This document shows positions 1 through 64,000 of a stretch of DNA of 64,000 bases, piece after piece. The notes under the pieces are model-generated. The model ran no database searches. It was given only the letters and a program-made list of their open reading frames with translations, and was not told the origin of the DNA. The stretch is from positions 62,001 through 126,000 of the forward strand of contig NHNY01000006.1 in assembly GCA_002786065.1 (NCBI GenBank), read 5' to 3'. Position 1 is the first letter of the stretch; every line of letters begins with the position of its first letter. This DNA is from Microcyclospora pomicola (Eukaryota; Ascomycota; Dothideomycetes; Capnodiales). A program made the translations under genes and the position numbers.

Positions 1-1210
1 TCTTGAGTTCTTCGTTGTTATAATAGGCGACGGCGATTTGCGTGACGACCTCATCACGCTCCTTTGTCATCCGTCGGACACTGATCTCAGCAACGCTCAC
101 TTTGCGTTCAGATCGATCCAAGCGATCTTGCAGACTTTTGACTGTAGCTTGAAGTCTGGTGCTCTCCTTTCGTGACTTCTCTTGCAATTGCTGTCCGTCA
201 TCCGAGCCCAGTGCGCTGTCTGGTCGTCTCCGTTCTGCGTACAGCTGACTCTGCAAATCAATGACTTGATTCTCATATTCCTGCTGCTTCTGTTGTGCTT
301 CTGACTTGTGCATCTCCAAATCCAGGATTCTATCCTGCAAGAGCTGGAGTGACGCGTAGATTTGCTTTTCCTCGTCTGGTGTAGCTATCCCATCGACAGG
401 AACATGTTCCGGGCGGAGAGCTTTAGTCGACGCCGACGCAGCTCTTCGATTTAGTCTGGGGTTGGCGGTGCGAGCAAACACAGGGGTACCGTCCTTGCGA
501 GCTCCAGAGACAAGCTCGGTGATATTCGGCAGATCTGGAAGTGCAAAGGAGTTGGCTGTGTATGTGGCGGACTGCACGGTTGGGTTTGTGGCGGCAGCAC
601 GTCCGGGAGTCGTGATGTTGTTGTGTGAAACAGTGAGACGAGTCGCGGCATTAGAGTCATTCGCTGAAACGTGGCGAGGTCGAGGTTGGAACCGTGTGCT
701 GCGCGGCTGAATAGTCGCGGTCGGCTCTTCGGCGTCGCGCAGCGTATCTGTGAGATTGCGAGGTACTGGGTTACTGACAGCACGTGTGGCTGGCAAGAGC
801 TTACTCGCACTACGGATGGCAGCTTCGTGTCGAATCGTACCATCGTGCTTTCTTGCAGAGCTACGCTGAGGAATTGGCGGGGTGTTTGTGACCTCGTATA
901 TGCTGTCGTTGCCCATGTCGAATCGGAAGTTGGAAGATTGATCGTCATTGCCGCCTTTCTGTGACGCGTTTCTTTTCAGACCACGACCAAGCTCGATGCT
1001 CATGTCCGTACTTCCCATGCTGCTACCTTCTGAGTTCGCATACTGGCCATATCCGAGCTGACCGAGTTGCGATTGGTCCACGTCCATCTGAGCGGTTGAG
1101 TGGAGAACGTCACCGTCGTGAAGATTGAAAGAGTCGTCAGCAGCTGTCATGTACATTTCTGGCGGCGAGGCTGTCCGACTACGCGCATGGTTCTGGAACC
1201 GTGAGGCCAT
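1..1210 (-). CDS. Ppc89/Cep57-like spindle pole body coiled-coil protein (partial, 5' part)
   Basis: The minus-strand frame starts at the ATG at 1210-1208 and stays open to the window edge, about 403 codons, so the C-terminus is missing. The first ~270 residues are polar and low in complexity. They include a short ordered-looking stretch around LPDLPNITELVSG, followed by DGTPVFAR. From about residue 300 the chain becomes a heptad-like, Gln/Glu/Lys/Arg-rich coiled coil (YASLQLLQDRILDLEMHKSE onward). This order, and the LPNITELVSG...DGTPVF signature, match my memory of fungal Ppc89/SnaD-type spindle pole body proteins with a Cep57-like centrosome-localisation coiled coil. The family call is from memory, not a search. 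The gene is divergent from DPH2 with about 410 bp between the two ATGs, a shared promoter region. Confidence 0.62.
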   Translation of the reverse strand, partial: MASRFQNHARSRTASPPEMYMTAADDSFNLHDGDVLHSTAQMDVDQSQLGQLGYGQYANSEGSSMGSTDMSIELGRGLKRNASQKGGNDDQSSNFRFDMGNDSIYEVTNTPPIPQRSSARKHDGTIRHEAAIRSASKLLPATRAVSNPVPRNLTDTLRDAEEPTATIQPRSTRFQPRPRHVSANDSNAATRLTVSHNNITTPGRAAATNPTVQSATYTANSFALPDLPNITELVSGARKDGTPVFARTANPRLNRRAASASTKALRPEHVPVDGIATPDEEKQIYASLQLLQDRILDLEMHKSEAQQKQQEYENQVIDLQSQLYAERRRPDSALGSDDGQQLQEKSRKESTRLQATVKSLQDRLDRSERKVSVAEISVRRMTKERDEVVTQIAVAYYNNEELK

Positions 1211-1620
1211 GACGGACAGCAGATATGTGTATTGGTATAAGCAGTGCTCGGCCTCAGAGCTGCTCGGGGACTGTGCTGCTTTCTAGTGATGATGTGGAAA
1301 GCTGTTTCTGTTCGTTCCACTCTAGTTAGACGTCGCTTCAGCCAGTTTCCTGCATTTGTGTGATCTTGTTCGTGTTCCAAAAGTTGTGTTTTTGAGCAAT
1401 GGGAAGTCGCGTGCAGTCAACAAACTATAGTCGCGAGTAAACAAAATATTGAAGCTTGGGAAGGTCAAGCGGAGATCGCGGAATTTGCGCCGTCTGTCCA
1501 CGAAATCCGAAACAAATCCCCAAACCTTAATCACATGACGCTCAATTTGAGCAACAGAGCAACGAAGATTTTCTAACACATGTTTGCAAAGTGAGCGAGG
1601 TGGTCGTGAGAGTGCCCAAG

Positions 1621-3336
1621 ATGGCTGCACCTGTACTATCGACGCCAGCAGAGCATATCCTCGAAGAGTCAGCCTCACTTCCTTTGCCCTCTGATGAGAC
1701 GCGATTGTCAGAAGAACAATTGTACATCCAGTACGAGATCAGACGGACAGTGGACGAGATCAAGCATGGCAAATGGCGAAGAATTGCTCTTCAATTCCCG
1801 GATGACATGCTTGTTGATGCTCCAAGAGTATTCGAACGACTGCGTGATGACCTCCATTCAGTCTCATCTGGAAAGCCAGGTTCAACAACCCAGACGGTAG
1901 CGGATGGGTTGAGCAAAGTCGCACTTCGTGATGATGTATCAGATCTCGCTGCCGTCTCAAGTGACAAGTCTGTCAAAGAAGACGGCGCGGATCAGAAGCT
2001 CTACATATTGGGCGACACATCATATGGTGCTTGCTGTGTGGATGAGGTAGCTGCCGAACATTGTGACGCCGACGTGGTTGTTCATTATGGTCGATCCTGT
2101 CTATCGCCCACAGCTCGCCTCCCAGTCATCTACGTCTTCACTTCTCGCTCGCTCGACGTTGGTGCGGCTGTAAAGACGTTCAAGGACATGTATCCCGACA
2201 AGGACGAGAAGGTGTGCTTGATGGCAGATATCCCCTACCATCATCACGTTTCCACGTTAGCGGAGCGAGTACGTGAGGATGGCTACTCAAATACATTCGC
2301 CACGGACATCATACACAATCCATCTTCTTTGATCCCGAACCGGACACTACCACCAGGTATAGAGGAAGACACAGAGAAGTTGCGAGACTTCTCGATCTTC
2401 CACATTTCAAGTCCTCCTACCTCTCTTCTACTTATCCTATCATCCCGCGTGCGGCGTGTCCATGTCTACACAGCTGACGCTGCTGATTCCAGCGCTACTG
2501 AATCCTCGTCTTCGGCGGTTCTTCGTCGACGCTACGGCCTGATCACCCGTCTCGCCACCGTACCCATATGGGGAATCCTTGTCAACACGCTGTCTGTGTC
2601 GAACTATCTGACCGCGCTTTCGCACTGCCACAAGCTGATTGCTGCAGCTGGTAAGAAGTCCTATGTCTTCGTGGTGGGAAAAGTGAACGCCGCCAAGGTG
2701 GCCAACTTCTCTGAAATTGGCGGTTGGGTCGTGATAGGCTGTTGGGAAAGCAGTCTCATCGAAAGCAAGGAGTTCTATCGTCCGATCATTACGCCTTTCG
2801 AGCTTGAACTAGCCTTACAGAATGACGAACAAAGACAGTGGAACGGCCAGTGGGTGGCCGATTTTGCAAGCCTGCTGGGTAGAGAAAGCCCTCCGGTTGT
2901 CGCCAAGGACGAAACCATTCCGAACCCTACGGAGCCAGTCCGAGACAGCACTTTAGACGATGAAGCATCCGACGATGAGCCTCCTGAGTTTGACTTGCGC
3001 ACAGGCCGCTACGTCAGTCACTCTCGCCCCATGGGTCGGCCACAAGCCTCATCGAGACAGCCACTATCTCAACAAGGGAACCACGAAGCTCCCAGTGCAA
3101 TGTCATCAGCTCTGATTGCGCGGGTCAACGGTGAGATTGCTACGATCAACGGAACCATCTCCCCGGCAGCGGAATATCTTCGGAACCAACGCACGTGGAC
3201 TGGGCTGGGAAGCGATCAGCAGATCGCTTACGAGCGTGACGAAGCAGGGAACATCCGCGGCGCGAAGATGGAGGAAGGTAGAGCTGGAGTCGCGAGGGGT
3301 TACGGGGTGGGTACGGAAGACGCATCGAGGAGTTAA
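1621..3336 (+). CDS. DPH2: Diphthamide biosynthesis protein 2 (Dph2)
   Basis: This is the radical-SAM-like iron-sulfur partner of Dph1, acting in the first step of diphthamide formation on eEF2 (transfer of the 3-amino-3-carboxypropyl group) in the cytosol. The 571-residue frame carries the DPH1/DPH2 landmarks: LQFPDDMLVDA near residue 62, the SYGACCVDE motif with adjacent Cys at about 137-138, HYGRSC with Cys about 160, and VIGCWESS with Cys about 374. These fit the cluster ligands of the family; the CVDE form is typical of Dph2. The open frame extends upstream to a GTG at 1591, but the first ATG, at 1621, gives a normal N-terminus. The ~100-residue acidic, low-complexity tail includes DDEASDDEPPEFDLRTGRYV, as in other fungal Dph2. 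No intron is needed. Confidence 0.93.
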   Translation: MAAPVLSTPAEHILEESASLPLPSDETRLSEEQLYIQYEIRRTVDEIKHGKWRRIALQFPDDMLVDAPRVFERLRDDLHSVSSGKPGSTTQTVADGLSKVALRDDVSDLAAVSSDKSVKEDGADQKLYILGDTSYGACCVDEVAAEHCDADVVVHYGRSCLSPTARLPVIYVFTSRSLDVGAAVKTFKDMYPDKDEKVCLMADIPYHHHVSTLAERVREDGYSNTFATDIIHNPSSLIPNRTLPPGIEEDTEKLRDFSIFHISSPPTSLLLILSSRVRRVHVYTADAADSSATESSSSAVLRRRYGLITRLATVPIWGILVNTLSVSNYLTALSHCHKLIAAAGKKSYVFVVGKVNAAKVANFSEIGGWVVIGCWESSLIESKEFYRPIITPFELELALQNDEQRQWNGQWVADFASLLGRESPPVVAKDETIPNPTEPVRDSTLDDEASDDEPPEFDLRTGRYVSHSRPMGRPQASSRQPLSQQGNHEAPSAMSSALIARVNGEIATINGTISPAAEYLRNQRTWTGLGSDQQIAYERDEAGNIRGAKMEEGRAGVARGYGVGTEDASRS

Positions 3337-3849
3337 GGAGGGATTCCTTCTGGGATGCAAATGAAGATGTCACGTATTCACAACTGGACAGTTTCACACA
3401 TCAAAATGATCGTGACCATTACTGTATATAGGTATCAGAGTCCAGGGTATCAGAGTCTAGAATTCCAGCTTCACCATCGAGCATGCGGCAGCGTACAGCA
3501 AACCACACTATCTATCATTGTCCTTCCCATCTCCATTCCTAAAGCGTGTTGCAACTCGACTTATGCCGTTTGGCGTATTCGCCACGCGCGTCCTGCTCAT
3601 CGTCTCCTAGATCATTAGGGGAGTCGGGCGCACTGACCGCCCTTTGCTACACGACCGGACGGATGTCTTAGAGAAAGAGAGCATATCACCATGACTCTCC
3701 TCGTTACTGCCCCTGCCATTGCCAAAAGATGTAATATCGATATCGCCTGCGCGGGAGATTCTCTGCGAATTCCAGTCCCGATAACTGTGATATACTTCCG
3801 TATATCCAAACTACGGCTGACGGAGAGGTGTTAAATCCCAGTCTCACAT
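3337..3849. other. Convergent intergenic region
   Basis: This 513-bp gap lies between the stop codons of DPH2 (plus) and the two-helix membrane protein (minus). It presumably holds both 3' UTRs and terminators. I see no open frame with a recognisable product, no repeat and no RNA gene. Confidence 0.6.
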
Positions 3850-5859
3850 TCACGTGTCCGTCATCAACACGTCGCCGCCCTCTATCCAGAACCGTCTCGG
3901 TGGATCGTCGACATCCAAGCAGTCCTCGTCCGGCTCGTCCTGGGGTCTTGACCGCCCCGCATCCTTCATCTCTACATCCGATGTGTCTGGTTCCAAGTCG
4001 CGTTCCAGATCGTCGTAGATTGAGGCATCTTCGTCGCTTTCGTCTCCGTCATATTTACCTTCGGTTTCTTCACCCGGACCGAAGGGGTCTGGGGAGGGGT
4101 CAAGGTCCATGGCGACGGGGAACGCAGGATGCGTGCTGGTGTCCTGCTCAGAGGCTGTACTTGAGCCTTGAGCTGGCTGCGCGATCGGCTCCTGGACGCG
4201 TGGTGGCATCCTCGTCATTACGTCCAGATTTTCGCTAGATGACACGATCGGTGCACGCGTTCCAGCAGATGCCGTCGGGAAAGGACCCGTGTCTTCCCAT
4301 GGCTCCCAAATCTGCGGATAATCTGCAGTGTGGTCGACGCCAGGATTGGGAGGCTGCGCTGCAGGCGGGACTGCTTTACGGCCAGTAATTTGAGCGATGG
4401 CAGAGTTTACTGCCTGGTCATCGCGAGCTATAGAGGCTTGTTTATGACCAGTGGTATCCGGTTCAGGTTCCCGCCGTTCTGATGTCTTCCCCTGCACCGT
4501 GTCCCAGAAGTAATTCCACAACCGAGCGACGTTTTCCTTGCTCTTTGACGCATAGCCCGACAAGCAGCAAAGCGTCTTACCACGTCGCGGACTTTTCGGA
4601 CGTGGGATGCTGTGCTGAGCGGTCGTGGAGGCAAATTTACGCTTCCCCTTTTCTGGGTTCTTGCGATTTGCCTTGGTGATGCGTCCGACTTTGCCATTTG
4701 GTTTTAGTAATCTTTCACTGAGTCGCTGTTTGGCTTTGAGCGAAGGGGAGGCGTCAGGTTCGGGTCTTTGCCGCCTTCCAGCCTCCGGGGCATTGTTAAC
4801 GGATGAAGTTGATCCCACCACAATTTGCGGCAATGATGGGGTGGCGAACAATGAGACAGCACGTTCTGGCCCCGCGGATGGAGTGCTTGGTTGTGCGACT
4901 GCCGGAACGGTTTCAATAGCATCAGCTGGAGCAGATGGCTGCGCAGCTGGAATCTCCTCCTTGTTGGGCTGTTCAGTCTCATTTTCGTGATTGCAAGGCG
5001 CATCTTCCTCGGTGTGTTCTGATAATGACACAGCCGTTGTTGGTCCTCTGATCGCCGATGTGGACTTATTGTTTTGGATCCGTGAAGTGAGAGGAATGAA
5101 TTTAATCACCGGCGTTGATGGAGGCGTATATCTCGCACCAGCATCTTGGCTACGTATCAGCTGAGCCGGAAAGTGTTGGTTTCCTCGTTGGACTACGGAC
5201 ACCAGGTTAGCTTTGGCTGAAGGACCATTCCTGGGTCGGATATCAGCCTGTACTCCGGGCTCAGCAACTGGTGGCATGGCACTGGCACGGTTGGATGAAG
5301 AAAGATCGTTCCGAGCGGTATATGATACCCGTCCTGTGGCCGCGGTGGTAGAACTCTGCAGGTTGTTTGTTGGGTTCTTTAGTGGCATCGCAACAGTACT
5401 TGCAGCAATATCTACTGCAGGCCTGGTCTGAAGTTGACCAGCAGATACCGCGCGTGCCATCTCGAATGTGGAATCCACAGCGGCATTACCATCGGTCGAT
5501 TTACGCCCTTCATCGCGAAGGCGAGCCATGCTAGCAAATGCCACGAACGCCACAATAATCATGGCGATACGGATAAGCCCTGCTTGTCCACAGCACGAAA
5601 CATCGGTACCCGTATCAGAAGGGAGGTCGTATTGCAAGACAAATGCTGCGAATGCCCACCTAGCCATGAAGATGAGGATTAAGCTGAATGTAAGCCCCTG
5701 GCCGTCTGCTGGTGGCGCATGCCGCAACTCGCGAAGATGTCCAGGGGTAGCTGATGGGATCGCGGATGTGGTCGAAGTCTTAGATCCTTGGAGAGTATTC
5801 GCAGTATGAGGTATAGCAACGTGCTCCGGCACATGAGTTGCTGTCAGACGAGATGCCAT
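3850..5859 (-). CDS. Unknown protein with two N-terminal membrane helices and a long disordered tail
   Basis: I do not recognise this 669-residue protein. The start chosen is the ATG at 5859-5857 (MASRLTATHV); the frame opens 63 codons earlier, but that extension looks untranslated. Two hydrophobic segments are visible at about residues 55-75 (SLILIFMARWAFAAFVLQYD) and 90-108 (AGLIRIAMIIVAFVAFASM), followed by a charged flank, which suggests a small membrane anchor. The remaining ~550 residues are Pro/Ser/Thr/Ala-rich, with basic patches around the middle (RRGKTLCCLSGYASKSK) and a strongly acidic C-terminal part (DGDESDEDASIYDDLERDLE). The gene is convergent with DPH2 across a 513-bp gap. It could be an endomembrane or nuclear-envelope tail protein, but that is only inferred from topology. 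Confidence 0.7.
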   Translation of the reverse strand: MASRLTATHVPEHVAIPHTANTLQGSKTSTTSAIPSATPGHLRELRHAPPADGQGLTFSLILIFMARWAFAAFVLQYDLPSDTGTDVSCCGQAGLIRIAMIIVAFVAFASMARLRDEGRKSTDGNAAVDSTFEMARAVSAGQLQTRPAVDIAASTVAMPLKNPTNNLQSSTTAATGRVSYTARNDLSSSNRASAMPPVAEPGVQADIRPRNGPSAKANLVSVVQRGNQHFPAQLIRSQDAGARYTPPSTPVIKFIPLTSRIQNNKSTSAIRGPTTAVSLSEHTEEDAPCNHENETEQPNKEEIPAAQPSAPADAIETVPAVAQPSTPSAGPERAVSLFATPSLPQIVVGSTSSVNNAPEAGRRQRPEPDASPSLKAKQRLSERLLKPNGKVGRITKANRKNPEKGKRKFASTTAQHSIPRPKSPRRGKTLCCLSGYASKSKENVARLWNYFWDTVQGKTSERREPEPDTTGHKQASIARDDQAVNSAIAQITGRKAVPPAAQPPNPGVDHTADYPQIWEPWEDTGPFPTASAGTRAPIVSSSENLDVMTRMPPRVQEPIAQPAQGSSTASEQDTSTHPAFPVAMDLDPSPDPFGPGEETEGKYDGDESDEDASIYDDLERDLEPDTSDVEMKDAGRSRPQDEPDEDCLDVDDPPRRFWIEGGDVLMTDT

Positions 5860-6799
5860 TTTTTCGAGGTAGAGAAGTGGGAGAGCAATATCGTTTCTCT
5901 GTGATTCGAGCAAGAGCGCGAAGCACAAATCCTGAGTCTTGGTAATCCGGAAAGACAAACTTGCTATATCAAGTCGTAAGGATGAAGAAGCCTGTACAGG
6001 AAAATAATATGCCCCGTTCCGTGTTATCAAGAAGCGGTGTTGCGTCATATCGGTGAATCAGAGTAGACGAGACGAAAGGCTTGTTCGACATGTAGTTCTC
6101 CCGTCGACACAAGGCCGTGTACTCGTACTTATGAACATGGTGGCGTGAGTGAGGTGAAGAAGGACAAAGTTGTCGTCCAGAGGAGGAGACATATGCTTTG
6201 TCACTTGCACCTGCATTGTTGCTGAGCATGTTGTCGTTTCGCGCCGACACGCTCGACGCGACTATAGTGTTTCAGGGTGACAATGCAGTGCTATTGACCT
6301 ATAGATGCACGTTGTCGTTAGTGAGTGGCATTGTGAATGAGTTTCCGTCGGAACTTCACCTTTTTCTTGCTATGTACTGGTGTATTCGGGCGTAGGTACA
6401 GACGAGAATCTCGCTTTCCACGTCGCTTCTCCTCTGCAGACGTACATTACGGTCTATTCAAGGGGCAGCTGATCGAACATGCAGCGAAGTATACGAGCCA
6501 AGGTAGAATATTCGTCATGCGATGCAATTCAACTGTTATCACGAAGTAGCATATGGAGTAATGTGAAGAAGAAGTGTAAGGTATCTTTCATTCAATAGGG
6601 GGTATCTCGAATGGAAATATTGAAGTAGATAAGTGCTCGGAGCGGAAACCACATACGGGACATCATAACCAAGCATCTTCCTTCGTAGCTGAAGGAGGCG
6701 ACGTGTTTCGTCTATTCTCCCCAATCAATCCAAGAATCACCAGGTTTGTTGCTTTCAAGTCGTCAGAGTCGTTAGAACACAGTATGCGCAGGTCAATCA
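5860..6799. other. Intergenic region, no gene seen
   Basis: About 0.94 kb separates two minus-strand genes. The short open frames in it have no family features and are probably chance. It should hold the promoter and 5' UTR of the gene ending at 3850 and the 3' UTR of the Kch gene. Confidence 0.55.
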
Positions 6800-9109
6800 T
6801 CAGTATGGACCGCGCTGCTGCCGAGAGGACGGTCGCTGCTGCCATGCAGGTGGCCCGGTCGCAGCACGTAGGGGCCCGTCATGCAAAGTTGGCCTGCTGA
6901 AACTGCGAGCTGAGCGCTCGTCGACCGACTCACCAGACTCTGGCCCATATGAGTCCAGCAGATCGTCGTAGCCTGATGCCGGCCGTTGCTCAGGAGGAGC
7001 GGTAAAGCTTCGTTGTGAGCCTGCCTTGACGTGCCCAAAATAGTTCCCAGCCGTTCCCGGTTCCCCAGCAACAGTGACGTTTCGACGAGGCGCTTGTGAG
7101 GCGGGAGTGCTTGCCGAAGAGGGACTGAAAGCTTTGTAACCTCCATTGATGCTTGAGCTCGTCACACTATTGTATGATGGCTGTGTGGTCATTTCGTAGC
7201 TGTCTTGCTGGACCGATGACTGATCTCTTGAAGTTATAGATGGTGAGTATGGCTTGTACGAAGTCGTTGATTGCGACGTTTGGCGTTGCTGCGTCGATCG
7301 GCCGTAGGGCTGCCCGTCATATGGCGTTTGAGGTGCCGGAGTCTGCGTTGGCCGACGTGATGAGACGGACCCTTGGCCTCCATGAGCGGGACCGAAGGGG
7401 TTCTGAGTGTCTCGTTGCGGCAGTTTTCCCATCGAAAAAGGATGAGCATCTTGAGGTGATATGATGGTGACTGCGGACCGAGGCTCATTCTCGTAGAGAG
7501 GATTAGTAGTGATCCTGCTCGACTGACCATCATCCTCATAGCTGAGATTAGTGTTGAGCCTCCTCGGCTGGCCATATTGGCTGGGAGGTGGACGTGAAGA
7601 CCCCATTGAGGTCGGTGTAAACGATCGTGGTGGACCTTGCGGCATCGGACTATAAAATCTTTCTGGTTGTGTCGTGCTTCGAGACATGCTGCGATCTGGC
7701 ATTGGTCTATTGGAGGGTGTAAACGATCGTGGCGGACCTTGTGACATCGGAGTGAATGGTCGCTCGGACTGCGTAGTGCTTTGAGTCATGCTACGATCTG
7801 GCATCGGTCGGTTGAAGGACGCATTGGAGTTTTGCCGATATGCCACAGGTGGCATTTGCGGAATGTCTTCCTCGTTGCCAAACCCGGTGTTGCCGAGAAG
7901 TGGAGCATTGGAGGCGTAGCTGGGGGCATTTGATCTGCCAGAAGCTGAGGTATTTGTGCGACCTAGCTTTGGTGTCCTTTCGTCGAGGCCGCCGGGCAAC
8001 GTTGGCTGTCTATCCAGTTGCGGAAGACTGCCATTCCTTGCGTATGGGGGAAGTGTGGATGTTGAGCTAGTGGTGTCCTGTCGCGTCAGGCTGGTCTGTG
8101 GTGTCTTCTCATCTTCGCGTTGGTATGCGCTGTCGAATTGTGGGAGTGTGGGCTGCCTTGCTAACTTGGCATGAGGAGGTAACACCTCGCCATTCTTCTG
8201 ACGCTTCGCATCTGCTTTCTTCTCAGCTTTGCGCCTTTGTCGCTCCTCCTCTTCCACTGCAGCCTTGATCTTGTGCTCCACGATCTTCTCCAGTCGACGA
8301 TCGACTTTGCGCTTGCAGTATGTTCGAAGTCGTCCGTCACTTTGAGGAATGTAGTGCCAGAGAAATGTGATATAGAGGATGGCAGCGACCAGAAGCGACA
8401 GGGCACTGAAGACCCAAATCACCAGGGTGAACATCATAGAGAAGTACACGAGTGTCTGCTGGAGGTTCTCATCCGCGAGCGCTCCGATGTTGACGAAGAA
8501 TTGGACGAAAGACGAGTTGTTGGTAGATTCTGTGCCACGGACAAACAAGTCTGCGTCCATGACAGCATACAGCGTCAGTCCGTTGACAACTTGGCGCGGT
8601 CCTTCGGCCAGAACGACACGAACGGCACCTTTGAAAGAGAAATAGACGAACAGTGCAACATAGTCGGCACCTTTCTTACTCTTGGTGAGCTCGGTGAAGA
8701 CCAAGAAACGCCTCCAGCCCTGCGACCTCATGCTTTGAAGGTTAACAGCAAGTGGGTCCAGGAAGCTTTGCGCGACGCCACCTCGACGGATGGTGCGGAT
8801 TGCGCGTGTCCATTCCCAAAGAGCCAGCACCCAGGAGAGCAAGATGCATGCTGCGAAGATCCATTTACTGTATTCAAACGGCAGCTTCGGCTGTACGGAC
8901 GAGCTCCATTTGTTGAAGGCTAGCAGATTGACGGCAGTGAACGTGTCCAGCGCATACACAGCGACGGCCACGATGGCCATGAACCAGAGCCAGATGTATG
9001 CGATCGAGGTCCATGCCGACGTGGCCTTGAAATCAGAAAGAGTGATGTAGTCCCACCGTTGGGTCTGGTTGGTGGGCCCCTTCTCACGCTCAGCACCAAA
9101 GCAACCCAT
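6800..9109 (-). CDS. Kch-family low-affinity potassium transporter (Kch1/Prm6-like)
   Basis: The 769-residue protein begins at the ATG at 9109. Its N-terminal ~290 residues look like the fungal KCH family, plasma-membrane proteins needed for low-affinity K+ uptake and Ca2+ responses. The landmarks are MGCFG with a conserved early Cys, the WDYITLSDF motif, about four membrane segments (near residues 34-55, 80-100, 150-175 and 225-250), and the RSQGWRRFLVFTELTKSKKG and GPRQVVNGLTLYAVMDA stretches. A short basic helix rich in Lys/Arg/Glu (about 265-310) follows, then a long disordered Ser/Pro/Gln-rich cytoplasmic tail with repeated NRPMPDRSM and PPRSFTPS blocks. The tail is longer than in yeast, common for filamentous fungi. 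There is no intron. The upstream 1.3 kb is free of convincing genes and probably holds the promoter. Confidence 0.85.
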   Translation of the reverse strand: MGCFGAEREKGPTNQTQRWDYITLSDFKATSAWTSIAYIWLWFMAIVAVAVYALDTFTAVNLLAFNKWSSSVQPKLPFEYSKWIFAACILLSWVLALWEWTRAIRTIRRGGVAQSFLDPLAVNLQSMRSQGWRRFLVFTELTKSKKGADYVALFVYFSFKGAVRVVLAEGPRQVVNGLTLYAVMDADLFVRGTESTNNSSFVQFFVNIGALADENLQQTLVYFSMMFTLVIWVFSALSLLVAAILYITFLWHYIPQSDGRLRTYCKRKVDRRLEKIVEHKIKAAVEEEERQRRKAEKKADAKRQKNGEVLPPHAKLARQPTLPQFDSAYQREDEKTPQTSLTRQDTTSSTSTLPPYARNGSLPQLDRQPTLPGGLDERTPKLGRTNTSASGRSNAPSYASNAPLLGNTGFGNEEDIPQMPPVAYRQNSNASFNRPMPDRSMTQSTTQSERPFTPMSQGPPRSFTPSNRPMPDRSMSRSTTQPERFYSPMPQGPPRSFTPTSMGSSRPPPSQYGQPRRLNTNLSYEDDGQSSRITTNPLYENEPRSAVTIISPQDAHPFSMGKLPQRDTQNPFGPAHGGQGSVSSRRPTQTPAPQTPYDGQPYGRSTQQRQTSQSTTSYKPYSPSITSRDQSSVQQDSYEMTTQPSYNSVTSSSINGGYKAFSPSSASTPASQAPRRNVTVAGEPGTAGNYFGHVKAGSQRSFTAPPEQRPASGYDDLLDSYGPESGESVDERSARSFSRPTLHDGPLRAATGPPAWQQRPSSRQQRGPY

Positions 9110-10396
9110 TGTGCGCGTGTCTGGCGTGTGGAAAGTAAACGAATGTCGATGTGTGTGTCTCGCTCAGGCCTGCTGATACGAGGGAGTGATGCCGGTCACG
9201 TTCGTGGTCGTGACTGGCGTAACGAAAGTGAACTCTGCCCAGCAGAATTCCAGATCCGTCTGCAAGGGGAGAGTTATGCGCGGACGGAGAGTGTGTACGT
9301 CAAACGAGTGTAAATGGGTCGATGAGCCGCCGTCGTCGGGTGCGGGAGGTACCAGACATGCACTGTCTGGAATGCTATGCTGTGGTGTCTGCTGTGTACT
9401 CTTCCCCCAGCTCCGACTTCCACGGTAGAGCGTGCGACTCTGCCGCTACAAACAATGGTTCTTCGTGATCGCCAGAAGAGAAAAATGAAGTAATGATGGT
9501 GGGGCGCGAGTCGATGCGCTGGCAGTCTTAACAGAGCGGCGATATTGGGAGGGTCGCATGCAGCGGCAATGGGGAGGAAAGGATCGTGGGTGGTCGCAAG
9601 ACCGTGCGGGAGCTGGGCTGTCGCGGTGCAGGCCCAGGCGCAGTCGGCATTGGGATCTCACAGGCTCTTGAGAGTGAGCAGTAGTGGCGCGCGGTTGTGC
9701 ATGGCGGTGGGCTGGCCGTGCGGCGTGGTGATGGCAGTGCACGGTTTTGCAGTGTTATTATTGTCGACGGAGGTGAAGATTGGGAGGCGAAGGACGGAGG
9801 TGAGGGTGAGGATAGTCCGGGTCACGAGTGGCCAACGGACCGCCAGAGCGCGTCCGACCCCAAGTTTCAGCGGCCCCTTGCGGTTTAGCGTCAAACGGGC
9901 CAAGTCTGGTCGACGGCCAATCGCCGCCGCGCTTCCGTCAGCGCGCGAATGGCCGCAGCCGCTGGTGAACATCTGAGACATCACGGCATGTTTGTGTGGT
10001 ATGTCCCTACATGTGCATACACCGATGCATATGCAGTCCATGATTTGTGAGGGAAGTGGATGATGTACCTATACGTCCTTACATTGGTCTACCACTGTCC
10101 ATGCACAATGCCAATACATGCAAGGCGGCATGACATACTGCCGCCGATCGAACTATGGGAGGAGTCTGGACTGTTGGTGTTGGGTCACTTGAGAAGTTGA
10201 GGCGAACTTGCGCACTCCAGGCAGCATGGCCGCGGCATGAAAGTATACTCTGACTATTTACCAGCGATAGCACATCCGCTCGGATGACCGTCACTCCATC
10301 GGGCTCCACAATCTCGTTCACCGCCTCTGTAAAAACTGCCAAACCTCCTAGCAAGTCATCCGCATTTCCCCATCTCACTCTCATCTGGCCTTCATT
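9110..10396. other. Intergenic region upstream of the Kch gene
   Basis: About 1.29 kb without a supportable gene. Open frames on both strands here (including ones of 143 and 101 codons) are compositionally biased, lack domain or signal features and overlap each other. The stretch is the likely promoter region of the Kch gene and the 3' flank of the small secreted protein. Confidence 0.55.
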
Positions 10397-10792
10397 CTAG
10401 GCCGCGCCGGTGGCCACACATTTCTTATAAGGTGGGAAGATCGTGAATTCACCGGCAGGGACGACAGTCGTGACCGTCGAGCCTGGGGCGCACGTGGTCC
10501 GGCTGGTGACCTTCTCGTACGATGTTGTCGGGACTATGGGATAGCAGCTTCTTGCAGTGCCGCCGGCACCAAGTCCTCCGGCGATCAAGCCAAGCATGCA
10601 GCCTGATGGGCAAGAGGTTGCCACACCCACGGGGCAGTCCGAGGCCACATAAGTCGATGCAGCAGGATTGGGAGCTTCAATGAGAGTAGTGATGGTGTAG
10701 ACCGTTTGGACGTGGACTACCGGGTTGGCGGTGGCGACTGTGGCTAGCAGAGCCAGTGCTGAAAGCATGGCAGTGGTGATGGAGGATGGCAT
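10397..10792 (-). CDS. Small secreted cysteine-containing protein
   Basis: The 131-residue protein has a clear N-terminal signal peptide: a hydrophobic run ALALLATVATA followed by a probable cleavage before NP at about residue 23. The mature part holds six cysteines, three of them in a CPVGVATSCPSGC cluster, then CYP, TTCAPG and a C-terminal KKCVATGAA. Small size, secretion and even Cys count suggest an extracellular wall-associated or effector-like protein; no enzyme motif is visible. A TATA-like box lies about 110 bp upstream of the ATG. I do not recognise the family. Confidence 0.75.
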   Translation of the reverse strand: MPSSITTAMLSALALLATVATANPVVHVQTVYTITTLIEAPNPAASTYVASDCPVGVATSCPSGCMLGLIAGGLGAGGTARSCYPIVPTTSYEKVTSRTTCAPGSTVTTVVPAGEFTIFPPYKKCVATGAA

Positions 10793-10900
10793 TTTGGATG
10801 ATAATTGGAGTGGACAGTGCTTGGCGTGACTACAAGGGGATGGCTGTTTGTGTTTCCGTAGCTGAGTATCGAGTAATGGTTGCTCATGGCTGGTTGGTTG

Positions 10901-10907
10901 TTTTATA
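10901..10907 (-). promoter_or_regulatory. TATA box upstream of the small secreted protein gene
   Basis: The minus strand reads TATAAAA here, about 110 nt before the start codon at 10792. This is a plausible core promoter for that gene. Confidence 0.45.
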
Positions 10908-11432
10908 TGTATTCAGTAGAACACGATGTTCGAGTTGATGCCAGCACAGCGTCTTGACGCATGCTTCATTTGAAACATGATGCGATGTTGTGGGACGCTG
11001 CAATGCTGGTCGCCATGCATGCCGCATGCCGAAGAATGACACGTTGGTCATGTTGGGGAGCAGGAGACAATATTTACGAAGCATAGCAGATGATGAACAG
11101 CAATCATTTGTCTGCCCGACAAGGTTTGACGCGGACGCCGTAATACTACACCTGAGTTCTGAGACGTCTCAGATATTAGGCCATGCACAATCGTCGTGGC
11201 GTAGCACATTATCATTATCCATCGTTCAAACACGTTTCAGTTTTACTTGCAGAACAGGAAACGTTCGATGCGCTGGGAAAGACGTGTCGATCGAGTCGTG
11301 AAACGATTCTTGATGCAATCGTAGCCTGCTCAGGGCCGGTAATTACCCATATCTGCTCTACCTTCGGCTGTCTAGCTGGGATTGATCAGTCATTAACTTC
11401 TTGTCCACATCTTATGTCATAAAGAAGGACTC
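10908..11432. other. Intergenic region, no gene seen
   Basis: About half a kilobase between two minus-strand genes. I found only short, unsupported open frames; it should hold upstream promoter sequence of the secreted-protein gene and the 3' flank of the disordered nuclear protein gene. Confidence 0.5.
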
Positions 11433-13808
11433 TCAGCCATCGCCCTGCAGCGTATGCGCCGCATTTTGTGAGCCACATCCTGACGGCAGAACCACAGGAG
11501 AAGAGCTCATTGCCAAGGTCCCGGGTTGCCATTCTGGTGGAGGTGGCGCGAGACTGAACTCTGTCATAACGACTGGCTGTGGTCGCTGCATACCATCACC
11601 CTCGTTACATTGTGTGCAATGTCCAATCGTCTGGTCACAGGAAGCGACACCTTTGTGCGTCAACGTCCATGGATACTGTATAGGAGAACTGGGTATCGTC
11701 TGCGTCAATCCGGCTGAGCTTTGATGGAACCAAGTAGGCTGCAGTCCTGCGATGGAAGGTTGAAGCTGCGACCATTGCGTAGGCATGACAGTGCTGAGTT
11801 GGGAGGAACGCAGCACGGGTGGCGACGAGGGCACCCGATCAGTTGCCACATCTGCTCGCACAGCCTTGCCATCCGCAGGATTGCGCCGCTCGTTCGGCTG
11901 TGAAGAGGGGACCACGTCCATGTCACGCACGTCAGCGGCAGTCTCTTCCGGGCTCTCCATTAGAGGCTCTTTGTGCGGCAATTTTCGTGTTTTCACGGAG
12001 GATGACTTTCCTGAAGAGGCTCCTATGTTCGTAGCGAAGTCGCAGGTTTGTGGCATGGTGGCTGTATATGCTGCTTCATCCACCACGTCCTTAGCAGGCT
12101 TACGATTCTCATGGTTGATCTCCTCTGCCTCTCCAAATACTCCGGGAATTTGTGTTCGAACCTGTGAGTCCAGTGCCCCGATTATGCCAAGCAATGTGTC
12201 GCTGCCGAGACCTGTGCTTTGTGACTCACCATGGCGGTCCAATGTCGTTCTCGCCGCAGGACTTGAACGCGCTTCGGGTTCGGTTGCTGCAGGTATGGGC
12301 GCTATTTCGACTACTTCATCATCCGCTGTCTCTTCTTCCTCTATCAGAACATCATCTGCATCGGTGTCGGAATCACCAACAGTAGTCTTGGTAAGAAGCA
12401 ATGCTGGTTTTTGAGCTTGGATCCGTGCTTGTGATGCAGTCTTGTTTTGAGTCTGCGTTCTCTGAGTGCGAAGAAACCTGGCTGCATCTCTGTCAAGAGC
12501 AGAATGTACTGGGTCATACGTTGAAGGGTTAAACAGGGTGTATTGAGTGTAGTTTTGCCCTTCCAGGTGAGATTCGTCATGGACGAAATCTAAAGCATGC
12601 TCAGCAACATCCAGCTCATCGTCTTCATCGTCAGAGTCGTGGATAGTGCTGACTCGCTCCAATGGTCCACGGCTTTGTGAGCCAGTATGTACGACTGGTG
12701 GCTCTTTTGCAAGGGTACGCCGTGTGTCTGCGTCAGGCGTAGGTCCTTTCGCGGCAGCGGGCTGTGCTTTGACGTATGTGAGCCTCCGACGGGTTCCGTC
12801 CAAGGTCTTCCGCGGAGTAGGCTGCGACTCCGGACTTTGACTTGAATTAGTAGGATACTCAATAGCAGATAGACTACTGCCGTGTTGAGACTTCTTCATA
12901 TCGGAGCTCGACTCTTGGTCTTGACACCGCAGACTGTCCAATGGCTTCTGTCCGGACACCGCCGAGTTGGGTAAAGCACTTCCATCTTCTTCGGCTCGCA
13001 CTACACGGGTTATACCCCATGCAAGATTGGGAGACGTCGGTGTGCTCGCCAATGGCTTCGTGCAAGCACCAGGACTACGCTCATCCTGCGCTGTGTCATA
13101 AACCGCCTGGCTGCCGCATCTCTCTCGCTCGCACGTTGGAGGCGTCATTTCGCAGACGTTCCTACTTTTCTCTCTTAGTGGCGACCGGGTTGCATCTTTA
13201 TAACGTGATGATCCCTGTGTATAGGTCCCAGCATCCGACGGAGTTTGAGAAGAGGGGATTATGCGCTCAGTGGCGAAGCGAACGCTTTTGCGTGGGGTGC
13301 GCAATTCTGTGTTGGCTACGAGACTTCTCCCTGTAGGCGGCGCTTGGGCACTCGTTGTCACTGATACATCCTGTAGTGAGGTCGGCTGGGATGATTTGTG
13401 TAACGAATTTGCTTTGCGATCCACAGTCCCAAGGACTGGCATCAGGTTTGTAGGCTGAATATTTTCGGCTTCTCTGACTTCGGCACGTCCTTTCATGCCC
13501 AGGACACGATCTTTCGCGGTTTCTCGTGATTGCTGCTTGGAATCATGGATCTCCTGATCCGAGTCGTCGCGTTCGAAACTGCTGGTTGAACGAACAAAGC
13601 CATGACGTTGCGTCAAAGTATTGTCCCGGCGGCGACGTACTGAGTCTGTCTTTCGTCGCTTCTTTGGTCGTACATCTTTGACCATTTCATCGTCGCTAGA
13701 ATTCCCAATGATCTCTGCCTCATGGCGGCCATAAGGGAAAATGACGGCGTGCAATTGTGTCAAGGTGCTCTGATCTTTTGCCAATTTGCGACTTCTTCTC
13801 CGTTCCAT
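11433..13808 (-). CDS. Disordered, probably nuclear protein of unknown function
   Basis: The frame is open from 13940, but the best start is the ATG at 13808, giving MERRRSRKLAKDQSTLTQL and 791 residues. The N-terminus is strongly basic, with a clear nuclear-localisation-type cluster (RPKKRRKTDSVRRRRD near residue 45). The rest is Ser/Thr/Pro/Gln-rich and alternates with acidic patches (DSDDEDDELDVAEHALDF; DTDADDVLIEEEETADDEVV). Near the C-terminus are PSSPPVLRSSQLSTVMPTQW and TIPSSPIQYPW. Similar Ser-Ser-Pro and STLTQ blocks occur in many fungal chromatin-associated proteins, but I cannot name a family. It is divergent from the AlkB gene with 284 bp between ATGs. Confidence 0.68.
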   Translation of the reverse strand: MERRRSRKLAKDQSTLTQLHAVIFPYGRHEAEIIGNSSDDEMVKDVRPKKRRKTDSVRRRRDNTLTQRHGFVRSTSSFERDDSDQEIHDSKQQSRETAKDRVLGMKGRAEVREAENIQPTNLMPVLGTVDRKANSLHKSSQPTSLQDVSVTTSAQAPPTGRSLVANTELRTPRKSVRFATERIIPSSQTPSDAGTYTQGSSRYKDATRSPLREKSRNVCEMTPPTCERERCGSQAVYDTAQDERSPGACTKPLASTPTSPNLAWGITRVVRAEEDGSALPNSAVSGQKPLDSLRCQDQESSSDMKKSQHGSSLSAIEYPTNSSQSPESQPTPRKTLDGTRRRLTYVKAQPAAAKGPTPDADTRRTLAKEPPVVHTGSQSRGPLERVSTIHDSDDEDDELDVAEHALDFVHDESHLEGQNYTQYTLFNPSTYDPVHSALDRDAARFLRTQRTQTQNKTASQARIQAQKPALLLTKTTVGDSDTDADDVLIEEEETADDEVVEIAPIPAATEPEARSSPAARTTLDRHGESQSTGLGSDTLLGIIGALDSQVRTQIPGVFGEAEEINHENRKPAKDVVDEAAYTATMPQTCDFATNIGASSGKSSSVKTRKLPHKEPLMESPEETAADVRDMDVVPSSQPNERRNPADGKAVRADVATDRVPSSPPVLRSSQLSTVMPTQWSQLQPSIAGLQPTWFHQSSAGLTQTIPSSPIQYPWTLTHKGVASCDQTIGHCTQCNEGDGMQRPQPVVMTEFSLAPPPPEWQPGTLAMSSSPVVLPSGCGSQNAAHTLQGDG

Positions 13809-14092
13809 GTTCGTTTCTGCCTGCTCCGGTGCCGAATGTGAAGGTTTGGTAATTGTGATGAATGCAGTGCAGTGGCGAACCCACGCGTCGCAGAGCGGGA
13901 GGGGAGACGCGCTTGGATGACGTCGCGCTTGGAATTTCACGCTATCCTCCTCTCAGTAGGAATACGAACCATACCGTACCTAAGGTATACACCCATTTGT
14001 GCTTTGCCGATCCACAGCATGATAATGGCAATAGGACATGATAAGGTACATGTGGCGACCAGAAACTATCTCACCTTCGCTGTTCACCAACC

Positions 14093-15208
14093 ATGGCATC
14101 CTCTCGCGAGGCTTTCGATGCCCACGCGAGACCACCAGAAGCGATCCGAAGCATCTACAAAAGATATCAGAAGACAGACATTAAAGCGCTTGAGGCAGAT
14201 CATGATCTGATAGACTTCTCTGCCGAGAATTTCGGTTCCACGAATGGCAGAATAAGGAAAGCTTCACAAGATCTGGCCGACAGAATTGGCATTCTGCATG
14301 AGTCTTTGCAAAAGTTTCTCGAGTCAAATGACACCATCAGCTCGTCTGTAATGACCGTATATTCGCAAGGACCATACGAAGTCACAGCTTTACCAGGTAA
14401 GTAGGTCAGATTCAAAGACAGCTCTATCTATACTGAACGAGAGACTAAGGCAAAGGTAGGTCTCATTGTCTACCCTGCCCTTTTCGATCAAACACCTGTT
14501 CAAAGGCATCTCTTAGATACACTTCTGCATCGCGACCTGTCCAATCCTGTTCATCAGACAAATTTGCATCTCCACTACGATCTGAGCTACCCTCCGGAGG
14601 AATCTTCTTTCTTCTCGTGTGCTGGTGCCGATTTGGTCAGCTTGGCAAAAGATCCCTCCATTCATAAACCAGTTACCACGAAGCAGCTGCTGAATAAGAA
14701 GCTACGCTGGATGACGCTAGGAGGGCAGTACGACTGGACCAATAAGGTCTATCCAACCAGTCCACCGCCGGCTTTCCCATCCGACGTGAAAAACCTGATC
14801 GAGGACAATTTTCCCATGCGAGCCGAAGCGGCGATTGTGAACATCTACTCACCAGGAGATACCCTGAGCTTACATCGCGATGTGAGCGAGGACTGCGATC
14901 AACCTCTGGTCAGCGTATCGATCGGATGCGACGCCATCTTTGTCGTGGGACTGAACGAAGAAGAGAATGGTCGTTCGCGCATCGCAGCTTTGAGGCTGCG
15001 GTCTGGCGATGCCGTCCTCATGACAGGCGCAAGTAGATTCGCTTGGCATGGTGTGCCAAAGATACTCGAAAATACATGCCCACAGGACCTGGCCGCTTGG
15101 CCGGCAGCAGGCTCCGGCAGCGAAGGTGACCATGTTGACACCACTCAATGGCAAGGGTGGATGCGCGGGAAGCGGATCAACCTCAATGTCAGACAAATGT
15201 TCCACTGA
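14093..15208 (+). CDS. AlkB-family 2-oxoglutarate/Fe(II) dioxygenase (ALKBH1-like)
   Basis: The gene has two exons, 14093-14396 and 14460-15208. The 63-nt intron runs from GTAAGT to a GTAG acceptor and restores frame, giving YEVTALPG-LIVYPALFDQ, 350 residues. It is a non-heme iron dioxygenase of the AlkB fold, expected to demethylate nucleic acid. The iron ligands are visible as HRD (His about 240, Asp about 242) and WHG (His about 298). The 2-oxoglutarate-binding signature is KRINLNVRQMF, with Arg about 340 and about 346. Conserved WMTLGGQYDWTNKVY and AAIVNIYSPGDTLSLH precede the core. The N-terminal ~100 residues are the helical extension seen in fungal Alkbh1 homologues. An ALKBH1-like role (tRNA or DNA demethylation) is inferred. 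Confidence 0.9.
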
Positions 15209-16369
15209 GTTATCATTCCAAGAGTCGGCAATACCCAGGCCCGGCTCGCTCCCCGACCATATCGAATAGATCCCACGAACAAAAGTTTTGAAAGCTACCA
15301 ATTCAATCACTAGATGGTTTCTGCACCTGGATCCAGCCTGATCTCACGCACTTAGCCCTGTAGCAAACACGAAACATTGCTAAACACGCCTCATACGCAT
15401 ACGAGAGACAGCGGAATATGACCTGTTTGTGGATGTAAACTGAATCTAAGAGAAGGCTGGGAAGTGGTTTCAGCAGATGGTGAAGGAAGGAGGGAGAGGA
15501 GGCACGATAGTGGCACAGCATAAGGTAGCCTTCATATCTTATCTATACATGTGAAGTATGACTCTTCACATTAGAATAATGCAGGATATGGCGGTACCTT
15601 GTCGCTGTCTGCGGGTATCTGCAAGGCATCGGTAATAAGGTATGCAACCTACCACTCATATCTGGTACCTGGTACGCAGCGCTTACATGTATCGATGGGA
15701 ATGATCCGGGCGCTGAGGCATTGTGCTTGACATCCCGCGGTATGATCTGGACATTCCTACTCTTGCTCTCGCGATCATATTTCACCACTTGAGGCATGGA
15801 TGTCGTTGGACTGTACGTGGATGTAATAATGCCGCAAGACGACGTCGTAAGCCGGGAAGCCCGACGCGGTCAGCCGGCGAGAGATCAAGCCTTGCACGAA
15901 TGAAGCAGCTTCACGCCTCAGCGTGCTTCAGCTCCACTATTGCTTATCGTCCTCCACCCCCGACGATTCGACACAACACGCGTTCTGCTCCCACGGCTTT
16001 TCTCGTACACATGCAGCGATTGATGATGGCTGCCTCTTCCCACATCACAGTCCAGACGCTGGCAGATGACCATCAACACGAGCAGTCACGATAGACAGTT
16101 CCTTCACGGTAGGACCAGATGCGTTCCCATTCACTTTGCGACTGACTCACTAAATTTTCTTACCCGACGCTCCCCATGTTCAGATCCCTCCCAGAAGTAT
16201 ATCTATCTCCCGCGTCATTCCTAAGTAGTTATCTTCTTGTTCCTTTGTCAACCTGGCGCCGAACCTCACCCAGCTCGTGGCATACCTACGCTTCCGCCTA
16301 CGCAACACCGTCGTCCACCACCGCATCCGCCAGCAACGACGGAGCATTGCCAAAGCCCCAGCGCTCCCG
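15209..16369. other. Intergenic region, no gene seen
   Basis: About 1.16 kb between two plus-strand genes. The open frame leading into the next gene continues upstream only through a non-ATG codon and gives no recognisable protein. The region probably holds the 3' UTR of the AlkB gene and the promoter and leader of the phosphatase gene. Confidence 0.5.
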
Positions 16370-17225
16370 ATGGCCCCCATCATCCACTGTGTGCGCCATG
16401 CACAAGGCTACCATAACCTCTCGATCGCGAACCACTCGATGCGGGATCCGCTGCTCACTCCATACGGAGAAGAGCAATGTCGCGACCTCGCCGTCCAATT
16501 CCCATACCACGACAATGTCGAGCTGGTAGTCGCCAGCCCGCTGAAGAGAACCATCTATACCGCGCTGCATGGCTTCGGCGATGCCATCCAGGCCAGAAAT
16601 ATCAAGATCATTGCTCTGCCCGAGCTGCAGGAAACGTCGGACCTGCCTTGCGATACCGGCAGTTCGCCCGAAGACATTGCGGTGGAGTTTGACGGCAAGC
16701 CGGTCGACCTTTCTCTTGTGCAACCGGACTGGAATACCAAGCAATCCCGATGGTCTCCCACTGCACCGGCGATTGAGAAGCGTGCCAAGGACGCCCGAGT
16801 GTGGCTCATGCAGCGGCCGGAGAAGGAGATTGTCGTCGTTACTCACGGTAGATCACACCCTGACTTATGTACGTTGATGGTATGACTCGGCAAGGTTACT
16901 GACACCATCAGGCGGCTTCCTCCACTACTTCACTGAAGACTGGACCGGAAGTGAGAAGTTCACCGGGACTGGCTGGGCGAACACGGAGTTCCGCTCTTAC
17001 ACCTTCAGCTCCCACGAGCCTGCAGAGGCACACTTGGTCGAAACTCTCGAGTCGCGCAAGCGGCGCTTAGGGGATGTCAAGCCGCTCGATCACAATGAAC
17101 AGCTCCAGCTGAAGCAGACGGCGATGCAGGAATGGGGGAAGAGGGGGTATGTGACACCCACGAACGAGACGACAGCGGAAGCCCTTGCGGAGACGAATGG
17201 GAATGCCGCAAAGACCGTCACATGA
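16370..17225 (+). CDS. Histidine phosphatase superfamily protein (Pmu1-like)
   Basis: Two exons, 16370-16847 and 16912-17225, are joined across a 64-nt intron that splits the second catalytic motif (VVVTHG|GFLHYF). The intron has a GTAGAT donor, a CTGAC branch and a CAG acceptor. The 263-residue product starts MAPIIHCVRHAQG, with the phosphohistidine His10 in the RHAQG motif. It continues with LTPYGEEQC and VASPLKRTIYTA, has an ETSDLPCDTGSS loop, and the second His at about 159. This is the branched phosphoglycerate-mutase-like family of fungal Pmu1 phosphatases, which act on small phosphorylated metabolites; the substrate is unknown. The open frame extends upstream to a GTG at 16277, but the ATG at 16370 matches the usual N-terminus. 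Confidence 0.86.
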
Positions 17226-18118
17226 TCTTGTCGGTGTGAATATTTGACGTTGTGACACCAAGGGAGGTTGTTCGCGACGTATTGGAACTGCATCTCACGA
17301 AGACATGGTATGCTTATGAACAATAGCAATGACAGACTGGCGGACTCGCATGATAGATGATAAAGCGGAGTGAGCATTAATCTTCTATACACCTAGAAAC
17401 GACTATGCGTATTCAACAGTTCTCACCAACAACATGTAAGAACACAAGCGTCTCATCTGGATCGTTCATCGTACCTATGTAAAACATATACCTCACTTAG
17501 TTAAGGTAGACGATGACCTAAGGTACGCTTCCGTCAGCGAACGGTCAAGACCGACCATGACTAATCCCGCCCAGGGTCCGGCGCTCCCCCACACCTCGGC
17601 CTACTCACGCGAGCAAATAGCCGTGTCGCCCCAAAAGAAATGGGCTCATCAGTCAGCTCAGGGCCAGGACAAACACCACGCCTGTAGAATTGTTCCCAGG
17701 CTTCATCTCACCATTCCTCCCTTCCCACTCTTTCTCACACCTCGCCGGAATTTGGTTTCCTTCTCCTTCTTCTTCGCGAGCATGGAACCGAATCCGAATG
17801 ACTTTGTTCTACATACAATTGCTCTAACATATACGCCTGCGAGGAAGAAAGAGTGAAGAGATATATACGGCTTCGGCTTTGGGGTTTTATTATTTCCGCT
17901 GGGTTGCTACACTACCACCCTCTGTTCACTATAGCTGTGAAGTGCCTTTTTGGGTTCCTTGGTCGAAGGATAAGCTCGACGTTCTACCTGACTGAAGGGA
18001 GGAGACAGACATAACGCTCCAGGCTGTCTTGTGCGGTGTGTGGCTTCGGGTTGGCTGGCTTCAGAATTTATGAATTGCGTAGGAGCGCGAGATCTCCACT
18101 ACCCACGAAGAACACAGG
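17226..18118. other. Intergenic region upstream of panB
   Basis: About 0.9 kb with no supportable gene. A TATA-like GATATATACGG lies near 17870, about 250 bp before the panB ATG, and the interval between is pyrimidine- and T-rich in places, consistent with a promoter and leader. Confidence 0.5.
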
Positions 18119-19147
18119 ATGGCGAACGTCGCACACAGAGTCATGGGTCCTAGTACCTCGACGGCACTCCTACGACAAAGCATCCCTCCAATCAATCCCA
18201 CAATGCTGCATCGACAGGCCCTCCTACCGCTGCTAGCACTACGACACTCCTCACACGGCCCCATGAGCCTCGCGGCGACGACGCGGAAGAAGGTGACCAT
18301 CCCGACCCTCCAAGCGATGCACCGTCGCCAGGAGCCCATCGCGATGATCACGGCGCACGACTTCCCAAGCGCGCATGTCGCGGACCAGGCGGGAATGGAC
18401 ATGGTGCTAGTGGGAGACAGTCTGGCCATGGTGGCGCTGGGGATGGAGGACACGAGCGAGGTGCTCATGGAAGAGATGATCCTGCATTGTCGGAGTGTGG
18501 CCCGTGGAGCAAAGGCGGCCTTCATTGTGGGTGACCTGCCGATGGGCTCGTATGAGGTCTCGCCGGAGCAGGCGATGCAGAGCGCGATCAAGATGGTGAA
18601 GGAGGGTCGAGTGCATGGCGTCAAGCTCGAGGGCGGAGTGGAGATGACTCCCGCCATCGCGAAGATCGCCACTGCAGGCATCCCGGTGTTGGCACATGTC
18701 GGTCTGACGCCGCAAAGACAGAACTCGCTTGGGGGGTTCCGCGTGCAGGGGAAGTCGATCGCCAGTGCGGTGCGAGTCCTGCAAGACGCGCTCGCCGTGC
18801 AAGAAGCCGGCGCCTTCGCTGTGGTACTGGAAGCAGTCCCCGCCGAGGTCGCCGCTCTCATCACCAAGAAGCTGTCGATCCCGACCATTGGCATTGGCGC
18901 CGGAAACGGCACCTCCGGCCAGGTGCTGGTTCAAGTCGACATGTCCGGCAACTTCCCACCCGGCCGCTTCCTGCCCAAGTTCGTCAAGCAGTACGGCGAT
19001 GTCTGGGGAGAAGCGAAGCGGGCGATCGAGACGTATCGGAGTGAGGTGAAGGATTATAGCTATCCAGGGCCTGAGCACACATACCCGATGTCCAAGGAGG
19101 TCTTCGCCGAGTTTGAGAAAATAGTGGAAGGCCAAAGTTTAGTATAG
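18119..19147 (+). CDS. ECM31: 3-methyl-2-oxobutanoate hydroxymethyltransferase (PanB/Ecm31)
   Basis: This enzyme makes ketopantoate from 2-oxoisovalerate and 5,10-methylene-tetrahydrofolate, the first committed step to pantothenate and CoA. The 342-residue protein has a ~55-residue Arg/Ser/Leu-rich, acid-poor N-terminus consistent with a mitochondrial presequence. The PanB barrel then begins at KKVTIPTLQAMH. Diagnostic stretches are MITAHDFPSA, MVLVGDSLAMV, FIVGDLPMGSY, GVKLEGG, ILAHVG-type VLAHVGLTPQ, and IPTIGIGAGNGTSGQVLV. All metal- and substrate-binding regions are intact. There is no intron. It is convergent with ATG12, only 132 bp between the stop codons, so the 3' UTRs probably overlap. 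Confidence 0.95.
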   Translation: MANVAHRVMGPSTSTALLRQSIPPINPTMLHRQALLPLLALRHSSHGPMSLAATTRKKVTIPTLQAMHRRQEPIAMITAHDFPSAHVADQAGMDMVLVGDSLAMVALGMEDTSEVLMEEMILHCRSVARGAKAAFIVGDLPMGSYEVSPEQAMQSAIKMVKEGRVHGVKLEGGVEMTPAIAKIATAGIPVLAHVGLTPQRQNSLGGFRVQGKSIASAVRVLQDALAVQEAGAFAVVLEAVPAEVAALITKKLSIPTIGIGAGNGTSGQVLVQVDMSGNFPPGRFLPKFVKQYGDVWGEAKRAIETYRSEVKDYSYPGPEHTYPMSKEVFAEFEKIVEGQSLV

Positions 19148-19279
19148 CGAAGCAGGCTGGGAGAATAGATGAACATTCAATCCCACTGCTCGCATTCTCA
19201 TTCATCGTCCCATCATTAAGCGTAACCCAAACTCCCTCGTAATCAACCACTGCCCATGTTCCCCCCTCGACCGTGCATG

Positions 19280-19935
19280 TCATCCAAACGCCTGCGTGAC
19301 GCTATAACTCACCACCAACTCCTCGCCAGTCTTGAAGCACTACACCACATCATTAGCCATCGTCATCTCCGCCACCTCTCACCCTCAACAACCTCCCCCA
19401 AACACCCTCAACTCAGCAAAAGCAAAAACAGAAGAAAAGCCAAACTCACCCGCCACAAATTCCCCACCCCCTCATCGAGCCCCGGCGCAAAGACGGAATT
19501 AACGTAGCAGAACACGCTCTCGTGCGCGGGCAGGCGCAGGCTGCGCCGCAGGAAGCGCACGATGTACTCGAAGCGCTGGCTGCTGGCGCACTTGAAGCGC
19601 GGGGCGCGCAGGGCGGGCGTGTTGGGGAGGGGGGAGAGGCGGATTGTTACTAGTTTTATATCCTCGTCAGCGATAGATAAAAGCTGAGGGAAGAGGGGAG
19701 CGGGGAGAGGGTTTCATGTACCTTTCTCCCGCTCGACCTCGCCCGCCGACTCGAGCGCTTGATGCGCGTCGCGCGGCAGTTGGTCGAGGATGACGGAGGC
19801 GGCGATGGTGAGGGGCAGGTCGAGGTCGGCGGGCGGGGTGGAGGATGGTGAGGCGTCGGGGTCGCTGGGGTCCGGGTCGTCCATGGTTGGGACATTGGGG
19901 GAGGAGGTGCGGGAGGGCGAGGGCGAGAAGGCCAT
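19280..19935 (-). CDS. ATG12: Autophagy ubiquitin-like protein Atg12
   Basis: Three exons on the minus strand (19722-19935, 19450-19649, 19280-19339) give a 157-residue protein. Intron 1 has a GTACAT donor, a CTGAC branch and a CTAG acceptor; intron 2 has a GTGAGT donor and a GTAG acceptor. Both splices keep frame. The N-terminal ~70 residues are a Ser/Pro/Asp-rich disordered arm. The ubiquitin fold begins at EKVTIRLSPLP and continues through FKCASSQRFEYIVRFLRR, CYVNSVFAPGLDEGVGNLWR and CFKTGEELVVSYSVTQAFG. The chain ends in the Gly that Atg7 and Atg10 activate for conjugation to Atg5, so no processing is needed. The third exon codes only 19 residues but carries this essential end. Confidence 0.93.
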
Positions 19936-20689
19936 GATTCTACCTGTTCAGGAGATGTGAGGGAGAAGAGGGTTGGGGGAGGGTTGTTGTGCACGAAGGC
20001 GGCTTGAGGAATGGGTGAATTGGTGTGAGGTGCGGTTTGTGGGGACGGTATCGAGATGCCTTGCGTAAGGTAGGTAGGTAGGTTCAGGTCGTGTGCATGA
20101 TCAGGACCCGGCGTGTGTACATGTTGTGTAAGTTGTCCAGATGTAGGGCACTTTATTGTCTTGTTGATGAACCTGGGTCCGATGATCGTAGGTTGGTTGA
20201 AGTGGCGGATGCCTACGCGCATACAAGTAAGGTATACCATGTGCAAACATCGACAATAGGACTTCTAGATAGGAACATAGGCACATGATCGAATGGAGAA
20301 GGATGTTTTTAGCACTTCTTCAGCATGCAAATATGCCATTATATAGATGCCTCGACTAGTATGTGCCGTCGCAACAGCGTCATGCCAATCAGCGAAGCAC
20401 AAGGTGTGGTGGATGCTCTTGAGCATGTCTCATGTCATATCTTTGTTTAAAGATGTTCATAGCACGTGCGATGTCCGTCGCAGCGCAGGAGCCTCTTATT
20501 GGCATGTTGATTCGTTTGAGCCCATACATTGGTATTGGTATCGTCACATTGACCGGAACTAGCACTTCTCTATCCTCACACCGTGCCTCGTATGTGCGTC
20601 TTGTAGTCAATGGACCGCATAGCCCCAGTGTCCTGTATCTCGTGCGCTAACGTTTCAGACATCGATGTCACGTCTGCGAACACCGAAAT
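19936..20689. other. Intergenic region, no gene seen
   Basis: About 0.75 kb upstream of ATG12 and downstream of the Dbf4-type gene, both on the minus strand. It contains short purine-rich and (GGTA)-like runs (for example near 20068) but no supportable gene. Confidence 0.5.
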
Positions 20690-30702: not shown

Positions 30703-33700
30703 ATGGCGCGCGACCATGAAGGTGACCGCGTCGCCAAGGCGCACAGCGTCTTCGTCCGCCTCGTCCTCCCGCCGTACACGATCCACTTCAAGAGCCCGGC
30801 GTACATGCGAGACAGCACGCTCGAATTGCTGGATCGCAAAGTCTGCAAGGAAACGTTGAAGAGCACGGCGCAGGATGCTCGGGTGCGCGAAGCGATCGGG
30901 AGTGACGAGAAGTTCTGGACGGAAATGGTCGTGCTGTTCAAAGCGGCCATTCCGAGCTTGGAGCGTAGGAGCTTCACGATCTGGGACCCGAGTTCGGTCG
31001 ACTATGAGAGCACGAGCGGCGCTCTGATTGCCAGCCATTACCCGGTCTTGTGGAAGGATCTAGAGCGGCTGAATGATCTGGTCTCGATCGCGCGAAATGT
31101 GCTCACCATCGGCGAGATGGCGCAGGACTTGGCGGCGGAACATTCGATCGACATCGAAGTTTTCCGGCTGATCAACTGTTGCGTGCGAGTGACGGCGAGA
31201 GGATATGACGGCGAGGCGGGGACGGGGGACGAGGAGAAGTGGCAGTGGATCGTGAACGCATACAAGAAGCTGTTGATCACGAGTCTGCAATTTCTTAACA
31301 ACTTGGTGGCGCAGAATGAAAGGCGGAAACTGATGCTGTGGGTGGCTCTGTTCGATCACACGGCTGCGGCATCTAGCGAGTCGGCGTTGGGCGGTACAGA
31401 GGATAATCCGTCGCTCTATCCAGGGAACGATGCTGGGAACAAAGGCATGAGACCAAGACCGCCCATCGACGACTACGATCTGCTCATATCATATGGTACG
31501 AATGGAAAGGAAAGCCTCGTGCTAGACGGTGCGGAACCATTATGGGACGATGAGCCATTCTCCAAATGGCCTCTCCCGGCGGAAGTGCTAGAGGGACGCC
31601 GGACCATGCAAGGCAACGGCTATGTGTACTTCCATGTGTTCAACAAACAAGAACAATTTGAGGAATATCAGAGCGAGCTGGGGCGGGATCCTACAGAGGC
31701 AGAACAGCATCTTGAGATGCCTAGACGGTGGGGCGAGCTTAGCCAAGCTGATCGGGACGAATGGCACAAACAGTATCATCTGGAGGAAGAGAAGTACGAA
31801 CAGGAGCTAGCTGTCTTCGAGGCTAAGCTTCTGCTTTCACAACCTGTGGAGAACATCAGACAAGCTGACAAGGAACTGCGAGAGTTGCCAGTATCACAGC
31901 AGGCGAAAGCGATCGAGAAGAAGATTGCTGCATTGGAGGAGTCCTTAGCCGAGCGCTATAGAATGGAGAGTACGACAAAGGGAAATGGTGTGATGACGCC
32001 CGCTTGGGCTAATGTTGCACCTCTGGAGCCGCCGATATACGGCCCGGACGGCAGCCTCACATTTCCTACCCCTGAGCAGGCTGCCCTGAACCAAAGAGCC
32101 GTCACTCAAGATGACATGGCGATGCTCTTCACTGCTGACGCAGGAACGAAGATCCTCGAGAGCGGGAAGGCGGAATTAATGAAGAGGCTCGAAGGATACG
32201 AGGCGCCTCCGCCTCTCGGAGGTTCACATGGCGAACGTGGCAGCACAGCACATGGAAATGCTGATCATCAATCTGCTATGACGGTCGGCCGAACTCGAAG
32301 TCTGAGCTTGAGTGGCGACGTTTCTCATCCTCCTAGTCTCTTCCAACGACGCTCCTCGGTCCAACACGCTCAAGACCCGTCTCGCACAGCGCCTGTCGAA
32401 GACAACTCGCTGTTCCAAGACAGCCAAGGCGATGACGAGGAGGAAGAGGATGTGGAAGAAGACGAGGAGGAACCAAGCGAAGAAGGCGAGGAAGAAGATG
32501 ATGAGGATTACCCCGGGTCCACGGAAGATGGCCGTGGACTCTTGACGGATGTGCCACTCATACTGGGGCCATCAGAAATAGAAGTTCTGCCCATGCTCAT
32601 CATGAGTGGTATTGTGCCGCCCACCAACCTGCAAAACAACTCCATGACCGATGAGGAGAGGAACGCGCTCACCAACATGCACACCGTGCGCACACATCTT
32701 CTGCTGTCTCAGTCCAACGGGCGTAATCTGCTGCGTGAGCTGCTCATATTCGTTGCAGCTTGGGATCTGAGAGAGGAAGAGCTGTACTTTAAGTTCATGG
32801 TGAAGATCATGGAGGCGATCCTGAAGAATGGCTTGATGCCATACGCCTACCACGCCTTCCGAGACCGTAGCCGCAGCAAGGATATAATCAGTCCGGCTCA
32901 GGCGGTCATCATGAAGCTGATGACTTGTATTTTCCGTGCCAGAGGCGAGGCGCAGAAGAGTGCGAATGCGAGCGCCACCACATCGGATAGCAAAGATGGC
33001 TCCAAGGCAGCTTCTGGACGTAGCACTGGCCCGCATACCAAGCCATCGTCTCAGCCTGGGGCTCGATCTGATGCGTCTCACAATGGAAGGCCTGGGGACC
33101 ACCTACAATCCCCGGCTGACTACATCACGCCTTCGAGAGTGGACCTTCACATCCTCAATTTCATCTTTACTGAATTCCGACAGCACATCATTCCACAGAC
33201 CTGTGCTTTGATTTTTTTACAAGGCCAAATACATGTTGGTCGGGCAAGCCCTGAGGACTTTCCACTGAATTTGTGGGACATGGAGCGGATGTACGAGGGT
33301 GTTTATCAGTACCTTGAGTTCTTTGCCGTGCTCAGCGAAGAACCGGTGTGGAAAGGTATCCTTGCTGGATGGGAGATGGCGAGTGAGCTTGTCACACTTT
33401 TACGCGAGCTCGAATATGGCATACCAAAGATGAACAGCGGCAGTCAGTCGCATCGCATGCAAGCCCCTACACGACGAGTTACTCACCAAGCGCCACCGGG
33501 CTCGACTGCCCACATACCACAAAGGAGCATGAGTGCGGATTCTGCTCTACCTCATGGCCATGCTTCGCTCAGCCAGCACTATGCCGCCTCTCCATTACCA
33601 TCGCATCCACAACAACAACAATTGCAGCTGCAAAGTCGTATTGCTGCCGAAAGACCTTTCGATGTGGAAGCCTCCACGGGCGCGAGACAAGACATCGCGC

Positions 33701-34653
33701 ATGCTCCTCGGCGGCAAGATACCTTGGGCGGACAGCCGATCTTCGAAGCGGAGACACCTCTTGCTTACCCGGAAGATCCAATTGCGCCTCTTTCGGAGCA
33801 AGCGATGCACCACGGTCCTTCGGCATCTACAGCTGCAGGATTAAGTGCTGACCAAGACGAACCTAGCGATTTTGAATGGCGGAATCTGAAGAAGTTGACG
33901 GTCCTTGTCCTCTCCTCACTAATCTGGAAGAACAGGTTTGTCCAAGATCAAGTGCGTTTCTATGGCGGTCTTGAGGCTCTTGTTGGCTGCTGTAGAACCG
34001 ATGAGCATAACCCGTACATACGTGAGCATGCAATCATGTGTCTGCGATTCGCTGTTGAAGGCTGTGAGGAGAACGCGAAGGTCATCAGAGGTATGGCGGA
34101 AAGTGGTCAAGCGGTACACTTGCAGCAGCATGCCCAGCAGCAACAGCAGGCACAGCGTGAGCGACAGCAACAACAACAGCAGCAGCAGCAACAACAACAA
34201 CAACAACAGCAACAGCAACAGCAGCTACTGGCGCTTGAGGCTGCCAACGCACCGCCGCGGCCAGGAGATCTCAATGTGCCACGAGAAGTGCTCGACGCAA
34301 ACGGTTATGAAACGTTCATGGACCTGAAAGGTCAGGTCGGGCTACGACGCAAGGACGGTGCGCAATTGCAATTTTCTGGCTCCGGCGGCCAGTCCTCTGA
34401 CTCAGGAGTCCCACCTGCTGCTGGCTCTGCCTCAACATCCCTGCAGAATCCACCACGTTTACCACCGAGTAGACTCACGGCCGAGAAGGCGGCGGATCTT
34501 ATGCAGAACGCGTTACGATCGCTACCGCTGGGAGACAAGCTTGTCACCGATCAGCAGAAACGCGAGGCTCTCGCAAAACTCGATCGAGCGTTTGAGAGTA
34601 CTGAGAAGGCGCTTGGGTTCAGGAGCGATAGAGATGGATCTACTGGGAACTGA
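30703..34653 (+). CDS. Ataxin-10/Ctr86-like protein with polyglutamine tract
   Basis: The 1316-residue protein starts at the ATG at 30703 (MARDHEGDRV); the frame begins at a TTG just upstream. The conserved C-terminal ataxin-10 domain lies at about residues 1060-1135, with VLVLSSLIWKNRFVQDQ, GGLEALVGCC and HNPYIREHAIMCLRFAVEG. In fungi this defines the copper-transport-protein-86 (Ctr86) family, an armadillo-like helical protein. A helical N-terminal region (1-225) and central helices (about 640-900) fit that fold. Two unusual parts are a segment at about 303-372 resembling an HMG box (YVYFHVFNKQE...RWGELSQADRDEWHKQY), and an acidic block followed by a Gln-rich tract at about 1142-1175 just after the ataxin-10 domain. 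There is no intron. Its role in copper handling or cytokinesis is only known from relatives. Confidence 0.82.
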   Translation: MARDHEGDRVAKAHSVFVRLVLPPYTIHFKSPAYMRDSTLELLDRKVCKETLKSTAQDARVREAIGSDEKFWTEMVVLFKAAIPSLERRSFTIWDPSSVDYESTSGALIASHYPVLWKDLERLNDLVSIARNVLTIGEMAQDLAAEHSIDIEVFRLINCCVRVTARGYDGEAGTGDEEKWQWIVNAYKKLLITSLQFLNNLVAQNERRKLMLWVALFDHTAAASSESALGGTEDNPSLYPGNDAGNKGMRPRPPIDDYDLLISYGTNGKESLVLDGAEPLWDDEPFSKWPLPAEVLEGRRTMQGNGYVYFHVFNKQEQFEEYQSELGRDPTEAEQHLEMPRRWGELSQADRDEWHKQYHLEEEKYEQELAVFEAKLLLSQPVENIRQADKELRELPVSQQAKAIEKKIAALEESLAERYRMESTTKGNGVMTPAWANVAPLEPPIYGPDGSLTFPTPEQAALNQRAVTQDDMAMLFTADAGTKILESGKAELMKRLEGYEAPPPLGGSHGERGSTAHGNADHQSAMTVGRTRSLSLSGDVSHPPSLFQRRSSVQHAQDPSRTAPVEDNSLFQDSQGDDEEEEDVEEDEEEPSEEGEEEDDEDYPGSTEDGRGLLTDVPLILGPSEIEVLPMLIMSGIVPPTNLQNNSMTDEERNALTNMHTVRTHLLLSQSNGRNLLRELLIFVAAWDLREEELYFKFMVKIMEAILKNGLMPYAYHAFRDRSRSKDIISPAQAVIMKLMTCIFRARGEAQKSANASATTSDSKDGSKAASGRSTGPHTKPSSQPGARSDASHNGRPGDHLQSPADYITPSRVDLHILNFIFTEFRQHIIPQTCALIFLQGQIHVGRASPEDFPLNLWDMERMYEGVYQYLEFFAVLSEEPVWKGILAGWEMASELVTLLRELEYGIPKMNSGSQSHRMQAPTRRVTHQAPPGSTAHIPQRSMSADSALPHGHASLSQHYAASPLPSHPQQQQLQLQSRIAAERPFDVEASTGARQDIAHAPRRQDTLGGQPIFEAETPLAYPEDPIAPLSEQAMHHGPSASTAAGLSADQDEPSDFEWRNLKKLTVLVLSSLIWKNRFVQDQVRFYGGLEALVGCCRTDEHNPYIREHAIMCLRFAVEGCEENAKVIRGMAESGQAVHLQQHAQQQQQAQRERQQQQQQQQQQQQQQQQQQQQLLALEAANAPPRPGDLNVPREVLDANGYETFMDLKGQVGLRRKDGAQLQFSGSGGQSSDSGVPPAAGSASTSLQNPPRLPPSRLTAEKAADLMQNALRSLPLGDKLVTDQQKREALAKLDRAFESTEKALGFRSDRDGSTGN
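34124..34226 (+). repeat. CAG/CAA glutamine repeat
   Basis: A run of CAG and CAA codons, the longest uninterrupted part coding for about 20 glutamines, lies in the Ataxin-10/Ctr86-like gene. CAA interruptions are frequent, which should make it more stable than a pure CAG run. Confidence 0.9.
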
Positions 34654-35056
34654 GGGTCGGGATGATTTGGGATACCCTTGACGTTAGAGAGCTTGAGAAG
34701 AGTGCACCAGCATAATTCGGCTCAGCTTTTTTGGTCAATGTCACTGTAACAGTACTGTATGATCAACTAAGAGGATGAAAACGTGCTTGAAAGTTCTATC
34801 ATATCATCCTGACAACTTCTTGTAACAATATCGGGGAATTGAGAGTCACGTCTCCGCTAGAGATAGGGCTTGAAAATCGAGCTGAATTGACATGTGAAAG
34901 CACCTTATTCCATAGCTTGTCATGCAGGGCAAAACCCAAAAAGTCTATGAGTCAGCAGCACTACCTCCATCATCAATGCAAGGGTCATCATATACTTCAC
35001 CTTGGGCAGGTCACATTTTATCTGTCAGAATAGTGAACTATCATCCATTGGCTTGG
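34654..35056. other. Intergenic region upstream of COX15
   Basis: About 0.4 kb. The COX15 frame continues upstream to an ATG at 34922, but this extension does not look like protein and is treated as leader. No other feature was seen. Confidence 0.5.
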
Positions 35057-36622
35057 ATGGCTGCATCACTGGGTGTATCTGCCTTGCGGACGCGATTGGC
35101 ATTGCGCACCTCATCATTGCTGCGCGACAATTTCGTCTGTAGACGATGTCTGCATCAGCAAGTCAAGGAGAGCCCGCAGCCAATCTCCTCCACGATCCGT
35201 CGCCAAACACCATTCCTTACAGCTTTTCGGCAGCCTCGACAAACTCCGGTCGCTGTACGGAATCAGAGCTCAGCTCCTGCAGCACCTGCTACGCTCGCTG
35301 GTCTGGGCGGGCAGATTGCTAGCGGACAAGGCGCGCATCGCTCATCGACCGCTGGAGCATCAACCTCTTCATGGCCGGCAACAAGCTCTCCGGCCGTCGC
35401 ATACTGGCTGTTAGGATCCGCTGTCAGCGTGTTCGGCATCGTCATCTTCGGCGGCTTGACTCGTCTGACCGAGTCCGGCTTGAGCATCACCGAATGGCGA
35501 CCAGTGACTGGGTCCTTCCCACCGCGGAATGAAGAGATATGGGAGGAAGAGTTTGCGCGATACAAGCTAAGTCCGGAGTTCAAGATGCTGAATTCGCGCA
35601 TGAATCTGGAAGAGTTCAAGCAGATATACTGGATGGAGTGGATTCATCGTCTGTGGGGCAGAGTGGTTGGCATTACGTTCTTGGTTCCTACGGTGTATTT
35701 TGTGGCTCGACGAAGAGTCAGCAGAGGCATGGCGGTGAAGTTAGTGGGGATTTGCGGTTTGATTGGGTTTCAGGGCTTTATTGGTTGGTGGATGGTGAAG
35801 AGTGGACTGAAGGATGATCTGCTCGAGACCGGTAAGCACCCACGTGTTAGTCAATACCGACTGGCGGCCCACTTGGGAACGGCATTTGTCGCTTATCTCG
35901 CCATGGTATGGAATGGCCTGCAAATCATCCGCGAGAATGCCTTGGTCAAGAATCCTCAAGAAAGCGTGCAACTCCTGCAGCAATTACGAGACCCCAGGCT
36001 TCGCAATTTCAAGCGTCTAGTGGCTGGCCTTACCGTCCTTGTCTTCATCACAGCTATGTCCGGCGCTTTGGTTGCAGGTTTGGACGCAGGGCTCATCTAC
36101 AATGACTTTCCATGGATGGGACAAGGACTGCTACCACCCACGCGAGAAATGTTCGATCCTTTCTACTCCCACACGGAAGATCAAGGAGATCTGATCTGGC
36201 GGAACATGCTGGAAAACCCGGTTTTGGTTCAGCTAGATCACCGCATCTTGGCCACTACGACCTTCACTGCAATCCTTGCGCTCTGGAGTTACAGCAGATT
36301 CTCCCCCGCTGTCCGCTCGATACTGCCCAAGGCGGCACAAAAGAGTATGCTCGAGCTTGTTCACGTAGTAACCCTGCAAGTCATCCTTGGCATCTCGACG
36401 TTGTGGTACTTGGTGCCGACTCCACTAGCCTCAGGACACCAAGCCTGCGCCCTCTTATTGCTGACGGGCGTCTTTGCCCTCGGGAATAAAGTCTTCGTGC
36501 CTAAACGCACACTTAAGCTAATCGAGCATGCGGCTCAGCAGGCACGCAGTGCTACAGCGAGGAGAGGTCCCGAGGCGATGATGCAGGCTAAGCTCGCAGG
36601 CACGGCGAAAAGCGCAGCTTGA
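35057..36622 (+). CDS. COX15: Cytochrome c oxidase assembly protein Cox15 (heme A synthase)
   Basis: Cox15 converts heme O to heme A in the mitochondrial inner membrane. The 521-residue model starts at the ATG at 35057 (MAASLGVSALRTRLALRT), giving an Arg-rich, acid-poor presequence. Membrane helix 1 contains VFGIVIFGGLTRLTESGLSITEW, the family signature. IHRLWGRVVG supplies a heme-ligand His. A helix with GLIGFQGFIGWWMVKSGL follows, then HLGTAFVAYLAMVW with another His. The second half mirrors the first with MSGALVAGLDAGLIYNDFPWMG, LDHRILATTTF and PLASGHQACALLLL, supplying the other His residues. About eight helices are visible. There is no intron. The in-frame ATG at 34922 would add 45 residues without targeting character. 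Confidence 0.93.
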   Translation: MAASLGVSALRTRLALRTSSLLRDNFVCRRCLHQQVKESPQPISSTIRRQTPFLTAFRQPRQTPVAVRNQSSAPAAPATLAGLGGQIASGQGAHRSSTAGASTSSWPATSSPAVAYWLLGSAVSVFGIVIFGGLTRLTESGLSITEWRPVTGSFPPRNEEIWEEEFARYKLSPEFKMLNSRMNLEEFKQIYWMEWIHRLWGRVVGITFLVPTVYFVARRRVSRGMAVKLVGICGLIGFQGFIGWWMVKSGLKDDLLETGKHPRVSQYRLAAHLGTAFVAYLAMVWNGLQIIRENALVKNPQESVQLLQQLRDPRLRNFKRLVAGLTVLVFITAMSGALVAGLDAGLIYNDFPWMGQGLLPPTREMFDPFYSHTEDQGDLIWRNMLENPVLVQLDHRILATTTFTAILALWSYSRFSPAVRSILPKAAQKSMLELVHVVTLQVILGISTLWYLVPTPLASGHQACALLLLTGVFALGNKVFVPKRTLKLIEHAAQQARSATARRGPEAMMQAKLAGTAKSAA

Positions 36623-37285
36623 TTGTATACATACTGTATTAAACATTCTTCAGTGTTAGCGTTGATGAGGTTCGTAATAGACTGTACGATGATGATACCT
36701 CTGCTACGAGATCTGAAGTGGCATGCCTGATCGATATGATACGTGATTTGGACGTTCATTTGGTTGGCACAAAGGTTTGCATAATCATGGTATCGCTCTT
36801 GAAGCATCTGGAAAGACCTATGAGATAATCTGTACATTGTCCCTGACTTGTGTTGTGATCTCTATGGACATGTATAGAGTGGTTCGAACCAAACATACGA
36901 AAGCGTAAAGGCAGGTAAAGTGCCTTACCTTACTAAGTCTTTTATTGGAACGCGAATAGGTTCAACGAACATTAGAGCCATGACACGCCTCAATTGTATG
37001 CTGATTCGATATTTATCAGTTTCTCGGTTATATTAAAGAGATGAAGTTCCGTCTGTACTGGAATAGAAATATGATGTGATAGCACGTGGCTGTCGAGATG
37101 GTGGGGTGGTGGGGTCCAATGGTCAACTAGACGTACTTTATATTTATCTGGGCACAAAAGATTTACAGCTTCATGTTCACGGAACAGATACCTGTTTAAC
37201 ATTCCTTAGATTGCGAAAATAGTTGAGTACTGCAAAGACCAAAAAGTGCTTGCTCCTGTCCACCCACCTCATAACCATCTTCAAG
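36623..37285. other. Intergenic region, no gene seen
   Basis: About 0.66 kb, somewhat AT-rich compared with the flanking genes. A T-loop-like GGTTCGAACC at about 36880 has no matching tRNA arms around it. No gene supported. Confidence 0.5.
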
Positions 37286-38283
37286 ATGGCCGACATAGCA
37301 ACCTCCTACGCTGGTCGTCCTACCCTCTCCTATGGCTAAAACCACGGAATCCATAGCTGATACTCTTCCCAGACCCCATCCACATCGCCGTTATTGGCGG
37401 CACCGGTCTCCAATCTCTAGCCGGGTATACACACGTCGCGACCCTCACTCCCACGACGCCATGGGGCACGCCATCCTCGCCCATCTCCGTCCTCCACCAC
37501 CCTTCCCCAACAACCGGCCAACCGATCGCCATCGCCTTCCTCTCCCGCCACGGCCTGCATCATGAACTTGCGCCGCACGAAGTGCCCTCGCGCGCCAACA
37601 TCGCCGCGCTTCGCTCGCTCGGCGTCCGCACCATCATCGCCTTCAGCGCCGTTGGCAGCCTGCGCGAGGACATCAAACCGCGCGACTTCGTCGTCCCGGA
37701 CCAAGTCATCGACCGCACCAAGGGGATCCGGCCCTTCACCTTCTTCGAGGGCGGCATGGTCGGCCACGTCGGGTTCGCAGACCCGTTCTCGCCGCCGCTG
37801 GCGACGCTGGTGAACCGGTGCGGCGCGGCGCTGGCGGGCGACGGCGTCGTGCTGCACGCAGCCGGCACGGTGGTGTGCATGGAGGGCCCGCAGTTCTCGA
37901 CGCGCGCCGAGTCGCACCTGTATCGGCAGTGGGGCGGGTCCGTCATCAACATGTCGGCGCTGCCCGAGGCGAAGCTCGCCAAGGAGGCTGAGATCGGGTA
38001 CCAGATGATCTGCATGAGCACGGATTACGACTGCTGGCATGCCGGCGCCGGCGACGTCACGGTCGAGATGGTCATGGGGAATATGAAGGCCAACGCGGAG
38101 AATGCGCGGCGGTTCGTGGGCGCTGTGCTCGATGAGCTGAGTAAAGAGGAACATAAGGATTTGGTGCTCGCGAAGCATCTCGAGGGACAGAGCAAGTTCG
38201 CTGGAAGCATTACGGCGCCGTCAGCGCGGACTGCAGAGGCGAAGGAGAAGTTGGGGTGGCTGTTCCCGGGGTATTTTGATTAG
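37286..38283 (+). CDS. MEU1: S-methyl-5'-thioadenosine phosphorylase (Meu1)
   Basis: This enzyme splits methylthioadenosine with phosphate into adenine and methylthioribose-1-phosphate, the start of methionine salvage. The N-terminal exon (37286-37313, MADIATSYA) is joined to 37373-38283, giving HIAVIGGTGLQSL and 312 residues. The intron has a weak donor (GTCGTC at 37314, or three bases later, same phase) and a good pyrimidine-CCCAG acceptor. Family signatures are all present: phosphate-binding GGTG, LSRHGLHHELAPHEVPSRANIAAL, IIAFSAVGSL, TFFEGGMVGHV, CMEGPQFSTRAES, and the base-specificity loop MSTDYDCWH. The exon coding the second half is much richer in G+C than its neighbours. It is convergent with a P450 gene, 179 bp between stops. 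Confidence 0.9.
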
Positions 38284-38462
38284 GATGGTGGGATGTGAAC
38301 ACCACTCCGGACAAACTCATCAGGGAGTTGCATCACAATGTCCGATCCAGCCCTGAAGCCCAAGAAGAGATACCCACCAACTTTCAACAAGTACTTTATA
38401 GCGAGATTGAATTGCAGGACGTTCGGTCCGCGAAAAGCGTATTGCTTTGTACATGAGATTGC

Positions 38463-40190
38463 CTACCAACCCTCAACTTCCTTGAGATTTACCCACACAC
38501 CACTCTTCGGCTTCGCCGTAATGCCGCCTTTGATCTCCGGCTCGCCAGTCGCCAGCTCGCTGCCCTCTTCGAACGTCGTCTCAAACCGTCCGACCCAGCC
38601 CGCGACTAAGCACGCGAACTCGGCCTGGGCGAACTTCTGACCAATGCACGAACGCGGGCCGTGCAAGAAAGTCAAAAAGGAGTAATTGCTATCGGCGCCG
38701 CCGTTGTTGTTCGCTTTACCGTCGGCGTCGAGCCAGCGCTCGGGGTGGAATTCCAAGGCGTCCGGGCCCCAGAGATCCTTGGAGACGTTGATGGCCCAAG
38801 GCGGCAGGATGACGCGGGTGTCCTTGGGGATGAAGTGGCCGCACACCGAGGTGTCCTTGGCGGCGACGCGGATGGTGATGGAGACGGGCGACCAGAGACG
38901 GAGGACTTCGTTGCAGAAGGCTGAGAGGTAGTGGCAGTTGTCGATGTCGGTGGCGGTGATGGACGAATCGAGGGATGGGATTTTTGAGCGGACTTCGTTG
39001 CGCAGTTTCGTCTGGATCTCGGGGTACTTGCAGAGCATGTAGATGGCCCAGATCATGGCGGTGGCGGTGGTTTCATGTCCAGCTGCGAGGAAACTGGATG
39101 GGTTGTTAGCAAGTGACGCAGAACAGGCACATGTAAGCGCGAGAAATGTAACTCACGTCATCATTTGGTTGACCAGATCCTCATCCGAGAACCCTCCCGA
39201 TTCCAGCGCGACAGACATAATGTCGACCTCGGATCTCTTCTCCTGGGTCAACAGCTTTCGTTTCCGCGCGATCGAGTCCCGACAGATTTTCTTGATATAC
39301 GCTTGTGCGTCCTGGATATCGCGATTGCGCTGAATCGGAATGAGGCGGATGAGCCACAGTGGCAGGATGATCCCAAGGAGTTGCAAGTAGCGGCCAGCCT
39401 TCCCCGGGTTGAAGACATTGCGGTACATCTGGTTCAATTGGTTGTTGGGATTCTTCAGCGAATCGAAGTCCTCGCCCATACCAGTCAGCCCGATGATGTC
39501 CAGGGTGGCGCGAGAAGTCCAATCTCCCACGTTGATGGTACCAGGGGCATGCTTGGAAGGATCAATGAGACGATCAGCCAACTCCGGGTCAGCGGCTACT
39601 GGCTTTGTCTCCGCTGCAGCTTTAGCTAGACCAGTGACCATCTCTCGGCTCTTCGACCAGAACACCGGATAAAGCTCCTTGATGTGCCGAAACGCAAACG
39701 CAGGCATGAGATGTTTCCTCTGCCGTTTGTGCTCGTCACCTTCCGCCAGGAGGATTCCGATACCAAGAATCTGTCCAAGCCCGGCGCGAATTTGCCACGG
39801 CTTAATGAAGTCGTAATTCTTGGTGACCAAGACCTCTCCCATGGCTTTGGGATTGGTGACCACGATCCGCTCGCCACCCCACATCGAGTACTTGATAATG
39901 CCATCGTTCGGCACGGTCTCAAGCCATTCGCGATGGGGGTTTCCAGAGGACTCCCGCAGAACTCGCTTGGTCTGACCAAGGAAGAAATCGCCATCCTTTG
40001 GCGAAGGGAGATTCCGCAGCGGGCTGATGTATCGTGGATAGAGCACGTATTTGTAGGTCAGGAATACGACCGCTTGAAACAGAAATAACAGGGTGGCGGT
40101 TGCCGGGAGTCCTAGGAAGTATTGTGGCGCATATCGCTGAATGACACTCGAGAAACCGAACGAGGCACCCAAGATCTGGAGGAGACTCAT
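38463..40190 (-). CDS. Cytochrome P450 monooxygenase
   Basis: Two exons, 39157-40190 and 38463-39093, are joined across a 63-nt intron (GTGAGT donor, GCTAAC branch, CCAG acceptor) inside helix I, giving NQMMT|FLAAGHETTATA. The 554-residue protein starts at the ATG at 40190 (MSLLQILGASF). One or two N-terminal hydrophobic segments (about residues 18-50) anchor it in the ER. P450 signatures are the helix I AGHETT, ExxR as EVLR, the PERW loop (FHPERWL) and the heme loop FLHGPRSCIGQKFA with its Cys ligand. The subfamily cannot be fixed by eye; the HKRQRKHLMPAFAF stretch resembles microsomal CYP4/CYP52-clan-like fungal enzymes. It stands alone, with no biosynthetic cluster around it. Confidence 0.92.
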
Positions 40191-41006
40191 GGCAGCAGTG
40201 TCTTGTTTATTAGACACAAAGTCTCTACAAATTTCAAGCAAAAGATGGCCAAAATGGTGGCATCTGTCCCGCGAGAAGCCACTGAGCGCCAAGCCGTGGT
40301 GTTGTTATAAGGTCGTGGGCGGAACGGAGCCAGGGACGAAGCCCGCGTCCACTCCTCGTGCGCAGGCTACCTGAGCTACCCGATCAGGGATAGCATTGCG
40401 CTGTCAGCGGGTTGTTGATTCGCTGGATGCTACTTGTGCCTGACTTCATCATGTCGGACAACAAGCCACCCACGCTATCATCGTCACTTGACATCGGCCT
40501 TGATTCATCCGTCCCCAGTCTTCTTTGACTAAAGCTTGAGGAGAACAGGAGGGATTGGTATCACCGAATACCGATTGACAATGTTGCAGTGTATCGTGGT
40601 CTCGCATCGATCGGCCTCGTAATCGATGATAGATGGTCCGCGGGACATGTCCAATTCGCTTCCTCGGCTGTCGTGAATACTTTTTGCGTACGTGCGATTT
40701 TAGTGTCCATGGCATACACGCAACCTGGCGACGACGAGGATAAGTCACATAAGCTAATTCAGACATACAACAATCATGGCGAATAGGACTGGTTGGTGCA
40801 ACAATGTGATATGCACACCATGAATGCTTACAGCCGACGTACGAAAAGTAAAACTGGGTCAGGAGGGTTTTCATTCCATGCAAACCGCTATAACAGGCAC
40901 AAAAAGCACCTACTGACGACTTCATCACTCGAGAGCAGTGGGACATCGGAAGTCGAAGGATGTGACGCTGCGCGCCGTTCGCCTCACACAAGAGAGGCCC
41001 ACTAGA
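40191..41006. other. Intergenic region, no gene seen
   Basis: About 0.8 kb upstream of the P450 gene. A minus-strand open frame of 180 codons here is unsupported by any motif. Likely promoter of the P450 gene. Confidence 0.45.
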
Positions 41007-41498
41007 TCACTGACTACACTCCTTGCACGCTTTCTGGACTTTCCCCATTCCAGTCGAGACAACATCGCCCATCGAAGTGATGAGATCCTTGCTCATAGAT
41101 CGGCTCTTAGTTGCCGCCTTGGCCCAAGCACTTTCATCCCTCAAGGCGAAGCCCCCCAGGAGCATTCCGGCAACAGCCCAGGCAGCGTTGTCAGGATCCT
41201 CCACGGCGCCATAGATGCTCATGGCCGCGTTACCAGCGACGTCGGCAAGTTTGGCGATTCGAGCGACCTGTGCGAGCGCAGCGACACCATCTGCGGCCTC
41301 GCCGATGCCGGGAATGATGAGGAGAAATGCCGTGAGGAATGCCATGATCATGTCCTTCTTTGCCTCTTCTTCCGCCTGCTCGCCAATATCGGCGACCTGT
41401 TGCATGGCTTGTGTGGCTGCCTGCAACGAGAATACCACGCTGGATGAAGCGTCTACGGCGTCTGCGTCACTTGCGGGGAAGAACAGCACGGAAGCCAT
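41007..41498 (-). CDS. Small Ala/Gly-rich hydrophobic protein
   Basis: A 163-residue frame from an ATG at 41498. The middle is strongly hydrophobic and Ala/Gly-rich (AFLLIIPGIGEAADGVAAL, then VAGNAAMSIYGAVEDPDNAA and AVAGMLLGGFAL), flanked by helical charged ends and a Lys/Cys-rich C-terminus (KVQKACKECSQ). I recall closely similar Ala-rich segments near the C-termini of much larger fungal proteins, including some LysM/GH18 chitinase-like ones. It could therefore be a stand-alone small gene or a remnant of a larger one; I cannot tell. It lies about 190 bp from the first CCTCGAC copy of the neighbouring array, outside it. Confidence 0.55.
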   Translation of the reverse strand: MASVLFFPASDADAVDASSSVVFSLQAATQAMQQVADIGEQAEEEAKKDMIMAFLTAFLLIIPGIGEAADGVAALAQVARIAKLADVAGNAAMSIYGAVEDPDNAAWAVAGMLLGGFALRDESAWAKAATKSRSMSKDLITSMGDVVSTGMGKVQKACKECSQ

Positions 41499-41499
41499 G

Positions 41500-44400
41500 C
41501 TGGCGGAGTCAGACAGCCAACTTGCGTACGCTCACATCTCGCAACTCACACTATCGGCATAATGATAGCAGCTTCTTTTGTACCTGCACCACGACCTCAA
41601 CGTGGCGCACTCAACGCCCACTCAACTTATTACATATCGGCTGCGTCGTTGGATGTGAGAACCGACGTGATATAAAATGACAATATAATCCCTCGACTGC
41701 ATTGCCGATCCAAGCACCACGTCCGTGACACTTCAACAGAATCATCCATCATCACAAACTACCGGAGGTAGCCATCGTCTGGAAATTCATCTTCCCACTG
41801 ACTCAGAGACCCTCAACGGCAAGGTCTCTAGCTTCTACACAAGAAAATTTTCATCACAGTCTCAGGGCAAAATCGATAGTCGAGGCTATATTTTTTTTTC
41901 TGCGGCCTCGAAATATGTATCCAGGGATTTACCAAGGGACGGAATGCCCCCGGAGAGGTTCCCTCGACGGCAGATTGTGAGCAATTTCAACATAAGCAAA
42001 GCCTAAGAAAAGCGCGTACGCAGAGGATGAGGTTCCTCTCTCACAAACCGATTCGACTAAATACGGATCACGATGTTGTATCTCCAGCATATTGGCATAC
42101 CTCGACCCAACGCAACTAGTCGGCCTACTCACAAGTCAGGTCTGTGTCATATTAGACTTTGACTACTATCAGCCAATTCTCAACTGCGGTCGAACGTCGA
42201 CAGCTATCTAGGTTCAGGATGAAAAAAGCATTGGCAGCGATATGATTGCCCTCGACGTCGAAGAGCGCAGGCTCGCATCACACGAGACCGCGTCCGCAGA
42301 TCGAGGCATTGAGCATGGCTTACCTATGTCGGGACATCGACGGCTGACTGAACCCAGAATGGAAGAAGCTTTGGCAACGACAGAATCACCCTCGACGTCG
42401 AACAGCGCACGCTTACATTGCGTGACGCTCGCCCGCGGATCGAGACCACCGAATATGCATTGCTTGCGTCGGGCATCGACAGCTAGCTAGATGCAGAAGG
42501 AGAGAGATTTGAGCAGTGATGGGGTCACCCTCGACGGCCAGCAGGTCAGACTGCCACACGTACCGCGGCGAATGGACAGGCAGCTAAACGGAAGAGCGGA
42601 GTCGCACATATCACGGCAATGTAGCCGTCGACATCAGCCAGCTGCCAATCAAAATCCGTTTGCTCTATGGTGAAGTCAGCATCAGTCCAGACCTCGACCG
42701 CAAACAGCACAAGATGTGCCTCTAGGCGAGTGGCGAGCGTACACAAGACTTTCAGCTACAGGAAAAATCCGTAGCAATTGCTATTGCTTGGCCCGCATTC
42801 TCTTCGCGCTGAAGATGCATCTCCGTCTCAGATCCTCGGTCGCTACAAGCCTCCCTCGACTAGAGCTGTCCAGCAACGCCAACAGTTTAGGAAGGCAGTT
42901 ACTCGAAGAAAGCAGTAGTCAGTTTCAACATGTATATGAGCAGTGCTCCATTTTCCCATCATGGTTTCTGCTTATCCTGTAACGTCTTGCGGTACGAGAT
43001 CCCTCGACTTCTGTACTTCTGAGCATTGTTCATAGAATATACTACAAATGCTCTCTACACTACGGACCCTCGACTTGAGATCTTGTATTGACGATGTGGA
43101 CTGTACCGCTGATTATGGAGTTTCTGGGACTTCAGACTCTAGGCCCTATTGCAGCTGAAGCTATCACTCCCGCAGTATGCACAATACTGGGCACCTTACT
43201 CTGTAGAAATATATCCGTGGCCACCTCTGGAATGCAATCATACATAGAGCATAGTGGTAACATGAGCGACCTCGACCTACGCTGCTGCTCCTAGTGCCCA
43301 CATCCAATAACAAGTCTCACCCTCGACCTCTGTGTGTAAAGCACCAGAGCTATATACCAGAAAGCTGTGACGGTCTATTCCTCGACCTTTACGCCAACTA
43401 GAAATGTTATGAACGACCTGTCGTGTCGTGTCATGTCATACCTCTCGCAGTCAGTACATGAGACCTCGACCGCAGGCAGTACGCCCCAAAAGATCAAGAC
43501 ATACCTTCTTGGTCCATGCCTATGTGTGCCGGCTTCAGCGAGATGTGCCACTACTTCTCGTAACATTGCTATCCTCGACCGCACTCACACAACTTCCAAC
43601 CTCGAGCACCTTGTCAGGGGCGTCAACCTGGATCTACAGACTGTGCAGGATGTTCGACGAACGCTCACAGCTCCCTGCGGCGTAAACTCGACATCGCGGC
43701 TTTGGATCTCCACCTCGACCTTAAAAACGCTTTCGTATAGACTGAAGAAAGAGCATCGGACGATCTATTAGTATGGCACACATCCTACATAGATACAGGC
43801 TGAGCATACCTGACAGCGACTGTTACGATGTGGATTCTCAATCTCATCGCCCTCGACTGCTACTAGCTAGCTAGAAAGGACTGCCGCCAGCATCTCCAAA
43901 TGGACCTTCAAGTAACCTCGACCTCACAGGACATGATATATGACCAGACAAACGCTAACTTCTTGATCCTACATCTGGACGGATGGCCAATCTGTTAAGA
44001 CGCCTCGAGTCGCAGGGATGCTATAGCGGCACCATGCTGAGGGAATACAGCCTCATGAATGCCCTTCGATAGAGACGGTGACCCCTCGACCTATCAAACC
44101 ACTGGAATACGCATCTTGCGTCGGTAGCCATTACATCAGCTATGTATCGTCCAGCTCATATCAAGCTCATGCGATTCTATTTCGACGACAACCTCGACGG
44201 GAGGCTCACGACTTTGCCTTGTATGTGTGAAAGTCGCATAAAGCTTGCAAAGAGTTTGCAAACGCTGTTATCACGCATGGGTCCATTTTGCTATGCCAAT
44301 ATGGATGGCGGCTACACCGAAAAACGCCCCCTCGACCTGTGTCATACTTTGCATATCCCACGCATGCATCGAATGCACGTTGCTCGACACCTGAAGCATT

Positions 44401-44788
44401 GCGAAGACCTCGACTTGAATTTACACACCCCGAGCGTTGGCTCAAGAGAGAAGCTTCCACATGGCATCTACACAGTCTCGTCGAATGAAAGTGCAATCGT
44501 CACGAGAACTGACCAACAGCAGCCAATTTGTATGGGCCCTCGACTCGAAAGTGGAATCTGGGGGTTCACTCCAGAAGCCCCTACAGCTTCACTCTGGCGG
44601 TTCTCTTCCTTCATTTGATGAGCGTTCACTCGACGAGTCCTTCACTCGGACACCATCTACAACCTTCTCGCTTGAACATACTTCCTCCATCTCTTTCACA
44701 TCAACACACTTCTCGACTGCGCTATAGCTTCTCTCTTCGCACAAGAGATACTGCTACCATTTCCAACACAAGATCCGCAACTGTCACA
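41500..44788. other. Non-coding left part of the CCTCGAC array
   Basis: About 3.3 kb with no convincing gene on either strand; open frames are short and unsupported. From 41691 it carries CCTCGAC about every 65-200 bp (for example 41962, 42100, 42250, 42390, 42529, 42692, 42854, 43002, 43068, 43270, 43321, 43380). The sequence between copies is of mixed composition and mostly unrelated from copy to copy, so this is not a simple satellite. It may be a long non-coding transcript or a cis-acting region; the sequence alone does not decide. Confidence 0.6.
42221..42640 (+). repeat. Diverged 140-bp tandem repeat
   Basis: Two clear copies (from 42221 and 42361) and a third weaker one (from about 42500) have a period of 139-140 bp. 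Each contains one CCTCGAC at the same place (42250, 42390, 42529). The rest of the unit has diverged considerably while the heptamer stayed exact. Confidence 0.7.
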
Positions 44789-46042
44789 ATGAGCGATACG
44801 AAGCTTCCTACACAGTTGGGAGATGCCGCCCCTCTGGAAGACACTTCCGCAGCCCTCGACCCCTTGCCAACTCTGCCACAGAGTGCTATCAGTGAGAAAG
44901 AGCTCAGTCAGATGCGCCGTCTAGAGCGTTATGCGAAGTCCAATAAGTTGAGCAAGGATGAATTTGAGAAGCTGAAGGAGAACCAGGCGTTCCTCGACTC
45001 GGACAAAGAAGCTACCATGGTTGATAACAAGCAGCAGAGCAATGACTTGAGCGTCACAACTGAGACTAGTAGAGCCGCCTCGACCTCAGCTACTATCGTG
45101 AAAAAGGAACCAACAGAGGACGACGAGGATTACGGTGCTCCTTTCGAACATAATGCAGCTATGGACGACCACATTGACAGTTCCTCGACCCTAAAGACAG
45201 GGCAGAGTAAGACTATTTCCTCTCCAACACTTGCTCAGAGCATTGAGACCTCGACCCTAGCGACAGGGCAGAGTGAGACTGTTTCCTCTCCAACACCTGC
45301 TCGTAGCATTTCGAGCCCGACCCCGCGCAGCCGCGCCTCGACTGTATCTTTGACTGGATCCACTCCATCTGCCAGCTCTGTGAAGTCCCAGCGTAAACAG
45401 ATTAGCAAGGCCCTCGACGCGGCAATCAAGCAAGTCCTCAGTGGCAAAAAGCCAAAGCTCTTCTCTGGAGCGACCATGCCCGGGAATGAGGATATTACGC
45501 AAGCCGTCACTATCATCTACGAGAAATTCGAAATCGCAAGGACCAATGCTGTCGACTTGACCAAGCTGAGGGCTTTACTCAAAAACATTGTTCACGACCC
45601 TGACGCAGTCAACGAGCAACTGCCCTGTGTGTTCATGAAGGTTGACGAGAAGAGAGAGTATATGAGGCAGCGCAAGGCCAACGCTGGAGTGACAGGACAG
45701 CAGCCCTCGACCTCCGCTCAGCCCTCGACCTCCGCTCAGCCCTCGACCTCCGCTCTGAACTCGACCACCGCTCTGAACTCGACCACCGCTCTGAACTCGA
45801 CCACCGCTCTGAACTCGACCTCCGCCCCGAAGTCGACCTCCGCTCCCAAACGGAAACAGAAAATCAAGATTGAAGCGGAAGTCGAGGGTGACGATGATCC
45901 CCATTACGACCCCGAAGACAGCGAGCAATATGATTTTTTAGTCCCATCTGAGAAGTCCAAGGAATCCAAAAAGTCCAAGAAGTCCAAGAAGTCCAAGAAG
46001 AACCAGGACGAGGAAATCGACACAGAGGGAATGTTTAACTAA
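44789..46042 (+). CDS. Array protein 1: disordered protein with conserved C-terminal domain
   Basis: I do not recognise this 417-residue protein. The start is the ATG at 44789 (MSDTKLPTQL); the frame is open further up but runs through leader-like sequence. The N-terminal half is Ser/Thr/acidic and disordered, with a short helical piece at about 35-70. Residues about 205-290 form an ordered-looking domain starting SKALDAAIKQVLSGKKPKLFSG and ending QLPCVFMKVDEKREY. This domain matches residues 525-632 of array protein 2, so the two are paralogues. Then come eight six-residue repeats (STSAQP/STTALN type), an acidic stretch and a lysine-rich tail (KSKKSKKSKKSKK) suggesting nuclear or nucleic-acid binding. 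Exact CCTCGAC copies in the gene code Leu-Asp in one frame and Ser-Thr in another. No intron is evident. Confidence 0.75.
   Translation: MSDTKLPTQLGDAAPLEDTSAALDPLPTLPQSAISEKELSQMRRLERYAKSNKLSKDEFEKLKENQAFLDSDKEATMVDNKQQSNDLSVTTETSRAASTSATIVKKEPTEDDEDYGAPFEHNAAMDDHIDSSSTLKTGQSKTISSPTLAQSIETSTLATGQSETVSSPTPARSISSPTPRSRASTVSLTGSTPSASSVKSQRKQISKALDAAIKQVLSGKKPKLFSGATMPGNEDITQAVTIIYEKFEIARTNAVDLTKLRALLKNIVHDPDAVNEQLPCVFMKVDEKREYMRQRKANAGVTGQQPSTSAQPSTSAQPSTSALNSTTALNSTTALNSTTALNSTSAPKSTSAPKRKQKIKIEAEVEGDDDPHYDPEDSEQYDFLVPSEKSKESKKSKKSKKSKKNQDEEIDTEGMFN
45702..45845 (+). repeat. 18-bp tandem repeat carrying CTCGAC
   Basis: Eight copies of an 18-bp unit code for STSAQP, STTALN and STSAPK hexapeptides. 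The first three copies hold the exact CCTCGAC; the others read ACTCGAC or AGTCGAC at the same place. Confidence 0.9.
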
Positions 46043-47246
46043 TCACTCCAATCCGTCCTCGACTGTGCGGGTCGTTGTGACGCCGCATGCACACCAAGTC
46101 GAATGCACCACGAAATCTGACGCCACCACCTCGACGACAGAACACCATCCCAGGGTATTTTTTATAAAGCATGAGACTTTCGAGCAGCATGACTAGCACG
46201 AGACTGTTGCGTGAATCTTGGTTCAACCTCGACTCAGACATGAGGGTATGGCAAACTTTTGAAGGCTTTGTGAGCCTGTTATGTATTTATATAGCCACCC
46301 TGTCTGTAGTCTTGAGGACATCATCAAAACATACTTCCCATTCTCTGACCATAGTTGATTGAACTTGCCCTCGACTTGTACGAAGCTGTTTTATCATCCA
46401 GTACAGGTAACTTAGGGTACATGTAGTTGGCGCGTTGATAAGCTGCGCAGGTAGATCCGGACGACACCTCGACCGCGAGCGGACATGTCCCGCGATTGCT
46501 AGAGCTATTCCCTCCAACCTCACATACCTTACCTTATGCAAACATGCCGATTGCAGGAACCCCCACTCGCTGTCGTAATGTTACCTCGACGGCAAAGCAG
46601 ACCACGATCAAGCGCAGAGATCACGATTGCGCATATAGGCGTGCAGCTACGGTGACTATGTCCATGAAGCCATCAAACGCGCAGCTCGAGAAAAGAAGCA
46701 GGATAAGAATGCAAGGATGCCAACCCTCGACGTTACGGTCATGAAGCCATCAAATGCGCAGCTCGACAAAAGAAGCAGGATGAAAATGCAAGGATGCCAA
46801 CCCTCGACGTGAGATCTGGAAAGCATGTATAAATGATGTAAGGTACAGGTCATGAATCTATGCGGTAGGAGCACGAGGTAAATACAAAAGGACCGCCCAA
46901 TATGAGGATTGCAGGGCGATCCACTTCGGATCAGCACCGAACCTCGACCTGGCAACGGCACTTCAGAAGCGCCCTTGATATGGTGTAGGATAAATACACT
47001 CGACTAGGTACAATCGGGCGCGACATGGAACGAACTGAATTGCTACGATCGTGTGGCTAGTACAGGAATTGCTGCGATGGCCTCGACTCGTAATTCGTAC
47101 CTCCGCCCTCTGTATGCTTAAGCCATTGCCACACTCAGGCTCACAACGCTAGCTGGATCGAACTTCTGGCAGTGTGATTAGATGAGAACCTCGACTGTAA
47201 ATTGCTTACACGACCTTCAAGTTTAAGGTAGCGGAAAGTTCACTTG
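46043..47246. other. Array spacer between the two paralogues
   Basis: About 1.2 kb without a supportable gene. It carries about eleven exact CCTCGAC copies (46057, 46129, 46227, 46369, 46467, 46584, 46725, 46802, 46942, 47081, 47189). Four spacings fall within 139-142 bp. It should also contain the terminator of array gene 1 and the promoter of array gene 2. Confidence 0.6.
46663..46816 (+). repeat. 77-bp tandem duplication
   Basis: Two near-identical 77-bp units (from 46663 and 46740) each end in CCAACCCTCGACG. The second copy also turns an internal GCTCGAG into GCTCGAC. Confidence 0.9.
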
Positions 47247-49361
47247 ATGTTCACATGCAAGCTGCAATTGAGAGATAATTCAGTCTGTAAACTTCATTTC
47301 CCAGCAACAGAACGTGCAGACGAATCGGCAGAAGCAAGCAGATCCCTCGACCCTTCGTCTACGGAAAACATGCCAATCGCTCCCACAGCAACAGAACGTG
47401 CAGACGAATCGGCAGAAGCAAGTAGATCCCTCGACCCTTCGTCTACGGAAAACATGCCAATCGCTCCCACGGCAACAGAACGTGCAGACGAATCGGCAGA
47501 AGCAAGTAGATCCCTCGACCCTTCGTCTACGGAAAACATGCCAATCGCTCCCACAGCAACAGAACGTGCAGACGAATCGGCAGAAGCAAGCAGATCCCTC
47601 GACTTTCTCCGGTCTGCAGAAGCCATGCAAATCATTCCCGCGGCGACAGAACAAGCAGAAGAAACCATGGAAGCAATCACTGCCCTCGACGCTTTGACGA
47701 CGCCGAACAGCCTCGCCAGTGCGGACCATACTGCCCATACAGTTGAAACCAATCCAGGCGAAAGTCGATCTGCTGAGGACGAGAATACGGACCCGGACTT
47801 TTCGATGACCGATCCATCGATCATGCTCGGTGGACAAGATGCTGCCCTCGACGGGATAATGACTGGGAACAACTACCTGCCGAGCATGACAGCTCATCGT
47901 ACGAACACAAATTTTACCTCTATGGAATTTGGGATGCATACAACTCATGAGCCTGTGCCTTCCCTCGACCGCAATGACGCTCAAATAGAGCGTGCAACAA
48001 GTCGATATAGTGACATTGGGATTGATACTGCGGAAGGCCTAGGGGGCGAACCGAACGAAACGGTCGCCTCGACCGCAAGGAAGCACGATATAGCAGCAGA
48101 TGTGTCCTCAGGGGAGAAGAAGAAAGCCAAGAAAGATGATAACACCAAGGGCCTGGCCACGTCCTCGAGTGCCGAAGCTACAGTCGCCTCGACCGCAAAG
48201 AAGCACGATATAGCAGCAGATGTGTCCTCAGGGGAGAAGAAGAAAGCCAAGAAAGATGATAACACCAAGAGCCTGGCCACGTCCTCGAGTGCCGAAGCTA
48301 CGGTCGCCTCGACCGCGAAGAAGCACGATATAGCATCAGATGTGTCCCCAGGGGCGAAGAAGAAGGCCAAGAAGGATGACAATACTACGGGCCTGGCCAC
48401 GTCCTCGACCGGAGCTGGAGAGGATGCAGGGCTTGACAAGGTGACTATGGGTAAAGCTCCGCTCCCGGCCTCGACTACCAGCGAAAGAGACCTTAGGATC
48501 AAGAAGCAAGGCAATACCCAGACTCCACTTATGCCCTCGACTGCTGCCAAAACTGTGGCTAAGCTCAAGAGTCCGACCACGTCTTCCAAGTCGGCTGAAG
48601 CATCGGTCACTACCGATGCACCTCCAATGCCCTCGACTGCTGTCAAAAGGAGCGCTGGAACACAAAGTACAGCCAAGACCAAAATTGCGGCCACGTCTTC
48701 TGCTCAACACACAGCTACAGCTCAACCCTCGACACCAAAGAAGAGCATGCATGTATACCGCGATAATCCTAACCAGCAACGTGCATCTGACCGCAAGTAC
48801 GCCAGGACCCGCCAGCAGACCTTGCTATCTAATGCTTTGCAAAAAGCCTTCGACGATATCCTCAAAGGTAAACAGCCTAAGTTGTACAGAGGTAAAATTT
48901 TAGGCGCCCCAGAGAAGGACGATGCGATGGATAAGGATGAGATGAGAAAAGCGCAGGACATGTACGAGGACTGTACGACAATTGGCGAGGCTCTAGAAAT
49001 ACTGCAACAAGCTTACCTCGACGCCATGTCAAACACAACCCACTTCAGCGCACTTAAGGCCAAGCTCAGAAAGATGACACGCACGGGAGCTGTTGTTGTC
49101 GAGAAGGTACCTGGATGTTTCTTGGCTCCCGCCGAGAGGAAGCCGGCGGGCCTCGACCGCAAGAAAGCCTCAAGCTCCGTTAAGGCTGGCAAAAAAACGA
49201 AGAACGGCAAGGCAAAGACGAAGAAGAATTTACCCCTCTACACTGGCAGCCATGATGAGAATCAGCCTATAGGCGGCAAACGCAAGCGGGACGATCAAGA
49301 TCCTGATGATGAGACCAAAGGCGACGATGTTGTGAACAACCGCCATGAACTTCAGACGTAA
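47247..49361 (+). CDS. Array protein 2: paralogue of array protein 1 with N-terminal repeats
   Basis: A 704-residue frame from the ATG at 47247; a later start or an upstream exon is possible because the first ~20 residues look unlike the rest. Residues about 20-130 are four copies of a 28-residue unit (ERADESAEASRSLDPSSTEN). Three 40-residue units (VASTAKKHDIAADVSSG, then EKKKAKKDDNTKGLATSS) lie near 272-391. The rest up to 500 is Ser/Thr/Lys-rich and disordered. Residues about 525-632 carry the domain shared with array protein 1: NALQKAFDDILKGKQPKLYRG, an insert with MRKAQDMYEDC, then LKAKLRKM and VPGCFLAPAERK. The tail is basic (KAGKKTKNGKAKTKKN; GGKRKRDD), nuclear-type. CCTCGAC recurs throughout, coding Leu-Asp in some places and Ser-Thr in others. 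Function unknown. Confidence 0.75.
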   Translation: MFTCKLQLRDNSVCKLHFPATERADESAEASRSLDPSSTENMPIAPTATERADESAEASRSLDPSSTENMPIAPTATERADESAEASRSLDPSSTENMPIAPTATERADESAEASRSLDFLRSAEAMQIIPAATEQAEETMEAITALDALTTPNSLASADHTAHTVETNPGESRSAEDENTDPDFSMTDPSIMLGGQDAALDGIMTGNNYLPSMTAHRTNTNFTSMEFGMHTTHEPVPSLDRNDAQIERATSRYSDIGIDTAEGLGGEPNETVASTARKHDIAADVSSGEKKKAKKDDNTKGLATSSSAEATVASTAKKHDIAADVSSGEKKKAKKDDNTKSLATSSSAEATVASTAKKHDIASDVSPGAKKKAKKDDNTTGLATSSTGAGEDAGLDKVTMGKAPLPASTTSERDLRIKKQGNTQTPLMPSTAAKTVAKLKSPTTSSKSAEASVTTDAPPMPSTAVKRSAGTQSTAKTKIAATSSAQHTATAQPSTPKKSMHVYRDNPNQQRASDRKYARTRQQTLLSNALQKAFDDILKGKQPKLYRGKILGAPEKDDAMDKDEMRKAQDMYEDCTTIGEALEILQQAYLDAMSNTTHFSALKAKLRKMTRTGAVVVEKVPGCFLAPAERKPAGLDRKKASSSVKAGKKTKNGKAKTKKNLPLYTGSHDENQPIGGKRKRDDQDPDDETKGDDVVNNRHELQT
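47307..47650 (+). repeat. 84-bp tandem repeat in array gene 2
   Basis: Three nearly identical 84-bp units and a fourth diverged one code the 28-residue ERADESAEASRSLDPSSTEN-type repeat. One exact CCTCGAC lies in each (47345, 47429, 47513, 47597). Confidence 0.92.
48061..48420 (+). repeat. 120-bp tandem repeat in array gene 2
   Basis: Three 120-bp units (from 48061, 48181 and 48301) are over 90 percent alike by eye. Each begins with GTCGCCTCGACCGC, so the heptamer falls at 48067, 48187 and 48307; the third unit has a further copy at 48403 where the first two read CCTCGAG. Confidence 0.92.
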
Positions 49362-49799
49362 TGAGAGCACCCTCGACTTGCACAAGAGCAGGAGACATGA
49401 GTACGTGTGAGTTCAAAAGAGGTTGCCGCCTCAGAAGCATATTTAGAACATCTGCGGCAGTATAACACATCGGGGATCCCTCGACTGCGGGTTTCGATGA
49501 AAGAAGGATATCATCTTCATACAGGTAGTATTCACATAGCTTGTAGCCTACTGGGTACATCTACCCGATCACGTATCTTCATAATCTTTTATTATTTCAG
49601 ACAGATGCTTCATGATGTCGAGGTCCTGCATTGCGTTGCAGCTACTGAAAGGTATTCTAAACTCGTGCCTGCCTGCAGAGCTCTTTCAGGAAATGAAACC
49701 AACAGCAATTTCAGACTTGACAAGAAAACAAGCCTCAGCATGTTCCTCATCACTCCAACATGTCGAGGAGCCCAGTTCCTCGCTGTCCCTACATGAACT
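49362..49799. other. Array spacer before array gene 3
   Basis: About 0.44 kb. Exact CCTCGAC at 49371 and 49479. Inverted copies (GTCGAGG) appear near 49617 and 49763, which is unusual because almost all others are on the plus strand. Probably the promoter and leader of the next gene. Confidence 0.55.
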
Positions 49800-51047
49800 A
49801 TGGCCAGATCTAAGAAGATGCCTACACGTACGCCTCAAAGTCATCCTGCGACCACCGCCATCACGACCACTCCCTCGACTGCAGCGTCACGACGCTCGAG
49901 AAGGATTGCGAGCCATCCAACAAAGAACTATCAGGTGAAGGTGGACATTGGTGATGCTGCCGACGACGAGAAGTCAAGAGTTCATTTTGATGATTCCGAA
50001 GAAAGCGAAGATGATGCACCCTCGCTTGTCGATGATAAAGATGCACCCACTCCAGTCAATGCAGGCGACGATGACCCCTTCACACCGTCAGCTGCACTAG
50101 CATCCCAGGATTCAGCTCACCGTCTTCCTCGACTCAAAAAGCAGGCTCCGCCGTCGTTCACTCTCCCTGCCTCGACCTCTCAGCAGCTGGTATCTCACGA
50201 TGAGACTGGCTCTCCAGAGGGCCCCTCGACAGCTTCTCAAGCACTTCCTCCAGCCCGCATATCTTCACGAAATGCCAATCGACCCAAACAACATGCTCCA
50301 CCGTCGCTCCCTCTCCTTGCCTCGACCTCACAGCCACAGGTGTTTCACGATGAGACTGGCTCTCCAGGAAGCCCCTCGACAGCTTCTCAAGCACTTCCTC
50401 CAGCCCGCATATCTTTACGAAATGCCAATCGACCCAAACAACATGCTCCACCGTCGCTCCCTCTCCTTGCCTCGACCTCTCAGCCACAGGTGTTTCACGA
50501 TGAGACTGGCTCTCCAGAGAGCCCCTCGACAGCTTCTCAAGCACTTCCTCCAGCCCGCATATCTTTACAAAATGCCAATCGACTCGAACCGCAGGCTCCT
50601 CCGTCACTCCCTCTCCTTGCCTCGACCTCTCAGCAAGAGGTGTATCACGACGAGACTCGCTCCCTAGAGGGCCCCTCGACAGCTTCTCGAGCACTTCCTC
50701 AAGCACGCAGATCTTCAAGAAATGCCAGCAAAGCTCGTCCCAACTACAGCGTGAAGCTGGATATCGGCGAGACCGGCGAACACACCGCACTTTCGACGCA
50801 GAACCGTCAACAGCACAATCACGACCTCGACATCATTTCGTCTGATACTGACGATGAGGATGATCGACTTCCTTCCGATCCACTGCAGGCGTCTCGACCC
50901 ACGCACAGTCACAAGCACAATGATCTTCAACGCAGCAAGATCGGATACCAGAAAGAACAGCAAGGTCGAATAGCCAAACGCATGAAGCGGACTGTGGCTA
51001 GTAGTGATGATGAGCAGATGCAACTCCCACTGCCAGCGCATGGATAG
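49800..51047 (+). CDS. Array protein 3, N-terminal open frame (repeat-rich)
   Basis: A 415-codon frame from the ATG at 49800 ends at a TAG at 51045. Near the start, SRRSRRIASHPTKNYQVKVDIGD is a basic motif followed by an acidic stretch. A similar motif returns near residue 305 (ARRSSRNASKARPNYSVKLDIGE). Between them are four 50-residue repeats of the type PPSLPLLASTSQ...HDETGSPE.PSTASQALPPARIS. The frame then continues unbroken in the same register beyond the TAG, apart from one more TAG at 51117, into a long nuclease-like region with no ATG of its own until 51720. I therefore think both parts are one gene, by an unrecognised intron or read-through; loss of function is the alternative. Confidence 0.65.
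   Translation: MARSKKMPTRTPQSHPATTAITTTPSTAASRRSRRIASHPTKNYQVKVDIGDAADDEKSRVHFDDSEESEDDAPSLVDDKDAPTPVNAGDDDPFTPSAALASQDSAHRLPRLKKQAPPSFTLPASTSQQLVSHDETGSPEGPSTASQALPPARISSRNANRPKQHAPPSLPLLASTSQPQVFHDETGSPGSPSTASQALPPARISLRNANRPKQHAPPSLPLLASTSQPQVFHDETGSPESPSTASQALPPARISLQNANRLEPQAPPSLPLLASTSQQEVYHDETRSLEGPSTASRALPQARRSSRNASKARPNYSVKLDIGETGEHTALSTQNRQQHNHDLDIISSDTDDEDDRLPSDPLQASRPTHSHKHNDLQRSKIGYQKEQQGRIAKRMKRTVASSDDEQMQLPLPAHG
50128..50727 (+). repeat. 150-bp tandem repeat in array gene 3
   Basis: Four 150-bp units each carry two CCTCGAC copies 54 bp apart (50170/50224, 50320/50374, 50470/50524, 50620/50674). The middle two units are nearly identical; the first and last are more diverged. 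Confidence 0.92.
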
Positions 51048-53121
51048 AACCCTGCTGGCCGTGATGTCGCTGGTGATGAAGACGAGGATGTGCCGCTGTC
51101 ACCTTCCGCGCACGGGTAGACTCCTGCCGATGATGAAGTAGCCGAGGAAGATGGAGCGGAGGATAGCGATCGGGAATATGTTGATGATGTCTACGGAGTC
51201 GAGGAACACAGCGAGTCGGATGATGAAGCATACTTAGACGACAATGACTGGCACGTCGAACGCGAGTCCACTATCAAGGAGAAGCAGGCAGCTAGGCAAG
51301 CTGAACAGGAAGTCATCGACGAATTCTTTGACAGCATTGTGAAGCCGTCGAGGAAATCCCGCAAGCGCAAGCCCAACGTTAATAGCAACAAGCCTATTAC
51401 CGAGAATGAGGCTATCCTTCTATCACAAGGCTTGCAACGCAAACCAAGGGGCTTAAAACTCTCGAACCCCCCTGTCGCTACTGATCCCTCGACCTTTCAA
51501 GCTATCGAGCTTGGTATAATTTCACCTGGACCATCTAATGAATCAGAAGAAGACATTTCTTCAAATATCGATCGCTTCGAAGCTGAGATCTGCTCTATCA
51601 ATACTGACCGGAAACGCCAAACAAATTCCGAAGATGCTCCTGCAATATTCGCTATATCACAAAAAGATATCTTACAGAGCAAATCAATCGACGAACTCAA
51701 TCGTCTAGTGTTCAGCGGCATGCTCCCTGTGACAAAATCTGTTCTTAGTCGCAACAGACCAAAGACGCTGGATGACATGCGAGACATTCCGAGACCGACT
51801 ACAGATATGATGGCTGAAGGTATGTTTATCGTATACTGGTCGATGACTGTTCTTCAAACTGGTGTTACGATTCAGCTGTACTGCTATGGTGGAAGCGGCA
51901 CCCAAAGGATAAGCGGCTCGCATCGCCTCATGTACTATGAGTACCAAAAGCGACTTTCGAAAATGGGTTATTACAACCGATATGCCATTCGAACAACTGG
52001 GCATACTCGACTTCTCATTCAACACAACACAGAAGTCCACATTCGCATTCTATGGGCAGGGCACCACAGCCAGTACTCTGTCAGCGAGGTGTTGCACGTC
52101 GAGGCTGTCTTCATTGATTTCTTTCAGAGTATTCCACGAGAATACTTCACCAACCACAGCGATAACTTTGCTGCACACAACTTCGAGGCCCGCGATGCTT
52201 ATAACGAGGTACTTAATAGCCTCGGACGAGACGATCCAGACTATATAGGCCTCAATCATGCAAGTCCTTTCCGACAAGGCACAAAGCATACGATGTGGAC
52301 AGATGAAGACGCAGCACGTAAGAAATCAAGATTGGAAGCACAGAACTGTAAATGTCCGATCTGTAAGGCGCAGCTAAAGCGAATGGGTAATGAGGAGGAA
52401 GGCAGTCAACCGACATTCCATCGTCTCGAAGCTGTCGAAGCTGCATACATCTGCGATTCATGTTGGAATATTTTCCATCACCGTGAGGAGGGACAGTGGA
52501 ATATTGCTACCTTAGAGGAACTCCAGGAACGAAGAAAGAGGCGGCGCTTTGCCATCGACAAGGCTAAAAGCTGTCATATATGCCCTCTTCACGTCCCTGA
52601 TACTAAGGGGAATAGATACTACCACTCGACGGTCCCAGGATTTGAAGGACATATCTTATGTACTGGCCACTACAATTCATGGATTAACTTCATAAAGGCC
52701 ATTGGGCTGCACTTCAGTCACCCTGACCTGAAGGCAGAACATTACGAGTACGTATCATTGCTCATCTTGCATTCATACGCTGACGCTTAGTAGGATGTGG
52801 AAGAGTGAGAACTTCTCTTCTATGCCTAGCTCGATGCGCAAGAAGATCTTGATACCCAAAGATGCAGTCTGTGTAGTGTGTGGAAAGAAGCCTGAGGGTT
52901 GGTCGAAAATTCCAGGGTTCATGAAAACAGTTTGTTCAACTCATCGCAACAATGCCGCAATATTCAAGATCACTTACATACAGACCCGAGGCTGTGAGCC
53001 TTCGCCTGAGGTGTATCAGAAGTTTATCAAAGCAGGATTTCCATATTCCAAAGAGACCAAATACAGAGTCGGGAAGGGCGGTCCGAAAAAGCGAATGCAC
53101 AGACTACCAGATGGATTCTAG
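51048..53121 (+). CDS. Array protein 3, GIY-YIG-like nuclease region with Cys/His zinc knuckles
   Basis: The frame of the preceding repeat region continues through 51120-52747. It then crosses a 43-nt intron (GTACGT donor, GCTGAC branch, TTAG or the next TAG three bases on) to 52791-53121. An acidic, then basic (RKSRKRKP) segment comes first. The core from about 51810 reads GMFIVYW...LYCYGGSGT, then RLMYYEYQKRL, and later VEAVFIDFF. This order resembles GIY-YIG nucleases (two Tyr, an Arg, a Glu) in a poorly studied fungal family that I recall also ends in GATA-like fingers. Knuckles follow: CPICK...CDSCW, CHICPLH...CTGHYN and CVVCGKKP...CSTHRNN. The first in-frame ATG is 51720, inside the ordered part. 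Nuclease activity is inferred; no motif here has been tested. Confidence 0.62.
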
Positions 53122-53265
53122 CGAGCGCGAGGCTAGTATACAGTGATGGATCTGCAGTGTTGCTGGTATTGGATTCATTGCTATAGTTCTATCAGATACC
53201 CTCGGATTAGTGATTATGTACTAGATGAACAAGGTCATAGGTGTACTCACATAATGTAGTCGACT

Positions 53266-54666
53266 ATGTGTGATATCGCGGCGATTGGGAATCCTTTGAG
53301 ATACCAGTACGAGGCAGGAGCGGCGATTGAGCTTGACTCTCCAGACACAACGCCATATTGCATCTGGCACCCCGAAACAGCATCAGAAAACACCTACAGG
53401 GAGCTCGTGCACAGGTACCCACGACTGGCCTATCATGTAGGTCGTGCCTGTGCTGTGGCTGGCTACTCGCAGCTATACCACGAGCTCGACGTTCTTCCTG
53501 AAGTCCACATTGCCGAGGAGGCCCGGGAGTGTGGTAACCTTGCCATCTATGAGGCGATCATGTCCAGATCATCTCGCTACAGCATAATGAGTGATTACGA
53601 GCTCCGCTTGGACCTCGAGAACCTTGAACCTGCATATCTGAATGGGAACACATGCGTTCGCTGGATGTTAGACATCAAGCAGCAGTTCAAGGATGCTACC
53701 AGTGATTTCTTCGAAGATGAAGGGTCATTCATACCAGCCGGATTCGATGAGGACGAGGGCTACCAGCCCACGATGTTCAATATCACCGAGGACATGCACA
53801 TTGATGAGTTCAACTCGGACGGAATCGCCAAGAGACTGCTCGCATCGCGCGAGAACCTACGCTGGCTTTACGAGCCGTTACCTTTGGACCTTCCAACAGT
53901 GCAGAAGGACCTCCTGATTGCAATGGCTGCTTACTATGGTGACATCGATCGCTATTCGCGATTACGCCGACCGAAACCTGTTCACGGCGAGATGGCCTGC
54001 TGCGTTCGCGGCATTTACCACAACACGCTCTTCGCCCTGTGGTGGGCCAGCCAGCCGGGCCGGAAATCCTCCCACATTGAGAAAGCTATCAACGCCAGGT
54101 TCATCATGAACAATGTGCTATCGCGGGCTCCGTTCAGCACACATACTACTCCTTACCTCATTTGGTGGCCAGTGCCCGCGCTTTCCACAACATATCGCCA
54201 TCTGTTGAAGCTTCAGCCTGAGATGCTCCCTCAGGTCATCCGCGCTTGTATATTCGCAAACTACCAAGATCTCTTCGCCGAGCTTCTTCCTCAAATCGAG
54301 CCCGACATCGTCATGCTTCGTGAAGCAGATAAACAAAGCAATCCCTACTTCCGTAAAGCGATAGACGAAGAGGTTGCAAGGCTCGGCATCGAGCCGAAGT
54401 ATCCTCGCGAGGCTTGGAAGATTCAGTTCAGTGGTAGCAGGTTGGAACTATCGTCTAACACTCTCATCGAAGACCTCGATGCCGATTCGATCGGAACGGG
54501 CTTTGATAGCCCCTACGACGGACTGCAATGTGTGGCAAGTACTGTAGAGCTGATGTTGTGTTTGCCAGACGAATGGAAGCTGCCTGAGAACGCCACCGAT
54601 GAAGACTGCCCCAGCGAGGTGGACTACGTGGATTGGCCACCAGGTATTGTCACAGACGAGAAGTGA
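53266..54666 (+). CDS. Uncharacterised fungal two-repeat protein
   Basis: The 466-residue, intronless protein starts at the ATG at 53266. I recall it as a member of a large unnamed family in filamentous ascomycetes. It has an internal duplication: PYCIWHPETASENTYRELV...GRACAVAGYSQLYHEL near residues 26-78, and PYLIWWPVPALSTTYRHLL...RACIFANYQDLFAEL near 300-350. Each looks like a helical pair reminiscent of ankyrin- or TPR-like repeats. A middle part has FNITEDMHIDEFNSDG and DLLIAMAAYYGDIDRYSRLRRP...RGIYHNTLFALWWASQP. The C-terminus is acidic. No signal peptide or membrane helix is seen. Codon use and composition look normal, and CCTCGAC is absent, so it lies outside the array. Confidence 0.8.
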   Translation: MCDIAAIGNPLRYQYEAGAAIELDSPDTTPYCIWHPETASENTYRELVHRYPRLAYHVGRACAVAGYSQLYHELDVLPEVHIAEEARECGNLAIYEAIMSRSSRYSIMSDYELRLDLENLEPAYLNGNTCVRWMLDIKQQFKDATSDFFEDEGSFIPAGFDEDEGYQPTMFNITEDMHIDEFNSDGIAKRLLASRENLRWLYEPLPLDLPTVQKDLLIAMAAYYGDIDRYSRLRRPKPVHGEMACCVRGIYHNTLFALWWASQPGRKSSHIEKAINARFIMNNVLSRAPFSTHTTPYLIWWPVPALSTTYRHLLKLQPEMLPQVIRACIFANYQDLFAELLPQIEPDIVMLREADKQSNPYFRKAIDEEVARLGIEPKYPREAWKIQFSGSRLELSSNTLIEDLDADSIGTGFDSPYDGLQCVASTVELMLCLPDEWKLPENATDEDCPSEVDYVDWPPGIVTDEK

Positions 54667-56294
54667 AGAGATTGGAGCTGTCGCAATCACTCTTGTGTGT
54701 AGAAGAACAAGATATGCCCGTGCATCTCACAAGCACGACTTTTCTCTTTGTCGGAGTAAGGTGCATTGCTAGTGTGGGTTGTCAATTGATTGTATCGAAT
54801 ATCGCGCGTCCACGAATTCACTTTGGGCATTTCGTCAAGTCATTGCATGCCGAGCATAGATGTAGCCCGGCACTGAATACAATGATGTGTTCCGATGTAC
54901 CGTTTCCCGAGATCGCCCATTTCAGGACACTGCTGCGCCGCACTTCAGCGACCAGTGTCGTATCTTGCCCGACCTGCATGTCCAAACGTGCACACTGCAT
55001 TACAGCCGCATAAGCGCGCAGGTGCTGTTACATGTACGTGATGTGCATGCCAGTCACACTTGCGAAACGCATGAACATGACCTCCCAGCCACTCGTATAA
55101 AATATGCCGCCGGACACGGGCATGACACGGAACATGGAACGATCTCGCAGTACTGTATGCACGTTCATACCTCGAGCAACGGGTATATACTGGCGGTGAA
55201 ATCCTTCCCTCCATCACACATCAATCAGCTTCCAACATGCACTCACCGGATCCAGACCGCCTCCAAAAATAGCCACATAGAGACAACGTGCGCTAGTTAG
55301 CTGGGCAGGATGTTGGAGTAAGGTTGTGCGAGCTCGGCTGTGTCGTTCCACGCCAATCGCAGGCTGTCGTTCTTGCGGGGCACAGGCAAGGCTGAGACGC
55401 CTGGCTGTGGAGCCGCTAGGCTGGCTGGCACGTTTGGCTTCAGATGCTTGCTGTGTCGGCGATGGCTGCGAGCATCGCTTGCACTCTGGTCCTGGGTATA
55501 CCGTGCCAGCGAGAAGCGAAAGTGAGAGGCTGTTGTCAACATGCAGGCAATGAAAGGGACTCATGGAGTAAGGTAATTTGGCATTGACGGGTGAATAGCT
55601 TCAAGTCGTTCTCCCAGATGTGCTAGCGGCAAGGCAGTCTTCGCACGAGAATCCTAATCGGCCACGAAGGAATGCACAGCACGAATCATCCTGGCGCCGA
55701 CCACCGGTGAATAAGTTTACTCGCTTCTTATTTCAAATTCGCATCACGGCCCCCAAATCCAGCATAAGTTTCAGCGAGCGCGGGCATCCTGCAGTGTGAC
55801 CAACCTGTCTCTGGGTTGGCAGCCTGTGACTGGCTGCTGCTGGCTGGTCGAAACAACATGATTTGTCTTATTTTGGGTACGGTAGAACGGGTGTCTCATT
55901 GATGAAAGCTCGATCCTGAACCCACAAACAGTCGATCGCGCGGTGAAGGAACTCAAGCACACTCAGCCACGCCGAAACCTTGGGCATACCTTAAAGCACT
56001 GCCCACAACGTTACGGACTGGCGCTTTGGCTCCACGGAATGGTGTAGATATACCGTCCTGCAGCCTTCATCTCCATCATCCGCATCCAGCGCTTCATCAC
56101 TCTTGGCGGTGACTCGACCTGACCGCAATCTAAACGCTTGCTTCCTCAGCCGCATTGCTGCCTAGCCTGCCTGAATCCTTCCCGAGGTTGACGACCAAGA
56201 TATTTGTATATCCACTTCCTTACTTCCACTTCGCGCGGCGACGACGTGATCAAAAATAACATACCAAATCCTCACCAGCGCAAATCAACTCAAG
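54667..56294. other. Intergenic region, no gene seen
   Basis: About 1.6 kb. A few open frames of 75-137 codons overlap on both strands without domain, signal or splice support. The last 300 bp are pyrimidine-rich (TTCCTTACTTCCACTTCG-like), consistent with the promoter and leader of the MARVEL gene. Confidence 0.5.
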
Positions 56295-56910
56295 ATGATT
56301 GCCAACCTCATCACCAGGGTTTTCCAGATCATCTTCGGCGCCATAGTGCTCGGCCTTTCCATCCACGCCATCAAGTGGCAGGTTCTTGGCCACGCTCCTG
56401 CTACCAGTGAATATAATGCATTCACCGGAGCTTTTTGTATCCTGGTCGGCTTGATCGGTGTCGCGGCCGCTTTCATCGACTCCTTGCCTGGTATCATTAT
56501 GGCGGCCGCCGATGGCCTCGCCTCCATTTTCCTGCTCGCTGGTGGCATCGTAAGTTCTTCCTCACGCTCTGAAATATTTGATGAATTTCGCTGACCTCAG
56601 CATCCAGGCCTACGCCGTCCAACTACGCGGAGTCAGCTGCGGCACCAGCGACGACGACATCTCCTCAGGATACCAGAACTTCCTGATCAACGGCGGCTAC
56701 GCCAAGGTCAACAAGCAAGACTACTACGGATACATCGTTGATGCCGGCTATGATGACAAGAAGAGTCGTGCAGCGCTGGCCGGCCATTGCCGGACCATCG
56801 AAGCCGATACCGCGTTCTTGTTCCTGGCCTTCGTGGCCTCGGTGGCGGCGGCTGTGTTGTGTCTCATGGCCGGCCGACGCGGCGGCAGCACCCGACATTC
56901 TGCTGTGTAA
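56295..56910 (+). CDS. MARVEL-domain four-helix membrane protein
   Basis: Two exons, 56295-56549 and 56608-56910, flank a 58-nt intron (GTAAGT donor, CTGAC near the 3' end, CCAG acceptor). The product has 185 residues. Four hydrophobic helices are visible: residues 6-25 (VFQIIFGAIVLGLSIHAI), 42-62 (AFTGAFCILVGLIGVAAAF), 65-87 (LPGIIMAAADGLASIFLLAG) and about 152-175 (AFLFLAFVASVAAAVLCLMA). The long loop before the last helix holds two Cys and a YQNFLINGGYAKVNKQDYYGYIVDAGY-type extracytoplasmic stretch. This is the MARVEL fold of Nce102/Fhn1 relatives, which organise plasma-membrane domains (eisosomes). The exact subfamily is uncertain. Confidence 0.85.
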
Positions 56911-57328
56911 GCGATATGGCGACGCCACAAGGTCTTGAGATGATGAGATGCTGGTGTGGTGCCGGTGAAAGGCAGATGTGGCAACACGGGGAGTATAAGG
57001 GATTGAGGCTGAAGTGATCGCGAGCAGCGAAAAGTGGATACCCTAATGTAACGACCTCTTGATATACAGACGACGTACGAGATGACTTGACATGGATCGA
57101 ATCTGCAAAGTAGCGAATGTTGATGGTGCATTGTGCTTCCCCACCACTTCAGAGTGACGTCTATACCTGTGTCCTGGGATACCATAGGTAGGTCGGCGAG
57201 AGAGACCTCCACACTTCTGGCCTACAGTCGTAGACACCGTCATCGACACGACTGGACTTTTCATATCAGTTCGTCTTGTGCTACACCGCAGCAGTTGCCA
57301 AGTACATTACCGAAGGACCAGCAATCTT
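56911..57328. other. Convergent intergenic region
   Basis: About 0.4 kb between the MARVEL gene (plus) and the NLR gene (minus). Nothing beyond presumed 3' UTRs is seen. Confidence 0.5.
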
Positions 57329-60300
57329 TCATTGACGTCTGGTCTTGCGAAAATTTCTCAACCATTTCCAGCGAGACCTACTTCCACTTTGTCCTTGCAT
57401 GAGCTGAATGTCCGCGAGCGTCGATGTTGCTTCGAGGGTTCGAGGATGTTCGAGGTCTGGGGAGCTACTGTGTCCGCTTTCTGCGTGGGTTTGTGGTGCC
57501 TTAGCCTCTGTCGATTCCTCTTGATTCGAATGAATTGGAGCAGAATTGTTTGTGCTCGCCAGCGCTTCTAGCTCCTCGGCCTCCTGTAAGCGTCCCTGAT
57601 CGCGGTACGTGATGGCGAGATTCTTCATGCTTCTTAACGTGTTAGGATGCTCTGCTCCGAGCACTGTCCTCCTTGTCTTTAGCACCTGAACCTCTAGCTC
57701 CTCGGCCTCGTGTAAGCGGCCCTGACTCCAGTACGTCGACGCGAGGTTAGACATGCTTATCAGCGTGTAAGAATGCTCTGCTCCGAGCACTAACCTCGAA
57801 GTGGCTATCACCTTGACATACAGTTCCTCGCCCTCCTTCCAGCGTCCCTGAGACCAGTACGTCGACGCAAGGTTAATTATACTTGCTAGCGTGTCAGGAT
57901 GCTCTTCTCCGAGCACTCTCCTCCTTGTCTCTAGGACCTTAATCCCTAGCTTCTCGGCCTCCTTCCAGCGTCCCTGGTTCCGGTATGTCGACGCAAGGTT
58001 ATATATGCTTGTTAGCGTGTCAGGATGCTCTGCTCCGAGCACGGTCCTGCTTGTCTCCGTCACCTTAATCTCTAGCTCCTCGGCCTCCTTCCAGCGGCCC
58101 TGGTTCAAGTACGTCAACGCAAGGTTTTGCATGCTTGCCAGCGTGGTATGGTCCTCTGCTCCAAGCACTGTCCTCCTTGTCTCCAGCACCCTGACCTGTA
58201 ACTCCTCAGCCTCCTTCCATCGGCCTGCTAGACTCTGACCACTAGCAAGCATGTCCATGCTCCATAGAGATGCTTCATGCTCCTCGCCGAGCTGCATTAC
58301 TCTGATGTCCAGCGAATTCTGCGCCATGATGAGCACATCGACAAAGCTACCCTGCTCTGATGCATACCAGGCCGAGTTATACATCACAGCAGCCCACTCT
58401 AGTTGTGCTGCTTCATCCACAGGCTTTTGCTCTCTGGCGTACTTGGCATGTGGGAACAGCTCACGACATGATGCCCAGTTCTCAAACGTGCCAATTGGAA
58501 ATGATATATGCAGACGATGGACGAAACGGCCGTGGAACTCGTCGAACCTGCTGTGATCATGCAGCCACATCTGTGTCGCGTCTTGCACCAGCCTATGCAT
58601 CTCCCAGGTCTGCGTGCTTGCTGTAGCAGAGATGAATGAGAAACTGCGTAGCGTAACGATGCCTTCTTCGAAACCTTGCGTGCTGGAGAGATCTTCTGTA
58701 TCCTCAGTATTGAGACGTAGCAGAGACTCTGGGATGGCGGACCGATCGCAGAAGCTCATCAGCGACAACAAGTCTGCTGCAGACCTCCTTGTACGGTAGA
58801 CATGCTCGAACGAGATCTGCCAGGCGAGGAGCACCGAGTTGCTCGCATCCGCATCGCGGCCAGGGTGCTTGAAGTCCTGCCGTAAGAGGCTCGTCCGCGA
58901 CACGCGGCTCTGCTCGACCTCCTCATAATACTGCTGTACTGAGCATCGAGGTGCTCGCAGTCGGATGTACGCAGCGGCGTGTGTGATGGCTAGCGGTATG
59001 TGCTCGAGCGCGGTCACAAGCTGCCTCTGCTCAGCTTCACTTCCGAGCTTCCCGAGCTTCTTCGCGAGCATCGTCACTGCCTCATCCTCGCTCATTCGCG
59101 GCACGTCGATTATGTCGCTCTCGTAGACCAGCTTTAGCGCCTCGATCTTGCTTCGCGTCGTGATGATCATGGATCCATGGTTGCAGACAGGAATGTAATC
59201 GATGCGTCGTCGCGCTGGCCGTGCATCATTGACTGCGCTAGGTGGCTCGAGTAGGAAGCTGGCATCGTCGGCGTTGTCGAGCACGATCAACCATTTTCCA
59301 TTGCACTCGTCACGCAGCCGGTTCAGCAACAGCTGTAGCAGATCTGCCTTAGGATCCTGCCTTCCAGACAACTTCAGCTGGTCTGCGACATCCTGCAGGC
59401 TCTGCTCGAAGCGCGCGACATTGCTCGCATGGATCCAGAGCACCCACGTCGTCGCTGCCTGCTGTCTTATCGTGCGGGCATACTCGATGGCAAGTTGCGA
59501 TTTCCTTGCCACATGTTAGCATCGTGGTCCCTGCGAATCCGGAAGCGTCCTACCCCACACCGCCGAGTCCGACCAGCGCGGCCCTACCTGCAGAAATGGA
59601 CAGTCTCGCATGCAGCTGGTCCGTCAAGGTCTGACGCTCGACGAAATCTGGATCGCTTCGGAAAGGGACGTTGGATGACGGCATGGGCGGTGTCTCCGGC
59701 CGTTCTGGTGTCGCACCCTCGTTAGCAGTCTGTGCTGAAACACATGTCGTTTGGCACATCCTTCCGTGTGCAACTTACCAGGCGATGCATGGGTGACGTA
59801 CGTGACAGCTAACACAAGAATGGTCAGCGCAAGCTGGATGACCCAAGTGCGCACCGATAGAGACGGAAGTGGTCGAAATAACAGCAGAGAATCTTGCTCG
59901 TTGAGCATACGTCGTATAGCTATGCATGAAAGTATCTTGACTACCTCACTTACCGCCCTCATAGTACGAACCAGGATTTATGATCTGCCGGTTGTCCTTC
60001 CCTCCCTGCACATAGTTCGTAGGACTGCCGCCTTCATTCGCGATGATGTGGCCTGCCCCGCTGTGTGCATACTTGGTACTGTCATCATGCGCGAGCGCTT
60101 CCGTAAGCTGCTGCAGCTCGTCCAGCTTGTCGCCAATGGTGTAGATCTCCGTCTGCTCCAGCAGCCGAAGATTGCTCTGGATCACCTCGAGAAGAGTTTT
60201 TAGCTGGCTGTCTCTGCCGAAGAAGACGGTCTTTGCGCCTTTCCAGATGCGCTTGCTGCGGTTGTCTTCGTCTTTCGGGCACGCTTTCCTGAATATATCC

Positions 60301-60566
60301 CTCAACTCGCCCAGAGCCTGCTCGCACTGCTTCAAGATCGGTTCTGCGCTCCTGCTGCTGTCTTCGGCGACATCGCCCTTCTCGCATCTCTCCTGCGCAC
60401 TTTCCAGCAGCTCTTCGATGACTGGCAGCTGTTCGAACAGTGCTCCGAGCTTCGGCGGTAGTCCTTGCGCATCGTGGACAGCCCGCCCGATGTCGATAAT
60501 GGTCTTGGTAATGCCGATGCAGGCGTCGATCAGCCCGATGGCTGCAATGGCTTCGGCGCCGGACAT
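57329..60566 (-). CDS. NLR-like STAND protein: SesA, NB-ARC, TPR
   Basis: Four exons on the minus strand, 59954-60566, 59779-59808, 59554-59734 and 57329-59504, keep frame throughout and give 999 residues. Exon 2 is only 30 nt. Residues 1-150 are an N-terminal SesA/NACHT-NTPase-N-like helical domain (IAAIGLIDACIGITKTIIDIG...LPPKLGALFEQLPVIEELLE). A Gly/Asn-rich linker (about 167-204) follows. The NB-ARC core has the P-loop GLGGVGKSQLAIEYA at about 270, split by an intron, Walker B KWLIVLDNADD at about 345, and EHIPLAITHAAAYIRLR. Six 42-residue kinesin-light-chain-type TPRs (ALTYLNQGRWKEAEELE) lie near residues 725-965. Such proteins sense non-self and trigger cell death in fungi. The TPR units are alike enough to recombine. 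The frame looks whole. Confidence 0.9.
57570..58245 (-). repeat. 126-bp TPR-coding repeats
   Basis: Five to six units of 126 bp code for 42-residue TPRs with strongly conserved RWKEAEEL and VLGAEHPDTL segments. Nucleotide similarity is high between units (CTCCTTCCAGCGTCCCTG recurs), the pattern that drives repeat shuffling in fungal NLR genes. Confidence 0.88.
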
Positions 60567-61382
60567 GTCGGATACATGTACCCGGCTTTATGGTATTCCG
60601 TGCCTCAAGATGAGATGAGCAGCAGGTTTGAATTATAGAAAGTGCGCCAGCAAAGCAGGAGAGCGAACATCTCAACGGGCCCGCAGCTGGAACCTCCTGC
60701 GAGGCTGAGCCTTGCATACATGTAGGCGCCTAGCTGTGGCAGCGGTCTCGAGGTCACGCCACTGCACTTGCATGTCCAGCCTCGCCTGTCGTACAAGGGT
60801 ACAAGATCATTTGAGTTTCTAGCGTAAGCCGCCCTGCAGATGGATAAGATAGCATCTCGACAAGCTGACACGGGAGTGAGTGACTCGAGGGACCACAATG
60901 ACTGTACTTTACCATCTTCACCTTACGATGGATGAGCGGTGGCGTTGATCGCATGGATTCAGGCTCGGACTAAGTTTGGCTTACCCTCTCTCCAATCACA
61001 TAGACGTGAAGCGTGCAGACGACAGTTTTTCCAATGCGATTCAAGCTTCCGGCTCTTTTCAGTGATGGCTTGACTGTTGACGTAGTAGTGAAAGCTGGAC
61101 GACGTCTTCGTCGGCGATGCAGATTGGAAGTCGCAATGATTTCAACGGCGCCCCAGATGATTGATTGCTCGGACCACATCGTAGCTCTATTCTATCGCAC
61201 TTCAGATTCAAGGGATATATTCCGACATGATGCTTAATAGCATATCACAATCTCTTTCATCTTGTCTATGCTCTTGACTGGTTTTACGCGTTCTCCGGCG
61301 CTTCAATGATGTTATGTTGTGATATACATGGAAAGGTTCAATAAGCACTGATCGGTGATCCCTGATCTCATAAAAACATGCC
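60567..61382. other. Divergent promoter region between NLR and mannosyltransferase genes
   Basis: About 0.8 kb. Short open frames on both strands are unsupported. It probably carries both promoters. Confidence 0.5.
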
Positions 61383-62489
61383 ATGTCACCACGAGTGTCA
61401 TTCCGCCGGGTCGTCATTCTCATCCCATGTATTCTACTTTTCTGGGTCCTGATCAACACTTTCGAGATACGAAAAACTGCCTACAGCTGTCGTACGATAT
61501 CGTCCTGCCTTGGCATCGGCACACATTCTTCTTACAAGCATCCACGCCCACCTGCGACGAGTCTGCTTGAGAGCACAACTATTCTCCACGATGGCACAAC
61601 CCGTTACGACCTGGTCAACCCATATCTTCAGACACCTAACTTGCTGATTCTCGTCTTGACTAAGGACCAGACATCATGGTCCTCCGATTTTCGCTCCCAA
61701 CAACGGAGTCCCCACGACTTCCTGGCCCTACTCCGCTCCACTGGCCTGAATCTGTCTAATGTATCATTGGCAATGGGCACCTCGTCGACTGCGCACTTCT
61801 CCGAGCTGAAAAGTGCTACCCAACGCCTGCCATTTGCGCGTATTACGCTCTTTCAACGGTCGGACGTCTCCACCGGGGTCTCATATACAGATCGCCACGC
61901 TCCTGCTGCCCAGCTCGCCCGCCGCAGTGCGATCGCTAGCATGCGAAATCACCTGATGCTCTCAGCGATTCAAGACGAAACGCATATCCTATGGTTAGAC
62001 GCTGATATCGTGGAGCTGTCACCTGGCATCGTGCAGCGCATGCTACTACACTCGACCACGAATCCCGACGCGGGCATTTTGACTGCTGAATGCCGTCAAA
62101 ACCAAATGGACGATTACGACAAGAATGCGTGGAGAGTGTCTCCTGAGTCGGATGGAATCCACGGATCCGTCGGCTTTGAGGATCATGAGAGAGCGGTCCA
62201 GGAACTGGTGGCAACGAGAGCTTTCGTTCCTGTAGTCATCAACGGCACGACGGACGACGACCTGATACCATTGGATAGCGTCGGAGGCACGATCCTGTAC
62301 ATTCGCGCGGATCTAGTACGGCAAGGTGTCACATTCCCACTGCATAATGCTGTTGGTACGACCTGGGATCACGCGGGCTGGATTGGTGTTGAGACAGAGG
62401 GCATTTGTTATGTGGCGCGAGCTACGAAAGGCGGTGGATGCTATGTTTTGGGAGGGAGCCATTATATCCGTCATACTGACTGGGGTTGA
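61383..62489 (+). CDS. Anp1/Mnn9/Van1-family mannosyltransferase (GT62)
   Basis: The 368-residue protein starts at the ATG at 61383. It is a Golgi type II membrane protein: a short Arg-containing N-terminus, one helix (VVILIPCILLFWVLINTF, about residues 10-27), then the lumenal catalytic domain. The DXD metal and sugar-nucleotide site is visible as HILWLDADIVELSP near residue 205. Upstream are LLILVLTKDQ and ARRSAIASMRNHLML. Downstream are DSVGGTILYIRADLVRQGV and WDHAGWIGVETEGIC(Y)VARATKGGGCYVLGG, all typical of subunits of the mannan polymerases. A stem region of about 50 residues separates helix and domain. It could be a minor paralogue because the canonical fungal Anp1 is longer; the exact member is not fixed by eye. 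Confidence 0.88.
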   Translation: MSPRVSFRRVVILIPCILLFWVLINTFEIRKTAYSCRTISSCLGIGTHSSYKHPRPPATSLLESTTILHDGTTRYDLVNPYLQTPNLLILVLTKDQTSWSSDFRSQQRSPHDFLALLRSTGLNLSNVSLAMGTSSTAHFSELKSATQRLPFARITLFQRSDVSTGVSYTDRHAPAAQLARRSAIASMRNHLMLSAIQDETHILWLDADIVELSPGIVQRMLLHSTTNPDAGILTAECRQNQMDDYDKNAWRVSPESDGIHGSVGFEDHERAVQELVATRAFVPVVINGTTDDDLIPLDSVGGTILYIRADLVRQGVTFPLHNAVGTTWDHAGWIGVETEGICYVARATKGGGCYVLGGSHYIRHTDWG

Positions 62490-62798
62490 TATCGGATACG
62501 CATTTGAGAGCACAGCGGCCATGTATGTTAGATAGTCATGCTCCATACAGCAGATTTTGAACATACAATGTTGCATAAGTACCCCAGCATCGGAATTCTA
62601 GACTATGACGCATCATCTACATAGACACTCGCAGACCTCCTGGTTGTTGGAATCGTTGTTGAGCTATTGGAGGCAAAGCACATATGTTTCTGGTCACGTG
62701 ACTGCGCGTCGCGGCCATCTGCAGGCCAACTCCATTTCCCAAGCACACATCTCCTCCTGTACAGCTTCATTCATCTCTTGCTTGGCACACTAACCATC
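62490..62798. other. Short intergenic region before the transporter gene
   Basis: About 310 bp between two plus-strand genes. The transporter frame continues upstream without an ATG-led N-terminus of any character, so this is treated as promoter and leader. Confidence 0.5.
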
Positions 62799-64000
62799 AT
62801 GAATCGGCTGCTTTCGTTCGTGTCTCCGCCGAGCGGGGCGTCAACCACGAGCAGCAACAGCGGTGACATGTTGCATCACCGCTCGACCTCCGATGAGGAT
62901 TCGCTTCGCGAGACTCGCTACTTCGACCGTCCTTCATCACAATTCACACAACTCTCCAGCCTCCTTCCTGCCTCATCGCTGAGCCAGTCGCGCTCTCCGT
63001 CACCGTTAGCTGCGCGACAACGTAGTGCACATCAAAGTGAGGATGAGGATGAGTTGGACGCCTCAACAGACATTCATGTCGTACAGCGCGAACCTCTGGT
63101 GGCAGAAAGAAACCAGCATGGGAAGCAAACAAAGATATGGCAGAAAGGTGGGCTGGGACGTTGGCTGTTCCAAACTGCTGCAGGCCGGAATGTGTATATT
63201 GGGCTATTAGTGTTCTGGCTTGGAGGCTGCCAATTCGGCACGCTCCTCATCAACCGCTTCATACTGTGGACGGGTACCTACCGACTTCCATATCCCCTTA
63301 CCATGACCTTGTTGCAGCTGGTCATCACCCATGTGATGCTACTGGGATTTGCAAACCTGACTCGTTTGGCACGGACACCCCTCGTTCATCTTGGCTTTGA
63401 AGGTGTCGTTGCACCATCCGAACCTTGGACGACCGGACCACAAGGCTTCCGTCGGATGCCAGCTCCTGCAACGCGCTTGAACAGCTTTGGCTCGAAACTA
63501 GGTATCGGTCGCGGTGGCATCACAGGGGGTGGTGTGCTCGAGTTCAATTGGAGAACGATCAAGCAGATCCTTCCACTTGCCATCGTGTTTTCTGCGAAGG
63601 TGGTATTGACCAATATCTCATATGCGTATGCCCACCCAATCCTCCCGCCCCTTAACAAGCAGTAAGTTGATCCAATATGGTAGGTCCGCTGTTCTACCCG
63701 TCTACCAATGTGCTCGCATTGGCGTCATCCCTGCGTCTCTCGTTTTCACTTATCTCCTCGAACGAACAAGCCATAGCACTTCTACGCTCTCCTCAGCGCT
63801 GACAGCCGTGCTGAATTTGCTGATGGCCAGCATTCAGCCAAGCCTTCGTGCGCCGTGGAACAGTATCATCGCTGGCGTGTTCAGTGCTGTCTTCGTTGCG
63901 CTGTACCCTATTCAACTTTTGCGCACATATCGCAACATTCTTGAATCTATGGGATCTGGGAGCGCAGACCTACTGCCTGAGTCCTCCGACTCGGACTCAG
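62799..64000 (+). CDS. Drug/metabolite-superfamily transporter, TPT or nucleotide-sugar type (partial)
   Basis: The gene runs off the right edge. The start is the ATG at 62799 (MNRLLSFVSPPSG). Exon 1 ends at 63625 and exon 2 starts at 63684. The intron uses a GTATGC donor and a GGTAG acceptor (58 nt), giving NISYA|SAVLPVYQCARIGV; a GTAAGT at 63662 would instead leave a 22-nt intron, which I think is too short. The first ~125 residues are a Ser-rich cytosolic tail with acidic DEDELDAS. Membrane helices then follow: YIGLLVFWLGGCQFGTLL, PLTMTLLQLVITHVMLLGFA, IKQILPLAIVFSAKVVLTNI, IGVIPASLVFTYLL, ALTAVLNLLMASI and IIAGVFSAVFVALYPIQLL. This is the layout of endomembrane nucleotide-sugar or triose-phosphate-like transporters. 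The substrate is unknown. Confidence 0.82.

Follow-up and report, generated by a model that had tools for sequence, protein, structure and literature searches.

A polar array of one heptamer across a 9.8-kb fungal locus, possibly the self-marking of a selfish element

Why should a single heptamer, CCTCGAC, be repeated on one strand throughout a 9.8-kb locus, inside genes as well as between them? The locus (array 1, positions 41691-51493) lies in a 64-kb window, which is the whole stretch of Microcyclospora pomicola DNA analysed here. An earlier note on this DNA reported about 75 copies in one orientation, and counting bears this out, with 75 exact copies on the forward strand and 6 on the reverse. 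The whole genome carries 3314 + 3380 copies in 23,372,697 bp, which on each strand amounts to about 1.43 per 10 kb; at that rate about 1.4 copies would be expected in array 1 compared with the 75 found. The rest of the window contains five forward and five reverse copies, in agreement with the note's view that the heptamer falls to chance level there; one of the outside sites that it gave as examples is at 18156 rather than 18153. CCTCGAC is also the most frequent 7-mer in the array 1 region, and the 7-mers ranked next overlap it. It is thus an outlier both among the 7-mers of the region and against the rest of the genome. The dense portion of the array spans 41691-50831; a final copy follows at 51487, 662 bp beyond the start of its predecessor. 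The parts of array 1 are as follows.

41691..51493, + strand: polar heptamer array 1, 75 forward CCTCGAC at a mean spacing of 132 bp
41691..44788, no strand assigned: left block of array 1, non-coding, 23 copies with the most regular spacing (CV 0.39)
42194..42557, + strand: three decayed tandem units of ~140 bp, 64-73% identical to the first unit, heptamers intact
44789..46042, + strand: KALD-a ORF, 417 codons from the ATG at 44789, with a KALD domain and 10 heptamers
45705..45845, + strand: tandem repeat with an 18-bp unit, translated as an S/T-rich peptide, with three exact heptamers followed by ACTCGAC variants
47244..49361, + strand: KALD-b ORF, 705 aa, with a second copy of the KALD domain and 17 heptamers
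47304..47603, + strand: 84-bp tandem repeat within KALD-b, one heptamer per unit
48060..48419, + strand: 120-bp tandem repeat within KALD-b
49800..51047, + strand: ORF415, a low-complexity protein, 11 heptamers
50129..50727, + strand: 150-bp tandem repeat within ORF415, two heptamers per unit
51120..52790, + strand: ORF483 with its upstream extension, a cysteine-rich protein at the right edge of array 1, one heptamer at 51487

The longest ORFs of array 1 are on the motif strand. Coding DNA is loaded with heptamers equally with non-coding DNA, and two large non-coding blocks match the genes in density. No second copy of ORF483 was found in the genome, and whether it belongs to the same element as the rest of array 1 is uncertain.

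The sequences that flank the heptamers differ from copy to copy, as had been noted: sorting the 75 copies by flank gives 54-59 groups, depending on the cut-off, and those with common flanks lie within short tandem repeats. An ordinary satellite or tandem repeat was rejected on these counts and on those of the second array described below (47-50 groups for 51 copies). The earlier claim that near-matches occupy the longer gaps holds weakly, because one-mismatch variants are mostly at background level inside array 1. Only ACTCGAC (7) and CCTCGAG (4) are slightly raised on the forward strand, and several of the ACTCGAC copies sit in the 18-bp repeat.

The note had also suggested looking for further arrays in related genomes; a second one was found in the same genome. 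Array 2, at C14:143420-153507, carries 51 minus-strand copies of CCTCGAC and 21 of TCTCGAC, with a mean spacing of 142 bp for YCTCGAC. The two arrays have no DNA homology to each other; what they have in common is the heptamer, its polarity, a length of about 10 kb and a comparable mean spacing (132 and 142 bp). Their extended preferences differ slightly, in that CCTCGAC is followed by a weak YKCA in array 1, and YCTCGAC by a weak CG in array 2. Coding and non-coding DNA are similarly loaded over much of array 2, and the end that encodes a recombinase-like protein is sparser (3.4-3.6 per kb). One of its genes, ORF568, is on the strand opposite to the motif and contains 11 antisense copies, where 2.1 would be expected. 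The motif keeps one polarity in non-coding DNA and in genes alike, whether the gene is sense or antisense to it. No third array of the motif appeared in three genome-wide scans of the 58 contigs for pairs of this motif with start-to-start spacings of 65-95, 107-137 and 138-168 bp. Small clusters at C12:298558-298897 and C23:234258-234597 were read as tandem repeats, the latter from its matched letters alone. A regional centromere, with about one array per chromosome, was rejected, there being two arrays of this motif in the 58 contigs. Nothing convincing emerged as a second motif common to both arrays. A RIP signature was likewise rejected, because the RIP-type indices are near background (TpA/ApT is 0.66 in array 1, 0.57 in array 2 and 0.58 in the background).

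Within tandem repeats, mismatches affect 2 of 183 motif columns compared with 183 of 1212 other columns (P 6e-10). Many heptamers inside ORFs are read as xLD or xST, and six of the seven array ORFs tested show an excess of the motif over what synonymous codons would give; for the three main ORFs of array 1, synonymous resampling yields 0.4-0.7 copies where 10-17 are seen, tandem copies included. Because the motif is protected in tandem repeats, is favoured among synonymous codons and recurs at a second, non-homologous locus, the data support selection on the motif itself. The same three observations support the earlier proposal of a sequence-specific factor that requires many polar sites, a factor that we infer.

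The spacing of the heptamers is under-dispersed and falls near whole turns of the helix, strongly in array 1 and more weakly in array 2, with a period of ~10.6-10.7 bp. Phasing in array 1 exceeds that of all 946 control sets; when the period is set to 10.5 bp, array 1 shows no whole-turn phasing (P 0.31). In array 2, CTCGAC exceeds 99.8% of control sets on the same-face statistic, and a period scan with strict CCTCGAC is not significant (P 0.35). Neighbouring copies thus tend to lie on the same face of the helix, which is statistically well supported in array 1 and less so in array 2. Because the opposite-strand gene carries the same polarity and the spacing follows the helical repeat, action at the level of DNA is favoured over action at the level of RNA.

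KALD is the label given here to a domain of ~95 residues found in three genes, all of them inside arrays 1 and 2; none was found elsewhere in the genome as far as it was searched, and none in viral contigs. The three KALD proteins have no Pfam match over the cut-off, and four array 1 ORFs, including KALD-a and KALD-b, have none in NCBIfam. No homologues of KALD-b, ORF483 or KALD-c were found in a large protein set in which fungi are possibly poorly covered, a negative of little weight, and ORF483 gave one chance-level match (E 0.085) to PDB by sequence.

Array 2 also encodes a tyrosine-recombinase-like protein, apparently a distant relative of DUF3435. Its gene is the last in the motif direction, at the downstream end of the array and facing outward. 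Pfam gives no DUF3435 match for this ORF, and PDB gives none by sequence; a relative at C18:19604-22606 reaches DUF3435 at 20.6 bits, below the cut-off of 25.8, and the 10-kb stretch around that relative has no enriched heptamer of the array kind. No relative of the recombinase was found in array 1, and positions 40001-56000 of the window contain no convincing match to it or to ORF568. Inverted tRNA-derived repeats border array 2 and are present at C30 too, whereas a search around array 1 with exact words of 10-12 bases brought up no element ends. With introns allowed, ARAGORN reports a weak match resembling tRNA-Lys on the left flank of array 2 and none in the 64-kb window or at C30. A separate tRNA search found no tRNA genes, and no Rfam family reached its gathering score in the window or in three further stretches.

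The reading we prefer, tentatively, is that array 1 is a selfish and probably once mobile element, or its remains, whose DNA is labelled by its own array of protein-binding sites in one orientation. The binder would be encoded by the element and is most likely KALD; it would occupy CCTCGAC (YCTCGAC in array 2) in a cooperative manner on one face of the helix, coating about 10 kb and most likely holding the chromatin of the element open against host silencing. High density in one orientation would allow the protein to ignore the thousands of single copies scattered in the genome. The sites may have arisen by point changes and short tandem duplications and then been kept by selection, even inside genes. 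In favour of this reading are the features common to two arrays without DNA homology, the confinement of the three KALD genes to them, the loading of coding, non-coding and antisense stretches alike, the synonymous-codon excess, the protected motif columns, the helical phasing and the recombinase-like protein of array 2. Against it, no DNA-binding domain is detectable in KALD by Pfam (three proteins) or NCBIfam (KALD-a and -b). Array 1 lacks a recombinase relative and recognized ends, array 2 thins out where the recombinase-like gene lies, VANC motifs (discussed below) are mainly non-coding, unlike the motifs of both arrays, RIP-type indices are near background, and the phasing results for array 1 at 10.5 bp and for strict CCTCGAC in array 2 are not significant.

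Alternatively, the array might serve the movement or copying of the element: KALD or the recombinase-like protein would bind the sites and build a nucleoprotein that acts in recombination, in replication or in segregation. Polarity is a feature of sites that direct motors, helical phasing would suit any cooperative nucleoprotein and array 2 does contain the recombinase-like ORF. However, the sites span all ~10 kb instead of the ends, array 1 has no recombinase, and the recombinase relative in C18 lies in DNA without an array, so we regard this explanation as unlikely. That a host factor recognizes the array and thereby silences or marks the locus, with sites kept for this role by the element or the host, seems rather improbable. 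There is precedent in Kipferl, which guides Rhino to piRNA source loci: a dense short motif can nucleate a chromatin domain, and Kipferl binding of transposons correlates with motif density per kb (PMC9531945). Yet the sites here are kept within the element's own ORFs, which would be odd for self-silencing, and wherever searches extended, the KALD genes coincided exactly with the arrays.

That nearly all copies share one strand with the longest ORFs of array 1 could instead mean that a long transcript of the motif strand carries sites for an RNA-binding protein. The antisense copies in ORF568 and the dependence of spacing on helical turns make this a poor candidate. Least credible is that the array merely follows from codon bias, from low-complexity repeats in the proteins or from tandem duplication. 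Copies read as xLD or xST and copies in tandem repeats would fit such an origin, which is contradicted by the density of the two non-coding blocks, the number of flank groups in both arrays, the synonymous resampling and the protection of motif columns.

If the preferred reading, a self-marking element with its own binder, is true, then it shows how a small genome can house a selfish element that uses sequence as its label and either evades the chromatin control of the host or exploits it. The principle used by plant transposons would then have an independent case, with a candidate protein-motif pair, and two arrays with slightly different preferences in one genome would permit a test of protein-motif coevolution. 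To our knowledge, self-labelling by a polar motif array is known from one plant transposon group alone. It is possible, although we hold this with reserve, that the arrays represent a class of fungal selfish element, independent of plants, with a polar and helically phased self-addressing heptamer code that runs through the whole element, genes included, and is read by an orphan protein of the element itself, KALD, whose coat would control the element's chromatin; motif preference would diverge from one array-protein pair to the next. Literature searches, in which preprints and subscription journals are thinly covered, returned a plant flowering module (by title) for CCTCGAC as a whole word and nothing matching for motif arrays.

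Among known systems, Starship elements have DUF3435 captains (PMC12506042), and array 2 resembles them in holding an apparent distant relative of that recombinase. Unlike Starships as that source describes them, the array is about 10 kb and not giant, the recombinase-like gene is at the downstream end instead of being the first gene at the 5' edge, and neither cargo nor terminal repeats were recognized. The Kipferl and Rhino system is similar in that a chromatin domain is recruited to transposons in step with the density of a short motif; its motif is not element-specific, and transposons overall are no richer in it than random tiles (PMC9531945). The arrays are most like the anti-silencing arrays of VANDAL transposons in Arabidopsis, whose VANC proteins act through element-specific motif arrays (Hosaka 2017, PMC5735166; Sasaki 2023, PMC10398659). 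KALD, if it is anti-silencing, would be convergent with VANC and is not a shown relative. The fungal host, the helical phasing and the motifs inside coding sequence differ from VANDAL elements, in which VANC motifs are mainly in non-coding DNA (PMC5735166), as does the recombinase-like protein of array 2, with none found in array 1. As to VANC and its accompanying Mutator-like transposase, the main ORFs here have no Pfam match over the cut-off. As far as the cited accounts describe them, both systems have a short motif, dense, in one orientation and unique to the element, that is gained through tandem repeats; both encode a protein with tandemly repeated regions, and in both, related copies use slightly different motifs.

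The heptamer CCTCGAC occurs 75 times on the forward strand and six times on the reverse strand of array 1 (41691-51493), versus five times per strand in the other 54 kb of the window, and the crowding described in the earlier note is thus confirmed. It is the commonest 7-mer of this region, and its rarity elsewhere holds genome-wide: the assembly (23.37 Mb in 58 contigs; the window is G000:C55:62001-126000) contains 3314 and 3380 copies on the two strands, or roughly 1.43 for every 10 kb of each strand. Because most single-mismatch variants are at background frequency within array 1, the motif core is sharp. The gene content suggests a filamentous ascomycete: it includes COX15, a P450 divided between two frames, and genes of DUF3435, the Starship captain recombinase family.

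A search for CCTCGAC pairs flagged contig C14 as a candidate for a second array. Array 2 (C14:143420-153507) carries 51 CCTCGAC copies on the minus strand and six on the plus strand, together with 21 minus-strand copies of TCTCGAC; the two sequences are jointly written YCTCGAC. The best blastn match between the arrays has an E value of only 0.015, so the two do not represent copies of a single sequence. In array 1, three pair scans yielded 16, 12 and 34 pairs, the last set including two reverse-strand pairs; in array 2 they yielded 4, 9 and 8. The remaining pairs are dispersed or form a few small clusters, and no third CCTCGAC array was found in the genome within the sensitivity of these scans. 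On either side of array 2 lie inverted repeats that are tRNA-derived and SINE-like (C14:142987-143179, minus strand; C14:153912-154185, plus strand) and have a 33-base end in common. With up to three mismatches, this 33-base word was found at four genomic places, two at array 2 and two in tandem on C30 (C30:49235-49776). The repeats could belong to the element, serve as its target, or have inserted nearby.

Three array ORFs have a domain of about 95 residues in common, as judged by alignments, for which KALD is our own label:

44789-46042, array 1: KALD-a, ORF with KALD domain
47244-49361, array 1: KALD-b, ORF with KALD domain
C14:150221-151924, array 2: KALD-c, ORF with KALD domain

KALD-b matches array 2 by tblastn (E = 7.7e-15). 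As a genome query, the KALD-c domain retrieves the three KALD genes and no further gene at E values up to 10, and KALD-a matches itself and KALD-c and misses KALD-b; these searches score the best candidates only, and their counts are lower bounds. No relatives were found in the protein set or viral contigs searched, where fungi are possibly sparse. KALD-a and KALD-b are rich in repeats.

Array 2 also encodes ORF568, on the opposite strand, of which the search found no further copy, and a recombinase-like open frame of 689 codons. The latter has a relative on C18 (25% identity) that matches DUF3435 with an E value of 2.5e-4, a match that falls short of the Pfam cut-off. Conserved GVRPGS, RR and H residues fit a tyrosine recombinase, the catalytic assignment being made by eye. 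The C18 relative (C18:19604-22606) is a 1001-codon open frame that adjoins a 503-codon ORF of no known kind, and there is no heptamer array at this locus. Further DUF3435 matches lie at C8:81-1107, C22:227760-228695, C38:3418-4054 and C43:38733-39077; seven of the eight matched stretches contain stop codons, which suggests decay in the majority of copies. In array 1, ORF415 and the next open frame (556 codons) are in one reading frame, divided only by two TAG codons (51045-51119) that are 72 bp apart in similar short sequence; these could be two genes, an intron-containing gene, or a broken gene. ORF483 (51339-52790) has CxxC pairs and a stretch that by eye resembles a GIY-YIG nuclease core, a likeness for which Pfam, NCBIfam and PDB gave no support.

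Selection apparently acts on the motif itself. In eight families of array-1 tandem repeats, motif columns have 2 mismatches in 183 comparisons versus 183 in 1212 for other columns (Fisher P = 6e-10; comparisons inside one family are not fully independent). Synonymous codons were resampled 500 times per ORF and motif-strand counts compared. Including tandem copies, KALD-a has 10 motifs versus 0.36 expected (resampling maximum 3), KALD-b 17 versus 0.68 (4), and ORF415 11 versus 0.39 (3). For YCTCGAC, KALD-c has 11 versus 0.90 (5), the recombinase-like ORF 7 versus 0.64 (4), and ORF568 11 antisense copies versus 2.12 (6). Only ORF483, at the array edge, lacks an excess (1 versus 0.11; maximum 2). 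In five sense array ORFs, 31 of 36 Leu-Asp pairs are written CTCGAC, versus 6 of 43 in 13 background ORFs; for Ser-Thr pairs written with TCGAC, the figures are 34 of 41 versus 15 of 82 (both tallies include tandem copies).

Motif polarity belongs to the DNA. Array 1 holds 7.2 motifs per kb in one large non-coding block, 9.2 in the other and 8.0-8.8 in its three main ORFs, and a third non-coding block of only 438 bp contains two forward and two reverse copies. In array 2, YCTCGAC reaches 7.5-11.3 per kb in three non-coding blocks; the opposite-strand gene has 7.0 and KALD-c 6.5, and at the recombinase end density is down to 3.4-3.6. A reading in which the motif functions in transcripts would need a long antisense RNA across ORF568.

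Spacing is more even than random in array 1 (CV 0.71 versus 0.98 for the null, P = 0.0008), above all in its non-coding left block alone (CV 0.39, lower than in any of 5000 random sets), and for YCTCGAC in array 2 (CV 0.68, P = 0.0002); evenness is not significant there for strict CCTCGAC (P = 0.17). In a post hoc analysis, spacings also crowd near whole DNA turns. Once 18 of its 74 spacings are removed as tandem duplicates, array 1 has its highest peak at 10.5 bp in a scan of periods from 5 to 25 bp (R = 0.45; P = 0.0008 within 9.5-11.5 bp), and its halves, taken separately, peak at 10.4 bp (P = 0.005) and 10.6 bp (P = 0.02). For YCTCGAC in array 2 the peak is at 10.6 bp, where R is 0.27 (P = 0.07; P = 0.10 for lags 1-3); for strict CCTCGAC P is 0.35, and 9.2 and 10.7 bp tie at the top. 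Phase is near zero at about 10.6-10.7 bp in both arrays; at a fixed 10.5-bp period, P is 0.31 for array 1 and 0.006 for array 2. Spacings up to 200 bp were also compared with 946 control 4-mer sets, each counted on both strands and with spacings under 18 bp dropped in the control sets only. Array 1 (46 spacings) lies above all 946. In array 2, the same-face statistic V and R are beaten by 0.2% and 0.4% of control sets for CTCGAC, 0.6% and 8.9% for YCTCGAC, and 2.3% and 36% for strict CCTCGAC. The case for helical phasing is strong in array 1, and array 2 is supportive.

Motif selection, polarity and spacing together point to a protein that would bind polar sites in the DNA, adjacent ones on one helix face, over the whole of an element-like locus. 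The best candidate for the binder is KALD, since only KALD was observed to follow the arrays. Chromatin protection is the favoured role of the array; the main rival is that it serves recombination or segregation. A comparison can be drawn with the VANDAL transposons of Arabidopsis, which have anti-silencing (VANC) proteins with tandemly repeated regions, a point of likeness to the repeat-rich KALD-a and KALD-b. Membership in that family is not claimed, because motif placement in the arrays differs from that of VANDAL/VANC and no protein relationship is shown.
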